Below are positions 1 to 64,000 of a stretch of DNA of 64,000 nt, in pieces. The notes below the pieces were generated by a model. The model made no database searches. It was not told where the DNA came from and saw nothing but the letters and a program-made list of their open reading frames with translations. Positions within the stretch are counted from its first letter, which is position 1. Each line of letters begins with the position of its first letter. The translations under genes and the position numbers were made by a program. The stretch comes from Sphingobacteriales bacterium (GTDB lineage: Bacteria > Bacteroidota > Bacteroidia > UKL13-3), in NCBI GenBank assembly GCA_021299635.1, contig JAJTFA010000001.1, positions 62,001-126,000 of the forward strand. Reading direction: 5' to 3'.

Positions 1-822
1 GATATTCCCAGATACATATGCAAACACACCCAACGTTACTCCAATAATGGCTGAAGTGCCTGCGGCAAGTCCATCTATCCCGTCCGTAATATTTGCGCCA
101 TTTGAAACAGCAGTAATAATGAAGATTACTACCAGCAGATAAATCCAATAGTTGTAATCTTTATAGTTTTCTCCAATAAATTTTAGAATATCGGCATAAT
201 CAAAATATGTTTTTTTGAAGAAAGGTACTGTAGTAACGGTTGATCTTACATCTTTTGCCAACAAAAATTGGTTATCAATTATGGTGGTCTCCAGTTTGTT
301 TTGTTCAATGAATTCGCTTGTAACTTGATCAGGTTTGTAGAATTCGCGCATCTTCACATTTTCATTATAATACAAAGTGGTGGCTACAATAATTCCCAAT
401 CCAACCTGCCCCATAATTTTAAACCTACCAGCAAGGCCTTCTTTATTTTTCTTAAATACCTTGATATAATCATCAATAAAACCAACCAGACCTAGCCAGA
501 TGGTTGAAATCACAATCAGTATGATATATACATTTTCTAGCCGGGCGAATAAAAGCGTGGGCAATAAAATAGCTCCCAGAATAATCAACCCGCCCATGGT
601 TGGAGTACCTTGTTTTTGTTTTTCACCCTCCAGGCCAAGGTTTCTCACGGTTTCGGCTACTTGCATCCTGCGCAGCATTTCAATAAGTCTTTTACCAAAA
701 ACCATGGATATAGTAAGTGATAAAATAATAGCCAGTGCAGCTCTGGTTGAGATGTATTGAAATGCTCCTGCTCCGGGCATATCAAATTGTTTATCTAAGT
801 AGTTGAATAAATAATATAGCAT
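1..822 (-). CDS. mraY: Phospho-N-acetylmuramoyl-pentapeptide-transferase MraY (3' part missing)
   Basis: MraY transfers phospho-MurNAc-pentapeptide to undecaprenyl phosphate at the inner membrane, making lipid I. Reading leftward from the ATG at 822-820 gives MLYYLFNYLDKQFD, then hydrophobic helices and family motifs: GTPTMGG, the FIDDYIK loop with the metal-binding DD pair, and NITDGIDGLAAG. The gene runs off the left edge after about 274 codons, so roughly the last quarter of a typical 360-410 residue protein is missing. A long insert (about residues 125-190) before the NITDG helix resembles the longer periplasmic loop of Bacteroidota MraY. It sits 9 bp after murE in the dcw cluster. Identification is secure; only the C-terminus is unseen. 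Confidence 0.95.
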   Translation of the reverse strand, partial: MLYYLFNYLDKQFDMPGAGAFQYISTRAALAIILSLTISMVFGKRLIEMLRRMQVAETVRNLGLEGEKQKQGTPTMGGLIILGAILLPTLLFARLENVYIILIVISTIWLGLVGFIDDYIKVFKKNKEGLAGRFKIMGQVGLGIIVATTLYYNENVKMREFYKPDQVTSEFIEQNKLETTIIDNQFLLAKDVRSTVTTVPFFKKTYFDYADILKFIGENYKDYNYWIYLLVVIFIITAVSNGANITDGIDGLAAGTSAIIGVTLGVFAYVSGNI

Positions 823-831
823 AGTTGGATT

Positions 832-2292
832 TTATTTTTCAAACAGATTAAATAGTTCAATAAGGTTTTCTTTATCATCAAAGTGTTGCTTCACTCCTTT
901 GGTTTCTTGGTAATTCTCATGGCCTTTCCCTGCTATCAGAATGATATCTCCTTTTTTTGCTGCTTTTACTGCGGCTTTAATAGCTTCCTTTCTATCGGTG
1001 ATGCGCAATGTTTTTTTAAAGTGTATGGGTTTTACACCTTTTTGCATGTCATCCAGAATCAGTTCGGGGTCTTCGTTTCTTGGGTTATCTGAAGTAAAAA
1101 TTACGCTTGTACTCAGCTCACTTGCTATATCGGCCATTACCGGACGCTTGGCTGCATCTCTGTTGCCACCGCAACCCACCACGGTAATTAGTTGTTCATT
1201 CTTTGTGCGTATTTCATTAATTGTATACAATACATTTTTGAGTGCATCAGGTGTATGGGCATAGTCAATGATTCCAATAATTCCTGTAGCGGAACGCACA
1301 TAGTCAAATCTTCCCTTAACCGCTTCAATGCTACTCAGGTGGGTTATTATTTCTTTTTTATCTTTACCAAGCAAAAACGCTGCCCCATAAGCTGCAAGGA
1401 TATTATACGCATTGAAATTGCCTACCAGTCTAAACCACGCTTCTTCACCATCAATATTCAGCAGCATACCGGTGAAATCGCTTTCAAGAATTTTACATTT
1501 AAAATCACCAATACTATTTAATGCATAAGTGTATCGTGTTGCTTTGGTGTTTTGCAACATCAGCATACCATTCCTGTCATCTTTGTTGGTTAGTGCAAAT
1601 GAATCTTCATTCACTTCATCAAATAATTTCTTTTTGGCTTTGATATAATTATCAAATGTGAGGTGATAATCGAGGTGATCGTGAGTAATATTATTAAAAA
1701 TGGTACCGGCAAAGTGTAGCCCTCTTATTCTATTTTGATCAATAGCGTGAGAACTGGCTTCCATGAAGCAATATTCGCATCCACGCTCAGCCATCAGGTT
1801 CAGTAGTTCATTAATTTTTATAGAATCAGGTGTGGTGTGAGTAGATGGTATTACCTCATCATCAATTTGATTTTGCACTGTTGATAACAAACCCACGTGA
1901 TGGCCAAATGAACGGAACAAGCGGAATAAAAGAGTCGCTACTGTTGTTTTACCATTGGTTCCGGTAATGGCAGTAAGTTTTAATTTTTTTGAAGGATGAT
2001 TATAAAAAGCTGCAGCCATTAAACCCATGGCTTCGCTGCTGTTCTTTACTTTTATATAGCTAACAGCTGTATGCAGCCTTACAGGTAATTGCTCACATAC
2101 AATAGCAGCAGCACCGCTGGAGGCAACCTCATCCATAAATCTGTGTCCATCTGCAGAGCTTCCTTTGATGGCAAAAAATACACATCCGCTTTGCACTTTT
2201 CTGGAGTCGTAGGTTAGCATGGTGATATTTTTATCCGTACCTCCGATTATTTCTGCATTCAGTTTTGATATGATTTCAGCTAGCGGTTTCAC
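832..2292 (-). CDS. murE: UDP-MurNAc-tripeptide synthetase MurE (meso-diaminopimelate type)
   Basis: Cytoplasmic ATP-dependent Mur ligase adding the third stem-peptide residue in peptidoglycan synthesis. At 486 residues it has normal family length. The ATP-binding P-loop TGTNGKTT is near residue 111, the central-domain motif EASSHAI follows, and the C-terminal domain holds DNPRNEDP. In known MurE enzymes DNPR is the signature for meso-diaminopimelate rather than lysine, so the wall is inferred to be DAP-type. Only 2 bp separate it from upstream ftsI, and mraY follows by 9 bp, so it is cotranscribed in the dcw operon. Confidence 0.96.
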   Translation of the reverse strand: MKPLAEIISKLNAEIIGGTDKNITMLTYDSRKVQSGCVFFAIKGSSADGHRFMDEVASSGAAAIVCEQLPVRLHTAVSYIKVKNSSEAMGLMAAAFYNHPSKKLKLTAITGTNGKTTVATLLFRLFRSFGHHVGLLSTVQNQIDDEVIPSTHTTPDSIKINELLNLMAERGCEYCFMEASSHAIDQNRIRGLHFAGTIFNNITHDHLDYHLTFDNYIKAKKKLFDEVNEDSFALTNKDDRNGMLMLQNTKATRYTYALNSIGDFKCKILESDFTGMLLNIDGEEAWFRLVGNFNAYNILAAYGAAFLLGKDKKEIITHLSSIEAVKGRFDYVRSATGIIGIIDYAHTPDALKNVLYTINEIRTKNEQLITVVGCGGNRDAAKRPVMADIASELSTSVIFTSDNPRNEDPELILDDMQKGVKPIHFKKTLRITDRKEAIKAAVKAAKKGDIILIAGKGHENYQETKGVKQHFDDKENLIELFNLFEK

Positions 2293-2294
2293 TT

Positions 2295-4427
2295 TTATCC
2301 AAGTCTGAGATTTATGGTAGCACCTTTGGTTGCTGGAACTCCAGGGTTAATGGATTGAAATTTTACTTTACCATATCCTTCGGTTTGAACTCGGAGTCCG
2401 GCATTTTCAAGCAGGTAAATGGCATCTTTAAGCCCCATACCTTTAACATCAGGAATAACATTTTTCTGCGACTTAATCACATGCAGTTTTACGAACTGCT
2501 GCTGCACTTCAGTTGCTGCCCATTCGCTTCCGCTTTCTTCTTCGGAATCTGATTTTAATTGTGATGATATACTCAGTTTATCGAGTATGGCTTTTAGATC
2601 TGCTGCATAACCATTTCCGGCAGGAGGCAACTGCATGGCAGATGTGGTTACAACATATTTTAATTCCTTATGCAGGTTGGTGCTGGTTGCATACACTTTA
2701 TCGGCAAGTTCTTTAAATACCGGACCTGCAACAAGCGAACCGTAATAAATGCCATTTGATGGTGCGTTTACCATAACCATGCAGGTATACTTGGGCTGAT
2801 CAGCAGGAAAAAATCCAACAAATGATGAGCGGTAAATTTGTTTTGCATAGCCTAGTCGGCCATCTGCAACTAACGCTGTTCCTGTTTTTCCTGCAACGGT
2901 GTAATTGGGATTTTTTAAATTGGTTGCAGTGCCATGTTCTACGACACCCTTCATCATGGCATATAAATTTTTAAGCGTAGAAGGTTTGCATACCTGCTCT
3001 ACCATCACACTTGTTTTAAATTCCTTCACCGGCTTACCTGTTTTTAGAATCTGTTTTACAAAAACCGGTTTAACCATTCTACCATTATTGGCAAGCGCAT
3101 TGTAAAGTGTAACCATTTGCAGAGGTGTAACTTTAACCTCATAGCCTATAGACGACCATGGCAGGGTGGTACCATACCAATCTTTGTCTCTTGGATGCTT
3201 GATGCGGGGTTTACCTTCTCCACTCAGCTGAATGCCAATTGGGTCGGTTAGTTTAAGACGCTTGAGGTGGTTATAAAATTTTTCCGGATTGTTTTTATAA
3301 GCAGCAAATACCGCTTTTGAGATGGCGACATTTGATGAAATCTCAAATGCCTGCTGAAAATTTACCAAGCCATGGCCACCTTCTTCTGCATCATACATAG
3401 TGGCATTGGCAAAATACTTTTTCTTGCCACCTTCGGTATCATACATATCTGTCATCTGTGCTTTGTCATCTTCAAGCAAAGCCATCATGGAAGTAATTTT
3501 AAAAGTAGAGCCGGGTTCTAAGCTTTCGCCAACTGCATAATTGTACTTTTCGGTATACTGCCCTTCGGTAACGCGTGTGAGATTGGCTATCGCTTTTATC
3601 TCACCTGTTTTTACTTCCATTAAAATTGCTGTGCCCCATTCTGCATTGTTTTTCATTAGGGTATTAAGCAATGCCTGCTCTGCCACATCCTGAAGGTTTA
3701 CATCAATAGTGCTTACCACATCAAGACCATTTCTTGCCTCTATTTGTTGTTCTTCATCATTTACCGGAATCCATGTGCCGCCTGCAATTCTTTGCATTAC
3801 ACGCTTACCCGGTTTGCCGGCAAGTTCTTTATCAAACGCACCTTCAATACCAACCGGTGCAATTCCTTTTACGCTATAACCAATGGTTCGTTCAGCCAGA
3901 TAGTCAAAAGGTTTCTCACGTCTGTTTTTTTCTTCAATGGTCAATCCTCCTTTGTACTTTCCTTCTCTAAAAATGGGAAATTGCTTTACGCGTTTCATCT
4001 GGGTATAACTAACCTTACGTTTGAGCAGATAATAACGATCACCACGATTTTTAACTCCGCTTAAAATGCGTTTGTATTCCGCTTTGCTACGGTCTTCAAA
4101 CTCGGTAGCTAGGCAGTATGCAAGCGAGTCGAGTTGGTTGGTGAAAATTTCCTCATCCGCAAACGCAGGGGCTTTGCCATCTAATCTTAAATCATAAATA
4201 GGTAAAGATGTTGCCAGTAAGCTGCCATCAGCTGCAAAGATATTTCCGCGCGAAGGCTCAACTGTTTGTATGCTTGTACTCAGATGATCGGCAAGAGTAA
4301 GCCAGTGCTTTTTTTCCAGGTATTGTATCTTAAACAGATAGGCTACAATAACCATAGCAAATACCGCCACAAATGCAAATGCGGTATAGGTTCTGATTAA
4401 TATGACTTTTCTGATATTAGTTGCCAC
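2295..4427 (-). CDS. ftsI: Division transpeptidase FtsI/PBP3 with PASTA domain
   Basis: Class B penicillin-binding protein that crosslinks septal peptidoglycan. The 710 residues contain one N-terminal membrane helix (about 10-32), a dimerisation region with RGNIFAADG near 60-68, and a transpeptidase domain. Catalytic motifs are all present: S307-T-F-K (SxxK), S364-S-N (SxN) and K514-T-G. A single C-terminal PASTA domain (about 652-710, starting VIPDVKGM) is usual for Bacteroidota FtsI but absent from the E. coli protein. The start overlaps the end of the ftsL-like gene by 11 bp, suggesting translational coupling. An SpoVD-type name is possible, but the dcw position supports FtsI. Confidence 0.96.
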   Translation of the reverse strand: MATNIRKVILIRTYTAFAFVAVFAMVIVAYLFKIQYLEKKHWLTLADHLSTSIQTVEPSRGNIFAADGSLLATSLPIYDLRLDGKAPAFADEEIFTNQLDSLAYCLATEFEDRSKAEYKRILSGVKNRGDRYYLLKRKVSYTQMKRVKQFPIFREGKYKGGLTIEEKNRREKPFDYLAERTIGYSVKGIAPVGIEGAFDKELAGKPGKRVMQRIAGGTWIPVNDEEQQIEARNGLDVVSTIDVNLQDVAEQALLNTLMKNNAEWGTAILMEVKTGEIKAIANLTRVTEGQYTEKYNYAVGESLEPGSTFKITSMMALLEDDKAQMTDMYDTEGGKKKYFANATMYDAEEGGHGLVNFQQAFEISSNVAISKAVFAAYKNNPEKFYNHLKRLKLTDPIGIQLSGEGKPRIKHPRDKDWYGTTLPWSSIGYEVKVTPLQMVTLYNALANNGRMVKPVFVKQILKTGKPVKEFKTSVMVEQVCKPSTLKNLYAMMKGVVEHGTATNLKNPNYTVAGKTGTALVADGRLGYAKQIYRSSFVGFFPADQPKYTCMVMVNAPSNGIYYGSLVAGPVFKELADKVYATSTNLHKELKYVVTTSAMQLPPAGNGYAADLKAILDKLSISSQLKSDSEEESGSEWAATEVQQQFVKLHVIKSQKNVIPDVKGMGLKDAIYLLENAGLRVQTEGYGKVKFQSINPGVPATKGATINLRLG

Positions 4428-4812
4428 CAGTGGTTATTTTTATTGGAGGAGTTACTAGTTCTTTAATGCCAAGCGTATCGAGCTTTTTTGCAACTGCAGA
4501 CTGTTTGCTTTCACTCATTAGTTCGCTCAAAATACTGATGTACTCTGAGCGTAACTCTTTTATTTCCTTGTTGAGTTTATCTGTTTTTCTGATTACCCTT
4601 TCTGTGTTGTGACCATTCCATATATGCAACAGAAGCAATGCCACAACAAAAACTCCGAATGGAATTTGTTGTAGCAACCAGGTGTTGGAAATGTTAAAGT
4701 CAAAATCGGCCACCTTTTGCATGGTGCTGCTCAGCCTCGATTTCTCTCTTGGTTTTTCCTCAACCAATGGTTCTTCTGATTTTTCTTTCTCTATGATTAT
4801 TTTGTTGGTCAA
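4417..4812 (-). CDS. FtsL-like cell-division protein
   Basis: Small bitopic protein of 131 residues between rsmH and ftsI, where ftsL normally lies. It has a charged N-terminal cytoplasmic tail, one membrane helix at about residues 51-65 (PFGVFVVALLLLHIW), then a periplasmic coiled coil rich in K/E/L (about 75-115). FtsL proteins link FtsB/FtsQ to FtsW/FtsI in the divisome and are poorly conserved, so the call rests on topology and position rather than on sequence motifs. Its 3' end overlaps ftsI by 11 bp. Confidence 0.8.
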   Translation of the reverse strand: MTNKIIIEKEKSEEPLVEEKPREKSRLSSTMQKVADFDFNISNTWLLQQIPFGVFVVALLLLHIWNGHNTERVIRKTDKLNKEIKELRSEYISILSELMSESKQSAVAKKLDTLGIKELVTPPIKITTGGN

Positions 4813-4833
4813 CTTGTGTATGTATGCTGAGTG

Positions 4834-5739
4834 TTAAACTTTTTCTGCTATTCTTAATTTCGCACTTCTTGCGCGTGAATTGGATTCCAATTCTGATTCT
4901 CCTGCCGTAATCGCTTTTTTGTCTACCGGATGAAAGGGCCTGATGATTTGACCATAAAAATCTTTCTCCATCTCGCCATCAAAATTTCCACTATTCATAA
5001 AGTTTTTTACCAATCTATCTTCCAGCGAATGGTAACTTATCACCACCAAACGGCCTTTACTTTTTAATACATCTTTTGATTGTTCCAAAAACTGTTTTAG
5101 TACCTCCAGCTCCTGATTTACTTCAATGCGCAGTGATTGAAATACCTGTGCCCAGAATTTGTAGTCTTTAAATTTGGGAGTAAACGGCTGCAGGCATGTT
5201 TTTAAATCGGCAATGCTTTCAAAGGGTTTACTTTTTCTTCTTTCGCCAATGGCTTTGGCCAGTTTACGGCTATTCTTAAGCTCACCATACTGATAGAAAA
5301 CAGAAGCCAGTTGTTCTTCTGTGTATGTATTTAATATATATGCAGCACTGCGTTTATTTTCTTTGCTCATGCGCATATCCAGCAACGCATCTTCAAATCG
5401 AAATGAAAATCCGCGCTCATCGGTATCAAATTGATGAGAGGAAACCCCCAAATCAGCAAGAATGCCATCAACGGGAATGAGTTCCTGATAACGAAGGTGA
5501 TTTTTAAGGAAAGCAAAATTTTGATCTATAAAAACGAGACGTGCATCATCAGGTAAATTTTTTCGTGCATCTTCATCTTGGTCAAAGGCAACCAGTTTGC
5601 CTTTACTGCTAAGCTTATTTAATATAGCACGTGAGTGTCCTCCTCCGCCAAAAGTTACATCGACATAAATTCCGTTAGGGTTGATATGGAGGCCTTCTAT
5701 ACATTCATTCAGCATTACAGGAACGTGATACTCAGTCAT
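4834..5739 (-). CDS. rsmH: 16S rRNA (cytosine-1402-N4)-methyltransferase RsmH (MraW)
   Basis: SAM-dependent methyltransferase modifying C1402 in the decoding centre of 16S rRNA. It starts MTEYHVPVMLNECIE, the standard RsmH opening, and has the SAM loop VDVTFGGGGHS (about 27-37), DLGVSSHQFD, ERGFSFR and the C-terminal signature VISYHSLEDRLVK. At 301 residues it has normal length. It overlaps the mraZ stop by 8 bp, the conserved mraZ-rsmH arrangement at the head of dcw clusters. Confidence 0.97.
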   Translation of the reverse strand: MTEYHVPVMLNECIEGLHINPNGIYVDVTFGGGGHSRAILNKLSSKGKLVAFDQDEDARKNLPDDARLVFIDQNFAFLKNHLRYQELIPVDGILADLGVSSHQFDTDERGFSFRFEDALLDMRMSKENKRSAAYILNTYTEEQLASVFYQYGELKNSRKLAKAIGERRKSKPFESIADLKTCLQPFTPKFKDYKFWAQVFQSLRIEVNQELEVLKQFLEQSKDVLKSKGRLVVISYHSLEDRLVKNFMNSGNFDGEMEKDFYGQIIRPFHPVDKKAITAGESELESNSRARSAKLRIAEKV

Positions 5740-6196
5740 CGTTCCTCCTTTCTTTCTTGCTCATTACCTCTTCTGCCAGGGCAGAAAAATCCGCAGGCTC
5801 CTCACTTAGCATTTTATCGTAATTGGCCTTACTCCATAATTCTATTTTGTTGCCATAGGCCAGTAAAACCAGATCGGTTTTAAGTGCTGCATATTCCTGC
5901 AGGGGTTTAGGAATAAGTACCCGCGAGGCACTATCCATTTCGAGTTGGCTGGCACCACGCAGAAAGTAACGCTTAAACTCACGCTCCTTCTTTATATAAT
6001 CACTCAGCTTATTGATCTCTGTGGCAATTTGCTCCCACTCATTGCTTGGGTAAAGCACACAACATTTCTCAAAACCTCTATTAATGAAAAAGGTCTCCTT
6101 GGCGGCTTTGGGCAGCTGCTTTTTGAGCGCTGCAGGTATAATTAACCTGCCTTTCGCATCCAGCTTACATTCATATTCTCCGTGTAGTTGAGCCAT
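5732..6196 (-). CDS. mraZ: Transcriptional regulator MraZ
   Basis: AbrB-fold DNA-binding protein that represses its own dcw operon in studied bacteria. Two SpoVT/AbrB-like repeats are visible: GEYECKLDAKGRL with RLIIPA near residues 6-21, and LEMDSASRVLIP in the second half. I use the ATG at 6196 (MAQLHGEYE, 154 residues). An upstream in-frame start at 6250 would add 18 residues (MVKSGFLFLVC...) unlike the family and would place the putative operator inside the gene. The next gene, rsmH, overlaps by 8 bp. Confidence 0.93.
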   Translation of the reverse strand: MAQLHGEYECKLDAKGRLIIPAALKKQLPKAAKETFFINRGFEKCCVLYPSNEWEQIATEINKLSDYIKKEREFKRYFLRGASQLEMDSASRVLIPKPLQEYAALKTDLVLLAYGNKIELWSKANYDKMLSEEPADFSALAEEVMSKKERRNDD

Positions 6197-6236
6197 TTTT
6201 TTGGGTTCGATTCGCCTGCAAACTAAAAATAAAAAA

Positions 6237-6260
6237 CCACTTTTCACCACTTTCCCCCAC
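6237..6260 (-). promoter_or_regulatory. Candidate MraZ operator: three GTGG(G/T) boxes at 10-bp spacing
   Basis: On the minus strand, 41-64 bp upstream of the chosen mraZ ATG, the units aaagtggggg, aaagtggtga and aaagtggttt follow one another with an exact 10-bp period (CCAC on the plus strand at 6237, 6247 and 6257). MraZ from E. coli and Mycoplasma binds repeated TGGGN/GTGGG-type boxes with 10-bp periodicity in front of its own operon, so position and spacing fit autoregulation. A TTAGTTTG sequence between the boxes and the ATG is a 7/8 match to the Bacteroidota -7 element TAnnTTTG. Binding has not been shown. Confidence 0.6.
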
Positions 6261-6447
6261 TTTGTGGAAAAAATGTGGTTTTATTCCCGGCCATCATGCA
6301 TTGCAAAACAGCTCAATTGTTTGTTTTACTAGGGTTTATGAAGAGTGGGGGGCTGTGGCGCATTTTTTATGCATGCAGCCTAAAGCATTGCCTTTATGTA
6401 AACCTGCTTTGTCAACCTTTTTCATACTTTTGCTGACCATAAACTAT

Positions 6448-7353
6448 ATGTCGATACAGGTAGAGCAGTTAACCAAGGTTTACGGGGTGCAGAAAGCACT
6501 CGATTCCATTTCTTTCTCAGTAAAGCCGGGTGAGATTCTTGGATTCCTTGGGCCCAATGGTGCAGGTAAATCAACCACCATGAAGATTCTAACAGGCTAT
6601 ATTCCGCAAAGCAGCGGAAAGGCCTCAGTTTGCGGTTTTGATGTAGCTGAACAGTCTATTGATGTTAGAAGGCATATTGGATATCTGCCCGAGTTAAATC
6701 CACTGTATACCGATATGTATATAAAGGAGTATTTATTATTTGCTGCCGAAGTACAAGGCGTTAAATCTCATGCACAGAAAAAAGTTGATGAAATGATAGA
6801 GCGTGTTGGCTTGTTACCGGAGCGCAGCAAGAAAATTGGGCAGCTTTCTAAGGGATTTAAGCAACGCGTTGGCCTGGCTCAGGCCATGATTCACAACCCG
6901 CAGGTTTTAATTTTGGATGAACCGACCACCGGTTTAGATCCTAACCAAGTGGTAGAGATTAGAGCATTAATAAAAGAGATAGGTAAAGATAAAACGGTAA
7001 TTCTTTCTACGCATATCATGCAAGAAGTAGAGAGTATGTGCAACCGTGTGGTGATTATTAATAAAGGTAGAATTGTTGCTGATGATGTGATAGGTAAGCT
7101 GAAACAAGGCTTAAGTGGCGATATGCAAATTACCATTGAGTTAAAGCAGCAGATATCTGTAGATTTCTTAAAAATGATTCAGGGCGTGAAAGAAGTAAAG
7201 CAACATGGTAAGAAATATGTATTGCGCTGTGAGGGCGATTTGCGTGAACAGATATCGGTAGCTGCTGCAAGCAATGGATGGATATTGCTCTCCATGAGTG
7301 CAGAGGGCGAATCATTGGAAAAAGTATTTCAAAATTTAACTAGGCGGGCATAA
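6448..7353 (+). CDS. gldA: GldA-type ABC transporter ATP-binding protein
   Basis: ATPase subunit of the GldA-GldF-GldG ABC transporter, required for gliding in Flavobacterium johnsoniae and widespread in Bacteroidota without proven gliding. The translation has Walker A GPNGAGKST, signature LSKGFKQRVGL, Walker B VLILDEPTTGLDP and H-loop STHIMQE. I start at the ATG at 6448 (MSIQVEQLTKVYG, 301 residues). The frame stays open upstream to 6262, but that 62-residue extension is unrelated to ABC proteins. The stop overlaps the gldF ATG by one base. It is divergent from mraZ. Confidence 0.9.
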   Translation: MSIQVEQLTKVYGVQKALDSISFSVKPGEILGFLGPNGAGKSTTMKILTGYIPQSSGKASVCGFDVAEQSIDVRRHIGYLPELNPLYTDMYIKEYLLFAAEVQGVKSHAQKKVDEMIERVGLLPERSKKIGQLSKGFKQRVGLAQAMIHNPQVLILDEPTTGLDPNQVVEIRALIKEIGKDKTVILSTHIMQEVESMCNRVVIINKGRIVADDVIGKLKQGLSGDMQITIELKQQISVDFLKMIQGVKEVKQHGKKYVLRCEGDLREQISVAAASNGWILLSMSAEGESLEKVFQNLTRRA

Positions 7354-8081
7354 TGTTTATTATACTTAAAAAAGAAATTCGTGCATTCCTTAGTTCACTT
7401 ATTGCCTACGTGGTAATGATTGTATTCTTGGTAGCCACCGGATTATTTATGTGGATATTGCCCGATTATAATGTGTTTGATATGGGCTATGCCAATATGG
7501 ATACATTATTTAGCATGGCTCCTTGGCTCTTTATTTTTCTGATATCTTCCATTACCATGCGCTCATTCAGTGAAGAAAAAAGAGCTGGCACCATAGAAAT
7601 TTTAACAACCAAGCCTTTAACCGATTTACAAATTATTTTAGGTAAATATTTTGCCGGAGTGGCATTGGTTCTGTTCTCTATTTTACCAACGCTTATCTAT
7701 TTCTATACTGTTTATCAGCTGGGAGCCACCAAAGGCAATATGGATATTGGTGCCACCTGGGGCTCTTATCTAGGTTTGTTTTTTCTGGCCAGTTGTTTTG
7801 TTGCAATCGGAATTTTCTCCTCCAGCATCAGCGATAATCAAATTGTCTCTTTTATCATCTCTATGTTTTTGTGCTACGGATTTTATTCTTTGTTCGATCT
7901 GTTTGCTGATTTTAAACTTTTGGGATCTCTCGATGCGGTTATTGCATCGCTTGGTATCAGCGCGCATTATCAATCCATCAGCAGAGGAGTGATAGATTCA
8001 AGAGATGTTTTATATTTCTTATCCATTATAGTGGCTTTTATCTGGGCAACTAAAACAGTTTTTGGTTCACGCAAATGGTAA
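7353..8081 (+). CDS. gldF: GldF-type ABC transporter permease
   Basis: Membrane subunit partnering GldA and GldG. The 242 residues contain about six hydrophobic helices (first at about 10-32, last near the C-terminus) and the ABC-2 permease motif MRSFSEEKRAGTIEILTTKPL around residues 71-91, typical of gliding-type/NosY-like permeases. It starts at the base where gldA ends and stops just before the gldG ribosome-binding site, so the three genes form one operon. Confidence 0.9.
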   Translation: MFIILKKEIRAFLSSLIAYVVMIVFLVATGLFMWILPDYNVFDMGYANMDTLFSMAPWLFIFLISSITMRSFSEEKRAGTIEILTTKPLTDLQIILGKYFAGVALVLFSILPTLIYFYTVYQLGATKGNMDIGATWGSYLGLFFLASCFVAIGIFSSSISDNQIVSFIISMFLCYGFYSLFDLFADFKLLGSLDAVIASLGISAHYQSISRGVIDSRDVLYFLSIIVAFIWATKTVFGSRKW

Positions 8082-8086
8082 AGGAG
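8081..8086 (+). promoter_or_regulatory. Shine-Dalgarno that fixes the gldG start
   Basis: The sequence AAGGAG sits 8 nt before the ATG at 8095 and overlaps the last base of the gldF stop codon. Most genes in this window lack such a site. It argues for the 8095 start of gldG rather than the open frame beginning at 8062 inside gldF. Confidence 0.6.
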
Positions 8087-8094
8087 AGAAGGAT

Positions 8095-9816
8095 ATGAAG
8101 AATAAAATACAAGCTATTAAAAGAAGGAAATATAAATCACAGGCAATTGTTGAACTGGTATTGATGCTATCTGTGCTCGTATTCCTGAACCTTATTTTAT
8201 CCAGATATTTTTTTAGAATAGATTTAACCAAGGAGAAGCGCTACTCCCTTTCAACATCCAGCATTAATCTGGCTAAAAAGGTTGACGATGTGTTGTATAT
8301 AAAATGTTATTTGCAAGGTGAATTTCCTGCAGGCTTTAAGCGGCTAAGCAAATCAACCCGCGAGATGTTGGATGAATTTAGGGCTTATTCGGGCGGACAA
8401 ATACAATATGAATTCATTGATCCTTTTGCCGAAGCCGATGCGAAAAAATCCGGTGATATTGTGCAGGAACTTGGAGCCAAAGGCCTACAGCCAACCAGCG
8501 TACAGATCAAAAAAGACGATGAACTATCGCAGAAAATTATTGTGCCGGGGGCTCTCTTTTATTATAAAGGCAAAGAAATTGCAGTAAATCTGCTCAAAGG
8601 ACAGTTCGGTGCAGCGCCTGAGGAAGTAATCAATAGCTCCATTGAATTACTTGAATATGAAATTGCCAATGCGTTAAGAAAGGTAACTGAAAAAAAAGTG
8701 AAGCGAATTGCCATACTCGAAGATCATGGTGAGCTGGATAAATGGGATGTAGCAGAGGCCAAAGCTGAATTAGAACAATATTATGATGTAAAGCGCATTC
8801 CGCTTACCATGGTTCCGCCTCAGGAGTTAAATAATTATACGGGTATAATTATTGCCAAGCCTACAACCGCTTTTACCGAGTATGATAAGTTTAAACTAGA
8901 TCAATACATTATGAATGGTGGAAAGATATTGTGGTTTATCGATTCACAAATTGCCGATATGGATAGTTTGCAAAAAGAACCTATGTTCATGAGCGGCAGT
9001 TATCAGCTGAATCTGGATGATATGCTTTTCAGATATGGTGTGCGGGTTAATTATAATCTGATTCAAGATATTCAGTGTGAAGCCATCCCCATTTTGGCCG
9101 GAATGCGCAATGGCTTGCCGCAGCAAAAATTATTACCTTGGTTATTTTATCCAACAGCAGCTTCGGTTATTGATCATCCAATTGTAAAAAACATGGACCC
9201 GGTTTGGTTTCAATTTGCATCCGGAATAGATACAACATCAAACAAAAAAATAAGGAAAACAGTATTGCTGCAAACTTCACCTTTTGCGCGTGCGGTGCCA
9301 TCTCCCGTTAGGGTTGATTTAAATATGGCTCGTGTAAGACCTGAGCCGGATATGTTTACCAAAGGAAACATACCTCTTGCAGTATTGCTTGAAGGAGAAT
9401 TTACTTCCATCTTTCAATATCGGATGGGTGCAGGTGAATCAAGTGAATTGCCATTCAAGGAAAAAATCAGCTCTAATAAAATGATTGTAGTTGCTGATGG
9501 TGATGTGATTCGCAACCAACGCAAAAAATCAACAGGTGAAATTTATCCCCTGGGATATAATCGGTATACCAATCAGCAATACGGCAACAAACGCTTTGTG
9601 CTCAATTGTATCGACTACCTATGTGATGATTCAGGAATTATAGAAGTACGCGGTAAAGAGATTACCCTAAGACTGCTCAATAAAGGGAAAATTAAAAAGG
9701 AAAAAGGAACTTGGCAGGCAATCAATATGCTGGCGCCATTGGCTTTGGTATTATTTTTCGGAGGCATTAACCGTTGGGTGCGCAAACGCAAGTACGTTTA
9801 TAAGCAGGCAGTATAA
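8095..9816 (+). CDS. gldG: GldG-type ABC transporter auxiliary protein
   Basis: Large extracytoplasmic subunit of the GldAFG transporter. From the ATG at 8095 (MKNKIQAIKRRKY, 573 residues) there is a basic N-terminus, a membrane helix (about 20-40) ending in SRYFFRIDLTKEKRYSLS, the usual start of the GldG/ABC_transp_aux domain, a long periplasmic domain, and a C-terminal membrane helix (LAPLALVLFFGG) followed by RKRKYVYK. The protein is therefore anchored at both ends. It follows gldF and precedes a DUF4340 gene with a 2-bp gap. Confidence 0.88.
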   Translation: MKNKIQAIKRRKYKSQAIVELVLMLSVLVFLNLILSRYFFRIDLTKEKRYSLSTSSINLAKKVDDVLYIKCYLQGEFPAGFKRLSKSTREMLDEFRAYSGGQIQYEFIDPFAEADAKKSGDIVQELGAKGLQPTSVQIKKDDELSQKIIVPGALFYYKGKEIAVNLLKGQFGAAPEEVINSSIELLEYEIANALRKVTEKKVKRIAILEDHGELDKWDVAEAKAELEQYYDVKRIPLTMVPPQELNNYTGIIIAKPTTAFTEYDKFKLDQYIMNGGKILWFIDSQIADMDSLQKEPMFMSGSYQLNLDDMLFRYGVRVNYNLIQDIQCEAIPILAGMRNGLPQQKLLPWLFYPTAASVIDHPIVKNMDPVWFQFASGIDTTSNKKIRKTVLLQTSPFARAVPSPVRVDLNMARVRPEPDMFTKGNIPLAVLLEGEFTSIFQYRMGAGESSELPFKEKISSNKMIVVADGDVIRNQRKKSTGEIYPLGYNRYTNQQYGNKRFVLNCIDYLCDDSGIIEVRGKEITLRLLNKGKIKKEKGTWQAINMLAPLALVLFFGGINRWVRKRKYVYKQAV

Positions 9817-9818
9817 AT

Positions 9819-10844
9819 ATGAACAGAAACATTATAATTTTATTGGTATTGCTGATGGCAGGCATTGCTTGCTATTTACTGGTGATTAATAAACCCTGGA
9901 CAACTTTTAAAGGTGAACTAAAAGATTTTGCCATTCATGATACTGCCTCCATAACCAAAATATTTTTAGCAGATAAAACAGGCAGGACCGTATTGCTGCA
10001 GAAGCAACCTGACCAAACTTGGCTTGTAAATGGCATGTATAAGGCCGATCAAAAAAAGATTGACTTACTCAAACAAACCATGAAACAAGTACAGGTTAGA
10101 AACCCACTTGCAGAAAGTGAGTTTAACACCGTTGTTGCTAGAATGGCTGCCAATGCCGTTAAAGCAGAGTTTTTTAACGAAGATAAACTTATTAAAACCA
10201 TCTATGTAGGCGGTCAAACAAATGATAATACCGGAACTTTCATGATGATAGAGGGGGCTTCAACACCATATGTTACGCATATTTCAGGTTTTGTAGGATA
10301 CCTTACACCACGCTTTAACACGGAAGCCATCAGGTGGAAAACAAAAGAAGTATTTGTGTTACCGGCTGAAGACATTTCAACCATCAGCATATCTTATCCG
10401 CAAGATATATCGGCATCTTTTATCATTGATAATACAGGAACCACCCCGGTTTTAAAAGATAGTAACAACCGGATACATTCAGCCGATATAGGCTTTCTTA
10501 AATATTATACCGCATCTTTCAGCAATATATATTTTGAAGGTTATGTAGAGGATATTAAACCTATTCAGAATGATTCAATCCGTACAACACCTGTTTACTG
10601 CATCATGGAAGTTAAGCAAAAAAGTACGGGGAAAGCAATACGGCTTCAGATACATAAGAAAGGTGTTAATCGAAGATCAACTCAGCAATTTGATGAGGAA
10701 GGGAATAAGTTAACAATAGACCGTGATAAGTATTTTGCTTTTCTGAATAACGAAGAGGATGTAGTATATATTCAGGATTATGTTTTTAGAAATTTATTTA
10801 AAACATTAGCAGATTTTAAGGCAACATTGAGGCCAACTCCATAA
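9819..10844 (+). CDS. DUF4340 membrane-anchored protein, gldG partner
   Basis: The 341 residues begin with one membrane helix (IIILLVLLMAGIACYLLVI, about 5-23), followed by a largely periplasmic region with repeated WLVNG and WKTKEVF-type segments typical of DUF4340. Proteins of this family commonly follow GldG-like genes and are thought to act with the transporter, but no biochemical role is established. It starts 2 bp after gldG and is closed by a strong hairpin terminator. Confidence 0.8.
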   Translation: MNRNIIILLVLLMAGIACYLLVINKPWTTFKGELKDFAIHDTASITKIFLADKTGRTVLLQKQPDQTWLVNGMYKADQKKIDLLKQTMKQVQVRNPLAESEFNTVVARMAANAVKAEFFNEDKLIKTIYVGGQTNDNTGTFMMIEGASTPYVTHISGFVGYLTPRFNTEAIRWKTKEVFVLPAEDISTISISYPQDISASFIIDNTGTTPVLKDSNNRIHSADIGFLKYYTASFSNIYFEGYVEDIKPIQNDSIRTTPVYCIMEVKQKSTGKAIRLQIHKKGVNRRSTQQFDEEGNKLTIDRDKYFAFLNNEEDVVYIQDYVFRNLFKTLADFKATLRPTP

Positions 10845-10875
10845 AAAAAGCGACCCGTTAGAGGTCGCTTTTTTT
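10843..10875 (+). terminator. Rho-independent terminator after the gldAFG-DUF4340 operon
   Basis: The stem AAGCGACC/GGTCGCTT with loop cgttaga is flanked by an A-run and a T-run of seven, so it can work in both directions. It lies at the DUF4340 stop and 17 bp before the 3' end of the convergent lipoprotein gene. Confidence 0.85.
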
Positions 10876-10891
10876 AGCTGGAATATTTTTT

Positions 10892-11788
10892 TTAGTAAGA
10901 CACAACGGCAGTTCTTGCATTTCCTTTTCTGTCCTCCCAATTTATCTTAAAACCATAAGGGCATCCGGTACCGCTGTATGGATTTCCTGATTCATCTACA
11001 CCAAAAGTAACGGAGATTGATTTAACTAAACCATTGTGTACCTTAATACCTGAAACAGGCCTGCTTGTGCATTGGCTATTAAATGTAAGCGGAGTAGTAA
11101 GTTGTGTATAGAATGCCGTTCCTCTTCTGTTAACTCCCCAAACCACCACATTGCTGTATCCGCCAACTGCAGTGTCGCCTTCTACTTTAAGGCCAAGCTG
11201 TCCACTAGTATTGGTAAATGTTCTTTTTCTGGCTACCTGCCATGTGCGCATAGTACCATTATCAAAACTCACTTCGGTATTTCCTCTTACCTTATGGATT
11301 ACGTTGCTATTTACATAAGCTTTGCCACCGGTAACATTGGTGATATAATGCACTCCATTAATCACTACCGATTTTCCTGTACTAACGCGTGTAACTTTCA
11401 GGTTTTGTGCTTCCACTTGAAGAACCGCACCTGCATCACTCCATTTGTTACCGCTTATGAGTTGTAAAACCACCACACCACTGCGATTTCTTAATCCGTC
11501 ACCGCTTAATCCATCATAGGTAATTACAATTTTCTTTTGGCTGATAAAAGTGCTGTCGTTAACCTTTGCCCCGGGTATGCCCGGGCCTTTGCCTAAGCCG
11601 CTTGAAGAAATGGTAACATCAGCCTCGTTTAATGATGCTTCCAGCTCATTGCTGTGGCTGCTTTCATCAGACGATAATTCTGATTGCTCAAGACCATCGT
11701 CCATGGTGTCGTCATCTTTTTTACAACTGTTTAATGAAAGGCCCGCAACAACCATTGCTGCCAAACCGAATTGAATTATTTTTTTCAT
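10892..11788 (-). CDS. Putative lipoprotein of unknown function
   Basis: From MKKIIQFG (ATG at 11788; another ATG lies two codons upstream) a signal peptide ends in the lipobox LSLNSC, with acylated Cys followed by KKDDD, a surface-export-like charged stretch in Bacteroidota lipoproteins. An acidic Ser/Glu-rich linker (about 30-60) precedes a beta-rich domain with repeated SGVVVLQ, VVWGVNRRG and VSFDNGTMRTWQVAR segments. I recognise no named domain. It is flanked by a bidirectional terminator downstream and the aminotransferase upstream, and appears monocistronic. Confidence 0.75.
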   Translation of the reverse strand: MKKIIQFGLAAMVVAGLSLNSCKKDDDTMDDGLEQSELSSDESSHSNELEASLNEADVTISSSGLGKGPGIPGAKVNDSTFISQKKIVITYDGLSGDGLRNRSGVVVLQLISGNKWSDAGAVLQVEAQNLKVTRVSTGKSVVINGVHYITNVTGGKAYVNSNVIHKVRGNTEVSFDNGTMRTWQVARKRTFTNTSGQLGLKVEGDTAVGGYSNVVVWGVNRRGTAFYTQLTTPLTFNSQCTSRPVSGIKVHNGLVKSISVTFGVDESGNPYSGTGCPYGFKINWEDRKGNARTAVVSY

Positions 11789-11844
11789 ATGCATACTACT
11801 TTTTGCTTTTTATACTGCTTCTGATAACCAAAGATACAAAAGGT

Positions 11845-13044
11845 TTAACGGGTATTTAAAATTAAATTAAGGTTATTAATAATAATATCGCACGCTTGTG
11901 CAATTTCCTCACGGGTAATGATAAGGGGTGGCGCAATTCTGAGTTTATGGGTGGCAAATAAAAACCAATCGGCAATTAAACCATCTGATATACAGGAATC
12001 TATGAGTTTTTTATTCAGCTCAAAGCTCTCCAGTTCAGGTGCAAGCATGAGCCCTTTTCCACTAATTTGCCTGATAGCAGGGTGTTTTAGCAAATGCCTG
12101 AATAATAATTCTTTGTCTGCCACTTCAGCTATCCAGTTATGTGAAAGCAATTCTTCCAAACCAGCCAGCGCAGCCGCGCAAACCACCGGATGACCTCCAA
12201 AAGTAGTGATATGGCCTAGCATAGGTTGTTCTGCCAATTGCATCATCATTTCTTTGGAAGCAATGAATGCGCCTATTGGCATGCCAGCACCTAGTGCCTT
12301 GCCTAGCAGCAACACATCAGGTACCACTCCGCTGTGCTCAAAGGCAAACATTTTTCCGCTCCGGCCCATTCCTGATTGTATCTCATCAAAAATGAGTAAT
12401 GCGCCAGTACTGTTACATTTTGCACGAAGTGCCGATAAAAAATCAGGATCTGATACAATATATCCGCTTTCTCCTCTAATGACCTCAGCCACCACACAAG
12501 CTGTTCGTTGTGTTATACTATCTAGTTCGGCAGTCTGGTTGTGCTCAAGAAAACGGATATCAGGTAATAAGGGCCTGAAAGCATTTTTATAATATTCTTC
12601 ACTGTTCAGGCTAAGAGCTGCATGTGTGCTACCATGATAGGCCTGCTTAAATGCGATGATTTCCGTTCTGCCTGTAACCCGTTTGGCTAGTTTAAGCGCA
12701 CCATCGGTTGCCTCAGCACCTGAGTTAACAAAATACACGCAGTTTAATACCGATGGTAACAACGTTGTTAGCCTCTCTGCAAGTTTTACCTGTGGAGCCT
12801 GAACATATTCACCATATACCATCAGGTGCATGTACTGGTCAACCTGACTTTTAATAGCATCATTTACCCGCTTATTGCCATGCCCAAGGCTGCTTACGCT
12901 TATTCCCGAAATTAAATCGATGTAAGCTTTGCCACTTTTGTCATACAAATAAATGCCAGATGCTTTTTCAAACTCAAGTAATAATGGGAAATGTGTCGTT
13001 TGTGCCTGCCTGTTTAAAAATAGTTGCCGATTATTCAGATGCAT
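11845..13044 (-). CDS. Class III PLP-dependent aminotransferase
   Basis: Fold-type I aminotransferase of the acetylornithine/ornithine/4-aminobutyrate group, 399 residues. Visible features are FVNSGAEATDGALKLAKR (PLP phosphate region), the YHGSTHAALSL loop, the FDEIQSGMGRSGKMFAFEH Asp motif and the Schiff-base Lys in LLLGKALGAGMPIGAF. Substrate cannot be set from sequence: there is no arg or gab gene next to it. It opens upstream with a short AT-rich spacer before the divergent gene at 13158. Confidence 0.85.
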   Translation of the reverse strand: MHLNNRQLFLNRQAQTTHFPLLLEFEKASGIYLYDKSGKAYIDLISGISVSSLGHGNKRVNDAIKSQVDQYMHLMVYGEYVQAPQVKLAERLTTLLPSVLNCVYFVNSGAEATDGALKLAKRVTGRTEIIAFKQAYHGSTHAALSLNSEEYYKNAFRPLLPDIRFLEHNQTAELDSITQRTACVVAEVIRGESGYIVSDPDFLSALRAKCNSTGALLIFDEIQSGMGRSGKMFAFEHSGVVPDVLLLGKALGAGMPIGAFIASKEMMMQLAEQPMLGHITTFGGHPVVCAAALAGLEELLSHNWIAEVADKELLFRHLLKHPAIRQISGKGLMLAPELESFELNKKLIDSCISDGLIADWFLFATHKLRIAPPLIITREEIAQACDIIINNLNLILNTR

Positions 13045-13157
13045 GCTTCAAATATGCATATAAATTAATCGGATGAAAAATATGATGTAATTCAGACTAC
13101 TTATTTAAAGTGAGTTTACAAAAAAGTTGACTAATTTGCTTAAAAATAAATTCGCAA

Positions 13158-13520
13158 ATGGAACAGGTGAAAGACGAAGACATTTTGGGTAAGGCCTATG
13201 ATGAGGTATGTGATTATGTTAATCTGCGGCTAGAATTGCTTAAAATAGAAACTGCTGAAAAATCGGCAAAGGTTACTGCTTACATGATTAGCAGCTTGGT
13301 TTTATTATTCACCGGATTTTTTTGTCTGCTCTTTCTAAGTGTAGGTGCAGGAATTTATTTCAGTGCATACTGGGCTGATTATTCAATAGGCTTTGGCGTA
13401 GTGGGTGCTTTTTATGTACTTTTATTTTTAATGGTTCTGCTGTTTAAAAAAGCAATGATTCACCGCCCGGTTATCAATACAATCATTCGTTTATTCTTTT
13501 CAGCCGATGAAACCAATTAA
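13158..13520 (+). CDS. Small two-helix membrane protein (holin-X/YqjE-like)
   Basis: 120 residues with an amphipathic N-terminal segment containing YVNLRLELLKIETAEK, two strong membrane helices (about 40-65 and 75-98) and a short basic tail. This layout matches the YqjE/phage_holin_3_6 superfamily, which in non-phage settings are envelope proteins of unknown role. No phage genes adjoin it. The downstream gene overlaps by 14 bp, so the two are cotranslated. Confidence 0.7.
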   Translation: MEQVKDEDILGKAYDEVCDYVNLRLELLKIETAEKSAKVTAYMISSLVLLFTGFFCLLFLSVGAGIYFSAYWADYSIGFGVVGAFYVLLFLMVLLFKKAMIHRPVINTIIRLFFSADETN

Positions 13521-13881
13521 AATTATAGATCTGGAAACCTTGCATCTAGAGAAAGAGCGGGTGCAGTTATTGCTGGAAGCCAAGCAACAGGATTTGTCAG
13601 AAACAGGTGCTTATATTAAGGCCAATTCCCGTAAAATACTATGGGCACAAATAAATCCGTTTAAGGGCAATACCTTAATCGAAACAGCAGGAGAGGTAGT
13701 AGCACCACTTATACAAACCGCAACAGGAGGAACGGTAAAAGATACCCTCATTCAGTTGCTTAAAGAAGTGGTGCTTAATTATGGAGTAGATGCTGCGCAA
13801 AAGTTTTTAAAGAAAAAGAAGAAACGAAAAAAGGCAGCAAAAAATAACACCAATAGCAACGAAACCGGACCTGACGCATAG
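13507..13881 (+). CDS. Hypothetical protein paired with the YqjE-like gene
   Basis: 124 residues starting MKPIKIIDLETLHLEKERV. The N-terminal third looks helical and amphipathic, the middle (VVAPLIQTATGGTVKD) is mildly hydrophobic, and the C-terminus is a very basic Lys tail (KKKKKRKKAAKN). I do not recognise a family. The 14-bp overlap with the preceding membrane gene suggests a joint envelope-linked role, but that is inference. Confidence 0.65.
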   Translation: MKPIKIIDLETLHLEKERVQLLLEAKQQDLSETGAYIKANSRKILWAQINPFKGNTLIETAGEVVAPLIQTATGGTVKDTLIQLLKEVVLNYGVDAAQKFLKKKKKRKKAAKNNTNSNETGPDA

Positions 13882-13909
13882 ACATTTTGTCTTTGCATCA
13901 CTCAATTGC

Positions 13910-15190
13910 TCACAGATTAAATCGTGTAGTAAATTCTTTACTTAACTGTTCACGGTGATCAGGGTGTGCTATGCTGATTAATGCTTTGCCGCGTTGCTCC
14001 ATGTTTAATCCATACAAATTTACTTTACCATATTCGGTAACTACCCAATGTATATGGCCACGTGTGGTAACCACTCCGGCACCTTTTTTTAAATAAGTCA
14101 CAATGCGCGATTCTCCTTTTTTTGTTGTTGAAGGAATGGCAATGATTGGTTTCCCACCTTCCGATAATGCTGCACCTCTCATAAAGTCCATTTGTCCGCC
14201 AATGCCTGAATACTGATAAGCTCCTATGGAGTCTGAACAAACCTGCCCGGTTAAGTCAATTTCGATGGCACTGTTAATGGCAGTAACTTTGGGATTTCTG
14301 CTTATTACGTTCGGGTTGTTCACGTAGCTGATGTCAAGTCCTTTTATCAGCGGATTGTCATCAATAAAATCGTAAAGTTTTTTGGTACCCAGCACAAAAC
14401 CAGTCACACAGTAATCTTTAATAATATTTTTTCGACTGTTATTAATAATGCCATTTTCAATCAGCGGTATCACGCCATCGGAAAACATTTCCGTATGCAA
14501 GCCCAGGTCCTTTAGATGTCCAAGATTTTTAAGTACTGCATCAGGTAAGGTGCCAATACCCAGCTGCAGGGTAGCAGCATCTTCAACCAGTTCTGCAACA
14601 TTTTTTCCAATACGGTCATACACATCATTAAAATCTTTTGCATAGCTCACTTCAGGCAAGGGGTCTTCAACCCATACCGCATAATCAATCATCCATGCAG
14701 GTATAAATGCATCTCCGTGCATGCGCGGCATGTTTGGGTTAACCTGTGCAATAACCAGATTGGCGCTTTGCATAGCTGCACGGGCCACATCAACAGAAGT
14801 GCCCAGTGAGCAAAATCCATGTTTATCCGGAGGAGAAACATGCAGTAAAGCCACATCAAGGGGCAATATATTTTTAGTAAACAGCTTAGGTATCTCACTT
14901 AAAAAAACCGGGATATAATCTCCGCGATCTGAGTTTATTGCTACTCTCGTGCTCTCCGAAACAAAAAGTGAGTTTATGTAAAAGCGGCCCTCCAAGATAT
15001 CCTTATTCAAATCAATACCGTAGGTACTTATGCTAACCAACTCCACATTTTCCAAATCGGTTCTATTTATAAGTGCATTCACTAAGGCCACAGGCGTAGC
15101 GGCACTTCCATGTAAAAATACCCGCTGCCCGGATTGGATATGAGAAACCACTTCTTCTGCAGATAGGTAATGTAATTTTTTGTTAAGCAT
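13910..15190 (-). CDS. Acetyl-CoA hydrolase/CoA-transferase family protein
   Basis: 426-residue CoA-transferase of the family containing 4-hydroxybutyrate and acetate CoA-transferases. It shows the glycine-rich GSAATPVALVNAL start, DVALLHVSPPDKHGFCSLG, the IEIDLTGQV segment that likely carries the catalytic Glu, and the CoA-binding SGIGGQMDFMRGA. These enzymes move CoA between acyl groups in the cytosol. The exact acyl substrate is not determinable here. It is convergent with the 13507 gene and divergent from mnmE. Confidence 0.85.
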   Translation of the reverse strand: MLNKKLHYLSAEEVVSHIQSGQRVFLHGSAATPVALVNALINRTDLENVELVSISTYGIDLNKDILEGRFYINSLFVSESTRVAINSDRGDYIPVFLSEIPKLFTKNILPLDVALLHVSPPDKHGFCSLGTSVDVARAAMQSANLVIAQVNPNMPRMHGDAFIPAWMIDYAVWVEDPLPEVSYAKDFNDVYDRIGKNVAELVEDAATLQLGIGTLPDAVLKNLGHLKDLGLHTEMFSDGVIPLIENGIINNSRKNIIKDYCVTGFVLGTKKLYDFIDDNPLIKGLDISYVNNPNVISRNPKVTAINSAIEIDLTGQVCSDSIGAYQYSGIGGQMDFMRGAALSEGGKPIIAIPSTTKKGESRIVTYLKKGAGVVTTRGHIHWVVTEYGKVNLYGLNMEQRGKALISIAHPDHREQLSKEFTTRFNL

Positions 15191-15361
15191 TTACACTTGA
15201 TATTTTCAACGAATATGGTGCTTTGCCTTCAATCAAAATATAATTAATATCAGTTTTTACTCGTCCATTTTGTTTGTATTGATTCTGTTTTATAGGAACT
15301 AAGTTCTGCTTTAGCTCTTTTCTGAAAAGTAATCTGCAGGTATTTGTTAACTTTGCCGGCT

Positions 15362-16732
15362 ATGGGTGCTCACCTCCATTCAGATTTAAACGATACCATT
15401 TGTGCATTGGCCACACCGGCAGGCACAGGTGCTATTGGTGTAATACGCGTAAGTGGCAGCAGAGCAATAGAAATTGTGAATATTCTTTTTAAAGGGAAAG
15501 ACCTTGCAGCGCAGGCAAGTCATACCATTCATTTTGGCAAAATTACTGATGGTAGCCGCATTATTGATGAGGTTTTGGCTTCTTTATTTGTTGCGCCAAA
15601 ATCTTATACCGGTGAACACACGGTAGAATTAAGTTGCCACGGATCAACTTATATACAGCAACAAATTTTACAGCTGCTGGTGCAGCACGATTGTCGTTTA
15701 GCCAAGCCGGGCGAGTTTACCCTCAGGGCATTTTTAAATAAAAAATTAGACTTGAGTCAGGCTGAAGCAGTGGCCGATCTCATAGCCAGTGATAGTGCCG
15801 AAAGCCACAAAATGGCCATGCAGCAAATGCGTGGCGGGTTTGGTGCACAAATAAACCAGATGCGTACACAACTGGTAAATTTTGCTTCTCTCATCGAACT
15901 TGAATTAGACTTTAGTGAAGAGGATGTAGAGTTTGCAGCACGAGAAGAATTATTGGTATTGGTATCTCAAATTGCTGCACTCATACAAAACCTTCTCGAT
16001 TCATTTAATTATGGAAATGCCATTAAAAATGGAATACCAACTGTTATTGCAGGCAAACCCAATGCAGGTAAATCAACTTTACTCAATGCACTTATCAATG
16101 AGGAGCGTGCAATTGTAAGCGATATCGCAGGAACTACAAGAGATACAATTGAAGAAGCTTTTGTAATAGATGGCATTACTTTCAGACTTATTGATACAGC
16201 AGGAATCAGGCAACATGCCTCCGATGCCATTGAAGAGATTGGGATAGAGCGAGCATTTGAAAAACTACAAAAAGCGAGCATTATTATGTATGTTTTTGAT
16301 GCAACGTTAACAACTGCTGAACAATTAACAGAGGAACTAAAATTGTTCAGTTCATATCCGGCTATCGTTATTCCGGTTGCCAATAAAACCGATGCACTTA
16401 CACATACTTCGGCATTTAATCAGGAAACGGTAAGCATTAGCGCAAAAAATAATATCGGAATGGAATTGCTTAAACAACGTTTGGTAGTTGCGGTGCGAAA
16501 GGATGAAATTAAAAACGATATAATCATCACCAACCTGCGACATTATGAAGCGCTCAAACATACTGCTGACACACTTCAGCAGGTGCTTAATGGAATTGAC
16601 ATGCGTATCAGCGGAGAGCTTCTTGCTCTTGATATACGAAAGGCTTTGTTCCACCTGGCAGAAATAACAGGCGAGGTAACTACAGATGATTTATTGGCCA
16701 ATATTTTTTCTAAGTTTTGTATCGGAAAGTAA
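15362..16732 (+). CDS. mnmE: tRNA modification GTPase MnmE; island integration target
   Basis: With MnmG, MnmE forms carboxymethylaminomethyl groups at wobble U34 of tRNAs. It has the N-terminal formyl-THF domain (ATPAGTGAIGVIRVSG), a central helical domain, a G domain with P-loop GKPNAGKSTL, switch DTAGIRQ and NKTD, and the terminal CIGK motif with catalytic Cys. I use the ATG at 15362 (MGAHLHSDLND, 456 residues) instead of a TTG six codons upstream. The last codons and stop lie inside the island's 17-bp attachment repeat, and the gene is left intact. Confidence 0.96.
   Translation: MGAHLHSDLNDTICALATPAGTGAIGVIRVSGSRAIEIVNILFKGKDLAAQASHTIHFGKITDGSRIIDEVLASLFVAPKSYTGEHTVELSCHGSTYIQQQILQLLVQHDCRLAKPGEFTLRAFLNKKLDLSQAEAVADLIASDSAESHKMAMQQMRGGFGAQINQMRTQLVNFASLIELELDFSEEDVEFAAREELLVLVSQIAALIQNLLDSFNYGNAIKNGIPTVIAGKPNAGKSTLLNALINEERAIVSDIAGTTRDTIEEAFVIDGITFRLIDTAGIRQHASDAIEEIGIERAFEKLQKASIIMYVFDATLTTAEQLTEELKLFSSYPAIVIPVANKTDALTHTSAFNQETVSISAKNNIGMELLKQRLVVAVRKDEIKNDIIITNLRHYEALKHTADTLQQVLNGIDMRISGELLALDIRKALFHLAEITGEVTTDDLLANIFSKFCIGK
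16715..16731 (+). repeat. attL core: 17-bp direct repeat in the mnmE 3' end
   Basis: The sequence ttttgtatcggaaagta occurs here and again at 49474-49490. Here it encodes the end of MnmE (codons for Cys-Ile-Gly-Lys and the first two bases of the stop). Flanks outside the repeat differ (g...attt here, t...gttt at the right copy), so exactly 17 bp are shared. A tyrosine integrase gene begins about 590 bp inside this end. Confidence 0.88.
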
Positions 16733-16796
16733 TTTGTTTTTCTATTTCTTCTAAGTGCTTGTTTTTGTTGAGTTTCATCCGTTTTTACTTTCCTTT

Positions 16797-16877
16797 ATTT
16801 GTTGCCAAACTACTCTTTTTTGCTTATATTTGTTGCCAGATTGTTGCCCTGAAAAGTTGCCCTTTTTGTTGGGCAAC
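16797..16877 (+). repeat. Left cluster of GTTGCC repeats, candidate integrase arm sites
   Basis: ATTTGTTGCC occurs at 16797-16806 and 16828-16837, ATTGTTGCC at 16840-16848, GTTGCCC at 16856-16862, and its reverse complement GGGCAAC at 16871-16877. The same words recur just inside attR (49381-49435). Short repeats on both sides of an att core are typical arm-type binding sites of tyrosine integrases or Xis sites. No other function is evident in this 220-bp intergenic stretch. Confidence 0.5.
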
Positions 16878-16948
16878 AAGTTGGAGAGAAAATGTCACAC
16901 ATAGACACACTCTGACACACAAAGGCACTAAAGGACAAATACAGGCAC

Positions 16949-17323
16949 ATGGCAAGCAACATAGAAATCACCAAAAAATGCCTCTACTGCGGTAAGGAGT
17001 ACACAGCTAAAACGCTAACTACAAAGTATTGCGGCCACACCTGCAACAGTCGCCACTATAAGCAACTGAAGCGGGAAGAAAAGTTGAACAACTTCAAAGA
17101 AGCTCAGGCAAAGCCCGAGCAACAGCCGCAGCAATCATTTGACATTGCATTACAGCAAAAAGAGTTTCTCAGCATTGATGAAGCTGCAAAACTTATTGGT
17201 GCAAGCCGCAGAACTATACACCGCCTTATATCCGGCAACAAACTCCAAGTTGGAAAGGTTGGCAGTCGCACAATCATCACACGAAAGGCAATTGATAATC
17301 TCTTTAATACACAAGCCGTATGA
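16949..17323 (+). CDS. Zinc-ribbon/helix-turn-helix protein, excisionase-like
   Basis: 124 residues. An N-terminal Cys cluster (C11LYC14 and YCGHTCNSRHY, about 27-37) looks like a zinc-binding knuckle. The C-terminal half (about 73-120, FLSIDEAAKLIGASRRTIHRL) is a MerR/excisionase-type HTH_17. It overlaps the integrase start by 4 bp, the standard arrangement for a directionality factor or integrase regulator in Bacteroidota islands. The specific Xis role is inferred. Confidence 0.75.
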   Translation: MASNIEITKKCLYCGKEYTAKTLTTKYCGHTCNSRHYKQLKREEKLNNFKEAQAKPEQQPQQSFDIALQQKEFLSIDEAAKLIGASRRTIHRLISGNKLQVGKVGSRTIITRKAIDNLFNTQAV

Positions 17324-18426
17324 AAGTAACACTCAGACAACGCACCAAGGGCGATAAGGTCAGCCTTTATCTTGATTACTACCACAAGGGAAAAAGGGAG
17401 TATGAATATTTGGAACTGTACTTGTTTCCAGAGCCGGAGAAAGGCAAGCTCACAAAGGAGCAGAAAGAATCCAACAAGGAAACCCTTGCACTGGCTGAAA
17501 GCATCCGTTCAAAGCGGCAGATAGAAATACAGAACGGTATTTATGGCTTTCAGGATCAGAGCAAGTTAAAAGGCAGCTTCTTGCGTTATGTGGAGTACTT
17601 AGCGGAGAAAAGGAAAAGCAGCCAGGGCAATTATGATAATTGGGACAGTGCATTGAAGCACCTCAAAAAGTATGTGAAGTTTGACGTTTCATTTGGGCAG
17701 GTAGATAAGAACTGGTTGGATGGTTTCAGGGAGTACTTAATGAAAGAGGCAAAGACACCAAGCAAGCAGCCACTATCCCAAAATTCACAAAGCAGCTACT
17801 TCAACAAAATCCGGGCAGCATTAAAGCAAGCATACAAAGAAGGCATCATCAAGCAGAACCCTGCCGACCTTGTGGACGGCATCAAGCCCGGTGAACCTGA
17901 AAGAGAATTTCTCACCTATGAAGAACTGCAAGCAGTTGCAAAAGCTGAATGTGAAATACCATTATTAAAAACCGCTTTCCTTTTCAGTGCAATGACTGGC
18001 CTCCGTTGGTCAGACGTTCAGAAGTTGGTTTGGTCAGAAGTTCAGCATAGCAAAGAAGTTGGTTATTACATACGCTTCCGGCAGAAGAAAACCAAAGGAG
18101 CAGAAACATTGCCAATATCAGAGCAAGCCTTCGGCTTATTGGGTGAAAGAGGAAACCCGGAGGACCGTGTTTTCATTGGCTTAAAATACAGTGCATGGCA
18201 TAACCTCAAATTGCAACAATGGGTAATGCGTGGAGGTGTAACAAAAACAATCACCTTCCATTGTGCAAGGCACACCTACGCCACATTACAATTAACTTTA
18301 GGAACGGACATTTACACCGTATCAAAATTATTAGGTCACAAGGATTTAAAAACAACGCAGATATATGCAAAGATTATTGACGACAAGAAGAAGGTAGCTG
18401 CTAATAAAATTGTACTCGACTTATGA
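17320..18426 (+). CDS. Tyrosine-type site-specific integrase
   Basis: 368-residue phage/ICE integrase. The N-terminal arm-binding region is followed by a SAM-like core-binding domain (about 95-185) and a catalytic domain. Catalytic residues are visible: Arg in MTGLRWSDVQKL, HxxR in FHCARHTYATL, and the nucleophile Tyr in LLGHKDLKTTQIYAKI. It most likely recombines the mnmE 3' end with the island att site. It overlaps the upstream Xis-like gene and the downstream gene by 4 bp each. Confidence 0.93.
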   Translation: MKVTLRQRTKGDKVSLYLDYYHKGKREYEYLELYLFPEPEKGKLTKEQKESNKETLALAESIRSKRQIEIQNGIYGFQDQSKLKGSFLRYVEYLAEKRKSSQGNYDNWDSALKHLKKYVKFDVSFGQVDKNWLDGFREYLMKEAKTPSKQPLSQNSQSSYFNKIRAALKQAYKEGIIKQNPADLVDGIKPGEPEREFLTYEELQAVAKAECEIPLLKTAFLFSAMTGLRWSDVQKLVWSEVQHSKEVGYYIRFRQKKTKGAETLPISEQAFGLLGERGNPEDRVFIGLKYSAWHNLKLQQWVMRGGVTKTITFHCARHTYATLQLTLGTDIYTVSKLLGHKDLKTTQIYAKIIDDKKKVAANKIVLDL

Positions 18427-19448
18427 ACAATGAACTAAATCTATATCACAAAATTTTGTTCTTGGAGCTTCGCCCCTGGACTAACAGAGAAGTTGCAGAA
18501 ACCAAATACAAAGAACTGATGCAAGGCATCAGCAAGGAGCATTTTTCTTTTCAGCCACTTTATGAAGTTGATTTTCCAAAACCATTGACAGCAAAGCGGA
18601 AGTACTATTTTTCAATAATTGAGAATGAAGCAACAAACTACCTAAACAACTTTCAGCAAATCATTGCCGGTGCATTGAATGAAAAAGAAAAGCAGTATTG
18701 GGTACATACCACACTTACAAAAGTCCTATCACAAAAACTGAGAGAAGTAAGCAAGGTAATTGATGATAGCCAATACTTTTTTCAGCAGCTTTCAGCAGCT
18801 TCAAAAGCCTCCACACCTGAAAGCAAAATTCAAGATGAAGCGTACATTCTCCAATACCTCAAATATCAACTCATAAGAATTTACTTGGAGATTCAGGAAA
18901 CATTCTCCAGCCACTTAAAGGAAGAAGCCATATCAGAAGAAGAATTGCATCAGCAATATTTTTCGGAGCAAGCTCCTTCAAAATCTTTCATTATAGAAGC
19001 AGTAAAACTCAACTTGCCTTTACCTGCTTCGCAGGTTACGGCAAAGCCTCAAACGGTGCAGTTTACAGTAAAAGCATTTGATTTTCGTACAGAGAAGAAA
19101 GGCATCATTCCTTATGAAGCTATCATCAAAGATTCAGGCAGGTTCTCCCGATTTGAGGAGGAACTTTTCTCACATGAATTGATTGATGAAAACTACAACT
19201 TCAAAAACCAGCACGGCCAAATACAAGAACTGGCAGCCATATTCCAAACCCTGATTAAGAAGGGCTACTTCAACAAGCGGCAGTTCCCAAAGAACAAGGA
19301 GATTAAGCCTGTTGATATTCGCAAGTTTTTAGACCACCGCTACAACTCCAATACAGATAAACAATTCCGTACCTGGGCGAATAAGCCTGATGAATTGGCT
19401 GATTTTGTAAGCAGCAAATATTGGATTGACAAATTACCGACTTCCTGA
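18423..19448 (+). CDS. Unknown protein cotranslated with the integrase
   Basis: 341 residues, predicted mostly helical, soluble and charged, without signal peptide or obvious catalytic motif. The C-terminal third (about 265-335, LAAIFQTLIKKGYFN...FLDHRYNSNTDKQFRTWANKP) resembles the tail of RteC/DUF6617-type proteins that accompany Bacteroidota mobile elements, but the match is by eye and uncertain. It starts 4 bp before the integrase stop, so it is probably part of the integration module. Confidence 0.6.
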   Translation: MNNELNLYHKILFLELRPWTNREVAETKYKELMQGISKEHFSFQPLYEVDFPKPLTAKRKYYFSIIENEATNYLNNFQQIIAGALNEKEKQYWVHTTLTKVLSQKLREVSKVIDDSQYFFQQLSAASKASTPESKIQDEAYILQYLKYQLIRIYLEIQETFSSHLKEEAISEEELHQQYFSEQAPSKSFIIEAVKLNLPLPASQVTAKPQTVQFTVKAFDFRTEKKGIIPYEAIIKDSGRFSRFEEELFSHELIDENYNFKNQHGQIQELAAIFQTLIKKGYFNKRQFPKNKEIKPVDIRKFLDHRYNSNTDKQFRTWANKPDELADFVSSKYWIDKLPTS

Positions 19449-19512
19449 ATTGCGGTAATTTGCTGTCAATTTACCATTTCAAATTTCCACTCTTTTTCTG
19501 AAACCCTTTACT

Positions 19513-19533
19513 GGCAAGGCTTTTAGCCTTGCC
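19513..19533 (+). other. Perfect 9-bp intergenic hairpin
   Basis: GGCAAGGCT/AGCCTTGCC with a 3-nt loop lies in the 198-bp gap after the 18423 gene. It is followed by AAATTT rather than a T-run, so it is only a weak terminator or mRNA-processing candidate. It may separate the integrase module from the next operon. Confidence 0.4.
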
Positions 19534-19646
19534 CAAATTTCCATTTTCAAGACTACCAAAGCCTTATTCTGAGCTTTGTATCGTCATCGGGAATCGGTGA
19601 TGACTTTTGGCCAGAAGTCCATTTCTAACAATTAATAAGTAAGACA

Positions 19647-19946
19647 ATGGACGAAATATTAAAACGTCTTGAAAAGATTGAAAAGCTCATTGAGAGCCAG
19701 AACTTGGTACGCAAGGACGTACTGAATTTTAACGAGTGTTGCGACTACTTAGAGTTGTCGCAGTCACACCTGTACAAGCTAACCAGTACCGGGGCTATAC
19801 CGCATTACAAGCCCAACGGGAAGAAAATCTATTTCAGAAGGGCGGAACTGGATGAATGGTTGCTTCGCAACCGCACCACTACGCAGGATGAAATAGAAAG
19901 CAAGGCAGCAGATTATCTCATTAAAAAAGGGAGGAAACAGCTATGA
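19647..19946 (+). CDS. Small HTH_17 DNA-binding protein
   Basis: 99 residues: a short N-terminal coiled segment (MDEILKRLEKIEKLIES) followed by a MerR/excisionase-like helix-turn-helix (NFNECCDYLELSQSHLYKLTSTGAIPHYKPNGKK, split here only for description: helices about 28-50 and 60-72). Bacteroidota islands commonly encode such proteins before the primase-helicase genes, and they are probable replication or excision regulators. It overlaps the next HTH gene by 4 bp. Confidence 0.75.
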   Translation: MDEILKRLEKIEKLIESQNLVRKDVLNFNECCDYLELSQSHLYKLTSTGAIPHYKPNGKKIYFRRAELDEWLLRNRTTTQDEIESKAADYLIKKGRKQL

Positions 19947-20239
19947 CAGAAGTTATGAATCTGCTCCTGCAACTCTCCCAGGACTTTGAGGTAATCAGGG
20001 CTTATGTGTTGGCACTAAAGAAATCCAAGTTGGAGAACTTCAAAGAAACATGGATTGATGGCCAAGACGTAATGCACACCATGCACATTAGCAAGCGTAC
20101 CCTTCAATCCCTTCGGGATAACGGAACGCTTCCATACAGCCGCATCAATGGCAAGTTTTACTACAAGGTTGAGGACATAGAAAACCTGTTGCAATCCAAT
20201 TACTCACAAGCTAAATCAACAGGTGATGGAAATAAGTAA
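19943..20239 (+). CDS. Second small HTH protein
   Basis: 98 residues with an excisionase-type HTH (about 40-85, VMHTMHISKRTLQSL and NGKFYYKVEDIENLL). It is similar in layout to the 19647 product but too different to be a recent duplicate. It overlaps its upstream neighbour by 4 bp and the primase-like gene by 14 bp. Likely a DNA-binding partner or regulator of the replication module. Confidence 0.7.
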   Translation: MTEVMNLLLQLSQDFEVIRAYVLALKKSKLENFKETWIDGQDVMHTMHISKRTLQSLRDNGTLPYSRINGKFYYKVEDIENLLQSNYSQAKSTGDGNK

Positions 20240-21146
20240 AACAGCCATTTTGGATAAAACACACTACGGGCTTAGAATCTATTCCCATGTGTTGCGGCAT
20301 TACTATCCGGGTGAAACAGTCCTTTCCCTTTCGGGAAGGGACTGCCAGCCCACTAAGAACCCTTTCAATGACAACAAGCCAACATTGAAAATTCAGATAG
20401 TAAATAATTGTGCAGAGCATTACGATTTAGAGAACAGCATCAGCAAAGGCGATGCCTTTGACTTCGCTGCATTGCATTACCAATTACAAGGTGATGAATT
20501 GTGCCAAAAGCTGAATGAAGAACTCTACTTGCGTATTGGTAAGCAAAAAGGCTTTTACAGTGATAATATCATTGCTCCGGTTGCTCCGCAACCTCAGCCT
20601 GTAAGAGTGCCAATCCCTGCTTTCAGTTATTTCAAAGCACCAGTAACAAATACGGTTCCATTCAAAGAAATCAATTTGTTGCAAGTGTACCACTTGCTTA
20701 AAGGCAATCAATTTGCTCAGTGTACAAGTACACTTCGCAGCATATCCGATAAGCAGGAAGCAAGGAAATACAAAGCATCCGTTTTTGATTATGTGACCTT
20801 TTCAGGCACATTCTCAAAACGCAATGACAAGTCATTGCTCAGGCACTCAGGCTTAATCACAATTGACTTTGATCACATTGGTAATGTACCTGAATTGAAA
20901 GACCGGCTACTGAAGGATGAATACTTTGAAACAGAATTATTGTTTGTTTCTCCTTCTGGTGACGGCCTAAAGTGGGTAATACCAATTGACTTGACAAAGG
21001 CAAAGCACCATGATTATTTCAAGGCCATTGCCAATTACCTCAAGCACACTTACCAGTTGGAAGTTGACCAATCAGGTAAGGACGTTTCAAGAGCCTGCTT
21101 CTTAGCAGAGGATGCAGGTGCATTTATCAATCCCAAATATTTATAA
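20226..21146 (+). CDS. BT4734/BF3469-type primase-like protein
   Basis: About 306 residues from the ATG at 20226 (a GTG one codon earlier is possible). The first 100 residues include SGRDCQPTKNPFNDNKPTL, reminiscent of a degenerate zinc-ribbon primase start. The second half (about 170-300, VTFSGTF..LITIDFDH..FVSPSGDGLKWVIPI) matches the BT4734-like N-terminal domain related to archaeo-eukaryotic primases, with the acidic IDFDH and the SPSGDG motif. It is followed after 3 bp by the PriCT_2/DUF3987 gene; the two probably act as one primase-helicase unit for island replication. Confidence 0.75.
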   Translation: MEISKTAILDKTHYGLRIYSHVLRHYYPGETVLSLSGRDCQPTKNPFNDNKPTLKIQIVNNCAEHYDLENSISKGDAFDFAALHYQLQGDELCQKLNEELYLRIGKQKGFYSDNIIAPVAPQPQPVRVPIPAFSYFKAPVTNTVPFKEINLLQVYHLLKGNQFAQCTSTLRSISDKQEARKYKASVFDYVTFSGTFSKRNDKSLLRHSGLITIDFDHIGNVPELKDRLLKDEYFETELLFVSPSGDGLKWVIPIDLTKAKHHDYFKAIANYLKHTYQLEVDQSGKDVSRACFLAEDAGAFINPKYL

Positions 21147-21149
21147 TCA

Positions 21150-22901
21150 ATGGAGAAAAAGATATTCAATCCGTTGGATTGGTTGGAGCAACCAATCCAA
21201 CAACAAATAAATACTGAACCGCAGAAAGTAGAAGCCACTACCGATGCAGCAGAAGTTGAAAAAATCATTCAGCAAATCGAAGCGAAGCAAATTGACATTG
21301 CAACCGCTTACAGCGATTGGCGGGATATTGGATTTGCTTTTGCAGATGCTTTTGGTGAATCAGGCAGAGAATATTTTCACCGCATCAGTAAGTTTTATGC
21401 TGATTACTCAACAACAGAATGTGATACACAATACACCAATTGCCTAAAGGCAACTGGTCACGGTGTTACGTTGAAAACATTCTTCTTTCATGCAAAGCAA
21501 GCAGGTGTAAACATTGCGGTTACACCGCAATACACCGAGCAGCAAAAAGTACAGTTACCAACTTTCCCTGAATCTATCTATCCTCAGCTTCCTGAGTTTC
21601 TGCAAAAGGTTGTCAAGATTGCTTCATTCAATGAAGAAAGAGACATTCTTTTGTTAGGCACTATCGTTTCACTCAGTGCCTGTTTTCAGAAGCTATACGG
21701 TATCTACGATGGCAAAAAGGTTTTCTCAAACCTGTACATTTTTATCACGGCTCAGGCATCAGCAGGTAAAGGCAGGTTGGTACACTGCAAACAACTGGTA
21801 AAGCCCATTCATAAACATTTGAGGGAGCAAGCCAAATTGATGAAGCAGCAGCATGAATTGGAAATGATGGAGTACAACGAAAAGAAAGGCAAAGATGCAA
21901 GTGCTGAGAAGCCCAACAAGCCGCCTGAAAAAATGTTGTTCATCCCGGCCAACAACAGCACAACAGGAGTATTTCAATTGTTGTTCGACAACGAAGGCAG
22001 AGGCTTAATGTTTGAAACAGAAGGCGACACCCTGGCACAAGCATTCAAAACCGATTACGGCAATTACAGCGATGGTTTCCGCAAGGCTTTTCACCACGAA
22101 ACAATATCATACTACCGGAGAACAGACAGAGAGTATGTAGATATTGAAAGCCCATGCCTTTCAGGCATGTTCACCGGAACACCCAAGCAAGTATCTGCCC
22201 TTATCCCGAATGCTGAAAACGGCTTATTCAGCCGTTTCATTTTCTATTTCATGAACATTCAGCCGGTATGGAAAAATGTATTCGCCAATTCGTCTGATAA
22301 TGGCTTAGACGATTACTTTGACCAGTTAGGCAATGACTTTTTTGGTTTGTACCAAACCCTGATGGCAAACCCTGAAATACTGTTCTGCCTTACGGCAGAA
22401 CAGCAAGAGCAGTTCAACGCCTTCTTTGAGCAAATCCAAAATACCTACCTCAGCTTGCAGGGGCTTGACTACATGGCAACAATCAGGCGTTTGGGTTTGA
22501 TTGCTTTCCGTATTGCCATGATCCTATCCGCTTTGCGGATTATGGAACATGGAGACTTGCCGGAACGCATCATTTGTGAGGAAAGAGACTTTCAAACCAC
22601 GTTGGAGATGGTCCGTGTATTGGTGAAACATGCCAGTAAGGTATTTTCCGAACTACCACAAGATGCCCCAATGCCCAAGCGTAAAAACCAAAAAGAAAGG
22701 TATCTGGATGCCCTGCCAGCCAGCTTCAACAGGCAGGAGTACCTGAGAATTGCCGCCTCTATGTCCATACCCGATAAAACAGCCGAAGGGTACATTACCG
22801 ACTTCTGCAAACGGGGGCTGATTCATAGGGAAAAGCAAGACCATTACCTGAATCCCAATGCTAAGGAAACTCAGGATTTAAGGGAAGCTAAGGGCAGTTA
22901 G
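21150..22901 (+). CDS. PriCT_2 and DUF3987 primase-helicase-like protein
   Basis: 583 residues. A PriCT_2 domain (about 30-112, TAYSDWRDIGFAFADAFG to TLKTFFFHAKQAG) leads into DUF3987, a helicase-like P-loop domain of mobile elements. The P-loop region is LYIFITAQASAGKGRL (about 192-207), variant for a Walker A, and ETEGDTLAQ follows. The C-terminus carries a winged-helix-like segment (NRQEYLRIAASMSIPDKTAEGY). It likely supports island DNA replication with the upstream primase-like protein. Confidence 0.75.
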   Translation: MEKKIFNPLDWLEQPIQQQINTEPQKVEATTDAAEVEKIIQQIEAKQIDIATAYSDWRDIGFAFADAFGESGREYFHRISKFYADYSTTECDTQYTNCLKATGHGVTLKTFFFHAKQAGVNIAVTPQYTEQQKVQLPTFPESIYPQLPEFLQKVVKIASFNEERDILLLGTIVSLSACFQKLYGIYDGKKVFSNLYIFITAQASAGKGRLVHCKQLVKPIHKHLREQAKLMKQQHELEMMEYNEKKGKDASAEKPNKPPEKMLFIPANNSTTGVFQLLFDNEGRGLMFETEGDTLAQAFKTDYGNYSDGFRKAFHHETISYYRRTDREYVDIESPCLSGMFTGTPKQVSALIPNAENGLFSRFIFYFMNIQPVWKNVFANSSDNGLDDYFDQLGNDFFGLYQTLMANPEILFCLTAEQQEQFNAFFEQIQNTYLSLQGLDYMATIRRLGLIAFRIAMILSALRIMEHGDLPERIICEERDFQTTLEMVRVLVKHASKVFSELPQDAPMPKRKNQKERYLDALPASFNRQEYLRIAASMSIPDKTAEGYITDFCKRGLIHREKQDHYLNPNAKETQDLREAKGS

Positions 22902-22934
22902 CCCTTAGTTTCCTTAGCTTCCTTAAAATCCTGA
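22871..22934 (+). terminator. Large imperfect hairpin over the DUF3987 stop
   Basis: Left arm 22871-22895 pairs with 22901-22934 (outer TCAGGATTT..AAGG, inner CTAAGGGC/GCCCTTAG) around the TAG stop. There is no long T-run, so a plain intrinsic terminator is uncertain. It could insulate the replication module from the abiE promoter 50 bp further on, or protect the 3' end of the mRNA. Confidence 0.4.
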
Positions 22935-22982
22935 AATCCCAAAATCCCACCAGAATCAAACAAAGGAAAAAAAGAGAAAACA

Positions 22983-23019
22983 TTTGCAAAAGGTAGTGGA
23001 TTTCACTACCTTTCGCAAA
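22983..23019 (+). promoter_or_regulatory. Probable AbiEi operator overlapping a Bacteroidota promoter
   Basis: An inverted repeat with arms 22983-22998 and 23004-23019 (tttgcaaaaggtagtg and cactacctttcgcaaa, 15 of 16 paired) lies 12 bp before abiEi. The left arm begins with TTTG (-33-like), and the right arm contains TACCTTTC at 23007-23014, a 7/8 match to the -7 consensus TAnnTTTG, with 20 bp between them. AbiEi antitoxins repress their own promoter by binding inverted repeats, so a repressor on this palindrome would cover both promoter elements. Confidence 0.65.
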
Positions 23020-23030
23020 AAATTACTCTC

Positions 23031-23852
23031 TTGGAAGATTCAAGGCAACATAAGAGTGCAGAAGATTGGGTAAACCACCTGCTGGCTAAGGGTAAATATG
23101 CTTTTGCGCTGCACCAGTTCCGTGCGGATTTTCCCGAGCAGTCAGATACGGCCAATAAGTTTGCCTTGAAAAGGCTGGTAGATAAAGAGCAGATTATTTC
23201 CATCCACAAAGGGTATTACCTCATCATACCGCCCCAATACAGGTCAAAGGGAATCCTTCCCCCCACCTTGTTTTTAGATGCGTTTATGAAGGAATTGGAC
23301 CGGCCTTATTACCTGGCTTTGTTAAACGCAGCCGCTTATCATGGAGCATCGCACCAGCAGCCACAGGAGTTCTTTGTGGTTACAGGTTTTCCTGTGCTGC
23401 GGCCTATGCAGAAAAAAGGGCTGAAGCTGAACTACATCAGCAAAAAAGATATACCGGCAACACTATTAGACACCCGAAAAACCGAGGCCGGATACTTAAA
23501 AATTTCAAACCCTGCCCTAACAGCCACCGATCTGATACAATACGCCAAACGGGTGGGTGGCATCAACAGGGTGGCCACTGTTTTGGCTGAATTAGCCGAA
23601 AGTATTCAACCCAATACATTTGATGCCAATCTGCTGCAGCATGTTCCGGTAACTGCCTTGCAGCGTTTGGGGTATCTGCTGGATAAAGTATTTGACAACC
23701 AGCCGCTGGCCAACGCCTTGTACATGGCCTTGCAAAAGAACAATGCCCCTTTGTTTCGGATACCGCTAAAAGCCTCAGCATCGGCCAAAGGTTTTGCATC
23801 AGACGAAAGATGGAAAGTAATCGTAAACACTACAATAGAACTTGACGAATGA
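23031..23852 (+). CDS. abiEi: Type IV antitoxin/transcriptional repressor AbiEi
   Basis: 273 residues. An N-terminal winged helix (about 10-60, WVNHLLAKGKYAFALHQF) precedes the AbiEi C-terminal antitoxin domain (LYLA/NAAAYHGASHQQPQEFFVVTG, LTATDLIQYAKRVGG). In characterised systems AbiEi represses the operon and counters the AbiEii nucleotidyltransferase. The only plausible start is TTG at 23031, 12 bp after the palindrome; there is no ATG near it. The stop overlaps abiEii by 4 bp (ATGA), as usual for this pair. Confidence 0.87.
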   Translation: MEDSRQHKSAEDWVNHLLAKGKYAFALHQFRADFPEQSDTANKFALKRLVDKEQIISIHKGYYLIIPPQYRSKGILPPTLFLDAFMKELDRPYYLALLNAAAYHGASHQQPQEFFVVTGFPVLRPMQKKGLKLNYISKKDIPATLLDTRKTEAGYLKISNPALTATDLIQYAKRVGGINRVATVLAELAESIQPNTFDANLLQHVPVTALQRLGYLLDKVFDNQPLANALYMALQKNNAPLFRIPLKASASAKGFASDERWKVIVNTTIELDE

Positions 23853-24667
23853 TACCACAGGCATACATAACAGAATGGGCCAGTCAGGTGCCCTGGCAAA
23901 CCAACGAACAGGTAGAACAAGACCTGGTGATTTGCCGTGCCTTGGTAGAAATATTCTCCGATGAGTTTCTGGCAAAAAGCCTTGCTTTCAGGGGTGGTAC
24001 GGCCTTGCACAAGCTGTATTTAAATCCGCAACCACGCTACTCCGAGGATATTGATTTAGTGCAAATCACTGCAGAGCCATTCGGCCCTGTGGTGGACCGT
24101 TTACGAGAAAGGCTGGCCTTTTTAGGAGACCCTGCCCGGAAGCAGAAAGAAAACAATTTTACCCTGCAATACCGTTTTGAATCTGAGTTTCCTCCGGTGC
24201 AAAACCTCCGCCTCAAAGTAGAAACCAATTGCCGGGAACATTTCACCGTATTGGGGTATCAGCAATTTCCCTTTCAGGTAAATTCCTCATGGTTTACCGG
24301 TGCCTGCAACATCACCACCTACCAATTAGAAGAACTATTGGGAACAAAGCTCAGGGCCTTATACCAACGCAGAAAAGGCCGTGACTTATATGATATGTAC
24401 AAGGCACTGGTGCAAGTGCCCGGTATGGATAAAGATGCCCTGCTCCAATGCTATCATGCCTATATGGATTTTGTAGTAGATGAACCTCCAACGCAAAAAG
24501 TATATCTGCAAAACATGGAGGCCAAAATGCAGGACGATGAATTTATTGGTGACATAGCAGCCCTCATACGGCCAACAGAAAAATACGACCAGGCAACCGC
24601 TTTTGAATTAGTGCGAACGGAGTTGCTGGAGAAAATAGAAGAAATTAAAATAAAACAAACGAAGTAG
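23849..24667 (+). CDS. abiEii: Type IV toxin AbiEii, nucleotidyltransferase
   Basis: 272-residue nucleotidyltransferase-fold toxin. Motif I is FRGGTALHKLYL (about 47-58), followed by the metal-binding SEDIDL (65-70). Downstream are LRLKVETNC and the conserved TKLRALYQRRKGRDLYDM (about 166-183). AbiEii/MenT-type enzymes add nucleotides, in known cases to tRNA, and stop growth, giving abortive infection. It overlaps abiEi by 4 bp and the WYL gene by one base, so it heads the defence cassette. Confidence 0.9.
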   Translation: MIPQAYITEWASQVPWQTNEQVEQDLVICRALVEIFSDEFLAKSLAFRGGTALHKLYLNPQPRYSEDIDLVQITAEPFGPVVDRLRERLAFLGDPARKQKENNFTLQYRFESEFPPVQNLRLKVETNCREHFTVLGYQQFPFQVNSSWFTGACNITTYQLEELLGTKLRALYQRRKGRDLYDMYKALVQVPGMDKDALLQCYHAYMDFVVDEPPTQKVYLQNMEAKMQDDEFIGDIAALIRPTEKYDQATAFELVRTELLEKIEEIKIKQTK

Positions 24668-25677
24668 TGGCAACAAATAAACATGCTATAATAAGGTATC
24701 ATGCTTTAGACCAGTGTTTTAGCAACCCTGGTCGTAGGTATTTTATTGACGACCTTATTTCAGCTTGTAATGATGCATTATATGAATACACCGGAGTTGC
24801 AGAAGGGGTAAAAAGGAGGCAAATATTCGAGGATATTAAATTCATGGAAAGTGAGCAAGGCTGGTCCGTGCCGCTGGAAAGATTGAAGGATGGGAAGCAG
24901 GTTTATTACAGATATTCTGACAAATCATTTTCAATCAAGAATCAGGCTGTTAATGAAGCAGAAGCCAAACAATTAAAGGAAACCTTGTCCATCCTTACAA
25001 GATTCAAGGGAATGCCTCAATTTGAATGGATGGAAGAAATGCATGTTAGGCTTGAATCAATCTTCAATTTTAAAAGTAACACAAATGTTATAGTTGGCTT
25101 CGAGCAAAATCAATACTTGAAAGGTCTCAACCATTTTTCAGAGTTGTTCCATGCAATACAATATAAGAAAGTATTGTCCATTCAATACAGGGGTTTTAAA
25201 CAAACTAAACCTTCACAGGTAAACTTTCACCCTTATTACTTGAAACAGTATAATAGTCGCTGGTTTCTTTTTGGTTACAATGAGAAGTACGACAACATAA
25301 GCAATCTGGCTTTAGATCGTATTATTAATTTTAAACCAATCAATAAGAAATACCAGGATAACAAGACCATAAATTTTGAAGAGTATTTCGAAGATGTTGT
25401 TGGGGTAACTGTTTCTAATCGGGCTTCGGTTGATAAAGTTCATCTTGAAATAGCCCCTTCACTTTGGCCTTATATTGAAAGCAAGCCAATTCACGGATCA
25501 CAGCGTGTAGTCTCAAAGAAGGGTGGTGAAGTAGTAATTGAGCTTACAGTGCAGTTGAACTATGAATTAGTAACCACACTTTTTGCTTATGGCGAAGGGG
25601 TCAAAGTATTGCAACCAGACAGCTTGAAAAAGGAAATGATAACAAAGGCAAAAGCCTTAATAAACAAGTATTTATAA
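24667..25677 (+). CDS. WYL-domain transcriptional regulator (BrxR/CapW-like layout)
   Basis: 336 residues starting at GTG 24667, which overlaps the abiEii stop by one base; no in-frame ATG lies nearby. The N-terminal part (about 8-80) is a winged-helix region with RRYFIDDLISACNDAL. The WYL domain spans about 160-235 (VLSIQYRGFK, HPYYLKQYNSRWFLFGYN), and a WCX-like C-terminal region (about 255-335) follows. WYL regulators of this layout often precede BREX, CBASS and R-M loci as ligand-controlled repressors, so it may control the genes from 25739. A weak palindrome (ctatg...catag, 25679-25703) lies between them. Confidence 0.85.
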   Translation: MATNKHAIIRYHALDQCFSNPGRRYFIDDLISACNDALYEYTGVAEGVKRRQIFEDIKFMESEQGWSVPLERLKDGKQVYYRYSDKSFSIKNQAVNEAEAKQLKETLSILTRFKGMPQFEWMEEMHVRLESIFNFKSNTNVIVGFEQNQYLKGLNHFSELFHAIQYKKVLSIQYRGFKQTKPSQVNFHPYYLKQYNSRWFLFGYNEKYDNISNLALDRIINFKPINKKYQDNKTINFEEYFEDVVGVTVSNRASVDKVHLEIAPSLWPYIESKPIHGSQRVVSKKGGEVVIELTVQLNYELVTTLFAYGEGVKVLQPDSLKKEMITKAKALINKYL

Positions 25678-25738
25678 CCTATGCATATACACTGCACACA
25701 TAGTATTCATATTTGCTTCGTCAATCACAAAATAGTAT

Positions 25739-28198
25739 ATGATGAAGGAATTTAAGATAGAAGAGATATTGCCAGTTGAAGCATTGAAGTCCAAAATTTG
25801 GTCAATGTTTGATATTCTAAGAAGTGAACGAATCGCTTCAGAAGATTATCATGTGTTATTGTTCCTTCTGTCTGCATATAAAGACGGATTATTCAATACT
25901 GAGATTCTCAATGAGAACAGTAATTTGAATGAAAGGCTTGTACGTTGTTTGCATAACTCTGAATCAGAGTTAACAAATCAATACAATGCAATACTTGCAA
26001 CTTTTGAGCCGCTTGTGATGCGACTATCTGAAAACGGCACAAGGCATATAATAAGTGCATTGGGTGAATTGAACTTGGCAATATTGGATGAACACTTTGC
26101 TGATATTTTTGATGCTGTTTTATATCGTATCACACAATCTCAAGGCAGATTTGGCGGTGAGTTTATACAGCCTGTTGAGTTGACTCGCTTCATATGTGGC
26201 CTGGCCGAATTGCAACCCAATTCAAAGGTTTACAATCCTTTTGCCGGATTGGCTTCATTTGGTGTATACCTTGATCAAGGACAAGATTATTTTGGTCAGG
26301 AATTAAATCAAAAAACATGGGCTTTGGGGGCATTGCGTATAATGGCATATCAAAGACCCGGCACTTCAAGATATGTTTGTGACGACTCTATAAGTCATTG
26401 GCCGGCTACATCAGAAAAATTTGATTTTATTGTAGCCAATCCTCCTTACGGAATGCGTCTTGGCAACCAATACAGGGAGATAGAACCTGAGTTCCGCACT
26501 ATAGAACAGTTTCTGCTCGAAAAAGGGGTGCATTCTTTAAATGAAAAGGGCAAGCTGATTGCATTATTACCACAGGGAATTTTGTTTAGGGGTTTGCATG
26601 AGCAGCGTTTAAGAGAATTTCTCGTTGATGAGGATTTGATTGATACAATTATATCATTACCAGGGGGCTTGCTTTTAAATACAGGTATTCCATTAATAAT
26701 AATGGTATTGAATAAAAACAAGAAGATACCTGGCAAAGTTAGATTTGTAGATGCGAAGAAATTCGTTGATTCTAAGAGCCCGAGAGAAAGAGTGCTTAAT
26801 GATTATGGGTTGAATAGTTTTCTGTATGGTAGTAAAAATGATTCTGATATTCTCCGTCTTGTTTCTAACGATGAGATAAGAGCATTCGATTATAATCTTA
26901 GTGTCCCTCGTTATTTCCAAAAGCAGGTTGAGGGGGTGAAACTTGGTGAAATCATAGAGTTTGTTAGAGGCCAAAGAGTAAACTTGCCTCCAACAGGCAA
27001 GCTAATTCGTATTCGAGATTTAAAGGATGATAAAATTGATTTTCGTTTAGACGAAGCAACAATTGAAGATGTAGAACTGAGAAGGCCCGATATTCATCAG
27101 ATAACAGAATCATGCTTACTGTTAGCTGTTCGCTGGAAGACCTTAAAGCCCACATATTTCGAGTATAAAGGTGAAGCAATCTATCGAAGTCAGGATATAT
27201 TGTCTTTCAAAGTAAATGAGGCAATTGCAGATAAGGCATTTTTAATTAATGAGCTTCATGCTGATTATGTTCAGGAACAATTGGAGTCCTATCGTTTAGG
27301 GGCATCTGTAATGCCTTTTCTCCGAAAGGATGACCTGATGGAAGTTGTTATCAAACTGCCTTCTCTTCAGGAGCAAAGAGCGAAGGTTCAGGGTATATAT
27401 GAACTTTCCGATAAGATTAAGAGCCTGCAAGTTGAAAGGAATGCTTTGGCTCATGGTAAGTCTCTAAAGCAATTCAGTGAGTTTGCATCGCTGAAACACA
27501 CACTTGGCAGGCCAAGACAAAATATCCTGGATTGGTCAGATAATCTGCTTCATTTTTTAAATGAAAAACGGGAAGGTTTTGAAGCATTGAATAAAGCCTT
27601 TATTGAGTTTTATGATACTGACATAATCTCCGCTTTAAAGGAAATTAAGAGGGATGTTAACTTCATAACTGATGTTCTCGAAAAGGGCGAAAATGGGTTT
27701 GTTTTAAGTGAATATGAGACAAACACTATTCCACTCTCAGATATCAATAGCCTGATTAATGAGCTTTCTAACAATGGATTCAACTTTAAAATCAAGAAAT
27801 TGCCTTTAAAGTCGGAGAAGCTTAAAGACCGTGGCATTTCAGCAAACCGGATATTATTCAAAACACTTTTGGATAACATCTTAACGAATGCAAATAAATA
27901 TGCATTCAGTAAACGGGAGTCAGGAAATGAAGTGGTTGTGGAATTAACTGAAGTAGATGATATTCTCTCTATGGAGGTGAAAAACAACGGGAAGCCATTT
28001 CCCAAAAACTTCGATCGGGAAAAGTTTATTACAAAATATTCCACGGCTGATTCTGCTGCGGGTACTGGTTTAGGTGGCTACGACATACATCGCATTGCCA
28101 CGCATTTTAGTAATCCTGATTGGGAATTGTCATTAAATGAAGATCCCATCTACCCGGTAAAATTCAAGTTTCAATTTCCAATTAAATTAATGAATTGA
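25739..28198 (+). CDS. DNA N6-methyltransferase/specificity protein fused to a histidine-kinase core
   Basis: 819 residues with three modules. (1) A gamma-type adenine methyltransferase: GGEFIQP (about 139-145), motif I variant YNPFAGLASFG (165-175; Asn where HsdM has Asp), and catalytic NPPYG (234-238). (2) A type I specificity-like target-recognition half (about 400-548) with GEIIEFVRGQRVN and the closing LPSLQEQR. (3) A kinase core: H-box FASLKHTLGRP with H587, N-box LDNILTNANKY (711-721), G1 variant KNNGKPF (748-754; Asn where Asp is usual) and G2 GTGLGG (775-780). The next gene, read from ATG 28201, encodes a receiver protein. I infer a DNA-bound sensor kinase that may also methylate. 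No similar fusion is known to me. Methylation and phosphorylation are untested, and the altered motif I could mean DNA binding without catalysis. Confidence 0.85.
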   Translation: MMKEFKIEEILPVEALKSKIWSMFDILRSERIASEDYHVLLFLLSAYKDGLFNTEILNENSNLNERLVRCLHNSESELTNQYNAILATFEPLVMRLSENGTRHIISALGELNLAILDEHFADIFDAVLYRITQSQGRFGGEFIQPVELTRFICGLAELQPNSKVYNPFAGLASFGVYLDQGQDYFGQELNQKTWALGALRIMAYQRPGTSRYVCDDSISHWPATSEKFDFIVANPPYGMRLGNQYREIEPEFRTIEQFLLEKGVHSLNEKGKLIALLPQGILFRGLHEQRLREFLVDEDLIDTIISLPGGLLLNTGIPLIIMVLNKNKKIPGKVRFVDAKKFVDSKSPRERVLNDYGLNSFLYGSKNDSDILRLVSNDEIRAFDYNLSVPRYFQKQVEGVKLGEIIEFVRGQRVNLPPTGKLIRIRDLKDDKIDFRLDEATIEDVELRRPDIHQITESCLLLAVRWKTLKPTYFEYKGEAIYRSQDILSFKVNEAIADKAFLINELHADYVQEQLESYRLGASVMPFLRKDDLMEVVIKLPSLQEQRAKVQGIYELSDKIKSLQVERNALAHGKSLKQFSEFASLKHTLGRPRQNILDWSDNLLHFLNEKREGFEALNKAFIEFYDTDIISALKEIKRDVNFITDVLEKGENGFVLSEYETNTIPLSDINSLINELSNNGFNFKIKKLPLKSEKLKDRGISANRILFKTLLDNILTNANKYAFSKRESGNEVVVELTEVDDILSMEVKNNGKPFPKNFDREKFITKYSTADSAAGTGLGGYDIHRIATHFSNPDWELSLNEDPIYPVKFKFQFPIKLMN

Positions 28199-28200
28199 TT

Positions 28201-29382
28201 ATGGAAGATATACTCTACAATATCCTTTGGATTGATGACGAACATGAATCACTTGCAGGCACAAAAGGGCGTGCAAAGAGAAATGGCATTAATCTGATAC
28301 CTTTTAAATCGCTAAATAGCGGTATGTCTGAATTGGAAAACAATTATCCTTTTTATGACGGGGTATTATTAGATGCTAAGTTTTTTGAGAACGAAGACGA
28401 TGTGAAAGGCTCAGAGGATACCTATAATGTGCATCGGGCGAAGGAGCGATTATTACAGCTCAAAAAGAAATTTGAAGTATTCATTCTTACAGGTCAGGCG
28501 GAAGCATATGAGGATAAGACTTTCAAAAAAGCCTTCACTAAGGTTTACAAGAAAGGTAGTGATGACGAGATAGACCGTTTATTTGCCGATATTAAATTAG
28601 CTGCAGCAACCCAGGAGGACACTCAAATACGCCATGCATACAAACGGGTTTTTGATGTTTGTACAGAAAAGTATATTGGAGAATTGGCAGGTCAGGATGT
28701 ATTGAATCTCCTGAAGGTTAACGATGACTTAAACATCGACAATCACTTTAATGCTATCCGAAAAATCGTTGAGGATTTGTTTACAGCTTTCAGTAAGTAT
28801 CGTTTACTTCCGCTTGAATTTGTTACACCTGGTGTTGCGTTAAATGAGAGTAGCAAATTTTTAGCAGGTAAAGCCGCTGACGGTACTCCTTTCATTGAAA
28901 AGGGCTATCAGCATTCAGAAGAAACTCATTTGCCGTTGCTAATTGCTTCTTCTTTGAGAAGCATACTTTCTATAACGCAAGCAGGTTCTCACAGGTCTAA
29001 TATCGATTTGCATGTTAAAACCATCAAGACCCCATTCCTTTTTAGGAGTGTGCTATTTCAACTTTTAGATGTGCTTACTTGGTTTAAGCTATATGTAGAT
29101 TCAAACCCTAAGACAGAGAACTGGATAAGAATTGCCAATGTAGCTGAGTCTATACCTGAATCAGCTGAAGATTCCGTAATGGGCAAAGTGATAAATGTAA
29201 ACCAACAAAAGGGCTTTGCTTTTTTCAAGCCAGATGTTGTTGGTGATAATGTTTTTATACCTCCACACTTGGTAGCAAATAATTCATTAGAAGATCAAAT
29301 GCCTGTTCGTGTGGTGACTGAAGAATACATTGATAACAGAACGGGAGAAACTAAAACAAGAGTAAAACGAATTGTGAACTAA
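28201..29382 (+). CDS. Receiver-domain protein with C-terminal cold-shock domain
   Basis: 393 residues from ATG 28201. A TTG two codons earlier overlaps the upstream stop and is less likely. The N-terminus is a CheY-like receiver: ILWIDDE gives the acidic pair (D12, D13), DGVLLDAKFF the phospho-acceptor Asp (D58), FILTGQ the Thr (T97) and VYKKG the Lys (about K117). A helical middle region (about 140-320) has no motif I recognise. The end (about 326-372, GKVINVNQQKGFAFF and DNVFIPPHL) is a cold-shock domain with RNP1 and RNP2, predicted to bind single-stranded nucleic acid. Adjacent to the kinase-bearing methyltransferase, it is the obvious phosphorelay partner, with a nucleic-acid-binding output instead of the usual HTH. 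Confidence 0.85.
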   Translation: MEDILYNILWIDDEHESLAGTKGRAKRNGINLIPFKSLNSGMSELENNYPFYDGVLLDAKFFENEDDVKGSEDTYNVHRAKERLLQLKKKFEVFILTGQAEAYEDKTFKKAFTKVYKKGSDDEIDRLFADIKLAAATQEDTQIRHAYKRVFDVCTEKYIGELAGQDVLNLLKVNDDLNIDNHFNAIRKIVEDLFTAFSKYRLLPLEFVTPGVALNESSKFLAGKAADGTPFIEKGYQHSEETHLPLLIASSLRSILSITQAGSHRSNIDLHVKTIKTPFLFRSVLFQLLDVLTWFKLYVDSNPKTENWIRIANVAESIPESAEDSVMGKVINVNQQKGFAFFKPDVVGDNVFIPPHLVANNSLEDQMPVRVVTEEYIDNRTGETKTRVKRIVN

Positions 29383-29392
29383 TAAAACAACT

Positions 29393-30955
29393 ATGGCAAG
29401 AGAATTAGAAAGAGATGAACTGCACCGCACCATCTGGCAAATTGCAAACGATTTAAGAGGTAGTGTAGATGGCTGGGATTTTAAAACCTATGTATTGGGT
29501 ATGTTATTCTATCGGTTCATTTCAGAGAACCTGACCTCCTACATTAACAAGGAGGAACAACGTACCGGCCATAAGAACTTCAACTATGCCGATATTTCGG
29601 ATAAGGATGCTGAATTGGGCAGAGTGGATACGGTGAAAGAGAAAGGCTTTTACATTCTACCATCTGAGTTGTTTGTAAACGTTCGTAAAAAGGCGAAGAC
29701 AGATGAAAATCTGAATGAAACACTGAGCCGTGTTTTCAAAAATATTGAGCATTCAGCCAAAGGAACAGAAAGCGAAGGCGATCTGAAAGGCTTGTTCGAT
29801 GATATGGATGTGAACAGTAATAAACTGGGTGCAACCGTTACCAAGCGTAATGAAGCACTGGTTAAAATATTGGATGCAATAGGCGACTTGAAATTAGGCG
29901 ATTATCAGGACAATAGCATTGATGCCTTTGGCGATGCTTATGAGTTTCTGATGACCATGTATGCCAGTAATGCTGGAAAATCGGGCGGTGAATTTTTTAC
30001 CCCTCAGGAAGTTTCTGAACTATTGGCCGAAATAACGGTTGTGGGCAAAAATCAGGTAAATAAAGTATATGACCCTGCTTGTGGTTCAGGCTCACTGTTG
30101 TTGAAGTTTGCGAAAGTGCTTGGTAAAGAAAATGTACGACAGGGATTTTTTGGGCAGGAGGTAAATATTACTACCTACAACCTTTGCCGCATCAACATGT
30201 TTTTGCATGACATCAATTATGAAAAATTTGATATTGCACATGGCGATACACTAACAGACCCCAGGCATTGGGATGATGAACCATTTGATGCCATTGTTTC
30301 CAATCCGCCTTATTCCATTAAATGGGAGGGCGATGCCAATCCTTTGTTGATTAACGACCCCCGTTTTTCACCTGCTGGGGTATTAGCCCCCAAAAGCAAA
30401 GCCGACCTTGCCTTTACCCTGCACATGTTGCATTGGCTTTCCACCTCGGGTACTGCTGCTATTGTTGAGTTTCCCGGTGTGTTGTACCGGGGTGGTGCGG
30501 AGCAAAAAATACGCAAATACCTGATTGATAACAATTATGTAGATGCGGTGATACAACTGCCTCCCGACCTGTTTTTTGGAACTACTATTGGCACTTGCAT
30601 TATCGTATTGAAGAAAAGCAAGAAGGATAATGCTACACTGTTTATTGATGCATCAGCCGAGTTTGTACGTGGCGGTAACAAGAACAAACTGACCGATTCC
30701 AACCGCAAGAGAATCCTCAACGCCTATATTGAACGAAAGGACGAGGCTCATTTTGCGAAGCTGGTATTGAATAGCGACATTGCTGAAAACGATTACAATA
30801 TTGCCGTAAGTAGTTATGTGGAGCAGGAGAATACCACAGAGGAAGTGGACATAGAAAAGCTGAATGCCCATATTGCCGAGATAGTGATTAAGCAAAACAA
30901 GCTGCGTACTGCTATTGATGAAATAATTGCTGATTTGGAAGGAGGTAGCATATGA
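29393..30955 (+). CDS. hsdM: Type I restriction-modification methyltransferase subunit HsdM
   Basis: 520-residue adenine-N6 methyltransferase subunit. It has the HsdM N-terminal helical domain (about 8-150), GGEFFTP (198-204), SAM motif I YDPACGSGSLL (226-236), catalytic NPPYSIKW (304-311) and GVLYRGGAEQKIRKYL. All catalytic residues are intact, unlike the variant motif I of the upstream kinase fusion. It begins 10 bp after the receiver gene and overlaps hsdS by 4 bp, so R-M and phosphorelay genes are likely cotranscribed. Confidence 0.95.
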   Translation: MARELERDELHRTIWQIANDLRGSVDGWDFKTYVLGMLFYRFISENLTSYINKEEQRTGHKNFNYADISDKDAELGRVDTVKEKGFYILPSELFVNVRKKAKTDENLNETLSRVFKNIEHSAKGTESEGDLKGLFDDMDVNSNKLGATVTKRNEALVKILDAIGDLKLGDYQDNSIDAFGDAYEFLMTMYASNAGKSGGEFFTPQEVSELLAEITVVGKNQVNKVYDPACGSGSLLLKFAKVLGKENVRQGFFGQEVNITTYNLCRINMFLHDINYEKFDIAHGDTLTDPRHWDDEPFDAIVSNPPYSIKWEGDANPLLINDPRFSPAGVLAPKSKADLAFTLHMLHWLSTSGTAAIVEFPGVLYRGGAEQKIRKYLIDNNYVDAVIQLPPDLFFGTTIGTCIIVLKKSKKDNATLFIDASAEFVRGGNKNKLTDSNRKRILNAYIERKDEAHFAKLVLNSDIAENDYNIAVSSYVEQENTTEEVDIEKLNAHIAEIVIKQNKLRTAIDEIIADLEGGSI

Positions 30956-32187
30956 GTAGAATTGATGAATTGATACAAAAATTTTGCCCTGAGGGTGTGC
31001 CGAATAAATCTGTTTGGGAAGTAACAATTTGGGACAAGAAATTTAATGGCATTGAAAAATCAATGCAGCCCAAAGTCATTAGCTATCCTTATGTGTTAGC
31101 AAGTAAGTTAAAAGAATTAGAACGAATGCAGGGCAACGTATGCTTGCTTTCAACAGGAAATTATATTGGTTGGACAACTGAAGAGCTTGCAGGAAAACAT
31201 TTATGTGAAGGTGAAGTTGTTGCAATCCCTTGGGGTGGACAAGCAAACGTTAAATACTACAAGGGTAAATTTGTGACAGCAGATAATAGGATAGCTACCT
31301 CAAAGGACACTAAAATACTCTTGAATAAGTTTTTGTACTACCTATTCTTAATAAATAATGATTTAATTGAAAGTTTCTATAGAGGTTCAGGTATAAAGCA
31401 TCCAAATATGAAGTCGGTGCTGATGATGAAAATACCCGTACCACCTCTTGAAGTTCAAGAGGAAATAGTCAAAATCCTTGACTTGTTCACTGAATTGGAA
31501 GCTGAATTGGAAGCTGAATTGGAAGCTAGGAAAACGCAATATACGCATTACAGAGATGCTTTAATGAGTTTTGAAGGCAAAGAGGTTGAATGGAAAACGT
31601 TGGGGGAATTAGGTGATTTTACAAGGGGGAAGCGTTTCGTAAAAACCGATATTCTTTCTGAGGGTGTGCCATGTATTCATTATGGTGAGATGTACACACA
31701 CTATAAAATATGGGCAAAAGAGGCCAAATCATTTTTAGCTCCTGAATTAGCTGCAAAACTTCGTGTGGCAAAAAAAGGAGATGTGGTGATTGTTGCGGCT
31801 GGTGAAACAATTGAGGATATTGGGCAAGGAGTTGCCTGGCATGGCAATGATGATGTGGTTATTCATGATGCATGTTTTTCATTCAGTCATAACATGCATC
31901 CCAACTATGTATCGCATTTTACGCAAACGGATATTTTCCATTCTCAGATAAAGAAATACATCTCTTCAGGAAAAATTTCCTCTATTAATGCGGCAGGTTT
32001 AAGCAAAGCCAAAATACCTGTTCCTTCTATGGAAGAGCAAATACGCATTGCTTCAATTTTGGATAAATTCCATGTTTTGATAAATGATATTTCTGTAGGA
32101 ATACCGGCAGAAATTGAAGGCCGCAGAAAGCAATACGAGTATTATCGCAACCGATTGTTGACATTTAAAGAAATAGCCAATGGATAA
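30952..32187 (+). CDS. hsdS: Type I restriction-modification specificity subunit HsdS
   Basis: 411 residues with two target-recognition domains. The first half ends with MKIPVPPLEVQEEIVKIL and the second with KAKIPVPSMEEQIRIASIL, the repeated closing motif of HsdS halves. Between them a helical spacer contains three identical ELEA units encoded by a perfect 12-bp tandem repeat (31492-31527). HsdS sets the bipartite DNA target of the HsdM2S and HsdR2M2S complexes. It overlaps hsdM by 4 bp and hsdR by 8 bp. Confidence 0.93.
   Translation: MSRIDELIQKFCPEGVPNKSVWEVTIWDKKFNGIEKSMQPKVISYPYVLASKLKELERMQGNVCLLSTGNYIGWTTEELAGKHLCEGEVVAIPWGGQANVKYYKGKFVTADNRIATSKDTKILLNKFLYYLFLINNDLIESFYRGSGIKHPNMKSVLMMKIPVPPLEVQEEIVKILDLFTELEAELEAELEARKTQYTHYRDALMSFEGKEVEWKTLGELGDFTRGKRFVKTDILSEGVPCIHYGEMYTHYKIWAKEAKSFLAPELAAKLRVAKKGDVVIVAAGETIEDIGQGVAWHGNDDVVIHDACFSFSHNMHPNYVSHFTQTDIFHSQIKKYISSGKISSINAAGLSKAKIPVPSMEEQIRIASILDKFHVLINDISVGIPAEIEGRRKQYEYYRNRLLTFKEIANG
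31492..31527 (+). repeat. In-frame 12-bp tandem repeat (three copies) in the hsdS spacer
   Basis: The unit gaattggaagct (Glu-Leu-Glu-Ala) occurs three times without mismatch, in the central helix between the two recognition domains. In EcoR124I/EcoR124II and related enzymes, two versus three copies of a four-residue repeat (TAEL) at this place change the spacer length of the recognised DNA by one base pair. Copy-number change by slippage could do the same here. Confidence 0.85.
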
Positions 32188-35100
32188 ATACTATATAGTT
32201 GCTGAAAATCCGGAAAGTACCGTTGTAGCGGAGTATCAGACTCCCTACATACGAGAAACGGCCTACCAAACAGAAGACCAGTTGGAAAAGGCATTTATCC
32301 AATTGCTGCAAGGTCAGGCTTATGATTATTTAACCATTACCAGTGAAGCAGCACTTACCAATAATCTTCGCTTGCAATTACAGAAGCTGAACAACTATAT
32401 CTTCAGTGATAAAGAGTGGGATCATTTTTTTAAAAGCAAGATTGCAAACCCAAATAGCGGCATTGAAGAAAAAACATCTTTGATACAGGAAGACCATATT
32501 CAAATCCTGGATTGCGATGATGGAACCAAAAAGAATATTTACCTGCTGGATAAAACGAATATCCATAACAATCAGTTGCAGGTCATCAATCAATATGAAG
32601 TAGCAGATGGGCAGCGACCAAACCGATATGATGTTACCATTTTGGTAAATGGTTTGCCGTTGGTACATATTGAGCTAAAGAAACGGGGTGTAGACATTAA
32701 AGAAGCCTTCAACCAGATTAACCGATATAACAGGGAATCATTCTGGAGTGGCTCAGGGTTGTTTGAGTATGTACAGTTGTTCGTTATATCCAACGGAACT
32801 TATACCAAATATTACAGCAACACCACCCGTTTTTCGCATATTAAAGAGCAAACACAAAGAGCCGCTGCCAATAAAAAACGTACCAGTAACAGCTTTGAAT
32901 TTACTTCATGGTGGGCAGACGCCAATAACAGACCAATTACCGACCTCATGGATTTTGGTCGCACTTTTTTTGCCAAGCATACGCTGTTGAATATCCTGTG
33001 TAAATACTGTGTATTTATAAGTGACAAACTGTTGTTGGCTATGCGTCCTTACCAGATTGTGGCTACAGAACGGATTTTAGGACGAATCAACGTTGCCAAT
33101 AACTATAAAAGCTATGGTAGTGTGGATGCAGGTGGTTATATATGGCATACTACAGGTAGCGGCAAAACATTGACTTCGTTTAAAACGGCACAATTAGCCA
33201 GTAAACTGCCATTTATAAATAAGGTGCTGTTTGTGGTAGACAGGAAAGACCTGGACTATCAAACCATGAAGGAATACGATAAGTTTGAAAAAGGAGCTGC
33301 TAACAGCAATACCAATACTTCCATTTTAAAGAAGCAACTAAGCGACCCTAAGGCAAACATCATCATTACTACCATTCAGAAACTTTCCATTCTGATAAAG
33401 AAAGAAAAGAACCATCTGGCGTTTAATCAGCCCATTGTTATCATATTCGATGAATGCCATCGTTCACAGTTTGGTGATATGCACAAGGCAATCACCAAAG
33501 CCTTTAAAAAATACTTTCTGTTCGGCTTTACCGGCACACCCATATTTGCTATTAATGCAAGCAGCAGCAACAAACCCGATTTAAAAACCACAGAACAGGC
33601 TTTTGGTCAAAAGCTGCACACTTATACCATTGTAGATGCTATCAATGATAAGAATGTGCTGCCATTTCGTATTGACTATATACGAACGATGAAAGAGCAG
33701 GAAGAAATTAAGGATGAAAAAGTTTGGGATATAGACAGAGAAAAGGCGTTGGCAGCCCCGCAACGTGTAAGCAATGTTGTAAACTACATTTTGGAGCATT
33801 TTGACCAGAAGACCAAGCGAAACAGTAAGCCTTACAGCTTTACTTCCTTAAAGAACATTTACGAAGTGGTTTCTGCAAAGGACCGTAACAAAATTGAAGA
33901 AGTAAAACAGAAAATCAGGCTTACAGGCTTCAATTCAATTTTTGCAGTGAGTTCCATCGACTTTGCCAAATTGTATTACAATGAGTTTAAAACGCAACAA
34001 AGCAGTTTGCCCGAATTGCAGCGTTTGAAAGTGGCCACTATTTTCAGCTTTGGTGTAAACGATGATGATGAAGATGGGCTGCCTGATGAGAACTCAGAAG
34101 GTACAGATGGCCTTAGTGTATCGGATAGAGATTTTCTGGAAAAAGCAATCAGCGATTACAACCAGATTTTCAAAACCAATTACGACACATCAACCGAAAA
34201 ATTCCAGAACTACTATAAAGATGTATCCCTGCGAATGAAGAACAGAGAAATTGATTTACTCATTGTAGTAAATATGTTTCTCACGGGTTTTGATGCTACT
34301 ACGCTCAATACACTTTGGGTAGATAAAAACCTTCGATTACACGGTTTGCTGCAGGCGTATTCCAGAACCAACCGCATTTTAAATTCGGTAAAGACGTTTG
34401 GAAACATTGTTTGCTTTAGAAACTTAGAGAAGGCAACCAATGAAAGCATCGCATTGTTTGGCGATAAAGAAGCAGGTGGAATTGTATTGCTAAAAACATT
34501 TGATGAATATTATAATGGCTATAAGGATGGTGAAAAAACCTATCCTGGATATGTTTCACTCATTAACGAACTCACTGCCAAATTTCCGGTGGGTGAACAG
34601 ATAATAGGAGAGCAAAATCAAAAAGCCTTTATCCGTTTGTATGGTTCCATTCTAAAAGCAAAAAACATACTCACCACTTTTGATGAATTTGCTGGAAGGG
34701 AAATACTGAGTGAAAGAGATGTACAGGATTACCATAGCATGTACATTAATCTTTACCATGAGTTCCGAAACAGAAATACGGGTGATGCAGAAAATGTGAA
34801 TGATGATATTGTGTTTGAAATGGAGTTGATAAAGCAAGTAGAGATCAACATCGACTACATTTTAGAACTTATCAGAAAATATCATGAAGGTCACCTAAGG
34901 GATAAGGAGATAATCATCAGTATCAACAAGGCAATTGATTCCAGTGTAGAATTGCGGAACAAAAAAGACCTTATTGAAAAGTTCATTCAATCACTTACAC
35001 CGGGCTCAAAGGTTACAGATGATTGGGAGAGTTTTGTTGAACAAAAAAAGCTGGAAGAATTAGATCAAATTATTGTTGAAGAAGAGCTTGATAAAGAAGA

Positions 35101-35296
35101 GACCTACAAGTTTATCCACAATGCTTTTCGGGATGGATATGTACAAACTACAGGTACTGGATTAGCAAAGATTCTTCCACCGGTTTCGAGGTTTACACCT
35201 ACTGGCGAAAGAACCCAAAAAAGAGAATCTGTTATTGAGAAAATTAAGGCATTCTTCAACAGGTTCTGGGATATTTCAGGTGGTATGTTGGAATAA
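32180..35296 (+). CDS. hsdR: Type I restriction endonuclease/translocase subunit HsdR
   Basis: 1038 residues. An N-terminal PD-(D/E)XK nuclease domain has D151 in NRYDVTILVNG and E165-L-K167 in HIELKKRG. An SF2 translocase follows, with Walker A TTGSGKT (324-330), DECH (424-427), and GFTGTPIF (about 449-456), and a C-terminal helical region for binding HsdM/S. All expected catalytic residues are present, so it should be active in ATP-dependent restriction. It overlaps hsdS by 8 bp; the next gene starts 52 bp later. Confidence 0.95.
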   Translation: MDKYYIVAENPESTVVAEYQTPYIRETAYQTEDQLEKAFIQLLQGQAYDYLTITSEAALTNNLRLQLQKLNNYIFSDKEWDHFFKSKIANPNSGIEEKTSLIQEDHIQILDCDDGTKKNIYLLDKTNIHNNQLQVINQYEVADGQRPNRYDVTILVNGLPLVHIELKKRGVDIKEAFNQINRYNRESFWSGSGLFEYVQLFVISNGTYTKYYSNTTRFSHIKEQTQRAAANKKRTSNSFEFTSWWADANNRPITDLMDFGRTFFAKHTLLNILCKYCVFISDKLLLAMRPYQIVATERILGRINVANNYKSYGSVDAGGYIWHTTGSGKTLTSFKTAQLASKLPFINKVLFVVDRKDLDYQTMKEYDKFEKGAANSNTNTSILKKQLSDPKANIIITTIQKLSILIKKEKNHLAFNQPIVIIFDECHRSQFGDMHKAITKAFKKYFLFGFTGTPIFAINASSSNKPDLKTTEQAFGQKLHTYTIVDAINDKNVLPFRIDYIRTMKEQEEIKDEKVWDIDREKALAAPQRVSNVVNYILEHFDQKTKRNSKPYSFTSLKNIYEVVSAKDRNKIEEVKQKIRLTGFNSIFAVSSIDFAKLYYNEFKTQQSSLPELQRLKVATIFSFGVNDDDEDGLPDENSEGTDGLSVSDRDFLEKAISDYNQIFKTNYDTSTEKFQNYYKDVSLRMKNREIDLLIVVNMFLTGFDATTLNTLWVDKNLRLHGLLQAYSRTNRILNSVKTFGNIVCFRNLEKATNESIALFGDKEAGGIVLLKTFDEYYNGYKDGEKTYPGYVSLINELTAKFPVGEQIIGEQNQKAFIRLYGSILKAKNILTTFDEFAGREILSERDVQDYHSMYINLYHEFRNRNTGDAENVNDDIVFEMELIKQVEINIDYILELIRKYHEGHLRDKEIIISINKAIDSSVELRNKKDLIEKFIQSLTPGSKVTDDWESFVEQKKLEELDQIIVEEELDKEETYKFIHNAFRDGYVQTTGTGLAKILPPVSRFTPTGERTQKRESVIEKIKAFFNRFWDISGGMLE

Positions 35297-35348
35297 CTTT
35301 TCAAAGGCAAACCAACCTGAACATTTAATAATGAAATAAAAAACAGAT

Positions 35349-36260
35349 ATGGCACTATACATAAATCACACCGGCAAACTCAAGGAGGTAAAAGAAAAGC
35401 CCTTCAAATTGGAAAAAGACATACAGAAAGTGTTTGAAGCCAATCTGTATGATATTATGGGGTTGGAATTGGTGAAGAGTGAGTTTACCATCAAAAACAA
35501 GCGTATAGATACGTTGGCTTATGATACACAGGCTTCCGCCTTCATTATTATTGAGTACAAGCGGGACAAGAATATCAGTGTGGTGGATCAGGGTTTTACC
35601 TACCTGAGTCTGATGCTGGAAAACAAAGCTGATTTTATTGTAGAGTATAACGAAAGTCTGAAACGCAACCTGAAACGGGAGGATGTAGATTGGAGCCAAA
35701 CAAGGGTTGCATTTGTATCTACCAATTTTACCGACAACCAGGTGCAGGCAACAAACTTCAAAGACATTGCCATTGAATTATGGGAGGTAAAACAGTTTGA
35801 GAATGATACCATCATGATCAATCCTGTCAAGAAATCAAATGCAGCCGAAAGTATCAAGCCATTAACCCAGAATAAGGAAGCACTTAAAAAGGTAACCGAA
35901 GAAATTAAGGTGTACACAGAGGAAGAACATCTGACGAAAACCACCGAAGCCATTGCCGAATTGTATGAGAAATTCAGGCAGGGAATATTGCAGTTGGCTG
36001 ATGAAATTGAGATCAAGCCCAAGAAGATGGAAATTGGTTTCAGAAAAGACAGTAAAGTGTTTGCAGATATATGTATCCTGAAAAACTCCCTGAAAATATG
36101 GGTTAACTTAAAGAAGGGAAAATTAGATGACCCCAAGCAGCTGGCAGAAGATGTATCAGAAAAAGGGCATTGGGGCAATGGCGATTATCAAATTCAGGTG
36201 GATACAGATAAAGACCTGGAGTATATCATGAGCTTGATTAAACAATCTATAAAACAATAA
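35349..36260 (+). CDS. PD-(D/E)XK nuclease-like protein with C-terminal DUF5655-like domain
   Basis: 303 residues. The N-terminal half has a nuclease-like core: KRIDTLAYD (Asp about 54) and FIIIEYKRDKN (E-x-K about 69-71), the spacing of the D...ExK catalytic motif. The C-terminal part (about 200-300, KKMEIGFRKDSKVFADICI to NLKKGKLDDPKQLAEDVS) resembles DUF5655. Such proteins are often found beside type I R-M genes in Bacteroidota and may be accessory nucleases. It lies 15 bp upstream of the Argonaute gene, making it a possible effector for that non-catalytic protein. Activity is inferred. Confidence 0.75.
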   Translation: MALYINHTGKLKEVKEKPFKLEKDIQKVFEANLYDIMGLELVKSEFTIKNKRIDTLAYDTQASAFIIIEYKRDKNISVVDQGFTYLSLMLENKADFIVEYNESLKRNLKREDVDWSQTRVAFVSTNFTDNQVQATNFKDIAIELWEVKQFENDTIMINPVKKSNAAESIKPLTQNKEALKKVTEEIKVYTEEEHLTKTTEAIAELYEKFRQGILQLADEIEIKPKKMEIGFRKDSKVFADICILKNSLKIWVNLKKGKLDDPKQLAEDVSEKGHWGNGDYQIQVDTDKDLEYIMSLIKQSIKQ

Positions 36261-36275
36261 TGAAAACGGTCGAAT

Positions 36276-38336
36276 ATGCAAGAACAAAACCTATTCTTCA
36301 ACATTCTCACTTTTCACTGGCCAAAGCAGCCGGTTACTTTTTATTTTCACGAAGAAGAACAGGATAAGTTTCCACGTATTCACAGGTCATTATTCCCGAA
36401 ACAAATAGCCGACATTTTCCCGCAGGTAGCTGCAAATCCGGCCAAAGAGTTTATATCATGTGCCTTCACAGGTGAAACCGAGGGCTTCACACCGTTGGAT
36501 ATAGATTTCAAAACGGACAATCCTGACCTCATCAAGCGTTTTTACAACAAGCAGATTGGTTACTACTTCCGTAAAGTCAGGGAGAAGATTGTAAAGGTCG
36601 GTTTCATCAAAGAGAATCAAATTTGGTTGCCAGTACCCAAGGAATCAAATGCACAATACAGCGTGTATGATAAATATACCCTCAAGGTCCAGCTTTGCAC
36701 TGTATCAGGTTTTCCTGAGATTCACCTGTCTTATGATGGCAAGTCAAGAGTGAGCAAAAAAAGCATTGCCGTACTGATACAAGACATTGCCCCCGAAAAC
36801 TTTAATTGGGTACTGTATGAGAACCAGCTTTGGAAGTATGAAACGCTGGACAAGAAAGAAGATATTGATTACAATAAGGCTTACCCTGTTTTAGGGAGGA
36901 GATTAAAAACTGCTATGGGCTTTCCTGCGGAAGCCCCGCCACGTCACAACAGGTACACCGAATATCTCAGGAACATCGAAAAATTCTATAAGGACTATTT
37001 AGACACCGATTCGTTCCGGGAGTTTATACCACTGCACACCACAGGATTATTGCCCGTAAACACTACAAGGTTAAACTACACTTCTCCCGATAGCAACAAG
37101 TTGGCATTTGGCACGGGTCAGGATATTGTGCCGTTTAACGGAGTGAAAACCTATGGTCCATTCAAAAAAGCCCCATACAATAAGGTGCATTTGTTTTTTA
37201 TCGTCCATCGTGATGATATAGAAACGGCCAAAAGATTGAAAACCTATTTCCAGTCAGGGCTGAAATTCTTCAAAGGCTTATTCGATTTCTCCAAAGTGCT
37301 GTTTCACACCAGTGAAGGATTCAGCATAGCCTTTACTGACAAAGAGAATCCCGTAGAGGAGATTGAACAGAAGTTATCTCAGCGTACCATCGACCCCGAT
37401 GTGAAATACATTGCCATTTACATTACCCCATACAACAAGTACGAAGCCGACCTGCAGAAGAGAGAAATTTATTACAAAGTGAAAGAACTGTTACTGAAGC
37501 GAAGAATTACTTCTCAATGCATAGAGGCAAATAAGGTAATGGAGCAAGGCGAAAACTATGTGTACAGCTTGCCAAACATTGCTGTCGCAATATTGGCAAA
37601 GTTAGACGGCATTCCGTGGCGTTTGAATACGCCAATCAGGAATGAATTGATTGTAGGCGTAGGAGCTTTTAAACACATAGCAACAGATGTACAATACATT
37701 GGCTCAGCCTTCAGTTTCAACAACACAGGCGGATTCAATCGGTTTGAGTACTTCATGAAGCATGAAGTGGATGTATTGGCCGGTTCTATTTCCAGGGCCA
37801 TCAGAGATTATGCAACAGTCAACAACAGCCCCGACAGGCTAATCATTCATTTCTACAAAACCATGAATGAGAAGGAGCTTGAACCCATTGAAAAGGCTTT
37901 GGCTGATTTAGGGCTGGATATACCGGTTTTTGTAGTCACCATCAACAAAACAGAATCCGAAGACATCGTTTTATTTGACCGTGGTTGGGCTGATTTAATG
38001 CCCATGAGTGGCACGTATGTGCATATAGGAGAGAACAGGTATTTGCTTTGCAACAATACCCGTTACTCAGCCGCTGGCTTCAATAAGAATGATGGCTTCC
38101 CCTTCCCGATCAAATTAAAAATTGACTGCACCGACAAAACACAATTAACAGAAACCAAAGTGGTAAAAGAACTCATAGACCAGGTATATCAATTCAGCCG
38201 CATGTACTGGAAATCAGTGCGGCAGCAAAACCTTCCGGTAACCATCAAATACCCCGAAATGGTGGCCCAGATAGCCCCCCATTTTGATGGCGATGAAATA
38301 CCACAGTACGGCAAGGATAATCTTTGGTTTTTGTAA
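36276..38336 (+). CDS. Prokaryotic Argonaute-like protein with degraded PIWI active site
   Basis: 686 residues. The C-terminal half looks like MID-PIWI: YKVKELLLKRRITSQCI (about 400-416) resembles the MID 5'-guide pocket, and NIAVAILAKLDGIPWRL (434-450) is a classic PIWI segment. The catalytic tetrad is not preserved: ELIVGVGAF (457-465) has Gly463 where active Argonautes have the first Asp, and RLIIHFYKT (521-529) lacks the next Asp. The N-terminal half (about 1-300) may hold an N domain and a reduced or absent PAZ. It should bind guide and target but not cut. Neighbours are the DUF5655 nuclease-like gene (15 bp upstream) and the GHKL ATPase gene (27 bp downstream), which are potential effectors. 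Confidence 0.8.
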   Translation: MQEQNLFFNILTFHWPKQPVTFYFHEEEQDKFPRIHRSLFPKQIADIFPQVAANPAKEFISCAFTGETEGFTPLDIDFKTDNPDLIKRFYNKQIGYYFRKVREKIVKVGFIKENQIWLPVPKESNAQYSVYDKYTLKVQLCTVSGFPEIHLSYDGKSRVSKKSIAVLIQDIAPENFNWVLYENQLWKYETLDKKEDIDYNKAYPVLGRRLKTAMGFPAEAPPRHNRYTEYLRNIEKFYKDYLDTDSFREFIPLHTTGLLPVNTTRLNYTSPDSNKLAFGTGQDIVPFNGVKTYGPFKKAPYNKVHLFFIVHRDDIETAKRLKTYFQSGLKFFKGLFDFSKVLFHTSEGFSIAFTDKENPVEEIEQKLSQRTIDPDVKYIAIYITPYNKYEADLQKREIYYKVKELLLKRRITSQCIEANKVMEQGENYVYSLPNIAVAILAKLDGIPWRLNTPIRNELIVGVGAFKHIATDVQYIGSAFSFNNTGGFNRFEYFMKHEVDVLAGSISRAIRDYATVNNSPDRLIIHFYKTMNEKELEPIEKALADLGLDIPVFVVTINKTESEDIVLFDRGWADLMPMSGTYVHIGENRYLLCNNTRYSAAGFNKNDGFPFPIKLKIDCTDKTQLTETKVVKELIDQVYQFSRMYWKSVRQQNLPVTIKYPEMVAQIAPHFDGDEIPQYGKDNLWFL

Positions 38337-38363
38337 TTAGTAAAATCTAAAGCTGAATTTGAA

Positions 38364-41300
38364 ATGAATGCTAAGCAGAGAATAGAAGCCTTCTTAAAGG
38401 AAAACAATATAAAGGGCAACCGATTTATAGGTCGCTGCATATTAACAGAAAGGGGTAATCTCATCCTTGGCGATATAATATCCAAAGATGGTCACGTACA
38501 ACTTCTTAAAGCAAATGGTGATAGAATTACCATTAATGCAACTAATTCCACATTTGAGTTTTTAGAAGGTAAGTTTTACGAGTTCAGCGTTTATATACCT
38601 GCACCTAATGCCAATGGAAAAAGTATTGTGGTGCTTGATCTTCAATTTAACTTACCATCAGAGTCTGACATCAATTCAAAGGATATTATTATAAAAGCAA
38701 AAAGGGAGTCACAAAGCAAGCTTTCTCTTGCGGATTTTTTATTGAGAAGCAATTTGTCAAATAATCGCTTTTATGGCAGATGTGTTCAGTCAGAAAGTGG
38801 GCAAAAAATGCTAAATGATATAATATCAAAAAATGAGGGTAATTTATTGTTGCGGGATGATGGAGATAGGTTATCAATTTACATTAGCAATATAGATTTC
38901 GATTTTGAAGCTGACCGATATTACGAGTTCTCAATAAGAGTATTTCATAAGGGAGTTAATAGGGACGAGATTATTTCAATAGAAATGAACGAAAATCCCC
39001 CCGTTAAGTTAGATATTAATCCATACAAAGAAATAACCCGGTTAAGATATGAAAGGTTAGATAATCCAGAAGCAAATCGAATGATTGCACATTTGATGCG
39101 TGAAATCGGGAAGGGCCTCTATTCGTCAAAACAACGAATGATATTTGAATTACTTCAAAATGCTGATGATACTCCTGCAGGTGATATAGTAAGTTTTCAT
39201 ATAGATGCATATAACGATTATTTTTTAGTGATGCATAACGGAGTTCCGTTTAATCAGGATGATGTTGAGGCAATTACAAGTGCAGCAGAAAGTACAAAGC
39301 GGAACGACAAAAAGAAGACAGGCTATAAAGGGATTGGCTTTAAATCTGTATTTACGGATAGTGAAGAAGTAATTATTAAATCTGGAGGTTTTCTTTTCAC
39401 TTTTAAAAGGAATCATACCGCTTACAATAATTTTGACACATTCTACTTTGGCAAGAAACGGTATCAGGAATATCCTGCTTTGTTAGAAGAAGACAAATTG
39501 AAATATGCAAAGCAGCGTAGAACCTTTAATGGTAATACTGACATACCCTGGCAGTTAATACCAATATGGTTAGAGGAACTGCCACGTGAACTCAACGAAT
39601 CAAGACTTGCAAAGTATAATAACAATGTTGGGTTTGCCATTAAGTTTGGAAGAGAGAAAGTTCAGGATTACTTGGAAGCGGTTAACTACTTTGTGGAAAA
39701 ACCTCATTTCATGCTTTTCCTCAGGCATGTAAATCTCTTCAAATCTTTTAAGAATGCGGTTACTGTTCGTAAGTCAGGCGAAGAAATTGTGACAATTGAA
39801 AAGATTACACTCAATGGCGAAAATCTTAAATTAATTTATTACAAGCATTTAATTGATGATATTCCTGTAAACGACAATGCCCTTTCAGAAGAAGGAATCG
39901 CCATTTACAAAAAGGAAAAAGTGAATGAATATGGGGAAGTATCACACTACTTCAGTTCGGATGAAGAAGGTAAACAGGTAATTGAATCTATACCTCCGAA
40001 ATTAGCTGCATTTGAAATGACATCAATTTCTTTCGCTGCTCCCATTATAAATGGAAATATTTCATGTGAACCGGCATATCTAACGGGCAAAGCTTTTTCA
40101 AGTTTCTATACTTACCTTCCCATGAAGGAAACACGGATTCAGCTGCCGTTCTTAGTCAATGCTGACTTTGTGCCATCCTCAAACAGAGAAGAACTTCAAG
40201 GGGATAATCAATGGAATGAGTATGTTATTTCTAAAATTGCATTTATCCATATTCGCTTTCTTCGTCAAATAGCAAATCAATCAATCGAATCTGGTCGTTT
40301 TGAGCCTGAGTACCTTTCCCTGCTTTTGAGTAAATTGTTGGAAGATGATTCCTCTATACAATTACTCATTGGGAAGTATAATGACGTATATGCTCAGTCT
40401 TTACAGGTTGTCCCCTTTGTAATATCAGATAAAGAAACCCTAATTACAATTTCGGAGGTAATTCTTGATGTTACTGGCATCTCTGATGTACTCGGAAGCA
40501 ATTTATTTTATCAGATTGCCGCAACGGAAAAGCATCTTCCCCATACTTCAATCAATGCAAAATATTTGAATTATGCTTATCTGCAAATTGATAAATATTC
40601 GTCCATCAATCTTATTGCTGATTTATGTGAAGAAGACAATTTGGAAGTACTAAAGCAGGAGTTATTAGCTTTAGAAAGCAAAAGGTATTTAAGCTTTGTA
40701 AAGTGGTTAAATGAATTTTGCCAACTGTATGTTGAGGATTCCGAATGGGTATTATCCTTCCCTTTTATTGTAGTTGATGATATATGTTTATCATTCAATG
40801 ACATACTCACAGTGGACGATATTTTTATCCGTTCTTATCGTACCAGACCGATTGAAAATTTATTAGCTAAGTTGGGTTTTAAGTTATCATCTTTTTACGT
40901 TGATGACTACAAATATTTGTTCGAGAAAAGTTGGCATATAGACTCTTATTTACACAAGGATATTAAGTTGTACGAACGATTAGCATCAAATGCTAACCTT
41001 TCACTACTTAGTCCAACAGAAAAGGCAAGTCTCATCTCATTTATTGAATCTTTAAAAGGCATTGGAGAAGTTAAGTTTGCCAATACCTTACCTCTATTCA
41101 ATACCCAGGCTGAACAAGTTGGTTTAAAGCCTCTTGCAAGTCTTATTACCAATAAGTGTGAAGGGCTTCCGAAATGGCTATTGAAATTTGTAATAAATGA
41201 GGAGGAAGAAAATGCATTATCTCAGGAATTTAGAAATTACCTGATTGATGAATCTAATATTCTTGAACTGCTTTTTTGTAATTCAGTATTGTTTGAAGAA

Positions 41301-44096
41301 ATAACCAATGGTTTGAGTTCAACTGATATTGAATCATTTTATGACTATGTTCTCAAACTTCATAGCGTACTTCCGGCAGATAAAGAACTTTCATACACAG
41401 GAATACCTTGGTTGTACGTACCTGCTTTACAGTTATTCCAATTGCCATCAGCTGTATATTGTCCGGATAGCTTATTGAAGTTGACAACGGAAAAATATCA
41501 GGCCATTTGCCCTGTAATTGAAGGCTTAACAAACGAATACACGGCTCATTCCATCTCTTTACCCCTTATTGAGAAGTTTTCTTTAGGATGTAAGAAAGGG
41601 CCAATTGCAAAGCTCATTGCAAAATCATCGAAACATTCTATCGAACAGTCAAATGATTTTCTTGATTGGGCTTCCACAAACGGAGATAATTCTCTTTTGG
41701 AGTTACTACAATTTCAAAAAGATGATGCTGAAATAGCGTTTAATCATGTTGCCAGCTGTAAGACGTATTATACAAGTGACACCGAATTAATTTCTTTAAT
41801 AGAAGTTAGCCCAATTGGTAAAAGAACCCTTTACTTATTGCCATCTGAACTTTACGATAATACCAGGTCAAAGATAGGTTTAATAGAAGGTGAACAGTTA
41901 ATCAACCACTTACTTGAAATTGGCTTCGCCACATTGTCATTTGTGAAGCATGTTCGAAAAGTTAAGAATGAAGAAACAGGCAGGCTTTTTGTTCAAAAGT
42001 TAGGAAGTATTGATTTATCTTCTGAAATAGTCTACAATAAGGAGAGTTTTGAACATTTACTATTTGAATTGATTATTGATTTGGGGAAAGAAGATGATAA
42101 GTATTTTGATTCGTTAATCTCTAAAATCACAATTGATGGGCATGGTCTTTCAAAGAAAAATATTTCAGATGAAGTTGTGTTTCGTTTTGCTGCTACGGAT
42201 ACAATAGCTGAGAGGCGTTATGTTTTGAAGTTATCTGAAATTCTACCTTCTTACAAGGATGAAACCGCTGCATTAACAAAGGTTATTGGAAACTTTGTCG
42301 ACATAAAAAATACCGGGTCGTTAAGAAAGGTTTTTAAAACATCTCAGAAGAGAACAGAGGATATTTTCAATGAGCTTCATTCAATACAGCTCGATTGTTT
42401 ATCGCCTCAACAAGTAATGTTCTTGTTATTGTACCAGGAAGACAAGCCAAAATTGGATTTCAAAAAGGGTAAGCCTGATTTCAGTGATTATTATTTTGAA
42501 ACGAATAGGACTGAATACGAAACGCAGTGTATGGATTTTATTTCGTTGCTATTTGCTCATAAGTACCCCTACTTTAAAGGGCGGTTTCATTTTAAAGATC
42601 TGACATTTCAAAATACAATCTTGGATAGTAATTATGCTATAGAAAAAGAGTTGGCTCCTGCATGGCTTCAGAAATGGATGAACGATGAGGAAAAGGAATC
42701 GAAGTTGTCATTTCTAAATCTCTTAGGTTTAAATAAAGCCGATAGTCCTATTATGTTGCTCCGTAAAGGGCTTGCTGAAAGAAATAGAGAAATTTTTCAA
42801 AAGGGCTTGGTGAATTTGGATAATCCCATTTTGTTGGGTAATACAATGCAATGGTTGCTAAGATTACAGACTGAAAAGGAGACTAAGTACGATAAAATAT
42901 TCCTCAAAGATTTATATGCTAAACTTGAAGAAAAGAAGCTGCTGGGTATAGATGTTCCTTTGGCAGTGATGGTTGATTTAAATCCTGAATTTTATAAATT
43001 GGTAGTTAAGACTGAGGATAGCATTTTCCATACTTTGAATGCTGGTTGGGGGGATTATTCGGCAGAGATATTTGCCTCAATTATTGAATCGGGCGGTCAT
43101 ATTATTGATGATGTATTGCCCGAGAGCCTACACAAGTTTGTGAAATCAACTAATGAGAAAACTCTTATTGCAACGGATGGTGAAAAGATATTAGGAAATA
43201 GCACCCTCTTTTCAGAGCCGTATTATACGAAATGGCAGCATAGTGCTCAGTATCCTATTTACATCTATAATGGTGAATTATTGCCTAATAAGCTAACGTA
43301 TAGCAAAATATTCACAAAGTGCATTTTTCAAGGCAAGGTTTCCGTTGTGAGTAATACATACTACGTCACATCTGATACAGCAGATGAACTGCCTTATCCG
43401 TTGAAAGGGATTCTTCCAAATGATATTTATACTGATCTAATTAGAGTAAAGGATGAGTATCAGAATAAAAAACACAAGGAACAATATGAAGTAAGTTATT
43501 CAGATGAAGAAGCGAATGCACTCAAACGATTATTTGGTGATGAAATACCTCGTGGTTTTCATAAAGACCTGAATCTTGCTTCTCTGATTAAAGGCTTAAT
43601 TTATTTGTCTAATAGCGGATATGATGTTTCGGAAGCTGAGGAGAAATTGAAGAATACACACGAATATTCACAATTATATCCGGTTTATAAGGCAGGTGTT
43701 GATAGAGAAATTGTTAATGCCCTTAAAATTAAATGCAGGTCAGCTAAGTCTGGTTTGCTATACCTCCGTGCATCAAGTTGGCAGGAATTGGAGAACTCAA
43801 ATACCTATTTGTATATACTTACAGGCAATGATAATACTGATTGCCGATTCTGTACTACCAGAGAAGAGGTCATACGAGATTCTAAAGCTGATTACAGGGT
43901 TTTAAGAATCGAGGCAGGGAATGGGGTATCAGATATTGATGATATTATTGAAGGCAAGTTTGATCCTGAAAATCTTTGGTTGATTATTCGTATGTCAGAC
44001 AAAAAGGAGTATAAAGCAATTTTCGAGAAAATCAGAAACAGTGAATCCAGTGATACAATCTGGAATGTAAATATTGGTAACGAATCTGAAGATTAA
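38364..44096 (+). CDS. Giant sacsin-like GHKL ATPase (1910 residues)
   Basis: Two copies of a small N-terminal domain (about 17-79 and 132-194; both contain NRF.GRC, DIISK, GDR and YYEFS/FYEFS) precede an HSP90-like ATPase. Its N-box is FELLQNADD (261-269), its G1 region is HNGVPF (291-296) and its glycine loop is GYKGIGFKSVF (320-330). The remaining 1500 residues are helical and charged with no domain I can name. The ATPase start matches sacsin and related proteins in R-M-type conflict systems. Only 3 bp separate it from the SF1 helicase gene, and 27 bp from the Argonaute gene upstream. It is probably an ATP-driven clamp or scaffold, but its role is unknown. Confidence 0.8.
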   Translation: MNAKQRIEAFLKENNIKGNRFIGRCILTERGNLILGDIISKDGHVQLLKANGDRITINATNSTFEFLEGKFYEFSVYIPAPNANGKSIVVLDLQFNLPSESDINSKDIIIKAKRESQSKLSLADFLLRSNLSNNRFYGRCVQSESGQKMLNDIISKNEGNLLLRDDGDRLSIYISNIDFDFEADRYYEFSIRVFHKGVNRDEIISIEMNENPPVKLDINPYKEITRLRYERLDNPEANRMIAHLMREIGKGLYSSKQRMIFELLQNADDTPAGDIVSFHIDAYNDYFLVMHNGVPFNQDDVEAITSAAESTKRNDKKKTGYKGIGFKSVFTDSEEVIIKSGGFLFTFKRNHTAYNNFDTFYFGKKRYQEYPALLEEDKLKYAKQRRTFNGNTDIPWQLIPIWLEELPRELNESRLAKYNNNVGFAIKFGREKVQDYLEAVNYFVEKPHFMLFLRHVNLFKSFKNAVTVRKSGEEIVTIEKITLNGENLKLIYYKHLIDDIPVNDNALSEEGIAIYKKEKVNEYGEVSHYFSSDEEGKQVIESIPPKLAAFEMTSISFAAPIINGNISCEPAYLTGKAFSSFYTYLPMKETRIQLPFLVNADFVPSSNREELQGDNQWNEYVISKIAFIHIRFLRQIANQSIESGRFEPEYLSLLLSKLLEDDSSIQLLIGKYNDVYAQSLQVVPFVISDKETLITISEVILDVTGISDVLGSNLFYQIAATEKHLPHTSINAKYLNYAYLQIDKYSSINLIADLCEEDNLEVLKQELLALESKRYLSFVKWLNEFCQLYVEDSEWVLSFPFIVVDDICLSFNDILTVDDIFIRSYRTRPIENLLAKLGFKLSSFYVDDYKYLFEKSWHIDSYLHKDIKLYERLASNANLSLLSPTEKASLISFIESLKGIGEVKFANTLPLFNTQAEQVGLKPLASLITNKCEGLPKWLLKFVINEEEENALSQEFRNYLIDESNILELLFCNSVLFEEITNGLSSTDIESFYDYVLKLHSVLPADKELSYTGIPWLYVPALQLFQLPSAVYCPDSLLKLTTEKYQAICPVIEGLTNEYTAHSISLPLIEKFSLGCKKGPIAKLIAKSSKHSIEQSNDFLDWASTNGDNSLLELLQFQKDDAEIAFNHVASCKTYYTSDTELISLIEVSPIGKRTLYLLPSELYDNTRSKIGLIEGEQLINHLLEIGFATLSFVKHVRKVKNEETGRLFVQKLGSIDLSSEIVYNKESFEHLLFELIIDLGKEDDKYFDSLISKITIDGHGLSKKNISDEVVFRFAATDTIAERRYVLKLSEILPSYKDETAALTKVIGNFVDIKNTGSLRKVFKTSQKRTEDIFNELHSIQLDCLSPQQVMFLLLYQEDKPKLDFKKGKPDFSDYYFETNRTEYETQCMDFISLLFAHKYPYFKGRFHFKDLTFQNTILDSNYAIEKELAPAWLQKWMNDEEKESKLSFLNLLGLNKADSPIMLLRKGLAERNREIFQKGLVNLDNPILLGNTMQWLLRLQTEKETKYDKIFLKDLYAKLEEKKLLGIDVPLAVMVDLNPEFYKLVVKTEDSIFHTLNAGWGDYSAEIFASIIESGGHIIDDVLPESLHKFVKSTNEKTLIATDGEKILGNSTLFSEPYYTKWQHSAQYPIYIYNGELLPNKLTYSKIFTKCIFQGKVSVVSNTYYVTSDTADELPYPLKGILPNDIYTDLIRVKDEYQNKKHKEQYEVSYSDEEANALKRLFGDEIPRGFHKDLNLASLIKGLIYLSNSGYDVSEAEEKLKNTHEYSQLYPVYKAGVDREIVNALKIKCRSAKSGLLYLRASSWQELENSNTYLYILTGNDNTDCRFCTTREEVIRDSKADYRVLRIEAGNGVSDIDDIIEGKFDPENLWLIIRMSDKKEYKAIFEKIRNSESSDTIWNVNIGNESED

Positions 44097-44099
44097 TAA

Positions 44100-45881
44100 A
44101 TGCAAATACCAAATCAGCAGCATATTGAGTTTTACGAATGGCAGATAAATGTCATTGAAGAAGAATGGGAGAGATACGCCAACACTTCAATGAAGTTACT
44201 CATTCAGGAAAAGCGTCTGTTTGTTGGCCGCATTTGGGGGCTGCAGGAGTCACAGGGTAATGTTGTACTACGGTTTAAAGCAGGTTTAGTTCCAAGAATG
44301 AAACAACCCTATATTCTCTGCATGGTAGGGGCTGAGGCTCCAGCCAATTCTTCTGATTGGGATTTCACTTACTTACAATTCAGAATTTCTGACAATCCAA
44401 GGCTAAGTGGTTTCAATACCGAAATAAAGACGATAAACTACCTCAAATCCGATGATGCAAAATGGTCTTATATTCTGGTGAATGGATTTGAGCAGAAATT
44501 ACTCAGCCAGATTAAAGATAATTATTTGAGCAAGGGCCATCATCCTCTTGTAGTAGTGGCCGAGTCTGACCCGCCTATTGACTATTTGATAAATCTGAAA
44601 GACTTTGTACTAAAAAATCCTTTTGATGGCATTCTCAATTTAGATGTAACAGTCAATGAACAAGAATGGTCACCCAAATCATTAAATAATAGTAAATCAG
44701 TAACTACAACAGTCATTGATTTATTGGATAGGCACAAAACCATTTTAATTCAAGGCCCTCCAGGTACTGGAAAATCACATTTAGCGGCTGAAATCTGCGA
44801 ACAGTATCTTTCAAAAGAGTTGTCTATATGCGTAACAGCCCTGACCAATAAGGCTTTGATGGAAATAGCAGATAAAGATGGATTAAACGCACCGCTTGAC
44901 CAGGGAAAAGTGTCCAAAACGAATTTGTCGTCAGATGAATTTAAGCTTATTCCCAAATTAAAACCGGTCGATGATTTAGCCCCGATACAAGGTGAACTTT
45001 TACTATCTACCTATTATAAGTTATCTCAAAAGCAAGCCGAATTAGCAGCCGGTAAAAAACGTTTTGACTTATTGATTATTGAGGAGGCTTCACAAGCTTA
45101 TTTGGCTACCATTGCAATGTTTAGTTCTATCGCAAAAAAGTTATTGATTATTGGCGACCATAAACAGCTTACCCCAGTTGTAAAGCAAAAAGAGCAGTCT
45201 TATAAAATACACCCTGAGATAGATGGTGTAATTAATGGTCTTGAAACATTTGCTTTTAATAACAATGACATTTCTAATCGCTTGACTTTTACACGTAGGT
45301 TAACATCAGAGGCTGCAAATATTACTGCTGTTTATTATCAGAATACTTTGAAAAGTATTTCAAAAGACGAAGGAAATACAAAGTTCACTTCCCGGTATTT
45401 TGATATGTTTCACTCAAATGGTGGTATTTCAATTGCTAAGTTGCCAGCTTCTATGCAAGGTTTCAATGAAAAGGATGTAATCCGTTTTATTTGCCAAATT
45501 GGTCATGAAATACTCAGCAGCAATAACAAAATTGAGATTGCTCTTTTATCGCCCTATATAAAAGTCGAATCCGCCTTATACGAACAGTACAGCCGTTTGT
45601 CTTCTGATTACAGCAGGGTAACTTTAAATACAATTCATAAAATTCAAGGTCTTACAACGGATGTAACTATTCTATATCTACCATTGAATAATCCATCCTT
45701 TGATCTGAATGCTAACCTTTTTAACGTTGCAACGAGCCGGGCTAAAAAGGGGACATTGATTGTAACTTACAAACAAATTGAGTTGCTGACTGGAGCATCT
45801 CCGGAAACTATGACGTTTATTCATAGATGTCAGGATGTTTCACCCCAATTCGATTGGGCATTTAAAAAATTCCTTGATTAA
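44100..45881 (+). CDS. Superfamily 1 (UPF1/Dna2-like) helicase
   Basis: 593 residues. The first 200 contain no motif I recognise. SF1B helicase motifs follow: Walker A GPPGTGKS (219-226), Walker B LLIIEEASQ (324-332), motif III GDHKQLTPV (352-360), a TFTRRLTSEA region (397-405), motif V TLNTIHKIQG (508-517) and motif VI NVATSRAKKG (542-551). UPF1-like enzymes unwind RNA or DNA. No nuclease domain is seen. It lies 3 bp after the giant ATPase gene and is the last gene of the cassette, so the two probably work together. Confidence 0.88.
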   Translation: MQIPNQQHIEFYEWQINVIEEEWERYANTSMKLLIQEKRLFVGRIWGLQESQGNVVLRFKAGLVPRMKQPYILCMVGAEAPANSSDWDFTYLQFRISDNPRLSGFNTEIKTINYLKSDDAKWSYILVNGFEQKLLSQIKDNYLSKGHHPLVVVAESDPPIDYLINLKDFVLKNPFDGILNLDVTVNEQEWSPKSLNNSKSVTTTVIDLLDRHKTILIQGPPGTGKSHLAAEICEQYLSKELSICVTALTNKALMEIADKDGLNAPLDQGKVSKTNLSSDEFKLIPKLKPVDDLAPIQGELLLSTYYKLSQKQAELAAGKKRFDLLIIEEASQAYLATIAMFSSIAKKLLIIGDHKQLTPVVKQKEQSYKIHPEIDGVINGLETFAFNNNDISNRLTFTRRLTSEAANITAVYYQNTLKSISKDEGNTKFTSRYFDMFHSNGGISIAKLPASMQGFNEKDVIRFICQIGHEILSSNNKIEIALLSPYIKVESALYEQYSRLSSDYSRVTLNTIHKIQGLTTDVTILYLPLNNPSFDLNANLFNVATSRAKKGTLIVTYKQIELLTGASPETMTFIHRCQDVSPQFDWAFKKFLD

Positions 45882-45979
45882 GACAGATTCCAGTCGCTTT
45901 ATTAGATGAAATACAAAAGCAAGGTGTTCGTTCCTCACGAATTTATTGAACCCACCCGGCCAACGCACAAGCACGGCTA

Positions 45980-46019
45980 ATGCAGTGGCTAACCCACAAT
46001 GCCAACCCTTCCACTGCAT
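45980..46019. repeat. Hairpin 1 of the 46-kb cluster
   Basis: ATGCAGTGG (45980-45988) and CCACTGCAT (46011-46019) pair perfectly over 9 bp around a 22-nt loop. The word GCAGTGGCT recurs in hairpin 3. Confidence 0.6.
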
Positions 46020-46051
46020 CTGTGGTGTTGCCGCCATTTTTAACTGTCATA

Positions 46052-46149
46052 CTTTTTGTGGCTATGCTCCCCACGCTTTTGGCACATTGCCTGTTCCGCT
46101 TCGCTACACAGCCAAAGAGCCAAGCCAACCCAAGCATAGCAACAAAAAG
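46052..46149. repeat. Hairpin 2 of the 46-kb cluster
   Basis: CTTTTTGTGGCTATGCT (46052-46068) pairs with AGCATAGCAACAAAAAG (46133-46149) with one mismatch in 17. The loop contains CGCTTCGCTACACAGCC, closely matching CGCTTCGCACAGCC in hairpin 3. Confidence 0.65.
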
Positions 46150-46211
46150 ACGCTTCACTCCAACCACCACCACCGTTCCGCTTATGCCAGTATAAAAATT
46201 GGCGGAAGCAT

Positions 46212-46316
46212 ACTTAAACATAATGCGGTCTTATGTGTTCGCTTCGCACAGCCACCCCACGCTTATGCAAGCATCCCAACGCAGTGGCTGTCACATAAGT
46301 CGCCATTATGTTAAGT
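46212..46316. repeat. Hairpin 3: 105-bp attC-like palindrome
   Basis: The outer arms ACTTAAaC (46212-46219) and GTTAAGT (46310-46316) match the integron attC R'' and R' consensus (RYYYAAC/GTTRRRY), except for one extra A in the left arm. Inside, CATAATG/CATTATG, CTTATGTG/CACATAAG and ACAGCCAC/GTGGCTGT pair with bulges. Length, outer boxes and bulged stem resemble attC sites. No integron integrase is in the window. Confidence 0.5.
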
Positions 46317-46414
46317 AGCCAACACCATAGCACTTTTTATCAAAAGTGTAGCCGTGCTTTTTGCCAACGCACCCCACCCGAAGAACCCCTACACCCCGCC
46401 ACCCTTTCAGCGGT

Positions 46415-46828
46415 GCAGAAAAAAATAAAGCATGATTTGTTTTATGGCCATGTGCTTGCGGTCAGTTCATTCTCTTCGCCTCCATTTCGTTCAGGCGTTC
46501 CGTTCATTCCGCTTCTCTTCATTCACTACACCATCCTTCACTTCATTTCGTCTACGTTCATTTCACTCACCTCAGCACCGCACGGCAAAAGCAATTCCTT
46601 CTCTGCGTTTCGCAAAGCAACCGCACTGGCTTTCCGTGTCATGGCATTTGCTTAACCCCCGCTGCAATGGCTTTTGTCTTTGGATAATTTATAAAAGCCC
46701 ACAATGCTTCTAAGCAAATTGCTCATGCCACTCCAAGCCGCCAACCCGGTTTGCTTCACTCCGTTGCGTCATTGCATTTGCCCTTCACCCCCCGCACATT
46801 TGAAAGCGGTATGCTTTATTTTTTCTGC
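46415..46828. repeat. Long-range inverted repeat flanking 377 bp
   Basis: 46415-46433 (gcagaaaaaaataaagcat) and 46811-46828 (atgctttattttttctgc) are reverse complements except for one extra A. The enclosed sequence has no credible gene. It may be the remnant of a small element, or chance in an A/T-run context. Confidence 0.35.
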
Positions 46829-46854
46829 GACATGTTTACCCCATTGCCGACCCA

Positions 46855-47070
46855 CTAAAATCCGTATCCTTCAAACCAAGTATCTACCTCCTGAATGGAT
46901 CTGAGTAATACTTCATCCTGAATTGGAAATCCTTCAATCTGATTGGTGATTTTGATTTGATGACCTTCATTGATTTGGTCTTGCATTGTCCTTTTTAATT
47001 CCTCAAAAATGTGAGGTTGTCCGTTCTCCAATGGAGTTAGGATTGATTGTTTGTTGTAATTGTAAACCAT
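46855..47070 (-). CDS. Small hypothetical protein
   Basis: 71 residues from ATG 47070: MVYNYNKQSILTPLENGQ, then a helical HIFEELKRTMQDQINEGHQ and an acidic, aromatic tail (WFEGYGF). The amino-acid composition is balanced, unlike the spurious frames beside it, and an AT-rich upstream stretch (47071-47160) could serve as promoter. I recognise no family. It is transcribed against the cassette genes to its left. Confidence 0.5.
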   Translation of the reverse strand: MVYNYNKQSILTPLENGQPHIFEELKRTMQDQINEGHQIKITNQIEGFPIQDEVLLRSIQEVDTWFEGYGF

Positions 47071-47178
47071 AGATATAATGTTGTTTATTATAAATATGTC
47101 GGAATTGAGGAAAAATCACTTTTTATCAAAAAATATTTTTGAGGCCCACTTTTAAAAAATAAAAAAGGCAGCAAAGTT

Positions 47179-47298
47179 AGGGCGGCACACACAAGCCCGC
47201 GCTGATAAAAAACCAAAAGACTACGGCATAAACACAAGGCCAACGCACAAGGCTATCATTTATTCCGTTTCCTTTTGGTTTTTTGCCCTTGCCGCCCT
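47179..47298. repeat. 120-bp two-part inverted repeat in a gene-free gap
   Basis: AGGGCGGCA (47179-47187) pairs with TGCCGCCCT (47290-47298), and AAAAAACCAAAAG (47207-47219) pairs with CTTTTGGTTTTTT (47272-47284), both perfectly. The 331-bp gap 47071-47401 also contains pyrimidine-rich runs (47308-47352) and GAAGCGTAGCGGAGC just before the next gene. The structure could be a small RNA, a transfer or replication origin, or an attenuator. Nothing else is recognisable in the gap. Confidence 0.5.
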
Positions 47299-47401
47299 GT
47301 CAAGAGGCTTTCTTTTTTCTTTTTTTTTCCGGTTTTTTTTCTGTTTTCTTTTAAAAATGTGTGCGAAGCGTAGCGGAGCAAAATTTTAAATCCCTACGTG
47401 T

Positions 47402-47827
47402 ATGCAGTCAGCAAAAATTCAAACGTACAGCCCCAAAAATGAAGTTTCGCAGCACTCATTTTTCATTCTCTGTAAAGGCTTAAATAGTGGTAAGCCTCTG
47501 GAGCAACCAACCGCCAACTGTTTTGTAATGTCATGCGAAAGCGAAGAAGAAATGAAGCGTTACTATTGGCTTTGTTTCGGTTTATGGCAGTCTAAAGCCT
47601 TTCACCCTCACTTGTGCGGCTCAGTCATTCCATTTTTACGCATCAATGATTTTAGAAAGATTTTTGCAGAGGCAGCAGCCCAGGCAATCGGCAACGAACC
47701 AAAGGAGCAAAAAATGGTTTCCGACCTTCAAAAGTTGCAGCAGCTTGAAAAGCTATACAAGGAAAACTTGCTTCTTATAGCTGATGCAAAAAGGGCAGTA
47801 TTTTACAAGTTCATGCGGAGGCGTTAA
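47402..47827 (+). CDS. DUF6943-like protein
   Basis: 141 residues. It has FFILCKGLNSGKPLEQPTANCF (about 20-41, shortened: CKGLNSGKP core), the YYWLCFGLWQSKAFHPHLCGSVIPFLR block (about 59-85) and a C-terminal coiled coil (LQKLQQLEKLYKENLLL). This fits DUF6943, a small Bacteroidota family common on mobile elements and of unknown role. The start codon is at 47402 just after the 120-bp inverted-repeat region. Confidence 0.7.
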   Translation: MQSAKIQTYSPKNEVSQHSFFILCKGLNSGKPLEQPTANCFVMSCESEEEMKRYYWLCFGLWQSKAFHPHLCGSVIPFLRINDFRKIFAEAAAQAIGNEPKEQKMVSDLQKLQQLEKLYKENLLLIADAKRAVFYKFMRRR

Positions 47828-47923
47828 TCGCTTCCGCCTGTTTCGCCTTTATCCCGACCATAAAGCAAGGATGAAGGCAAGATGATTCGCCTCTAAACGT
47901 AAAATATAGGCAGCTATGCCAAC

Positions 47924-47953
47924 AAAAAAGCCCCGGATAAACCGAGGCTTTTT
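47924..47953. terminator. Bidirectional terminator between convergent genes
   Basis: AAAAAGCCccGG and CCgaGGCTTTTT form a stem with A- and T-runs on either side. It lies between the DUF6943 gene (plus) and the 268-residue gene (minus), so it can serve both. Confidence 0.75.
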
Positions 47954-47976
47954 CAATGGAGCAGATAATTCAATCC

Positions 47977-48783
47977 TTAGAAAATCTCCTGAATCTTCAA
48001 CGCATTACCTGAGTTGAACAGGTAATAGTTGGAACCAACTTGCTGATAGAATTCGATACCGATACACTGCAACACACTTGCATCAGCCGTAAGGGTTGGA
48101 GAACCCGGCAGGGTAGCAGTTACAACAGTTGACGTTGCAACAGGTGAGAACAAATCAATGTAGCCAGAATACTGAACGTCTGAAAGTTCATTATTGGCTG
48201 CGTCAATCGGTTCGTAAACTCCGGTGGTGTCATTGTACGCAAAATCCGATACACAAGCCAGAGCATGGATTAAGCGAAAATGAGTAGCACCAGCAGGAGC
48301 ATTCACCAAGTTTGCAGGGTTGAAAGCTGGAACGGTTAAAGTACCGCTGTCACGACTTGGAGTGTGGGACAGAGTGAACGGAGCAACAAACACACCTTCC
48401 AAGCTCACGTTTTTGTCAAACGCAAATCCGTTCAGGTACTGGCTTTGCTGCGAAATCAGAATTGCACGGTAACCCCTTGCTTCAGTCTGATCTTCCAGAT
48501 TGATTTTTTTCATTATCGCAGTGAGGCGACCTGTCATTTGAGGGTCACTCATTTGCTTAATGATTTGAGAGAGGGCAACCCGAACAGATTTACCGGCTGT
48601 TGCACAGCCTCCGAACTCGTTCATGTTTTCACGAGTACGTTCAAATTCGGGAGCAGTTAAGATTTGGTCACCATTGGGACCGCCTACAAGTCCTGCGAAG
48701 TCGCCTTGCAGTCCTTTGATTTTGAAATGTCGTACACCGCCCATTGTGCCGGAGTAACGAACGAGACCAGTTTGTCTTGCCAT
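47977..48783 (-). CDS. Unknown 268-residue island protein
   Basis: Starts MARQTGLVRYSGTMGGVRHFKIKG. Glycine-rich N-terminal segments (GLVGGPNGDQI, FGGCATAGKS) lead to a helical VRVALSQIIKQMSDPQ region and a beta-rich C-terminal half (VTATLPGSPTLTADASVLQCIGIEFYQQ). There is no signal peptide or membrane helix. I do not recognise a domain. The combination suggests an oligomeric or structural protein rather than an enzyme, but that is only impression. It diverges from the thermonuclease gene across 91 bp. Confidence 0.7.
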   Translation of the reverse strand: MARQTGLVRYSGTMGGVRHFKIKGLQGDFAGLVGGPNGDQILTAPEFERTRENMNEFGGCATAGKSVRVALSQIIKQMSDPQMTGRLTAIMKKINLEDQTEARGYRAILISQQSQYLNGFAFDKNVSLEGVFVAPFTLSHTPSRDSGTLTVPAFNPANLVNAPAGATHFRLIHALACVSDFAYNDTTGVYEPIDAANNELSDVQYSGYIDLFSPVATSTVVTATLPGSPTLTADASVLQCIGIEFYQQVGSNYYLFNSGNALKIQEIF

Positions 48784-48874
48784 TTTGCTATTTTTTTAAG
48801 AGTTTGAAAATTCAAATATCTTTAGCAAATTTACATTCTATTACATTGATTTTCAGCAGTTTACGCAGTGCAAA

Positions 48875-49369
48875 ATGGTGCAATTCAAAGCATACGGACA
48901 AGCAATAATCAAAACACACCTCAAAATCACTAAAGTGGTTGATGGGGATGGTCTGTTTGTAGTGAATCCATTCAATAAACAGGAAGAAGAAATTCGCTTC
49001 CTGGGCATTGATGCACCCGAAATAAGACGGTCTAAAAAGCTGCAACAGGATGAAAGAGAATCACACTTACCCGGCCAGCTTCTGTTATTGTTGGGTAAGA
49101 AGTCAAAAGATTTTCTGAACTCAATTGCACCAGTTGGAACGTCTGTTACGATCCAACTTGAAAAGCCTCACAGCATTGATTCTTTTGGCCGTACACTGGC
49201 TTATGTGTTTCTTCCTGATGGTACATGCTTAAATGAATTGATGATTAAGGAGGGCTTTGCAAAGCCTTACAGCAGGTATTATTGTGAAGCGTTAGCAGAT
49301 TTTCAGCAAATCAATATATTTGCAAAGTCGAATCGAAAAGGACTGTACCAAACAGTCAACGACTTTTAA
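48875..49369 (+). CDS. Thermonuclease (SNase)-like protein
   Basis: 164-residue staphylococcal-nuclease fold. Typical features are VVDGDGLFV (about 24-32), IRFLGIDAPE (Arg and Asp of the active site, about 46-55), the SFGRTLAYVFLPDGTCLNELMIKEG block (about 107-131) and the closing NRKGLYQ. The Asp/Arg/Glu set appears complete. No signal peptide is visible, so the enzyme is probably intracellular, unlike secreted SNases. It is the last gene before attR. Confidence 0.87.
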   Translation: MVQFKAYGQAIIKTHLKITKVVDGDGLFVVNPFNKQEEEIRFLGIDAPEIRRSKKLQQDERESHLPGQLLLLLGKKSKDFLNSIAPVGTSVTIQLEKPHSIDSFGRTLAYVFLPDGTCLNELMIKEGFAKPYSRYYCEALADFQQINIFAKSNRKGLYQTVNDF

Positions 49370-49380
49370 TCAGAAGCACT

Positions 49381-49435
49381 ATTTTGTTACCAGTTTTCCC
49401 TTGTTTCATTCAACTTTGTTGCCTATTTGTTGCCC
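49381..49435 (+). repeat. Right cluster of GTTGCC repeats, candidate integrase arm sites
   Basis: TTTGTTGCC (49415-49423) and ATTTGTTGCCC (49425-49435), plus a near match ATTTTGTTACC (49381-49391), lie just inside the right att core. They match the repeats inside attL. The placement suggests binding sites for the integrase or its accessory protein. Confidence 0.5.
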
Positions 49436-49473
49436 AATCGGCTGAAAGCCTTGATACACAAGGGTACTATACT

Positions 49474-49490
49474 TTTTGTATCGGAAAGTA
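49474..49490 (+). repeat. attR core: second copy of the 17-bp repeat
   Basis: ttttgtatcggaaagta here matches the mnmE 3' end exactly. No coding sequence accompanies it, so this copy is the displaced target end. The following 286 bp up to the secreted endonuclease gene carry AT-rich sequence with no recognised feature, likely that gene's promoter and original chromosome. Confidence 0.88.
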
Positions 49491-49776
49491 GTTTTAAGCA
49501 TTTTGCACATTCTATTGAGATTTTTATCCAAATTATTCCTCAACAGATATTCAGATATTTGTTTTGTATCAGGTTGCTTAAAAGTATTGACATAGCATAA
49601 AATAAAAGTGTTTATTTTTTGGTTAATTATTTGTTAGTAGATAAGCTTTCTCCTTTTTAAACGAATTATTCTCTATATGTTAATTTTCATCTGCTACTAT
49701 AGTTTCAAAGGCATCATCTATCTTGCATTCTTATTAAAATTTCTTATAACTTAGTCAAGCATTTCTTATTTTATTT

Positions 49777-50931
49777 ATGCGCCAATACTTTTGTTTAATT
49801 CTGTTAATCTTTTGCTGTATATGTATAATGCCTCCTGTGACCTTTGGTCAGCAGCAAGCTACCACTGCAAGTGGCAAAAGTGTTTTTCTTTTTAATGATG
49901 GTACTTGGTTTTATGCCGATAGTGTTCCCTTGTTTGGTATTAAGCCTTTAGGCATATCTGGTTTAGAAATTCCAAAAACAGGGGCTAAAGAAAAAATCAT
50001 TTCGCACACAGGTTTCAGTCTTAGCTATAACGAGAAACATGAGCAGGCAAACTGGGTAGCCTATGAATTGACCAAGGAAGAAACAAACAAACTATTCGAC
50101 CGCACCGATAAGTTTATACCTGATCCCAAGGTCCGTTCCAAAACTTCAACCGATAAAGATTATAAAAATTCAGGTTACGATCGCGGGCATCTGGCACCCG
50201 CATCAGATATGGGTTGGTCGGCTGCAAGCATGGCAGAGTCTTTTTATTATAGCAATATGAGTCCGCAGGAGCCCGGCTTTAACCGTGGCATCTGGAAAAG
50301 GCTTGAAGAGCAGGTGCGCAACTGGGCCTTACAAAACAATGCCGTATTTGTGGTTACAGGTCCGGTGCTATCCGATGGGTTGCCCACCATTGGTTCTAAT
50401 AAGGTATCTGTACCAACCTTTTATTATAAAGTAGTATTGGATTATACCGAGCCTGGCATCAAATCCATAGGCTTTATCATGCCCAACTTCGGTACCAAAG
50501 ATCCGTTACAAAAATATGCAGTAAGCATCGATAGCGTAGAGCAACTTACCGGTATCGATTTTTTTCCGCAGTTACCCGATGATCAGGAAGCACTCATAGA
50601 AAAAACAGTGTGCACCAAATGCTGGGAATGGGGTGGTGCAGAAGAGCGGATGCAGCCACAATCCCAGCAGAAGAAGCCGGCAAGTACTTCTGCGCAGTGC
50701 AGCGGCATAACCAAAGCAGGTAACCGCTGCCGCAACAACACACTAAATGTAAATGGCTACTGCCACCTTCACCAGGCGCAGACCGGTGGGGGCCCAGCCC
50801 CCGCTAAGGATACCTATCGGGCACCCACCCAAAAAAGTAGCAGCGCGGTGCAGTGCAGCGGCACCACCAAAGCCGGCAAGCGCTGCCGCAGAATGACCAC
50901 CAGCGCAAGCGGCAGGTGTTACCAGCATTAG
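49777..50931 (+). CDS. Secreted DNA/RNA non-specific endonuclease with two Cys/His tail motifs
   Basis: 384 residues. A signal peptide (about 1-24, ending TFGQQ) precedes a short SH3-like GKSVFLFNDGTWFYAD segment and an NUC1/EndA-type betabetaalpha-Me nuclease domain with the DRGH active-site motif (YDRGHLAPASDM, about 135-146) and NMSPQ (metal-binding Asn). The C-terminal tail has two repeats of QCSG.TKAG.RCR ending HLH or CYQH, each a likely small metal-binding knuckle. It is the first chromosomal gene right of the island. Confidence 0.88.
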   Translation: MRQYFCLILLIFCCICIMPPVTFGQQQATTASGKSVFLFNDGTWFYADSVPLFGIKPLGISGLEIPKTGAKEKIISHTGFSLSYNEKHEQANWVAYELTKEETNKLFDRTDKFIPDPKVRSKTSTDKDYKNSGYDRGHLAPASDMGWSAASMAESFYYSNMSPQEPGFNRGIWKRLEEQVRNWALQNNAVFVVTGPVLSDGLPTIGSNKVSVPTFYYKVVLDYTEPGIKSIGFIMPNFGTKDPLQKYAVSIDSVEQLTGIDFFPQLPDDQEALIEKTVCTKCWEWGGAEERMQPQSQQKKPASTSAQCSGITKAGNRCRNNTLNVNGYCHLHQAQTGGGPAPAKDTYRAPTQKSSSAVQCSGTTKAGKRCRRMTTSASGRCYQH

Positions 50932-51103
50932 GTTATGAACCTGAATTTGTACATGTGACAACAACTAACAGTCTTGGTGATTTACAAAAGAACACCTGGA
51001 GTCAAGTCATGGGAATACTAAACTTTACTTTTGGCGTGGCCTTGAAGATAGATTAGCACTATAAACTTTTGCCAGCATCCGGCTGTTTCGAATTAAAAGT
51101 CCT

Positions 51104-52459
51104 TCAAATTTCTTTCTCCCACTTTGCAATTACATAAGTGGCCAGGCAGTTGCCAATTAAATTTACTGAGGTGCGGCCCATATCCATTACCGCATCGATG
51201 GCTAAAATTGCAAAAGCCTTTTGCGGGTCTAATCCCAGTGAGGCTACCGTACCCACCAATATTAAAAACGAGGCACCACGCACACCCGCCACCCCTTTAG
51301 AAGTAAGCATTAAAATTAAACACATTTGTACTTGCTCTGCCACACTCAGGTTTACTCCACATACTTGCGCAACAAAAACTGCAGCCAGTGAAAGATATAG
51401 GGTAGTGCCATCCAGATTAAAACTATAGCCAGTGGGCAAAACAAAAGAAACCACCTTGCGTGGTATGCCCATTTTCTCTAAGTTTTCCATTGCTTTGGGT
51501 AGTGCAGCTTCAGAGCTTGCCGTAGCAAACGCAATGGATAGCGGTTCTGAAATATGCGCCATGAATTTTTTAAAAGGCAGTTTTACCATCAGGCCAACAG
51601 GCACCAGCACCAACACAATAAATGCAAACAAAGCTGCATATAAAGTGCCCACCAGTTTTAGCAGGTTTTGCAATACGCCATAACCCATGGTGGCTATGGC
51701 ATAGCCAATGGCACCGCCAACAGCCAAAGGTGCCATATACATAACCAGGTTGGTAAACTTAAACATAACCTGTGCAAGTCCCTCAATGGCATCAACCATT
51801 TTATCCTTGCGCTCACCTTTAACCATGGCCAGCGCAATGCCAAACAAAATGCTAAACACCACAATTTGTAAAATCTGATTTTCTGCCACGGATCGGGCAA
51901 TATTCTCCGGAAAAATATCCAGTATTACGTGGTGTGTTTGTTTTTGTTGCAATAGGGCTGTTGCTTTTTCAACCTGTGCTTGTCCGGCTTCAAAGTTGGC
52001 ACCTACACCCGCTTCAGAGAGGTTAATAGCCACCAGTCCAATAATTAAAGCGATGGTGGTAACAGCTTCAAAATATATAATTGATTTAAGTCCCATGCGG
52101 CCCACCTGTTTTAAATCGGAGTGGCCGGCTATACCAACAACAAGTGTAGAAAAAAGCAGGGGTGCAATAATGGTTTTGATGAGTCGCAAAAAGATATCGC
52201 TAAATACTTTGAGCTCTTTTGCAATATCCGGAAACCACTCTGCCACCTCAATGCCCAGAAACATGCAAAGCAAAATAGCAGCAGTTAAGGAGCGCAGGCG
52301 CCAGGTGTATAAACCCATCAGGCTAATAAATATCCAGCGTATCAGGTGCAAAAACAAGTTGCTGAAGGAAGCAATTTCAAGCCATTGCAATACATGCAAG
52401 GTGGAGTCGAGAAGAAAAATGCCAAGTACGGCAAATAACAGATTGCGGTTTTCTTTCAT
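51104..52459 (-). CDS. Dicarboxylate/amino acid:cation symporter (DAACS family)
   Basis: 451 residues from ATG 52459 (an in-frame GTG lies six codons upstream). About eight to ten hydrophobic helices are visible, with family motifs in the C-terminal half: the serine-rich hairpin FATASSEAALPKAME, SFNLDGTTLYLSL and DMGRTSVNLIGN, which form the substrate and Na+/H+ sites in GltPh-type carriers. Likely imports glutamate, aspartate or C4-dicarboxylates. It is convergent with the endonuclease gene and divergent from the DUF4159 gene. Confidence 0.9.
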   Translation of the reverse strand: MKENRNLLFAVLGIFLLDSTLHVLQWLEIASFSNLFLHLIRWIFISLMGLYTWRLRSLTAAILLCMFLGIEVAEWFPDIAKELKVFSDIFLRLIKTIIAPLLFSTLVVGIAGHSDLKQVGRMGLKSIIYFEAVTTIALIIGLVAINLSEAGVGANFEAGQAQVEKATALLQQKQTHHVILDIFPENIARSVAENQILQIVVFSILFGIALAMVKGERKDKMVDAIEGLAQVMFKFTNLVMYMAPLAVGGAIGYAIATMGYGVLQNLLKLVGTLYAALFAFIVLVLVPVGLMVKLPFKKFMAHISEPLSIAFATASSEAALPKAMENLEKMGIPRKVVSFVLPTGYSFNLDGTTLYLSLAAVFVAQVCGVNLSVAEQVQMCLILMLTSKGVAGVRGASFLILVGTVASLGLDPQKAFAILAIDAVMDMGRTSVNLIGNCLATYVIAKWEKEI

Positions 52460-52560
52460 GCTGCTCAAACCTAACACAAATGGCTATGAATTCAAAACAA
52501 GTGGGGGGTGGGGTAGCACCTTGCATAAAAAATGTACAGGTTATGTATATTCGGGCACTG

Positions 52561-53214
52561 ATGAAAAAAGCAATAGCCTTTTTGATGTTGAGCGTGTGTT
52601 TGGTTTCCTTTAAACCACATCAATCGATTAAAATAGCCCGTTTAAAATACAATGGCGGAGGCGATTGGTATGCCAATAAAACTTCGCTGCCAAACTTAAT
52701 TAGTTTTTGCAACCGTAACTTGGGCACTACCATAGCCAGAGAAGAAGATGTGGTAGAAGCGGGTAGTGCCGATTTATATAATTACCCCTTTATACACCTG
52801 ACCGGCCACGGCAATATTGTATTAAGTGCGCAAGAGGCCGAAAATTTGCGCAACTATTTAATAGCCGGAGGCTTTTTGCATGCCGATGATAATTACGGGA
52901 TGGATAAATTTTTCAGGCGCGAAATGGAAAAAGTTTTTCCGGAGTTGGAGTTGGTAGAGTTGCCATACAGCCATCCTATTTATCGTCAGAAATTTGTTTT
53001 TGAAAGAGGATTACCCAAGGTCCATGAGCATGATGGAAAACCGGCACAGGGTTTTGGATTAATTTATAAAGGACGTTTGGTTTGCTTTTATAGTTATGAG
53101 TGTGATTTGGGAAATGGCTGGGAAGATGCCGATGTGCACAATGACCCGGAGGTGATAAGGCAAAAGGCACTGCAAATGGGCGCCAATATCATACAATATG
53201 TGTTTGCGAATTAA
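52561..53214 (+). CDS. DUF4159 protein, exported
   Basis: 217 residues from ATG 52561, chosen because MKKAIAFLMLSVCLVSF is a clear signal peptide; the open frame extends 27 codons upstream without features. The mature part has KYNGGGDWYANKTSL, LTGHGNIVLSAQEAENLRNYL, the GGFLHADDNYG motif and FYSYECDLGNGWED, all typical of DUF4159, a ThuA/GATase-like fold in Bacteroidota. Function is unknown. Confidence 0.85.
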   Translation: MKKAIAFLMLSVCLVSFKPHQSIKIARLKYNGGGDWYANKTSLPNLISFCNRNLGTTIAREEDVVEAGSADLYNYPFIHLTGHGNIVLSAQEAENLRNYLIAGGFLHADDNYGMDKFFRREMEKVFPELELVELPYSHPIYRQKFVFERGLPKVHEHDGKPAQGFGLIYKGRLVCFYSYECDLGNGWEDADVHNDPEVIRQKALQMGANIIQYVFAN

Positions 53215-53253
53215 TAAGAGCTAGAGATATCCGCGAATAATCGGGTTACTGAA

Positions 53254-53287
53254 AATAGAAAAGCCACCTTCAGGTGGCTTTTCTATT
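53254..53287. terminator. Bidirectional terminator between DUF4159 and dnaA
   Basis: AATAGAAAAGCCACCT and AGGTGGCTTTTCTATT form a perfect 16-bp stem with a 2-nt loop, and A/T-runs allow termination of both converging genes. Confidence 0.85.
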
Positions 53288-54723
53288 TATACTAAATTGA
53301 TTTTGATTCTTTTTCCAATCTCTTCAATATCTGATTTAAATTTCTTATCCGTTTCCATCAAATCATTTACGGTTTGGCAAGCATGTATTACCGTAGAGTG
53401 ATCGCGGCCACCAAAATGCATACCTATCGTTTTTAGTGATGCCTTGGTAAGGTCTTTTGCATAATACATGGAAATCTGGCGTGCCTGTACAATTTCACGT
53501 TTACGGGTTTTAGATTTAACCAGATCAACCGGGATGGTGAAATAATCGCAAACCAATTTCTGAATAAACTCAATAGAGATTTCACGTGAAGAGTTCTTTA
53601 CAAAGTTTTTCAGTATTTGCTTGGCCAATTCCAAGGTCACTTCTTTTCTGTTTAGTGATGATTGGGCAAGCAATGATACCAGTGCACCCTGCAACTCACG
53701 GATATTGGTATTGATATTATGTGCTACATACTCTACCACATCTCTGTTAAGGCTAATGCCATCTGCATACATCATGTGCTCCAGCATGGCCAGGCGTGTT
53801 TCAAAATCAGGCGATTGCAAATCGCATGATAAACCCCACTTGAAACGGGAAAGCAAACGCTCATCCATGCCTTTTAAATCCTTTGGCGCACGGTCGCTTG
53901 TTAAAATAATTTGTTTGCCTAACTGATGCAAGTGATTAAATATGGTGAAGAATATTTCCTGTGTTTTTTGTTTGTTTTCCAAGAACTGCACATCATCTAC
54001 AATCAGCACATCTATATTCTGATAAAAGTTAAGAAAGTCCTGATTGGAGTTATTGCGAATGGCATCAACAAACTGGTTAATAAATTTCTCTACCGGTACA
54101 TATAATACCACCTTGTTTTTATTTTGCTGTTTAATCTGATTGCCAATTGCTTGAACAAGGTGTGTTTTCCCTAAACCGGTTTCGCTGAAAATCATGAGTG
54201 GGTTAAAAGAAGTTCCACCGGGCTTATTAGCTACTGCAAAACCTGCAGAGCGTGCAAGGCGGTTGCAATCACCTTCAATAAAATTATCAAAGGTAAGGTT
54301 CGAGTTCAGGTTGGCATCAATATTCAGTTTTTTAATACCAGGTATAATAAACGGGTTTTTAATATTGTTGCTCAGGTTAAGAGGCATGTTTACATTTTGA
54401 GGCTCAGCCTTGGCGTTGGTGCTGCCTGGCAAATTAACCACATATGGATTGTTGTTATTACTACTGTTCTCAACAATTATATTATACTCTAGACGTGAGC
54501 CCGGACCCAATTCTGATTTCAGGGCTTTCTTTAATAATGTAACATAGTGTTCTTCCAACCATTCATAAAAAAACTGACTGGGGACTTGAATGGTTAAAAC
54601 CTTTCCTTCAAGCTTAATCGGCTTGATTGGATCAAACCATGTTTTAAAGCTTTGCGGTGATACGTTGTCCTGTATGAGCTTCAGGCAATTGTTCCAAACA
54701 TTTTCGGCTGATTTTTCTGACAT
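53287..54723 (-). CDS. dnaA: Chromosomal replication initiator DnaA
   Basis: 478 residues from ATG 54723 (MSEKSAENVWNNC). An in-frame upstream start adds nine residues through the leader and is unlikely. Domain I (about 5-80, SFKTWFDPIKPI), a linker with Asn-rich NSSNNNNPYV, AAA+ Walker A SETGLGKTHLV, Walker B VLIVDDVQFLE and the domain IV signature GGRDHSTVIHACQTV are all present. It initiates replication at oriC. Genes either side are not the usual dnaN/rpmH, and an AT-rich leader with an inverted repeat precedes it. Confidence 0.97.
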   Translation of the reverse strand: MSEKSAENVWNNCLKLIQDNVSPQSFKTWFDPIKPIKLEGKVLTIQVPSQFFYEWLEEHYVTLLKKALKSELGPGSRLEYNIIVENSSNNNNPYVVNLPGSTNAKAEPQNVNMPLNLSNNIKNPFIIPGIKKLNIDANLNSNLTFDNFIEGDCNRLARSAGFAVANKPGGTSFNPLMIFSETGLGKTHLVQAIGNQIKQQNKNKVVLYVPVEKFINQFVDAIRNNSNQDFLNFYQNIDVLIVDDVQFLENKQKTQEIFFTIFNHLHQLGKQIILTSDRAPKDLKGMDERLLSRFKWGLSCDLQSPDFETRLAMLEHMMYADGISLNRDVVEYVAHNINTNIRELQGALVSLLAQSSLNRKEVTLELAKQILKNFVKNSSREISIEFIQKLVCDYFTIPVDLVKSKTRKREIVQARQISMYYAKDLTKASLKTIGMHFGGRDHSTVIHACQTVNDLMETDKKFKSDIEEIGKRIKINLV

Positions 54724-54742
54724 ATTCTTAATACTCTTTTCG

Positions 54743-54773
54743 ACCCACAAAATGTGGGTTTAATTGTGAATAA
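54743..54773 (-). promoter_or_regulatory. dnaA leader: inverted repeat and one DnaA box
   Basis: ACCCACAaaaTGTGGGT (54743-54759) is a perfect 7-bp inverted repeat 20 bp upstream of the dnaA ATG. Next to it, the minus strand reads TTATTCACA (54765-54773), which fits the DnaA-box consensus TTWTNCACA. Together they could serve autoregulation of dnaA. The following 54774-54950 is very A/T-rich; only one box was found, so an origin is not claimed. Confidence 0.45.
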
Positions 54774-54950
54774 AAAAATTTTTTTACAGAATTTATTTTA
54801 AAAAAAATTTGTTTTTATGTAACCTCTTATTTTTCAATTTTTTTTCTCTAAATAGGGCATTTAGTGCATACACAATTGAAAAAATATTTTTTGTTTCGGA
54901 ATTTTTTTATAAACCGCTCAATATTGTCAATCCGCAAGTATCTAGGAACT

Positions 54951-55898
54951 TCAGCTTTTGTTATTTTGCAAGGGCAGCAGGGCAGAGGTGGTTTGCAAAG
55001 CCTGTTTTGGGCCAGTTGTAAAAATCAAATCAATACGCCCAAGATGGGTTCCGCCCCAACCAACCTGATTAATCATAACCATTTTATTTTCGGCATTTTT
55101 TTGTATATCGGGGGCCTGCAGTAATGTGTGTGTATGGCCACCAATAATCAGGTCGATATTTTTGGTTTGGGAAGCAAGCCTGATATCGCTTATTTTATTA
55201 CTGTTGTATTTATATCCCAAATGCGATAGACAAACCACATAATCACACTTTTCTTCTTGTTTTAGCAACGCAGCCGTTTTATTAGCTGCGTCTATTGCAT
55301 CACCGTATTTTATATTTCCGTACAACTCTCCAGGCACCAGGCCTTGCAACTCAATTCCTACACCCAAAATGCCAATTTTTAACCCTTGTTTTTTTATCAC
55401 ACGGTATGGCTTTATTTTTCCTTCTAGCAAGGTGTCCTTAAATTGATAATTACAATTAACAAAAGAAAACTGCGCATGCCTGAGTTGATTCACGATTCCT
55501 TCAATACCATTGTCAAAATCATGGTTGCCTAGAGTAGCTACATCATAACCCATTTCACTCATGAGTTTGTATTCCAGTTCTCCTTCAAAAAAGTTAAAGT
55601 AAGGTGTACCTTGAAAAATATCACCTGCATCCAGTAATAACACATTTTTTTCTTGTTGCCTTATTTTTTTAATAAGTGCTGACCTAACGGCAGCTCCGCC
55701 CATGCCTGCATTGTTGCCGGCATCTGTAGCGAAAGGATCAATTCTGCTATGCCAGTCGTTGGTATGCAGGATGGTTAGCTTTATCATTTCAGTTGATGCG
55801 AGTAGCCTAAGGGGTGAAGTGGCAAGCGCAGCTAACGCCATAGTGGAGGCACCGGTTTTAATGAATGTTCTTCTATTAATCAACACTGATTCGCCCAT
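54951..55898 (-). CDS. Metallophosphatase half of a split 5'-nucleotidase (Tat-exported)
   Basis: 315 residues. The N-terminus [23 protein letters not shown] is a twin-arginine-type signal (split here: RRTFIK). The phosphatase domain shows LHTNDWHSRIDP, DAGDIFQGTPYF, GNHDFDNG and GGHTH, the dinuclear-metal motifs of the 5'-nucleotidase/UshA N-domain. The C-terminal substrate domain is missing and is encoded by the overlapping upstream gene. It likely dephosphorylates nucleotides or sugar nucleotides outside the cytoplasm. Confidence 0.87.
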   Translation of the reverse strand: MGESVLINRRTFIKTGASTMALAALATSPLRLLASTEMIKLTILHTNDWHSRIDPFATDAGNNAGMGGAAVRSALIKKIRQQEKNVLLLDAGDIFQGTPYFNFFEGELEYKLMSEMGYDVATLGNHDFDNGIEGIVNQLRHAQFSFVNCNYQFKDTLLEGKIKPYRVIKKQGLKIGILGVGIELQGLVPGELYGNIKYGDAIDAANKTAALLKQEEKCDYVVCLSHLGYKYNSNKISDIRLASQTKNIDLIIGGHTHTLLQAPDIQKNAENKMVMINQVGWGGTHLGRIDLIFTTGPKQALQTTSALLPLQNNKS

Positions 55899-56616
55899 CT
55901 TTTTCTAATTGAATGGTTTGTTTATTTTTCAGGTACTCCAGAATCGCATCACGCACGGTATAATTAATGGGGTGGCGTTTCACTGCACGTTTTAGCATAT
56001 CTGCCTTATCGCCACCATTCGCCACATAATCCGATGTTACTAGTAAATATGTTTTCTCAGATTCTATAGCAGCTCCGTTAATCGTTAAGTTATTTGCCTT
56101 TCCGTCTCTAATTGTAAATCGCATACCGCTAAGGGGCCAGCCTCCATTGGCTGCTATATGGTTGCACAGCAAATCAATGTCTGCCCCTTTTATTTCAAGC
56201 ACTTCCAGTAAATTATCAAATGGCATAAGTTCGTAAACTTTACCAACGGTTATATTCCCTGCTGAAATTTGTGGCAAACGCACACCTCCGTAGTTCATCA
56301 TGGCCATATCCGGTTTAAATTCTGTTTGTGTTGTCACATACCAGAGCATGGCTTCAGCCATTAGGTTATTTAGTGTGCCTTCAGGTTGCGTTCGCAGTAA
56401 TGTATTGGTTGTAAGTGCAATCACCTCGTTCATCTGTGCATCCAGTTTTTGTTTGTAGGGAGCAATCAGCCTGAGCATTTGGCTATCGGCTTCCAGTGAG
56501 TCTGCTTTTATGCGGTTGTAGCTTACCCTGTGTTTGCTTATTTCAAAAGAAGAATGACAAGCGGCAAATACAAAGCTTAAACCAAGATATAAGAAAAGCC
56601 TGCGGAACTTAAGCAT
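55876..56616 (-). CDS. 5'-nucleotidase C-terminal domain lipoprotein
   Basis: About 246 residues from ATG 56616 ([12 protein letters not shown]). A signal peptide with lipobox VFAAC precedes the UshA-type C-terminal domain: [35 protein letters not shown] and [13 protein letters not shown], the nucleotide-binding part. It lacks a phosphatase domain, supplied by the next gene, which overlaps by 23 bp. The order is inverted compared with one-piece enzymes. It overlaps the mutase gene by 8 bp. Confidence 0.85.
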
Positions 56617-58156
56617 GATACTCGCCAAATACTTTTCTGAAAACGTCTGCTATTTCACCAAGGGTTGCATATTGCTCAGCTGCTTCAATGATACCGGGCA
56701 TCAGGTTGCTTCCGTCTTTGGCTTGCTGTTCCAGTTTAGCCAATAATAGAGAAACAGCCACATTGTTTCTTTCTGCTTTTAACTGCTGTAACTTTTGTGT
56801 TTGAAGAACACGAATGGAATCGTCAATTTTAAATACAGGTGGGTTTGCATCATTTTCTGAGGCGAATTTATTTACACCTACAATTATTTTTTCTCCGCTT
56901 TCAATAGAAGTCTGATAACGGTATGAGGCATCGGCAATTTCTTTTTGCATATAACCTTGCTCAATAGCATTAACCGAACCACCCATGGCATCAATTTTAT
57001 CAATGTAGGCCCAGGCGGCTTTCTCAACCTCATCGGTAAGTGCTTCAATAAAATAAGAACCACCCAATGGGTCAACCGTATCAACAACTCCGCTTTCGTA
57101 AGCAATAATTTGCTGTGTGCGTAATGCAATACGTGCTGCATTTTCCGTTGGAAGGGAAAGTGCTTCATCAAAACCATTGGTATGGAGGGATTGTGTCCCC
57201 CCCATCACAGCTGCCAGTGCCTGAAGCGTTACACGTGTAATATTGTTATCAGCCTGTTGAGCCTGCAAGGTTGAACCACCGGTTTGTGTATGAAAGCGAA
57301 GCATCTGAGCTTTAGGGTTGGTGGCTCCAAGTTCTTTGGCCATTTTTGCCCACATCCTTCTGGCTGCTCTGAATTTGGCTATCTCTTCAAAAAAATGATT
57401 GTGTGCATTGAAGAAAAAAGACAATCGCTGACCAAAAACATTAATATCTAATCCTTTTTCAATGGCTGCCTTTGCATAGGCTTTTGCATTACTTAAGGTA
57501 AAAGCAATTTCCTGCACAGCTGTGCTTCCTGCTTCTCTAATATGATAACCTGAAATAGAAATAGTATTCCACTTGGGCACCTCCTTGCTGCAATATTCAA
57601 AAATATCTGTTATCAGGCGCATACTTGGCTTTGGCGGATATATATAAGTGCCACGTGCTGCATACTCTTTTAAAATATCATTTTGTATAGTACCTGAAAT
57701 TTGTTTGATGTCTGCTCCCTGTTTTTTTGCCAATGCAATGTAAAAAGAAAGGAGTGTTGCTGCAGTGGCATTAATGGTCATGGAGGTGGTAATTTTTTGC
57801 AGCTCTATGCCATCAAATAAAATTTCCATATCTCGCAGGGTATCGATGGCTACTCCAACCTTTCCAACTTCGCCTTCACTCATCGAATGGTCACTATCGT
57901 ATCCGATTTGTGTAGGTAAATCAAAAGCCACACTTAAGCCCATCGTGCCGTTAGCCAGTAAGTATTTGTAGCGTTTATTGCTTTCTTCCGCGGTGCTAAA
58001 ACCTGCATACTGCCTCATGGTCCATAGCTTGCCCAGATACATGTCTGGTTGAATACCTCGTGTAAACGGGAATGCACCCGCTTGTTCCTGCAAGGGTATG
58101 GGTTGATTATATAGTTGTGCAATTTCTATACCTGAGTCGGTGCTGTGCTTTGTCAT
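56609..58156 (-). CDS. Methylmalonyl-CoA mutase large-subunit catalytic domain protein
   Basis: 515 residues, the TIM-barrel catalytic part only. [24 protein letters not shown] (about 29-52, shortened: [14 protein letters not shown]), [13 protein letters not shown], the [15 protein letters not shown] motif and [14 protein letters not shown] (substrate and radical site) are present. The B12-binding C-terminal domain is absent, so it needs a separate cobalamin subunit or a related acyl-CoA mutase role. It interconverts succinyl- and methylmalonyl-CoA or a branched analogue. No second subunit is in view. Confidence 0.87.
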
Positions 58157-58173
58157 ATGCCTTGCAATAAAAA

Positions 58174-58716
58174 TTAATCAAACAACAAATGAAATTCCTT
58201 GCGCAAAAACTCGAGTGCTCTATTGGTTGGCACATGTTCCATCTGAATCATTCTTTCAAAAATGGCTTTGTTCAAATCGATTCCTACAGCATTTGGTCCT
58301 AAACCAGCATAAGATGAATTGATAATATTTACCATTTCTTCTTTGGCTACCCTCACCATCTGCCATGCTTGAGAGGAAATATAAATCTGCTGCGACACAT
58401 TGTGATTAAACTCGTTATTAATATCGCTTATCAATTCGATCTTAAGTTGTGAAGCAGAAATACCCGGTTTTGATACACGGAAAATCAGGCTGTTGGGATT
58501 CATGCGTTCCATTAAAATAACCAGCCTTTCATACGCTTGTAGTTTAAGTGGAGTAACCAGTTTATTTTGTTCCAATTTTAAGCGCGATTGCCTACGTATG
58601 AATTCATTATCAAAAAAACTTTTGAGTAGAAAATAAACTACCCCAAATACCACCAATGCAGGTATCAGGTATTTTAGAAATTCCATAAAAAGCTGAAAAT
58701 AATTTATATTGTCCAT
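58174..58716 (-). CDS. DUF7935-like membrane-anchored protein
   Basis: 180 residues from ATG 58716 ([13 protein letters not shown]); an upstream start adds 16 unlikely residues. One N-terminal membrane helix (about 12-35, [15 protein letters not shown]) precedes a helical cytoplasmic domain with [32 protein letters not shown] and [12 protein letters not shown], a recurrent Bacteroidota family with no known role. It lies 17 bp before the mutase gene on the same strand. Confidence 0.7.
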
Positions 58717-58865
58717 AGGTGTTTTTTGGGAAAGCGAAATTACACGGATACATGGTATAAACAAGTCATTGTTTTTAAAAAATCCATCAAAATATACAAT
58801 CTGTTAAAACGTGGGAAACTTCTTTTCTTTCCTCATTTCAGCAGGGTAAATTTGCCTATCGCTAA

Positions 58866-61424
58866 ATGGTAAGAACAAAGAGAAATAATATTATTAGACC
58901 TGCCGATGAAAAGGTAACCGATTTTGAGCAGGAGGAAATAACCGATAAACCTGAACCAGCAGGAGCCAAAGGCAAATTGGCCTGGCTGAAAGATGAGCGT
59001 TTGCTAAAAATAACCGGGTTGGTTTTTTTTCTGTTTGCCTGCTATTCCGCAGTTGCTTTTATTTCTTTCTTAACCAGCTGGCAAAAAGATCAGAGCCTGG
59101 TTCTGAGTTTGGGGTGGGATATGTTTTTACAAACCGATCCGGATGCTGCTGAAAATTGGCTGGGCAAGACAGGGGCCTGGCTGGCCTACACTTTTATTTA
59201 TGAAGGTTTCGGCATTGCCTCATTCTTGTTTTCTCTGATTGCAGGCTTAATTGGCATCAGATTGCTCACGGAAACCACTCCCTTGCCGCTGCTCAAAACC
59301 ATGCGATATTCTTTCTTTGCCCTCATCTGGTCTTCTCTGTTGCTAGGATATATTTTCTTTAGCAATTGGCAAATTCTGGGTGGTTCATTTGGGCACTTTG
59401 GCTATTTATATCTAAAGGGTATTGTAGGAAATGCAGGTGTAGCATTGTTGCTCATTTTTTATCTGCTTGTGTTTCTTGTGGCTGCATTTAATATACGCTT
59501 TTATGAACCGCGCCCTGCTTCGGTAAATACAGAAGAGCAACTTACACCAACGGATGAATTGCATAAAGCAACCCTCATTACTCCGGATAGTGAGGTAGAA
59601 AACCTTCCCATCAATCCGGATGATTTTAAACTAGAGATTAAAGAAAATGTGGTAGAGGAATTACCTGTAGCAGAAGAGGTAAAAAAAAACGATGAAACCA
59701 TAGAACTTACTTTACCAACTGAAACGGAGGAGGAAAAGAAAGAAGAACAGGAAACCCTGATACCACCGGTTGTACTATCTGCTGCCGGATTAGGTGCCGG
59801 TGCTAATGCAGTTACCACAGATAGTGGACTGGTGCTGGAAGTTCAGGAAACACCAGAGGAAGAGGAAGCTGTTGAAGAAAATCCGGATAAACCGGAATAT
59901 GGTTCGCTTGATTCTGAGTATGACCCTACACTTGATTTTAGCAATTACCAGTTTCCCTCTCTTGAATTACTTAACGATTATGGCGATGATAAGGCCAAGG
60001 TGGAAACCGAAGAGCTGAACACCAAAACCAATATGATTGTTGAAACGCTGAAGAATTACAATATTGCCATCAAAAAGATTTCAGCTACCATTGGTCCAAC
60101 CGTTACGCTTTACGAAATAGTGCCGCAAGACGGTGTGCGCATTGCCAAAATAAAGAATCTGGAAGATGATATTGCATTGAGTTTAGCTGCCTTGGGTATA
60201 CGTATTATTGCACCTATACCGGGCAGAGGTACCATCGGTATTGAGGTGCCTAATGAAAAGCCGGCAATGGTATCAATGCGCTCGGTATTGGCCAGCGGTA
60301 AATTTCAGAATGCAGATATGGATCTGCCTGTTGCATTCGGAAAAAATATTCAAAACGAAGTATTCGTAGCCGACCTTGCAAAAATGCCTCATCTGCTTAT
60401 GGCAGGTGCAACCGGTCAGGGGAAGTCGGTTGGCTTAAATACTATCCTGATTTCACTATTATATAAAAAGCATCCCTCTCAAATTAAGTTTGTTCTGGTT
60501 GATCCAAAAAAAGTTGAACTCAGCATCTATAAAACCATTGAACGACATTTTCTTGCTAAAATTCCGGGGGATGCCGATGCCATTATCACCGATACCAAGC
60601 TGGTGGTAAACACGCTGAATTCACTTTGCGTGGAAATGGACTCTCGTTACGATTTACTTAAAGATGCTCAGGTAAGAAACCTTAAAGAGTATAATGCAAA
60701 ATTTATTTCACGTAAACTCAATCCCAACAATGGTCACCGTTTCTTACCTTATATCGTTGTGGTAATTGATGAGGTTGCAGATTTGATGATGACAGCAGGA
60801 AAAGAAGTGGAGCATCCCATTGCTCGTTTGGCACAGTTGGCTCGTGCCATTGGCATACATCTTATTTTAGCGACACAAAGGCCTTCGGTTAATGTAATAA
60901 CCGGAATGATAAAAGCTAACTTCCCGGCTCGTGTGGCCTTCAGGGTTTCGCAAAAAACAGATTCACGTACCATTCTGGATGCAAATGGTGCCGATCAGCT
61001 GATTGGCAAAGGGGATATGCTTTATACTGTTGGTAATGATTTGGTGCGCTTGCAATGTGCTTTTGTTGATACGCCTGAAGTTGACAGGATTGCAAACTTT
61101 ATTGGCAATCAGCAAGGCAAAGAGCCTTACGTATTGCCTGAGGTGAAAAATGAAAATGAAGAGGGTGGAGGCGAAGATTTTGATCCGAGAGAACGGGATA
61201 GCTTGTTTGATGAGGCAGCACAAATCATTGTGCAGCATCAGCAAGGTTCAACTTCTTTGCTTCAACGCAGACTCAATCTGGGATACAATCGCGCAGGTCG
61301 TTTAATCGATCAGCTCGAAAGAGCAGGGATTGTAGGTCCGTTTAAAGGAAGTAAGGCACGCGAAGTACTTATAAGCGACATCATGCAGCTAGAACAAAAA
61401 CTAAAAGATCTCAGAGAGGAATAA
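58866..61424 (+). CDS. ftsK: DNA translocase FtsK/SpoIIIE
   Basis: 852 residues. Four N-terminal membrane helices (about 50-210), an acidic low-complexity linker (about 220-360), then the motor: Walker A GATGQGKSVG, Walker B IVVVIDEVADLMM and LATQRPSVNVITG. The C-terminal winged-helix gamma domain (RDSLFDEAAQIIVQHQQ to LERAGIVG) would read chromosome-polarity sequences. FtsK pumps DNA through the septum and activates XerCD at dif. Normal length for Bacteroidota. Confidence 0.96.
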   Translation: MVRTKRNNIIRPADEKVTDFEQEEITDKPEPAGAKGKLAWLKDERLLKITGLVFFLFACYSAVAFISFLTSWQKDQSLVLSLGWDMFLQTDPDAAENWLGKTGAWLAYTFIYEGFGIASFLFSLIAGLIGIRLLTETTPLPLLKTMRYSFFALIWSSLLLGYIFFSNWQILGGSFGHFGYLYLKGIVGNAGVALLLIFYLLVFLVAAFNIRFYEPRPASVNTEEQLTPTDELHKATLITPDSEVENLPINPDDFKLEIKENVVEELPVAEEVKKNDETIELTLPTETEEEKKEEQETLIPPVVLSAAGLGAGANAVTTDSGLVLEVQETPEEEEAVEENPDKPEYGSLDSEYDPTLDFSNYQFPSLELLNDYGDDKAKVETEELNTKTNMIVETLKNYNIAIKKISATIGPTVTLYEIVPQDGVRIAKIKNLEDDIALSLAALGIRIIAPIPGRGTIGIEVPNEKPAMVSMRSVLASGKFQNADMDLPVAFGKNIQNEVFVADLAKMPHLLMAGATGQGKSVGLNTILISLLYKKHPSQIKFVLVDPKKVELSIYKTIERHFLAKIPGDADAIITDTKLVVNTLNSLCVEMDSRYDLLKDAQVRNLKEYNAKFISRKLNPNNGHRFLPYIVVVIDEVADLMMTAGKEVEHPIARLAQLARAIGIHLILATQRPSVNVITGMIKANFPARVAFRVSQKTDSRTILDANGADQLIGKGDMLYTVGNDLVRLQCAFVDTPEVDRIANFIGNQQGKEPYVLPEVKNENEEGGGEDFDPRERDSLFDEAAQIIVQHQQGSTSLLQRRLNLGYNRAGRLIDQLERAGIVGPFKGSKAREVLISDIMQLEQKLKDLREE

Positions 61425-61446
61425 TACCAAATTGGTATTCTTTTTC
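61423..61446. terminator. Probable terminator after ftsK
   Basis: AATACCAA/TTGGTATT hairpin around the ftsK stop codon is followed by CTTTTTC. The short stem makes it a moderate candidate. The convergent desaturase gene ends 30 bp further. Confidence 0.5.
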
Positions 61447-61476
61447 AGCGCACCTTGCGCCTAAACAATATGCCTG

Positions 61477-62223
61477 CTACCTACCGGTTGATTTTATTGG
61501 AACCAGCTTAATAATACCAATTCGGTTCATTAATTTAATAATCGGATATACCGGGTCAATCTCCCACCATTTGGCTGCAAAGTTTGGCCTGGCACCGGCA
61601 TGGTGATGATTGTTTTGAAACAGCTCACCCAACATCAGAAAGTCAAATATCAACGTGTTTTTAGACTGGTCTTTTTCATTAAAATTCCTGTAACCGTATT
61701 TATGACCTGCCCAGTTTACAATAGCGCCATGCACAGGTCCCATTAAAAAATGAACGGGCAACAATAAATACATCCACCAGTATTGGGCAAATACCACATA
61801 AAATGCAATGTATAAGCCTGCAAAGAATAATCTGGACATCCAGCTGTCGGCAATTCTATCTACTGCAGGATAAGTTGGATAACCTTTAAGGAATTTTTCT
61901 TCAACCTCAGCAGTTCCGTGAAGTACGCCATTATATACTTTGCGTGTATGCCACATCATGCTAAAAACTTCTTTGAAAAAATGTGGCGTGTGCGGATCTT
62001 TTTCAGTATCACTGTAAGCATGGTGCATGCGGTGAAGAATAGCATAAGCACGCGCATTCAGATAGGACGAGCCCTGAGTAACCCAAGAATAAATGTACCA
62101 GAATTTTTCCCAGAAGGGCGACATGGTAAACATTTTATGTGCAGCATAACGGTGTAGGTAAAAGGTTTGGCCAAATAAGGAAAGATACCAGTGGCCTGTA
62201 AAGAATAATAAGATTGCCATCAA
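61477..62223 (-). CDS. Acyl-CoA/acyl-lipid fatty acid desaturase
   Basis: 248 residues of a membrane di-iron desaturase. The three His boxes are HRYAAH (about 25-30), HRMHH (about 65-69) and ENNHHH-like NNHHHAGARPNFA (about 206-218), with membrane helices between. It inserts a double bond into acyl chains at the membrane. At 248 residues it is shorter than many (about 300), but all boxes are intact. Downstream ftsK is convergent. Confidence 0.85.
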   Translation of the reverse strand: MMAILLFFTGHWYLSLFGQTFYLHRYAAHKMFTMSPFWEKFWYIYSWVTQGSSYLNARAYAILHRMHHAYSDTEKDPHTPHFFKEVFSMMWHTRKVYNGVLHGTAEVEEKFLKGYPTYPAVDRIADSWMSRLFFAGLYIAFYVVFAQYWWMYLLLPVHFLMGPVHGAIVNWAGHKYGYRNFNEKDQSKNTLIFDFLMLGELFQNNHHHAGARPNFAAKWWEIDPVYPIIKLMNRIGIIKLVPIKSTGR

Positions 62224-62273
62224 TGTTAATAATTATGCAAATGTATAACTATTCAGTTGATATCTGATATTAA

Positions 62274-62594
62274 TTATTCTTCCGCCTTTCTGTGCTCCGC
62301 TCTTGATTTTGACTTTTCCAATTCTCTTTCAATAATCAACGATGCAAGTGCAGGCGCAATCGCTGTTGGGTTTTGCTGAGCAAATACGGCTTTAACCTTA
62401 CTTTCATTTACATCTATGCGATACAGAATATGAAGTAGTTTTTCCATTTCGTTTAACATTAGGTAAACAATACAGGCGGTTAGATTTTCCTTTAACTCAT
62501 CTGTGCTTTTAGCTTGTTCCAGTTTTTCATCGGCAAAATGTTTGGCAAGCATAATTGCTGTTGATTGAATCAATATGCCATCCTCATTCTTCAT
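62274..62594 (-). CDS. Hypothetical protein next to the M48 protease
   Basis: 106 residues, helical and charged (IQSTAIMLAKHFADEKLEQAKS, IVYLMLNEMEKLLHILYRIDV), with a basic tail. No signal peptide, membrane helix or known domain is apparent. The start overlaps the end of the M48 gene by 11 bp, so it is cotranslated and may assist the protease or the DUF898 protein. Confidence 0.7.
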   Translation of the reverse strand: MKNEDGILIQSTAIMLAKHFADEKLEQAKSTDELKENLTACIVYLMLNEMEKLLHILYRIDVNESKVKAVFAQQNPTAIAPALASLIIERELEKSKSRAEHRKAEE

Positions 62595-63663
62595 CTGCGG
62601 TGAGTGTCTTAAAATAATAAGTAAGTGAATCGTTTTTAACTACATCATATGGATTGTCTTCAATAAATGTTTCTACGTTTATTATGCGTTTATCCAGATC
62701 AGGGTGGGTAGAAACAATTTCCAATATTTCTATGTCAGACGCTTTCTTTAATTGTTCAAAAAGTGCCTTCATGCCTGATGCATTAATTCCGTTTGCTTTT
62801 AAAATTTGTAAACCATTGTTATCGGCTTCGTTTTCAAGTGTTCTGGAATAGCTAAGGCTTCGCAAATTTTCTGCATTTTGAAGTATGAGTGCGGTTGCGC
62901 CACTAAAATCTCCAATAATGATTGAAATTACCAGTGAGCCGGCAAGGCTTCTGAAAATATTGCGTGTGCTGTGTTTAAGTTGTACGTGCGAATATTCATG
63001 AGCAAGCAGTGCTGCCAGTTGCTCAGGTGTTTCCATGTCTTCCAGAATTTTACTGTATACCACAATGCTGCCTCCTGGTAATGCAAATGCATTGGGGATA
63101 TCTTGTTTTACAACAGAAATATGCACTGGATAATTTCCCTCCACCTGTATTTGTCCGAAAAACTGGTTGATAGCAATGGTTTTGGCTGTATCAACTTTCT
63201 CGTTTTTTAGGATATTTTCATATAAACTTTTACCCATTTCAATCTCATATGCCTGAGGCACGCGTTTCGCAGCAATATCAACTGCCCAGGGTAACAGATA
63301 TATGTAAATTAGTGCAATAGCTGCTACAATAGTTAACAATCCTGTTATTACCAGCATCATTCCCTGATTGGTGCGTAATCGTTTAATTAATGAGGCACCT
63401 CTGCGTGCGGTATACTCCCGATGAAATTCCTTATCGGTTATTTCCAGTTGTTCATAAGGAAACGATTCTCCGTATTGCAGTATAAGAATGGAACTGTTAA
63501 ATTCTGTTTCACGTGTTTGTGCTTTCTTCCATTCGCTTGAACTTATCATTCCGTCCGGATTGCTAAAGGTAATATGTAAACCATTTTCGGTAATACTAAT
63601 AACAACTGTTTTGGGCATGCTTGAATGCCCATCATAGTATCTGGCTTTATAAACGCTATCCAT
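62584..63663 (-). CDS. M48-family membrane metalloprotease
   Basis: 359 residues. An N-terminal cytoplasmic-like region is followed by a membrane helix (about 107-130) and an M48 (HtpX/BepA/Ste24-like) domain. The zinc site HEYSH (LLAHEYSHVQLKH) and the downstream ENEADNNG glutamate (about 285) are intact. Likely an envelope quality-control protease. The start shares one base with the upstream DUF898 stop (TAATG), a common pairing. Confidence 0.85.
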   Translation of the reverse strand: MDSVYKARYYDGHSSMPKTVVISITENGLHITFSNPDGMISSSEWKKAQTRETEFNSSILILQYGESFPYEQLEITDKEFHREYTARRGASLIKRLRTNQGMMLVITGLLTIVAAIALIYIYLLPWAVDIAAKRVPQAYEIEMGKSLYENILKNEKVDTAKTIAINQFFGQIQVEGNYPVHISVVKQDIPNAFALPGGSIVVYSKILEDMETPEQLAALLAHEYSHVQLKHSTRNIFRSLAGSLVISIIIGDFSGATALILQNAENLRSLSYSRTLENEADNNGLQILKANGINASGMKALFEQLKKASDIEILEIVSTHPDLDKRIINVETFIEDNPYDVVKNDSLTYYFKTLTADEE

Positions 63664-64000
63664 TATACAATTCCTAAATCAAAAAAATCAATCAAATCAT
63701 CTCCTGCAGCATCTTTAAATTCATCTTCTGTTTGAGCAATATTATTGAAATTAATATCAGCCGGTATTCCCATATTTCTGATGATGAAATGGGTTGTTCG
63801 TATAATAACCCAGGGTGTTGCAAGTCCTAGTGTAAAAATACTCATTAATAAGTTACTAATGATGAGCATAAAATAACCACTGCCTTTGAGTCGGCCGGTA
63901 AAATAATAGCGTTCTCCATTTTGCTCAATATAGCAATGGTTTATATAGTAATTGGTCCATTCCTCTAAATACCAGAAATAATAAATACCAAAAGTAAATA
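63663..64000 (-). CDS. DUF898 (YjgN-like) membrane protein (5' part missing)
   Basis: The reading frame is open to the right edge, giving at least 111 residues: FGIYYFWYLEEWTNYY, then YYFTGRLKGSGYFMLIISN, the characteristic DUF898 start of a membrane repeat, and a hydrophobic stretch LLMSIFTLGLATPWVI. The C-terminus is acidic (EDEFKDAAGDDLIDFF). The true N-terminus lies outside the window. Role unknown; the family commonly neighbours M48 proteases. Confidence 0.75.
   Translation of the reverse strand, partial: FTFGIYYFWYLEEWTNYYINHCYIEQNGERYYFTGRLKGSGYFMLIISNLLMSIFTLGLATPWVIIRTTHFIIRNMGIPADINFNNIAQTEDEFKDAAGDDLIDFFDLGIV

Follow-up and report, generated by a model that had tools for sequence, protein, structure and literature searches.

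A histidine kinase core fused to a type I methyltransferase-specificity module within conserved defence cassettes of Bacteroidota

One question raised by this locus is whether the DNA recognition module of a type I restriction enzyme can serve as the input of a histidine kinase and, in that case, what the protein would sense and control. The gene was analysed within a window of 64,000 nucleotides (the whole stretch of DNA under study). A sequence-only reading had described one 819-residue frame with methyltransferase, specificity and kinase motifs, and had proposed that the DNA-binding half is the sensor and phosphorylation its output.

Architecture and distribution of the fusion kinase

The frame and all of the motifs claimed were found at the residues given. 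The methylase motifs are NPFAGLASFG (166-175) and NPPYG (234-238), the HsdS-like motif is LPSLQEQR (540-547), and the kinase core contains H587, the N-box residues N713 and N717, a G1-type NNGKP (749-753) and GTGLGG (775-780). The gene and the parts of its product are the following:

25739..28198, + strand: sensor kinase, 819 aa, single open frame
Kinase residues 7-134: HsdM-like N-terminal helical region
Kinase residues 135-390: N6-MTase domain
Kinase residues 395-540: HsdS-like TRD
Kinase residues 541-575: HsdS-type coiled-coil linker
Kinase residues 576-650: DHp, with H587
Kinase residues 660-817: HATPase

Profile searches and structure prediction had been proposed as checks of this architecture. 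In Pfam, the 819-aa protein matched N6_Mtase (residues 118-396, E=3.5e-42), HATPase_c (residues 705-788, E=1.4e-6, exceeding the curated cut-off) and, marginally, Methylase_S (residues 474-564, E=5e-4, slightly below its cut-off). The same families were matched by 57/57, 54/57 and 38/57 members of the kinase family, respectively. When a profile of these 57 members was compared with solved structures, it matched HsdM (EcoR124II M, 1.9e-50), HsdS (5ybb, 6.6e-15) and histidine kinases (HK853, 2c2a/3dge, about 5e-8), and the three types of match fell on consecutive stretches of the chain. With the C-terminal profile alone, HK853 chain residue 25 aligned at profile position 39; H587 is position 43 of this profile and, if the first columns are ungapped, corresponds to HK853 chain residue 29, which we take to be His260 of the 232-489 construct.

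The AlphaFold2 model of the kinase (mean pLDDT 86) contained an HsdM-like domain and a TRD, followed by DHp-like helices and an ATPase domain. One 30-residue helix of the HsdS type (543-572) precedes the two DHp helices (576-609 and 614-648), after which comes the alpha/beta ATPase domain; confidence is lowest in the DHp (pLDDT about 45-80). The best Foldseek matches of this model were the type I M/S structures 3lkd, 7eew and 7vru, and the N6_Mtase fold was matched at 3e-24. Pfam, the solved-structure profile matches and the model thus confirmed that a methyltransferase/specificity module lies N-terminal to a true H-N-G kinase core.

Apart from its unusual architecture, nothing suggests that the frame is a sequencing or assembly error, or that an RM gene and a kinase gene came together by chance. 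The family sample comprised 62 non-identical kinase/regulator pairs, nearly all of them from Bacteroidota, and a full-length fusion was present in 59, with the same domain order, in independent genomes and on a plasmid. Such an artefact, which the sequence-only reading had named as grounds for withdrawing its proposal, is therefore ruled out, its probability being negligible. In the genomes of 97 relatives six further full-length fusions were found; separate queries, one using the fusion and one using the regulator, retrieved the same seven genomes, where the two genes are adjacent, and the regulator query gave no matches among the 97 outside those seven. Since searches from two different proteins converge on seven genomes, the kinase-regulator pairing is not a product of how the loci were collected. 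Scanning 84,980 species genomes with the regulator yielded 66 loci, again nearly all in Bacteroidota, and in nearly all of them the gene immediately upstream was the fusion. When 396 genomes were drawn evenly from the phylum, 11 had the regulator at E < 1e-25, the window's own genome among them. The fusion was also found on three near-identical Myroides plasmids; no relatives of the kinase or the regulator were found in viral contigs.

Three members of the family depart from the common layout. In L057 (505-3048), a kinase core of the same family is preceded by an unrelated, unrecognised N-terminus of ~590 aa that replaces the M-TRD half, a natural sensor swap. The 1681-aa kinase of L093 (4960-10005) carries an extra N-terminal half of ~880 aa ahead of M-TRD-kinase, which by eye resembles a second degenerate M-TRD unit. 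The most divergent kinase, from a rumen MAG (L100, 397-3189), has no N6_Mtase match in Pfam and, alone among the 62, a G1 box with the canonical Asp (FTDNG).

The partner regulator and the conservation of the pair

A phosphotransfer partner had also been postulated, and a receiver gene was indeed found next door:

28195..29382, + strand: cognate response regulator, 395 aa, overlapping the kinase stop; receiver (D14/D15/D60/T99/K120), helical output domain (R189, H266) and S1/CSD-like tail

The postulated partner can thus be refined to a receiver-helical-CSD protein. Pfam has no family for its receiver, which is not seen as Response_reg, or for its helical domain. The receiver fold was confirmed by a model and by Foldseek, and D14, D15, D60, T/S99 and K120 were present in all 62 receivers. 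In almost all loci, the kinase and regulator genes either overlap or lie nearly end to end. In the helical domain, R189 and H266 are invariant and E193 is found in 59/62. The arrangement R189xxxE193 ... H266 resembles DUF4145, and the domain was compared with HEPN proteins using Pfam, PDB profiles and hhalign against DUF4145 and Abi_C. There was no Pfam or PDB profile match, and hhalign gave E=0.058, against 5e-4 between two HEPN-type families. The domain matched no family and appears to be novel; a HEPN-type RNase is a tentative candidate for its activity. The tail matched Pfam S1CSD-TOTE-2 (2.1e-6). A CSD/S1-like tail is present in most regulators and is dispensable, because eight shorter ones (L055, L078, L079, L081, L095, L097, L098 and L099) end after the helical domain, near residue 300.

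The kinase residues are as strictly kept. H587 (in an HxxxxP context), N717, G751, G777 and G779 each occur in 62/62 kinases, and N713 in 61/62. The Asn residues in motif I and in G1 had been considered unusual, such that either activity might be altered. Both turned out to be family traits (motif I Asn in 57/62, G1 Asn in 61/62), and two solved kinases, ThkA and VanS, have Asn at the same G1 place. Being near-invariant and present in solved kinases, the G1 Asn is no argument against kinase activity, and its loss by this route is unsupported. The change from Asp to Asn could also be read in favour of a protein that is not a kinase, namely a GHKL ATPase working as a mechanical DNA clamp of the paraMORC kind with the receiver merely as an adaptor; GHKL/receiver-like pairs that are linked to RM and akin to paraMORC were proposed earlier (PMC8011034). 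However, H587 and its HxxxxP context are co-conserved with an intact receiver site in 62/62 pairs, the best solved matches are true histidine kinases, of which two share the G1 Asn, and neither HEF_HK nor Response_reg_2 was among the matches listed, so that a clamp is very improbable. The case that the pair acts like a two-component system is strong.

Altered activity is more likely in the methylase, judging from its motifs. Motif IV (NPP[YFW]) is retained in 31/62 fusions (36/62 if D or S is allowed), compared with 50/50 neighbouring HsdM proteins, and motif I, which is DPxxG in neighbouring HsdM, reads NPFAG (NPFAGxAS) in the fusions; the HsdM hallmark pair of DPxxG in motif I and NPP[YF] in motif IV is not conserved across the 62 fusions. 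On a tree built without the motif IV columns, the state of this motif changed at least 14-16 times, which argues that its relaxation has been recurrent. Residues of the SAM site are mostly retained (E188 of motif II in 57/62, D/N216 of motif III in 60/62). In the window's own copy NPPY, the motif II Glu and the motif III Asp are all intact and, since NPPY is retained, this copy may still methylate DNA.

Identity was calculated for close pairs (65-95% overall). The TRD of the fusion was 77% identical, as conserved as the rest of the protein, whereas HsdS of the same operons averaged 25% and HsdM 52%. The fastest-evolving part of the kinase was the HsdM-type N-terminal helical region (46%). HsdS-like hypervariability was not seen in the fusion TRD among close pairs, which suggests that the fusion has a constant target. 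By this measure, restriction cassettes are swapped around a stable signalling cassette whose sensor TRD does not diversify. Because the TRD is stable while the restriction cassette is exchanged, the sensor is unlikely to mirror what the resident enzyme recognises.

These results bear on the main rival explanation for the protein, in which the fusion is bifunctional: it would be active as an N6-adenine methyltransferase, and the kinase domain of the same protein would either regulate this methylation or report it. NPP[YFW] in the window copy and 30 others and the largely conserved SAM-site residues are in its favour, but motif IV has been lost many times with kinase and regulator still intact, motif I lacks the DPxxG of neighbouring HsdM, and the TRD has not diversified in the manner of an RM enzyme. 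We consider bifunctionality unlikely.

The main rival for the signal, which has a somewhat better though still low probability, is an integrated decoy or guard. The M-TRD half would mimic the resident type I enzyme, and phage anti-restriction factors would trip the kinase with no need for a DNA target sequence; DNA mimics of the Ocr/ArdA kind or SAM depletion would be the triggers. A decoy would fit the relaxation of motif IV combined with the retention of motifs I (NPFAG), II (E188) and III (D/N216), the constancy of the sensor beside widely differing RM cassettes and the fast evolution of the HsdM-type helical region, as expected of a contested surface. Nevertheless, a conserved and retained TRD would be superfluous for a pure SAM sensor, and the anti-restriction ligand is conjectural.

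Gene neighbourhood and a palindrome beside the WYL gene

The neighbours of the pair in the window are as follows:

24667..25677, + strand: WYL/WCX regulator of the MATNKHA..RY..LD.CFSN type
25682..25696, + strand: copy of TGCA-N7-TGCA, TGCATATACACTGCA, between the WYL and kinase genes, a few bases past the WYL stop codon
29393..30955, + strand: HsdM of a type I RM system, with canonical motifs
30952..32187, + strand: HsdS of the type I RM system
32180..35296, + strand: HsdR of the type I RM system, EcoR124-type

Between 23031 and 36260, the genes for AbiEi, AbiEii, WYL, kinase, regulator, HsdM, HsdS, HsdR and PDC-S18 all run in one direction, and most of them overlap or are separated by short gaps. 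The usual order in the family is WYL, kinase, regulator, HsdM, HsdS, (cargo) and HsdR, with the WYL gene directly upstream of the kinase in 46/62 loci. In several loci where no adjacent WYL gene was counted, one apparently lies in the same stretch, judged from coordinates only, for example upstream of RM or Druantia genes. In the DNA downstream of the 62 pairs, where many contigs are short, HsdM was found in 48 loci, HsdS in 43 and HsdR in 35; a few loci had no RM gene within the DNA examined. Druantia III genes occur in L061 (DruH/DruE) and L083 (DruE3), GmrSD in L048, L049 and L090, and a TmtA-like gene in L055. As judged from gene content, the WYL gene forms part of the cassette, which travels with type I RM systems and sometimes with Druantia III or GmrSD.

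The AbiEi/AbiEii pair (23031-24667) abuts the WYL gene with no gap and, being absent from other loci, is neighbouring cargo and not part of the cassette. The defence island continues immediately beyond the RM block and PDC-S18, where the genes at 36276-45881 encode a Piwi/pAgo protein of 686 aa, a TmtA-like protein of 1910 aa and a helicase of superfamily 1. In L083 the gene at 11226-12518, which follows the regulator and precedes HsdM, encodes a DUF2130 protein; L092 (426 aa) and several marine Flavobacteriia loci have a gene of similar length at this place, DUF2130 having been checked in L083.

The palindrome was evaluated by position. In the window alone it occurs at chance frequency (3 found, 2.9 expected), so that the evidence lies in its position across loci and not in the number of copies. 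An exact TGCA-N7-TGCA follows the WYL stop in 35/46 loci with an adjacent WYL gene, and a looser scan (TGCG/CGCA, spacer 6-8) found it in 41/46. It lies upstream of the kinase in 9/16 of the remaining loci and just past the regulator stop in 10/62; all loci together hold 86 exact sites in 1.22 Mb, mostly at those short positions. In genomes without the kinase (L154-L156), it adjoins the genes of WYL relatives that are 45-49% identical, and it is mostly missing beside the genes of more distant WYL proteins, of 38% identity or lower, in kinase-free genomes. The palindrome is also present in L057, whose kinase has no MTase or TRD. Since the site accompanies WYL relatives in the absence of the kinase and L057 has it as well, the WYL protein is its likeliest binder, and TGCA-N7-TGCA is probably a WYL operator. 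Recognition by the sensor itself has some appeal, as split palindromes with a spacer of about 7 nt suit half-HsdS dimers, but was rejected as first choice on the same two grounds.

At the level of sequence, the architecture, the conservation of the catalytic residues of kinase and receiver, the strict pairing, the association with RM and other defence genes, the putative operator motif, the relaxed methylase motif IV and the non-variable TRD are shown.

Proposed mechanism and comparison with known systems

We consider it moderately probable that the locus encodes a soluble two-component pair within a defence cassette, in which a repurposed M.S module provides the input and the output deploys or tunes the co-encoded defence. 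That the sensor is a repurposed type I M.S module is supported strongly as regards architecture and moderately as regards function. Taking the DNA-binding half as sensor and phosphorylation as output, as first proposed, appears the best reading, because the methyltransferase/specificity module precedes a real kinase core and a cognate receiver is encoded next door. From this arrangement we infer phosphotransfer, DNA as the signal, the direction of control and the nature of the output.

On the input side, the DHp dimer of the kinase would bring two type I-like M-TRD modules together, just as half-HsdS subunits associate. The transmitter helix would be the HsdS coiled coil, which continues directly into the DHp helices. 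When the modules clamp onto a constant DNA determinant, or let go of it, whether or not SAM takes part, the DHp would be twisted and autophosphorylation of H587 switched; from H587 the phosphate would pass to D60 of the neighbouring receiver. The helical domain of the regulator, with the nucleic-acid-binding CSD-like tail in most members, would then serve as effector or adaptor. The WYL protein, probably by binding TGCA-N7-TGCA, would add a transcriptional layer ahead of the kinase-regulator pair and, in some loci, of the restriction genes. Overall, a phospho-signal would deploy or tune the restriction or Druantia-type defence encoded alongside, which would then not be constitutive.

Restriction systems are usually pictured as constitutive. 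These cassettes suggest that some bacteria wire them to a phospho-signal; if so, DNA, or an attack on DNA modification, would be sensed and relayed by phosphotransfer to the restriction arsenal, and a cytoplasmic DNA-reading input would be added to the histidine-kinase repertoire. With sensor, partner, phospho-sites and operator defined, signal-controlled restriction is directly testable. More tentatively, this may be the first histidine kinase with a restriction-type DNA-reading input, a pseudo-MTase/TRD dimer that scans DNA, reads its sequence or methylation state (or an anti-restriction attack) and controls portable anti-phage cassettes by a phospho-signal through a new class of response-regulator output.

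The fusion system is real, conserved, coherent and, within the literature searched, undescribed: no description was found in the open-access literature and family libraries covered. PADLOC assigned the kinase only generic MTase_I/Specificity_I and distant mad2/mad5 (MADS) matches and gave none for the regulator, neither protein being recognised as part of a listed system. The likeness to MADS is confined to this distant MTase/specificity resemblance, no other MADS gene being recognised here.

The closest published idea is that of the Response_reg_2/HEF_HK pairs (PF19192/PF19191; PMC8011034), where a receiver-like gene likewise adjoins a GHKL/DHp-like gene amid restriction-modification genes. 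Those pairs accompany mainly type II RM, C5 methylases and Vsr, whereas the present one has a sensor of the HsdM-HsdS kind and is accompanied by a WYL gene and by type I RM. Neither family matched the window proteins (E up to 1), was among the first 25 of 48 families listed for 57 regulators (E up to 1) or was among the families for 57 kinases (E up to 0.01).

The best full-model Foldseek matches of the regulator were PorX-type response regulators of Bacteroidota, in which a receiver is also followed by a helical region; here there is no PglZ domain, the helical domain is different and the protein ends in a CSD-like tail. BrxR-type WYL regulators, in which a wHTH-WYL-WCX gene with a conserved palindromic site heads a defence operon, share the WYL layout; here it is coupled to a two-component pair, and the putative operator comes from sequence comparison only. 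Two-component logic in phage defence is known from Detocs, whose sensor architecture differs from that of the present kinase.

As in HsdM/HsdS and single-chain M-S enzymes, MTase fold, TRD and coiled-coil linker occur in one chain, but here a kinase core is fused to them, motif I is altered, motif IV is relaxed, the TRD is non-variable and there is no R subunit of its own. With soluble cytoplasmic kinases of the HK853 type the protein shares the H-, N- and G-boxes, a HisKA-like DHp and an adjacent receiver; it differs from them in having Asn instead of Asp in G1 and, as its sensor, a restriction-type DNA recognition module.

What the first reader, a model, noticed from the sequence alone, without database searches (positions are those of the whole stretch)
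45980..46316. Cluster of related large hairpins, one attC-like
Three hairpins share words (GCAGTGGCT, CGCTTCGC.ACAGCC). The 105-bp one has RYYYAAC/GTTRRRY-like outer boxes and bulged inner stems, as in integron attC sites. The region is C-rich and gene-free, between the cassette and the right part. It could be a captured cassette scar, a repeat family or structured RNA.
Basis: partly seen in the sequence, partly recalled or inferred. Interest (0 to 1): 0.52.

Follow-up and report, generated by a model that had tools for sequence, protein, structure and literature searches.

The report
Folded Xer site in defence islands
The hairpins are one large DNA structure, conserved across the phylum Bacteroidota in mobile islands that carry defence genes, and the hairpin that looked like an integron site is instead a folded copy of the chromosome's own Xer (dif) recombination site, similar to the one the cholera phage uses to insert as single-stranded DNA.

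Summary
The hairpins are real but are pieces of one nested structure, SS1 (45969-46359; z -10.2). Two more structured blocks, SS2 and SS3, follow. SS1 belongs to the backbone of a 32.8-kb island at the 3' end of mnmE, on the border with its defence cargo. I found 69 copies across Bacteroidota; where enough sequence was held, 45 of 48 are followed by DUF6943 and 34 of 35 by a 268-aa gene. An alignment of 41 copies gives 96 pairs, 53 with compensatory double changes. G-U pairs make up 1.3% of pairs, against 12.3% in RNase P of the same genomes, so the structure probably acts as DNA. The 'attC-like' hairpin fails the attC test (0 of 40). It is instead an inverted pair of dif-like XerC/XerD sites that folds into one site with a bubble, as in CTXphi attP(+). 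61 of 64 copies keep it, with a 5- or 7-nt centre in all 61, never the 6 nt of host dif. Similar hairpins occur in other elements, three of which encode their own XerC/D-like recombinase pair. Best reading: a single-strand-specific Xer recombination site inside a structured single-stranded-DNA locus. Recombination itself is inferred, not shown.

The parts
16715..16731 (+). left attachment repeat TTTTGTATCGGAAAGTA at the 3' end of mnmE
   Evidence: shared 16-mers at 16715/49474 and 16716/49475; mnmE 15344-16732 by Pfam MnmE_helical
16949..17323 (+). excisionase-like protein (124 aa)
   Evidence: TIGR01764 excise, 2.5e-8; phrog_66
17320..18426 (+). island tyrosine integrase (Arm-DNA-bind_5, Phage_int_SAM_5, Phage_integrase)
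   Evidence: Pfam
20223..22901 (+). island replication genes: BT4734-like_N protein and PriCT_2/DUF3987 primase-helicase
   Evidence: Pfam; homologues upstream of SS1 in other genomes
23031..45881 (+). variable cargo: AbiEi, WYL regulator, type I R-M, DUF5655, Piwi (pAgo), Sacsin-like protein, SF1 helicase
   Evidence: Pfam; sequence shared with G168 begins at 45948
45969..46359 (+). SS1: nested multi-branched DNA structure, 96 conserved pairs
   Evidence: coordinates mapped from A1 columns
46156..46193 (+). largely unpaired conserved segment of SS1 (CACTCCAACCACCACCACCGTTCCGCTTATGCCAGTAT)
   Evidence: part of it was the search pattern, so its conservation in those copies is partly by construction; also present in blastn-found copies
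46213..46241 (-). hairpin F, 5' arm: inverted dif-like site (XerC arm - GACCGCA - XerD arm, read on the minus strand)
46288..46316 (+). hairpin F, 3' arm: dif-like site CTGTCACATAA gtcgcca TTATGTTAAGT
   Evidence: best dif-PWM hit of the window, 25.2 bits; next 13.7; best of six shuffles 17.6
46405..46838 (+). SS2: second conserved structure (outer stem 46414-46433/46811-46829)
   Evidence: 32-row alignment: 29 pairs, 19 with double change, 98.4% of cells paired against 87.2% shuffled
47155..47380 (+). SS3: third structured block, conserved in order in relatives
   Evidence: fold z -2.8; blastn matches in G412, G187, G407, G195, G210, G130
47402..47827 (+). DUF6943 protein (141 aa)
   Evidence: PF22105 1.3e-50; best structure matches are HsdS subunits, weak; follows SS1 in 45 of 48 copies
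47977..48783 (-). 268-aa protein of unknown function
   Evidence: no Pfam, PHROGs or NCBIfam match; present in 34 of 35 copies with at least 3.5 kb downstream
48875..49369 (+). SNase-like nuclease
   Evidence: PF00565
49474..49490 (+). right attachment repeat TTTTGTATCGGAAAGTA; homology with other islands ends here

Best explanation
SS1 is a conserved DNA secondary structure in the backbone of a family of Bacteroidota genomic islands (excisionase, tyrosine integrase, HTHs, primase-helicase, variable cargo, then SS1-SS2-SS3, DUF6943, 268-aa gene). Shown here: the structure, its selection at the DNA level, its fixed place, and that hairpin F consists of two inverted dif-like sites which, in one strand, pair into a single site with duplex XerD and XerC arms and an unpaired bubble. 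Inferred: the site is read by XerC/XerD (host or relatives) only when the island is single-stranded. As duplex its centre is 5 or 7 nt, not the 6 nt of dif, so it should not recombine with dif; folded, it offers a proper arm-bubble-arm substrate for one strand exchange, as CTXphi attP(+) does. The XerD-side triplet ACA is paired and the bubble lies on the XerC side, so I predict XerD starts, the reverse of CTXphi. SS1-SS3 would hold that strand in a defined shape and may also serve second-strand priming by the island's primase.
For: Fold z -10.2. 96 pairs, 96.6% of cells paired against 83.1% shuffled; covariation score 0.364 against 0.134 shuffled and at most 0.067 when slid. G-U 1.3% of pairs against 12.3% in RNase P of the same set of genomes. 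No TANNTTTG in SS1 on + (0 of 57, shuffled mean 5.2) and 1 of 57 on - (10.3). A dif PWM from 14 host dif sites scores the 3' arm 25.2 in the window and 31.6 of 32.3 in G130; 61 of 64 copies score 20 or more, centre 5 nt in 47 and 7 nt in 14. The 5' arm holds an ATAA-N5/7-TTATG site in 41 of 41 rows. Helices 11 and 12 of A1, the two Xer arms, are the most invariant: 7 of 9 and 4 of 6 pairs never vary. An independent pattern for 5-nt-centre sites hits 10 places in 9 of 295 genomes (control pattern 3); 8 of 10 have an inverted partner. Three further elements with such hairpins encode pairs of tyrosine recombinases; those of G062 and G187 match XerC/XerD models best.
Against: The window island sits at mnmE by its own integrase, so the Xer site is not its integration site, and I saw no island at dif. 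The XerC-side centre (TAACA, GAACA) matches dif centres (TTAATA, TTTATA) poorly, so a CTXphi-like XerC exchange is not supported. The inverted partner scores 15 or more in only 29 of 64 copies. Three of 64 copies lack the site (L134, L137, L142). Of 30 DUF6943 loci, a hairpin F-like motif was found in 10. G-U scarcity fits ssDNA but also a duplex cruciform, and the strand used is unknown. The SS1 set is less diverged (mean identity 0.71) than the RNase P set (0.59). No functional data.
Confidence: 0.6

Rival explanations
1. SS1-SS3 are a single-strand initiation, transfer or packaging locus, and hairpin F only binds Xer proteins or marks the strand, with no recombination.
For: The island carries a primase-helicase but no relaxase was seen among the genes scanned; SS2 and SS3 are conserved without Xer sites; + strand loops are G-poor (G 14.7%, C 33.7%) while paired columns are balanced.
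Against: It does not explain why both arms keep near-consensus XerC and XerD boxes and a non-6 centre, or why three other elements pair such hairpins with their own Xer-like recombinases.
Confidence: 0.2
2. A large structured non-coding RNA, in the manner of GOLLD or ROOL.
For: Ornate multi-branched fold, compensatory changes, found in mobile elements.
Against: G-U pairs 1.3% against 12.3% in RNase P; no conserved promoter-like motif upstream of or in SS1; in G424 and G429 the gene before SS1 points the other way; no Rfam match.
Confidence: 0.08
3. A duplex Xer site for dimer resolution of the excised, circular island.
For: The 3' arm is close to a full dif site (up to 31.6 of 32.3 bits).
Against: Centre 5 or 7 nt in 61 of 61 detected sites, with an inverted copy close by that pairs with it; a duplex resolution site needs neither.
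Confidence: 0.06
4. The compensatory changes come from quasi-palindrome correction by template switching, with no function.
For: Such correction yields Watson-Crick-only arms, as seen.
Against: The bubble of F, the unpaired segments, the order of blocks and the link to DUF6943 and the 268-aa gene (45 of 48, 34 of 35) are conserved too, and the two Xer arms are invariant while other helices vary.
Confidence: 0.04
5. An integron attC site or cassette scar.
For: Two-box arms with a bubble between them; GTTRRRY on the 3' arm in 28 of 40 rows.
Against: GTTRRRY on both arms in 0 of 40; the crossover GTT is missing in 12 of 40; better explained by dif arms.
Confidence: 0.02

Closest known systems
CTXphi attP(+) folded ssDNA site (PMC3089051, passages seen)
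   Same: Two dif-like sites in opposite orientation that pair in one strand into one Xer site with an imperfect centre; attP2 has a 7-nt centre TACGCCA before TTATGTTA, the window has GTCGCCA before TTATGTTA.
   Different: Here it lies in large islands that carry their own integrase and sit at mnmE, inside a 390-nt multi-branched structure; the centre is mostly 5 nt; the paired, dif-like side of the centre is the XerD side.
IMEX elements and Microviridae proviruses at dif in Bacteroidetes (PMC5357621, PMC3091885, passages seen)
   Same: Use of dif-like sites by mobile DNA; dif-like proviruses are already reported in Bacteroidetes, some with a second dif-like site.
   Different: Those integrate at dif and are small phages or IMEX; no island here was seen at dif.
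Integron attC
   Same: Folded single-strand site with two boxes and a bubble, at the edge of variable genes.
   Different: Box sequences are XerC/XerD-like; no GTTRRRY on both arms; a single site per island, no cassette array.
Frpo and ssi single-strand promoters of conjugative plasmids (PMC11541004, passages seen)
   Same: Large ssDNA folds in mobile DNA.
   Different: No promoter-like motif for this phylum in SS1.
SGI1-type islands at trmE/mnmE (PMC8409611, abstract start in a search listing only)
   Same: Islands at the 3' end of trmE/mnmE, called mobilizable there.
   Different: Different phylum and backbone genes; no relation tested.
GOLLD and ROOL RNAs (PMC12286853, abstract start in a search listing only)
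   Same: Large ornate folds.
   Different: SS1 shows a DNA-type pairing pattern and no Rfam match.

Membership tests
CTXphi-type folded Xer attachment site | two dif-like sites in opposite orientation within about 100 nt | tested here: met
   3' arm site in 61 of 64 copies, 5' arm site over 15 bits in 29 of 64, with 32-39 nt between them where both were scored; ATAA-N-TTATG on the 5' arm in 41 of 41 rows
CTXphi-type folded Xer attachment site | the two sites pair in one strand into a forked hairpin with arms and an imperfect centre | tested here: met
   only two of the four folds (window, L181) used stretches that show the whole stem clearly
CTXphi-type folded Xer attachment site | XerC-side centre homologous to host dif | tested here: not met
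   TAACA or GAACA against TTAATA or TTTATA; the XerD-side ACA is closer to ATA or ACA
CTXphi-type folded Xer attachment site | integration at dif | tested here: not met
   window island bounded by TTTTGTATCGGAAAGTA at mnmE; MnmE-like ORF next to the left end in G414, G416, G424 and G429, by eye
CTXphi-type folded Xer attachment site | XerC/XerD recombination of the single strand | not testable with these tools
   needs biochemistry or genetics
integron attC | RYYYAAC/GTTRRRY boxes on both arms | tested here: not met
   0 of 40 rows
integron attC | match to an attC covariance model | not testable with these tools
   no such model held; Rfam gave nothing
structured non-coding RNA | G-U pairs at RNA-like frequency | tested here: not met
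   1.3% against 12.3% in RNase P
structured non-coding RNA | transcript from its own promoter | tested here: inconclusive
   no conserved TANNTTTG with a -33 element; no expression data
single-strand promoter (Frpo-like) | promoter motif within the folded stem | tested here: not met
   TANNTTTG 0 of 57 (+) and 1 of 57 (-); the consensus is recalled

The most novel reading that the evidence does not exclude
A phylum-wide group of Bacteroidota mobile elements has a single-stranded life stage and uses folded Xer hairpins as a site that is live only as ssDNA: silent as duplex because its centre is not 6 nt, active when single-stranded, with XerD-first strand exchange, in some elements by the host's Xer proteins and in others by an element-borne XerC/D-like pair. 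SS1-SS3 and DUF6943 (HsdS-like DNA reader) would be the accessory machinery that folds and recognises the strand.
Probability: 0.3. Interest if true: 0.88.

Novelty: new variant of a known kind. Interest (0 to 1): 0.74.

Why it matters
Folded single-strand recombination sites are known mainly from integrons and from CTXphi-like phages. If right, a third setting exists: large, defence-carrying islands across Bacteroidota whose route of spread is unknown and which lack a recognised relaxase among the genes scanned here. It gives a concrete handle on how such islands move, ties the host's chromosome-dimer machinery to the spread of Argonaute and restriction-modification genes, and bears on how attC-like sites could arise from dif. 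The contrast in G-U pairing with RNase P is also a simple way to tell DNA structures from RNA structures in comparative data.

Tried and rejected
attC: rejected on box counts. RNA: tested with Rfam, a G-U control and a promoter scan. Single-strand promoter (Frpo-like): I first thought TTG-N20-TACTTTTTG in SS1 might be a promoter, but its spacing is one base off the consensus I recalled, and TANNTTTG is depleted. Word search GGCCAACGCACAAG: no overall enrichment over its control by count, yet it led to G168. Pattern ATTATGTTAAGTAGC within 1 mismatch hit 20 of 58 genomes, about as often as its control; later some of its hits proved to be host dif sites and other F-like hairpins. Plasmid and phage collections: no match to SS1 (window and L110 versions), DUF6943 or, in phages, the 268-aa protein. 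Structure search for the 268-aa protein: nothing convincing. A second Xer-like hit 2.45 kb upstream in L109 and L165 lies in shared cargo with no F-like fold there and was set aside. L139 and six other hits were dropped as not SS1.

Rows dropped before counts: 7 of 74 hits (L113, L117, L121, L129, L139, L147, L157); alignment A1 used 41 of 69 copies (full flanks, under 95% identity); the Xer scan used 64 of 69 (five lacked the 3' side); RNase P used 22 of 29 loci (7 lacked the anchor motif); SS2 used 32 of 38 non-redundant copies; the dif matrix used 14 sites that fitted a regular expression. The background was biased because L002-L024 had been fetched with the XerD-arm word, so repeats it without them; that second background still contained fetched SS1 loci (L068-L074), which give its 5- and 7-nt hits.

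Full report
WHAT IS THERE. The region after the helicase gene (44100-45881) holds no gene of the island and is C-rich. The hairpin with the attC look folds at z -5.6 as DNA. Folding the whole stretch shows that the three hairpins are arms of one nested structure: 45940-46380 gives -90.7 kcal/mol against -48.3 +/- 4.2 for shuffles, z -10.2, and the other strand z -9.6. I call it SS1 (45969-46359). A second structured block, SS2, covers 46405-46838, and a third, SS3, about 47155-47380. No Rfam family matches.

WHERE IT SITS. Upstream are defence-type genes: type I R-M, DUF5655, a Piwi (pAgo) protein, a Sacsin-like protein and an SF1 helicase. At the left lie an excisionase-like protein, a tyrosine integrase and a primase-helicase pair next to mnmE. 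The 17-bp repeat TTTTGTATCGGAAAGTA occurs at 16715 in the 3' end of mnmE and at 49474, where homology with other islands also stops. So the window holds a 32.8-kb island at mnmE. In G168, of another family, the shared sequence begins at 45948, just after the cargo, and runs to 49495 at 97.8% identity. SS1 is thus backbone, at the border of variable cargo. In four other islands read whole (G414, G416, G424, G429) the order is the same: an ORF that I read by eye as MnmE, a small zinc-finger protein, integrase, small genes, primase, cargo, SS1, DUF6943, 268-aa gene, and in three of them an SNase-like gene. In 20 named genomes a homologue of the primase was found in 15; by my comparison of coordinates 13 of the 20 have it 12-23 kb upstream of SS1 on the same strand, four of these checked by reading the sequence.

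HOW WIDESPREAD. SS1 plus SS2 (45948-46860) was found by blastn in 13 of 395 genomes of the class at E <= 0.001, with identities from 100% down to 68%; three of the 13 are short weak matches. The nearest 57 relatives had none. A pattern from the conserved unpaired segment found 74 stretches in genome contigs; 67 are SS1 by eye, nearly all titled as Bacteroidota. With the window and one IMG/VR contig that makes 69 copies. The motif used for that search is conserved in them by construction; the rest is not. DUF6943 follows in 45 of 48 copies that have 2 kb downstream, and the 268-aa gene in 34 of 35 that have 3.5 kb.

IT IS A SELECTED STRUCTURE. On 41 non-redundant copies RNAalifold finds 96 pairs, 53 with a change on both sides. 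96.6% of cells pair, against 83.1% in shuffles and at most 43.6% when slid; the covariation score is 0.364 against 0.134 and at most 0.067. One measure, the number of further pair types, does not exceed shuffles (89 against 89.9). SS2 behaves alike: 29 pairs, 19 with double change, 98.4% paired against 87.2% shuffled.

IT LOOKS LIKE DNA, NOT RNA. In SS1 the cells are 3710 Watson-Crick, 47 G-U and 18 A-C. RNase P RNA from the same set of genomes, handled the same way (22 of 29 loci), has 1365 Watson-Crick and 192 G-U, that is 12.3% against 1.3%. In the variable pairs of SS2, G-U is 2 of 582; over all its pairs 34 of 902. Unpaired columns of SS1 are poor in G on the + strand, 14.7% against 33.7% C, while paired columns are balanced, which would suit a + strand that must fold without misfolding; this is an inference. 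The phylum's promoter consensus TANNTTTG (recalled) is absent from SS1 on + (0 of 57) and nearly so on - (1 of 57). Just upstream of SS1 it occurs in 8 of 57 copies (shuffled mean 2.8), in no case with a -33 element.

THE 'attC' HAIRPIN IS A FOLDED Xer SITE. The 3' arm of hairpin F reads CTGTCACATAA gtcgcca TTATGTTAAGT in the window. A search for ATAA-N6-TTATGTWAA in 33 genomes gave candidate host dif sites; 14 of regular form supplied a matrix. The host's own dif, not in that matrix, is TTGCCTCATAA TTAATA TTATGTTAAAT. The F arm is the best site of the window at 25.2 bits (next 13.7; best of six shuffled windows 17.6); in G130 it is ATGTCCTATAA gaaca TTATGTTAAAT, 31.6 of at most 32.3. Of 64 copies with that side held, 61 have the site at 20 bits or more, with a centre of 5 nt in 47 and 7 nt in 14, never 6. 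The only 6-nt centre in A1 is L137, whose XerD box is broken. The 5' arm is an inverted second site, present as ATAA-N-TTATG in 41 of 41 rows but at 15 bits or more in only 29 of 64. The two arms pair, with a bubble in the centre. The two Xer boxes are the least variable helices of SS1 (7 of 9 and 4 of 6 pairs never vary). In CTXphi, attP1 and attP2 are likewise two dif-like sites in opposite orientation about 90 bp apart that fold into attP(+), attP2 having the 7-nt centre TACGCCA (PMC3089051, passages seen). attC is excluded by its boxes (0 of 40 on both arms).

BEYOND THIS ISLAND FAMILY. DUF6943 loci without blastn-detectable SS1 (L181, L183, L208) still keep hairpin F. A pattern for 5-nt-centre sites found 10 places in 9 of 295 genomes, its control 3; 8 of 10 have the inverted partner, and 6 of these 8 are outside the SS1 blast family. 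In G062 and in a second locus of G187 the hairpin stands beside two tandem tyrosine recombinases and a DnaG-type primase; their best NCBIfam matches are XerD and XerC models, below those models' cut-offs. G047 has two such hairpins and two tandem tyrosine recombinases, and one of its hairpins lies beside a stretch that I read as a tmRNA 3' end. So an F-like hairpin recurs with primase and recombinase genes.

MECHANISM. Shown: structure, DNA-type pairing, location, dif-like boxes, non-6 centre. Inferred: a single-stranded stage of the island; recognition of folded F by XerC/XerD; one strand exchange, XerD first, because the XerD-side triplet ACA (36 of 40 rows) is paired and close to the ATA or ACA of dif, while the bubble is on the XerC side. 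What the exchange is for is open: the island sits at mnmE, not at dif. Capture of an incoming strand, resolution of multimers during single-strand replication, or a checkpoint are all possible. DUF6943's best structural matches are HsdS DNA-recognition subunits (probability 0.93-0.97, but E 0.015-0.06), so it may read this DNA; that is a weak lead.

PRIOR WORK. Of the papers used I read passages of PMC3089051, PMC5357621, PMC3091885, PMC4792948 and PMC11541004; PMC8409611, PMC12286853, PMC4595007 and PMC3025954 were seen only in search listings. Searches listed nothing that I recognised as describing this structure or DUF6943; the library lacks most subscription papers.

Noticed in passing
window 36276-38336: A Piwi (pAgo) gene is common cargo: DNA matches to the window's gene in L040, L042, L067, L072, L118, L170 and L178, and an ORF cluster that appears to be pAgo upstream of SS1 in 10 of 69 loci.
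   Followed up: partly
window 47402-47827: DUF6943 (27 of 395 genomes) resembles half an HsdS target-recognition domain with a coiled coil (weak Foldseek hits); it may be a stand-alone DNA reader.
   Followed up: partly
window 47977-48783: A conserved 268-aa protein with no family and no clear fold match; another member of the family lies just outside the island in G429.
   Followed up: partly
L299 542-15370 (G062:C40): A 7.3-kb unit with two HTH genes, a DnaG-type primase, two XerC/D-like recombinases and hairpin F is tandemly duplicated at 99.5% identity, next to RHS-like ORFs.
   Followed up: partly
L302 8266-9308 (G047:C9): Two F-like hairpins about 1 kb apart, one next to what reads as a tmRNA 3' end.
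   Followed up: no
L134 (Pedobacter montanisoli): SS1 copy in which hairpin F has collapsed to a single Xer-like site with a 7-nt centre, as if the loop between the arms had been deleted.
   Followed up: no
A1 columns 400-470: The tip of hairpin F comes in two exchangeable versions (GTGTTCGCTTCGCACAGCC type and AGTACATTTT type) that are mixed among backgrounds, suggesting module swapping between copies.
   Followed up: no
L012 (G033:C44): A diverged SS1 in the window's own bacterial family keeps ATGCCAGTA and a 5-nt-centre Xer site but not the CCACCACC segment, so the family is wider than the searches here reached.
   Followed up: no
window 47207-47284: A 78-nt piece of SS3 recurs downstream of DUF6943 in several islands (for example L042 13683-13778, L112 2346-2423), so DUF6943 is often flanked by related hairpins.
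   Followed up: no
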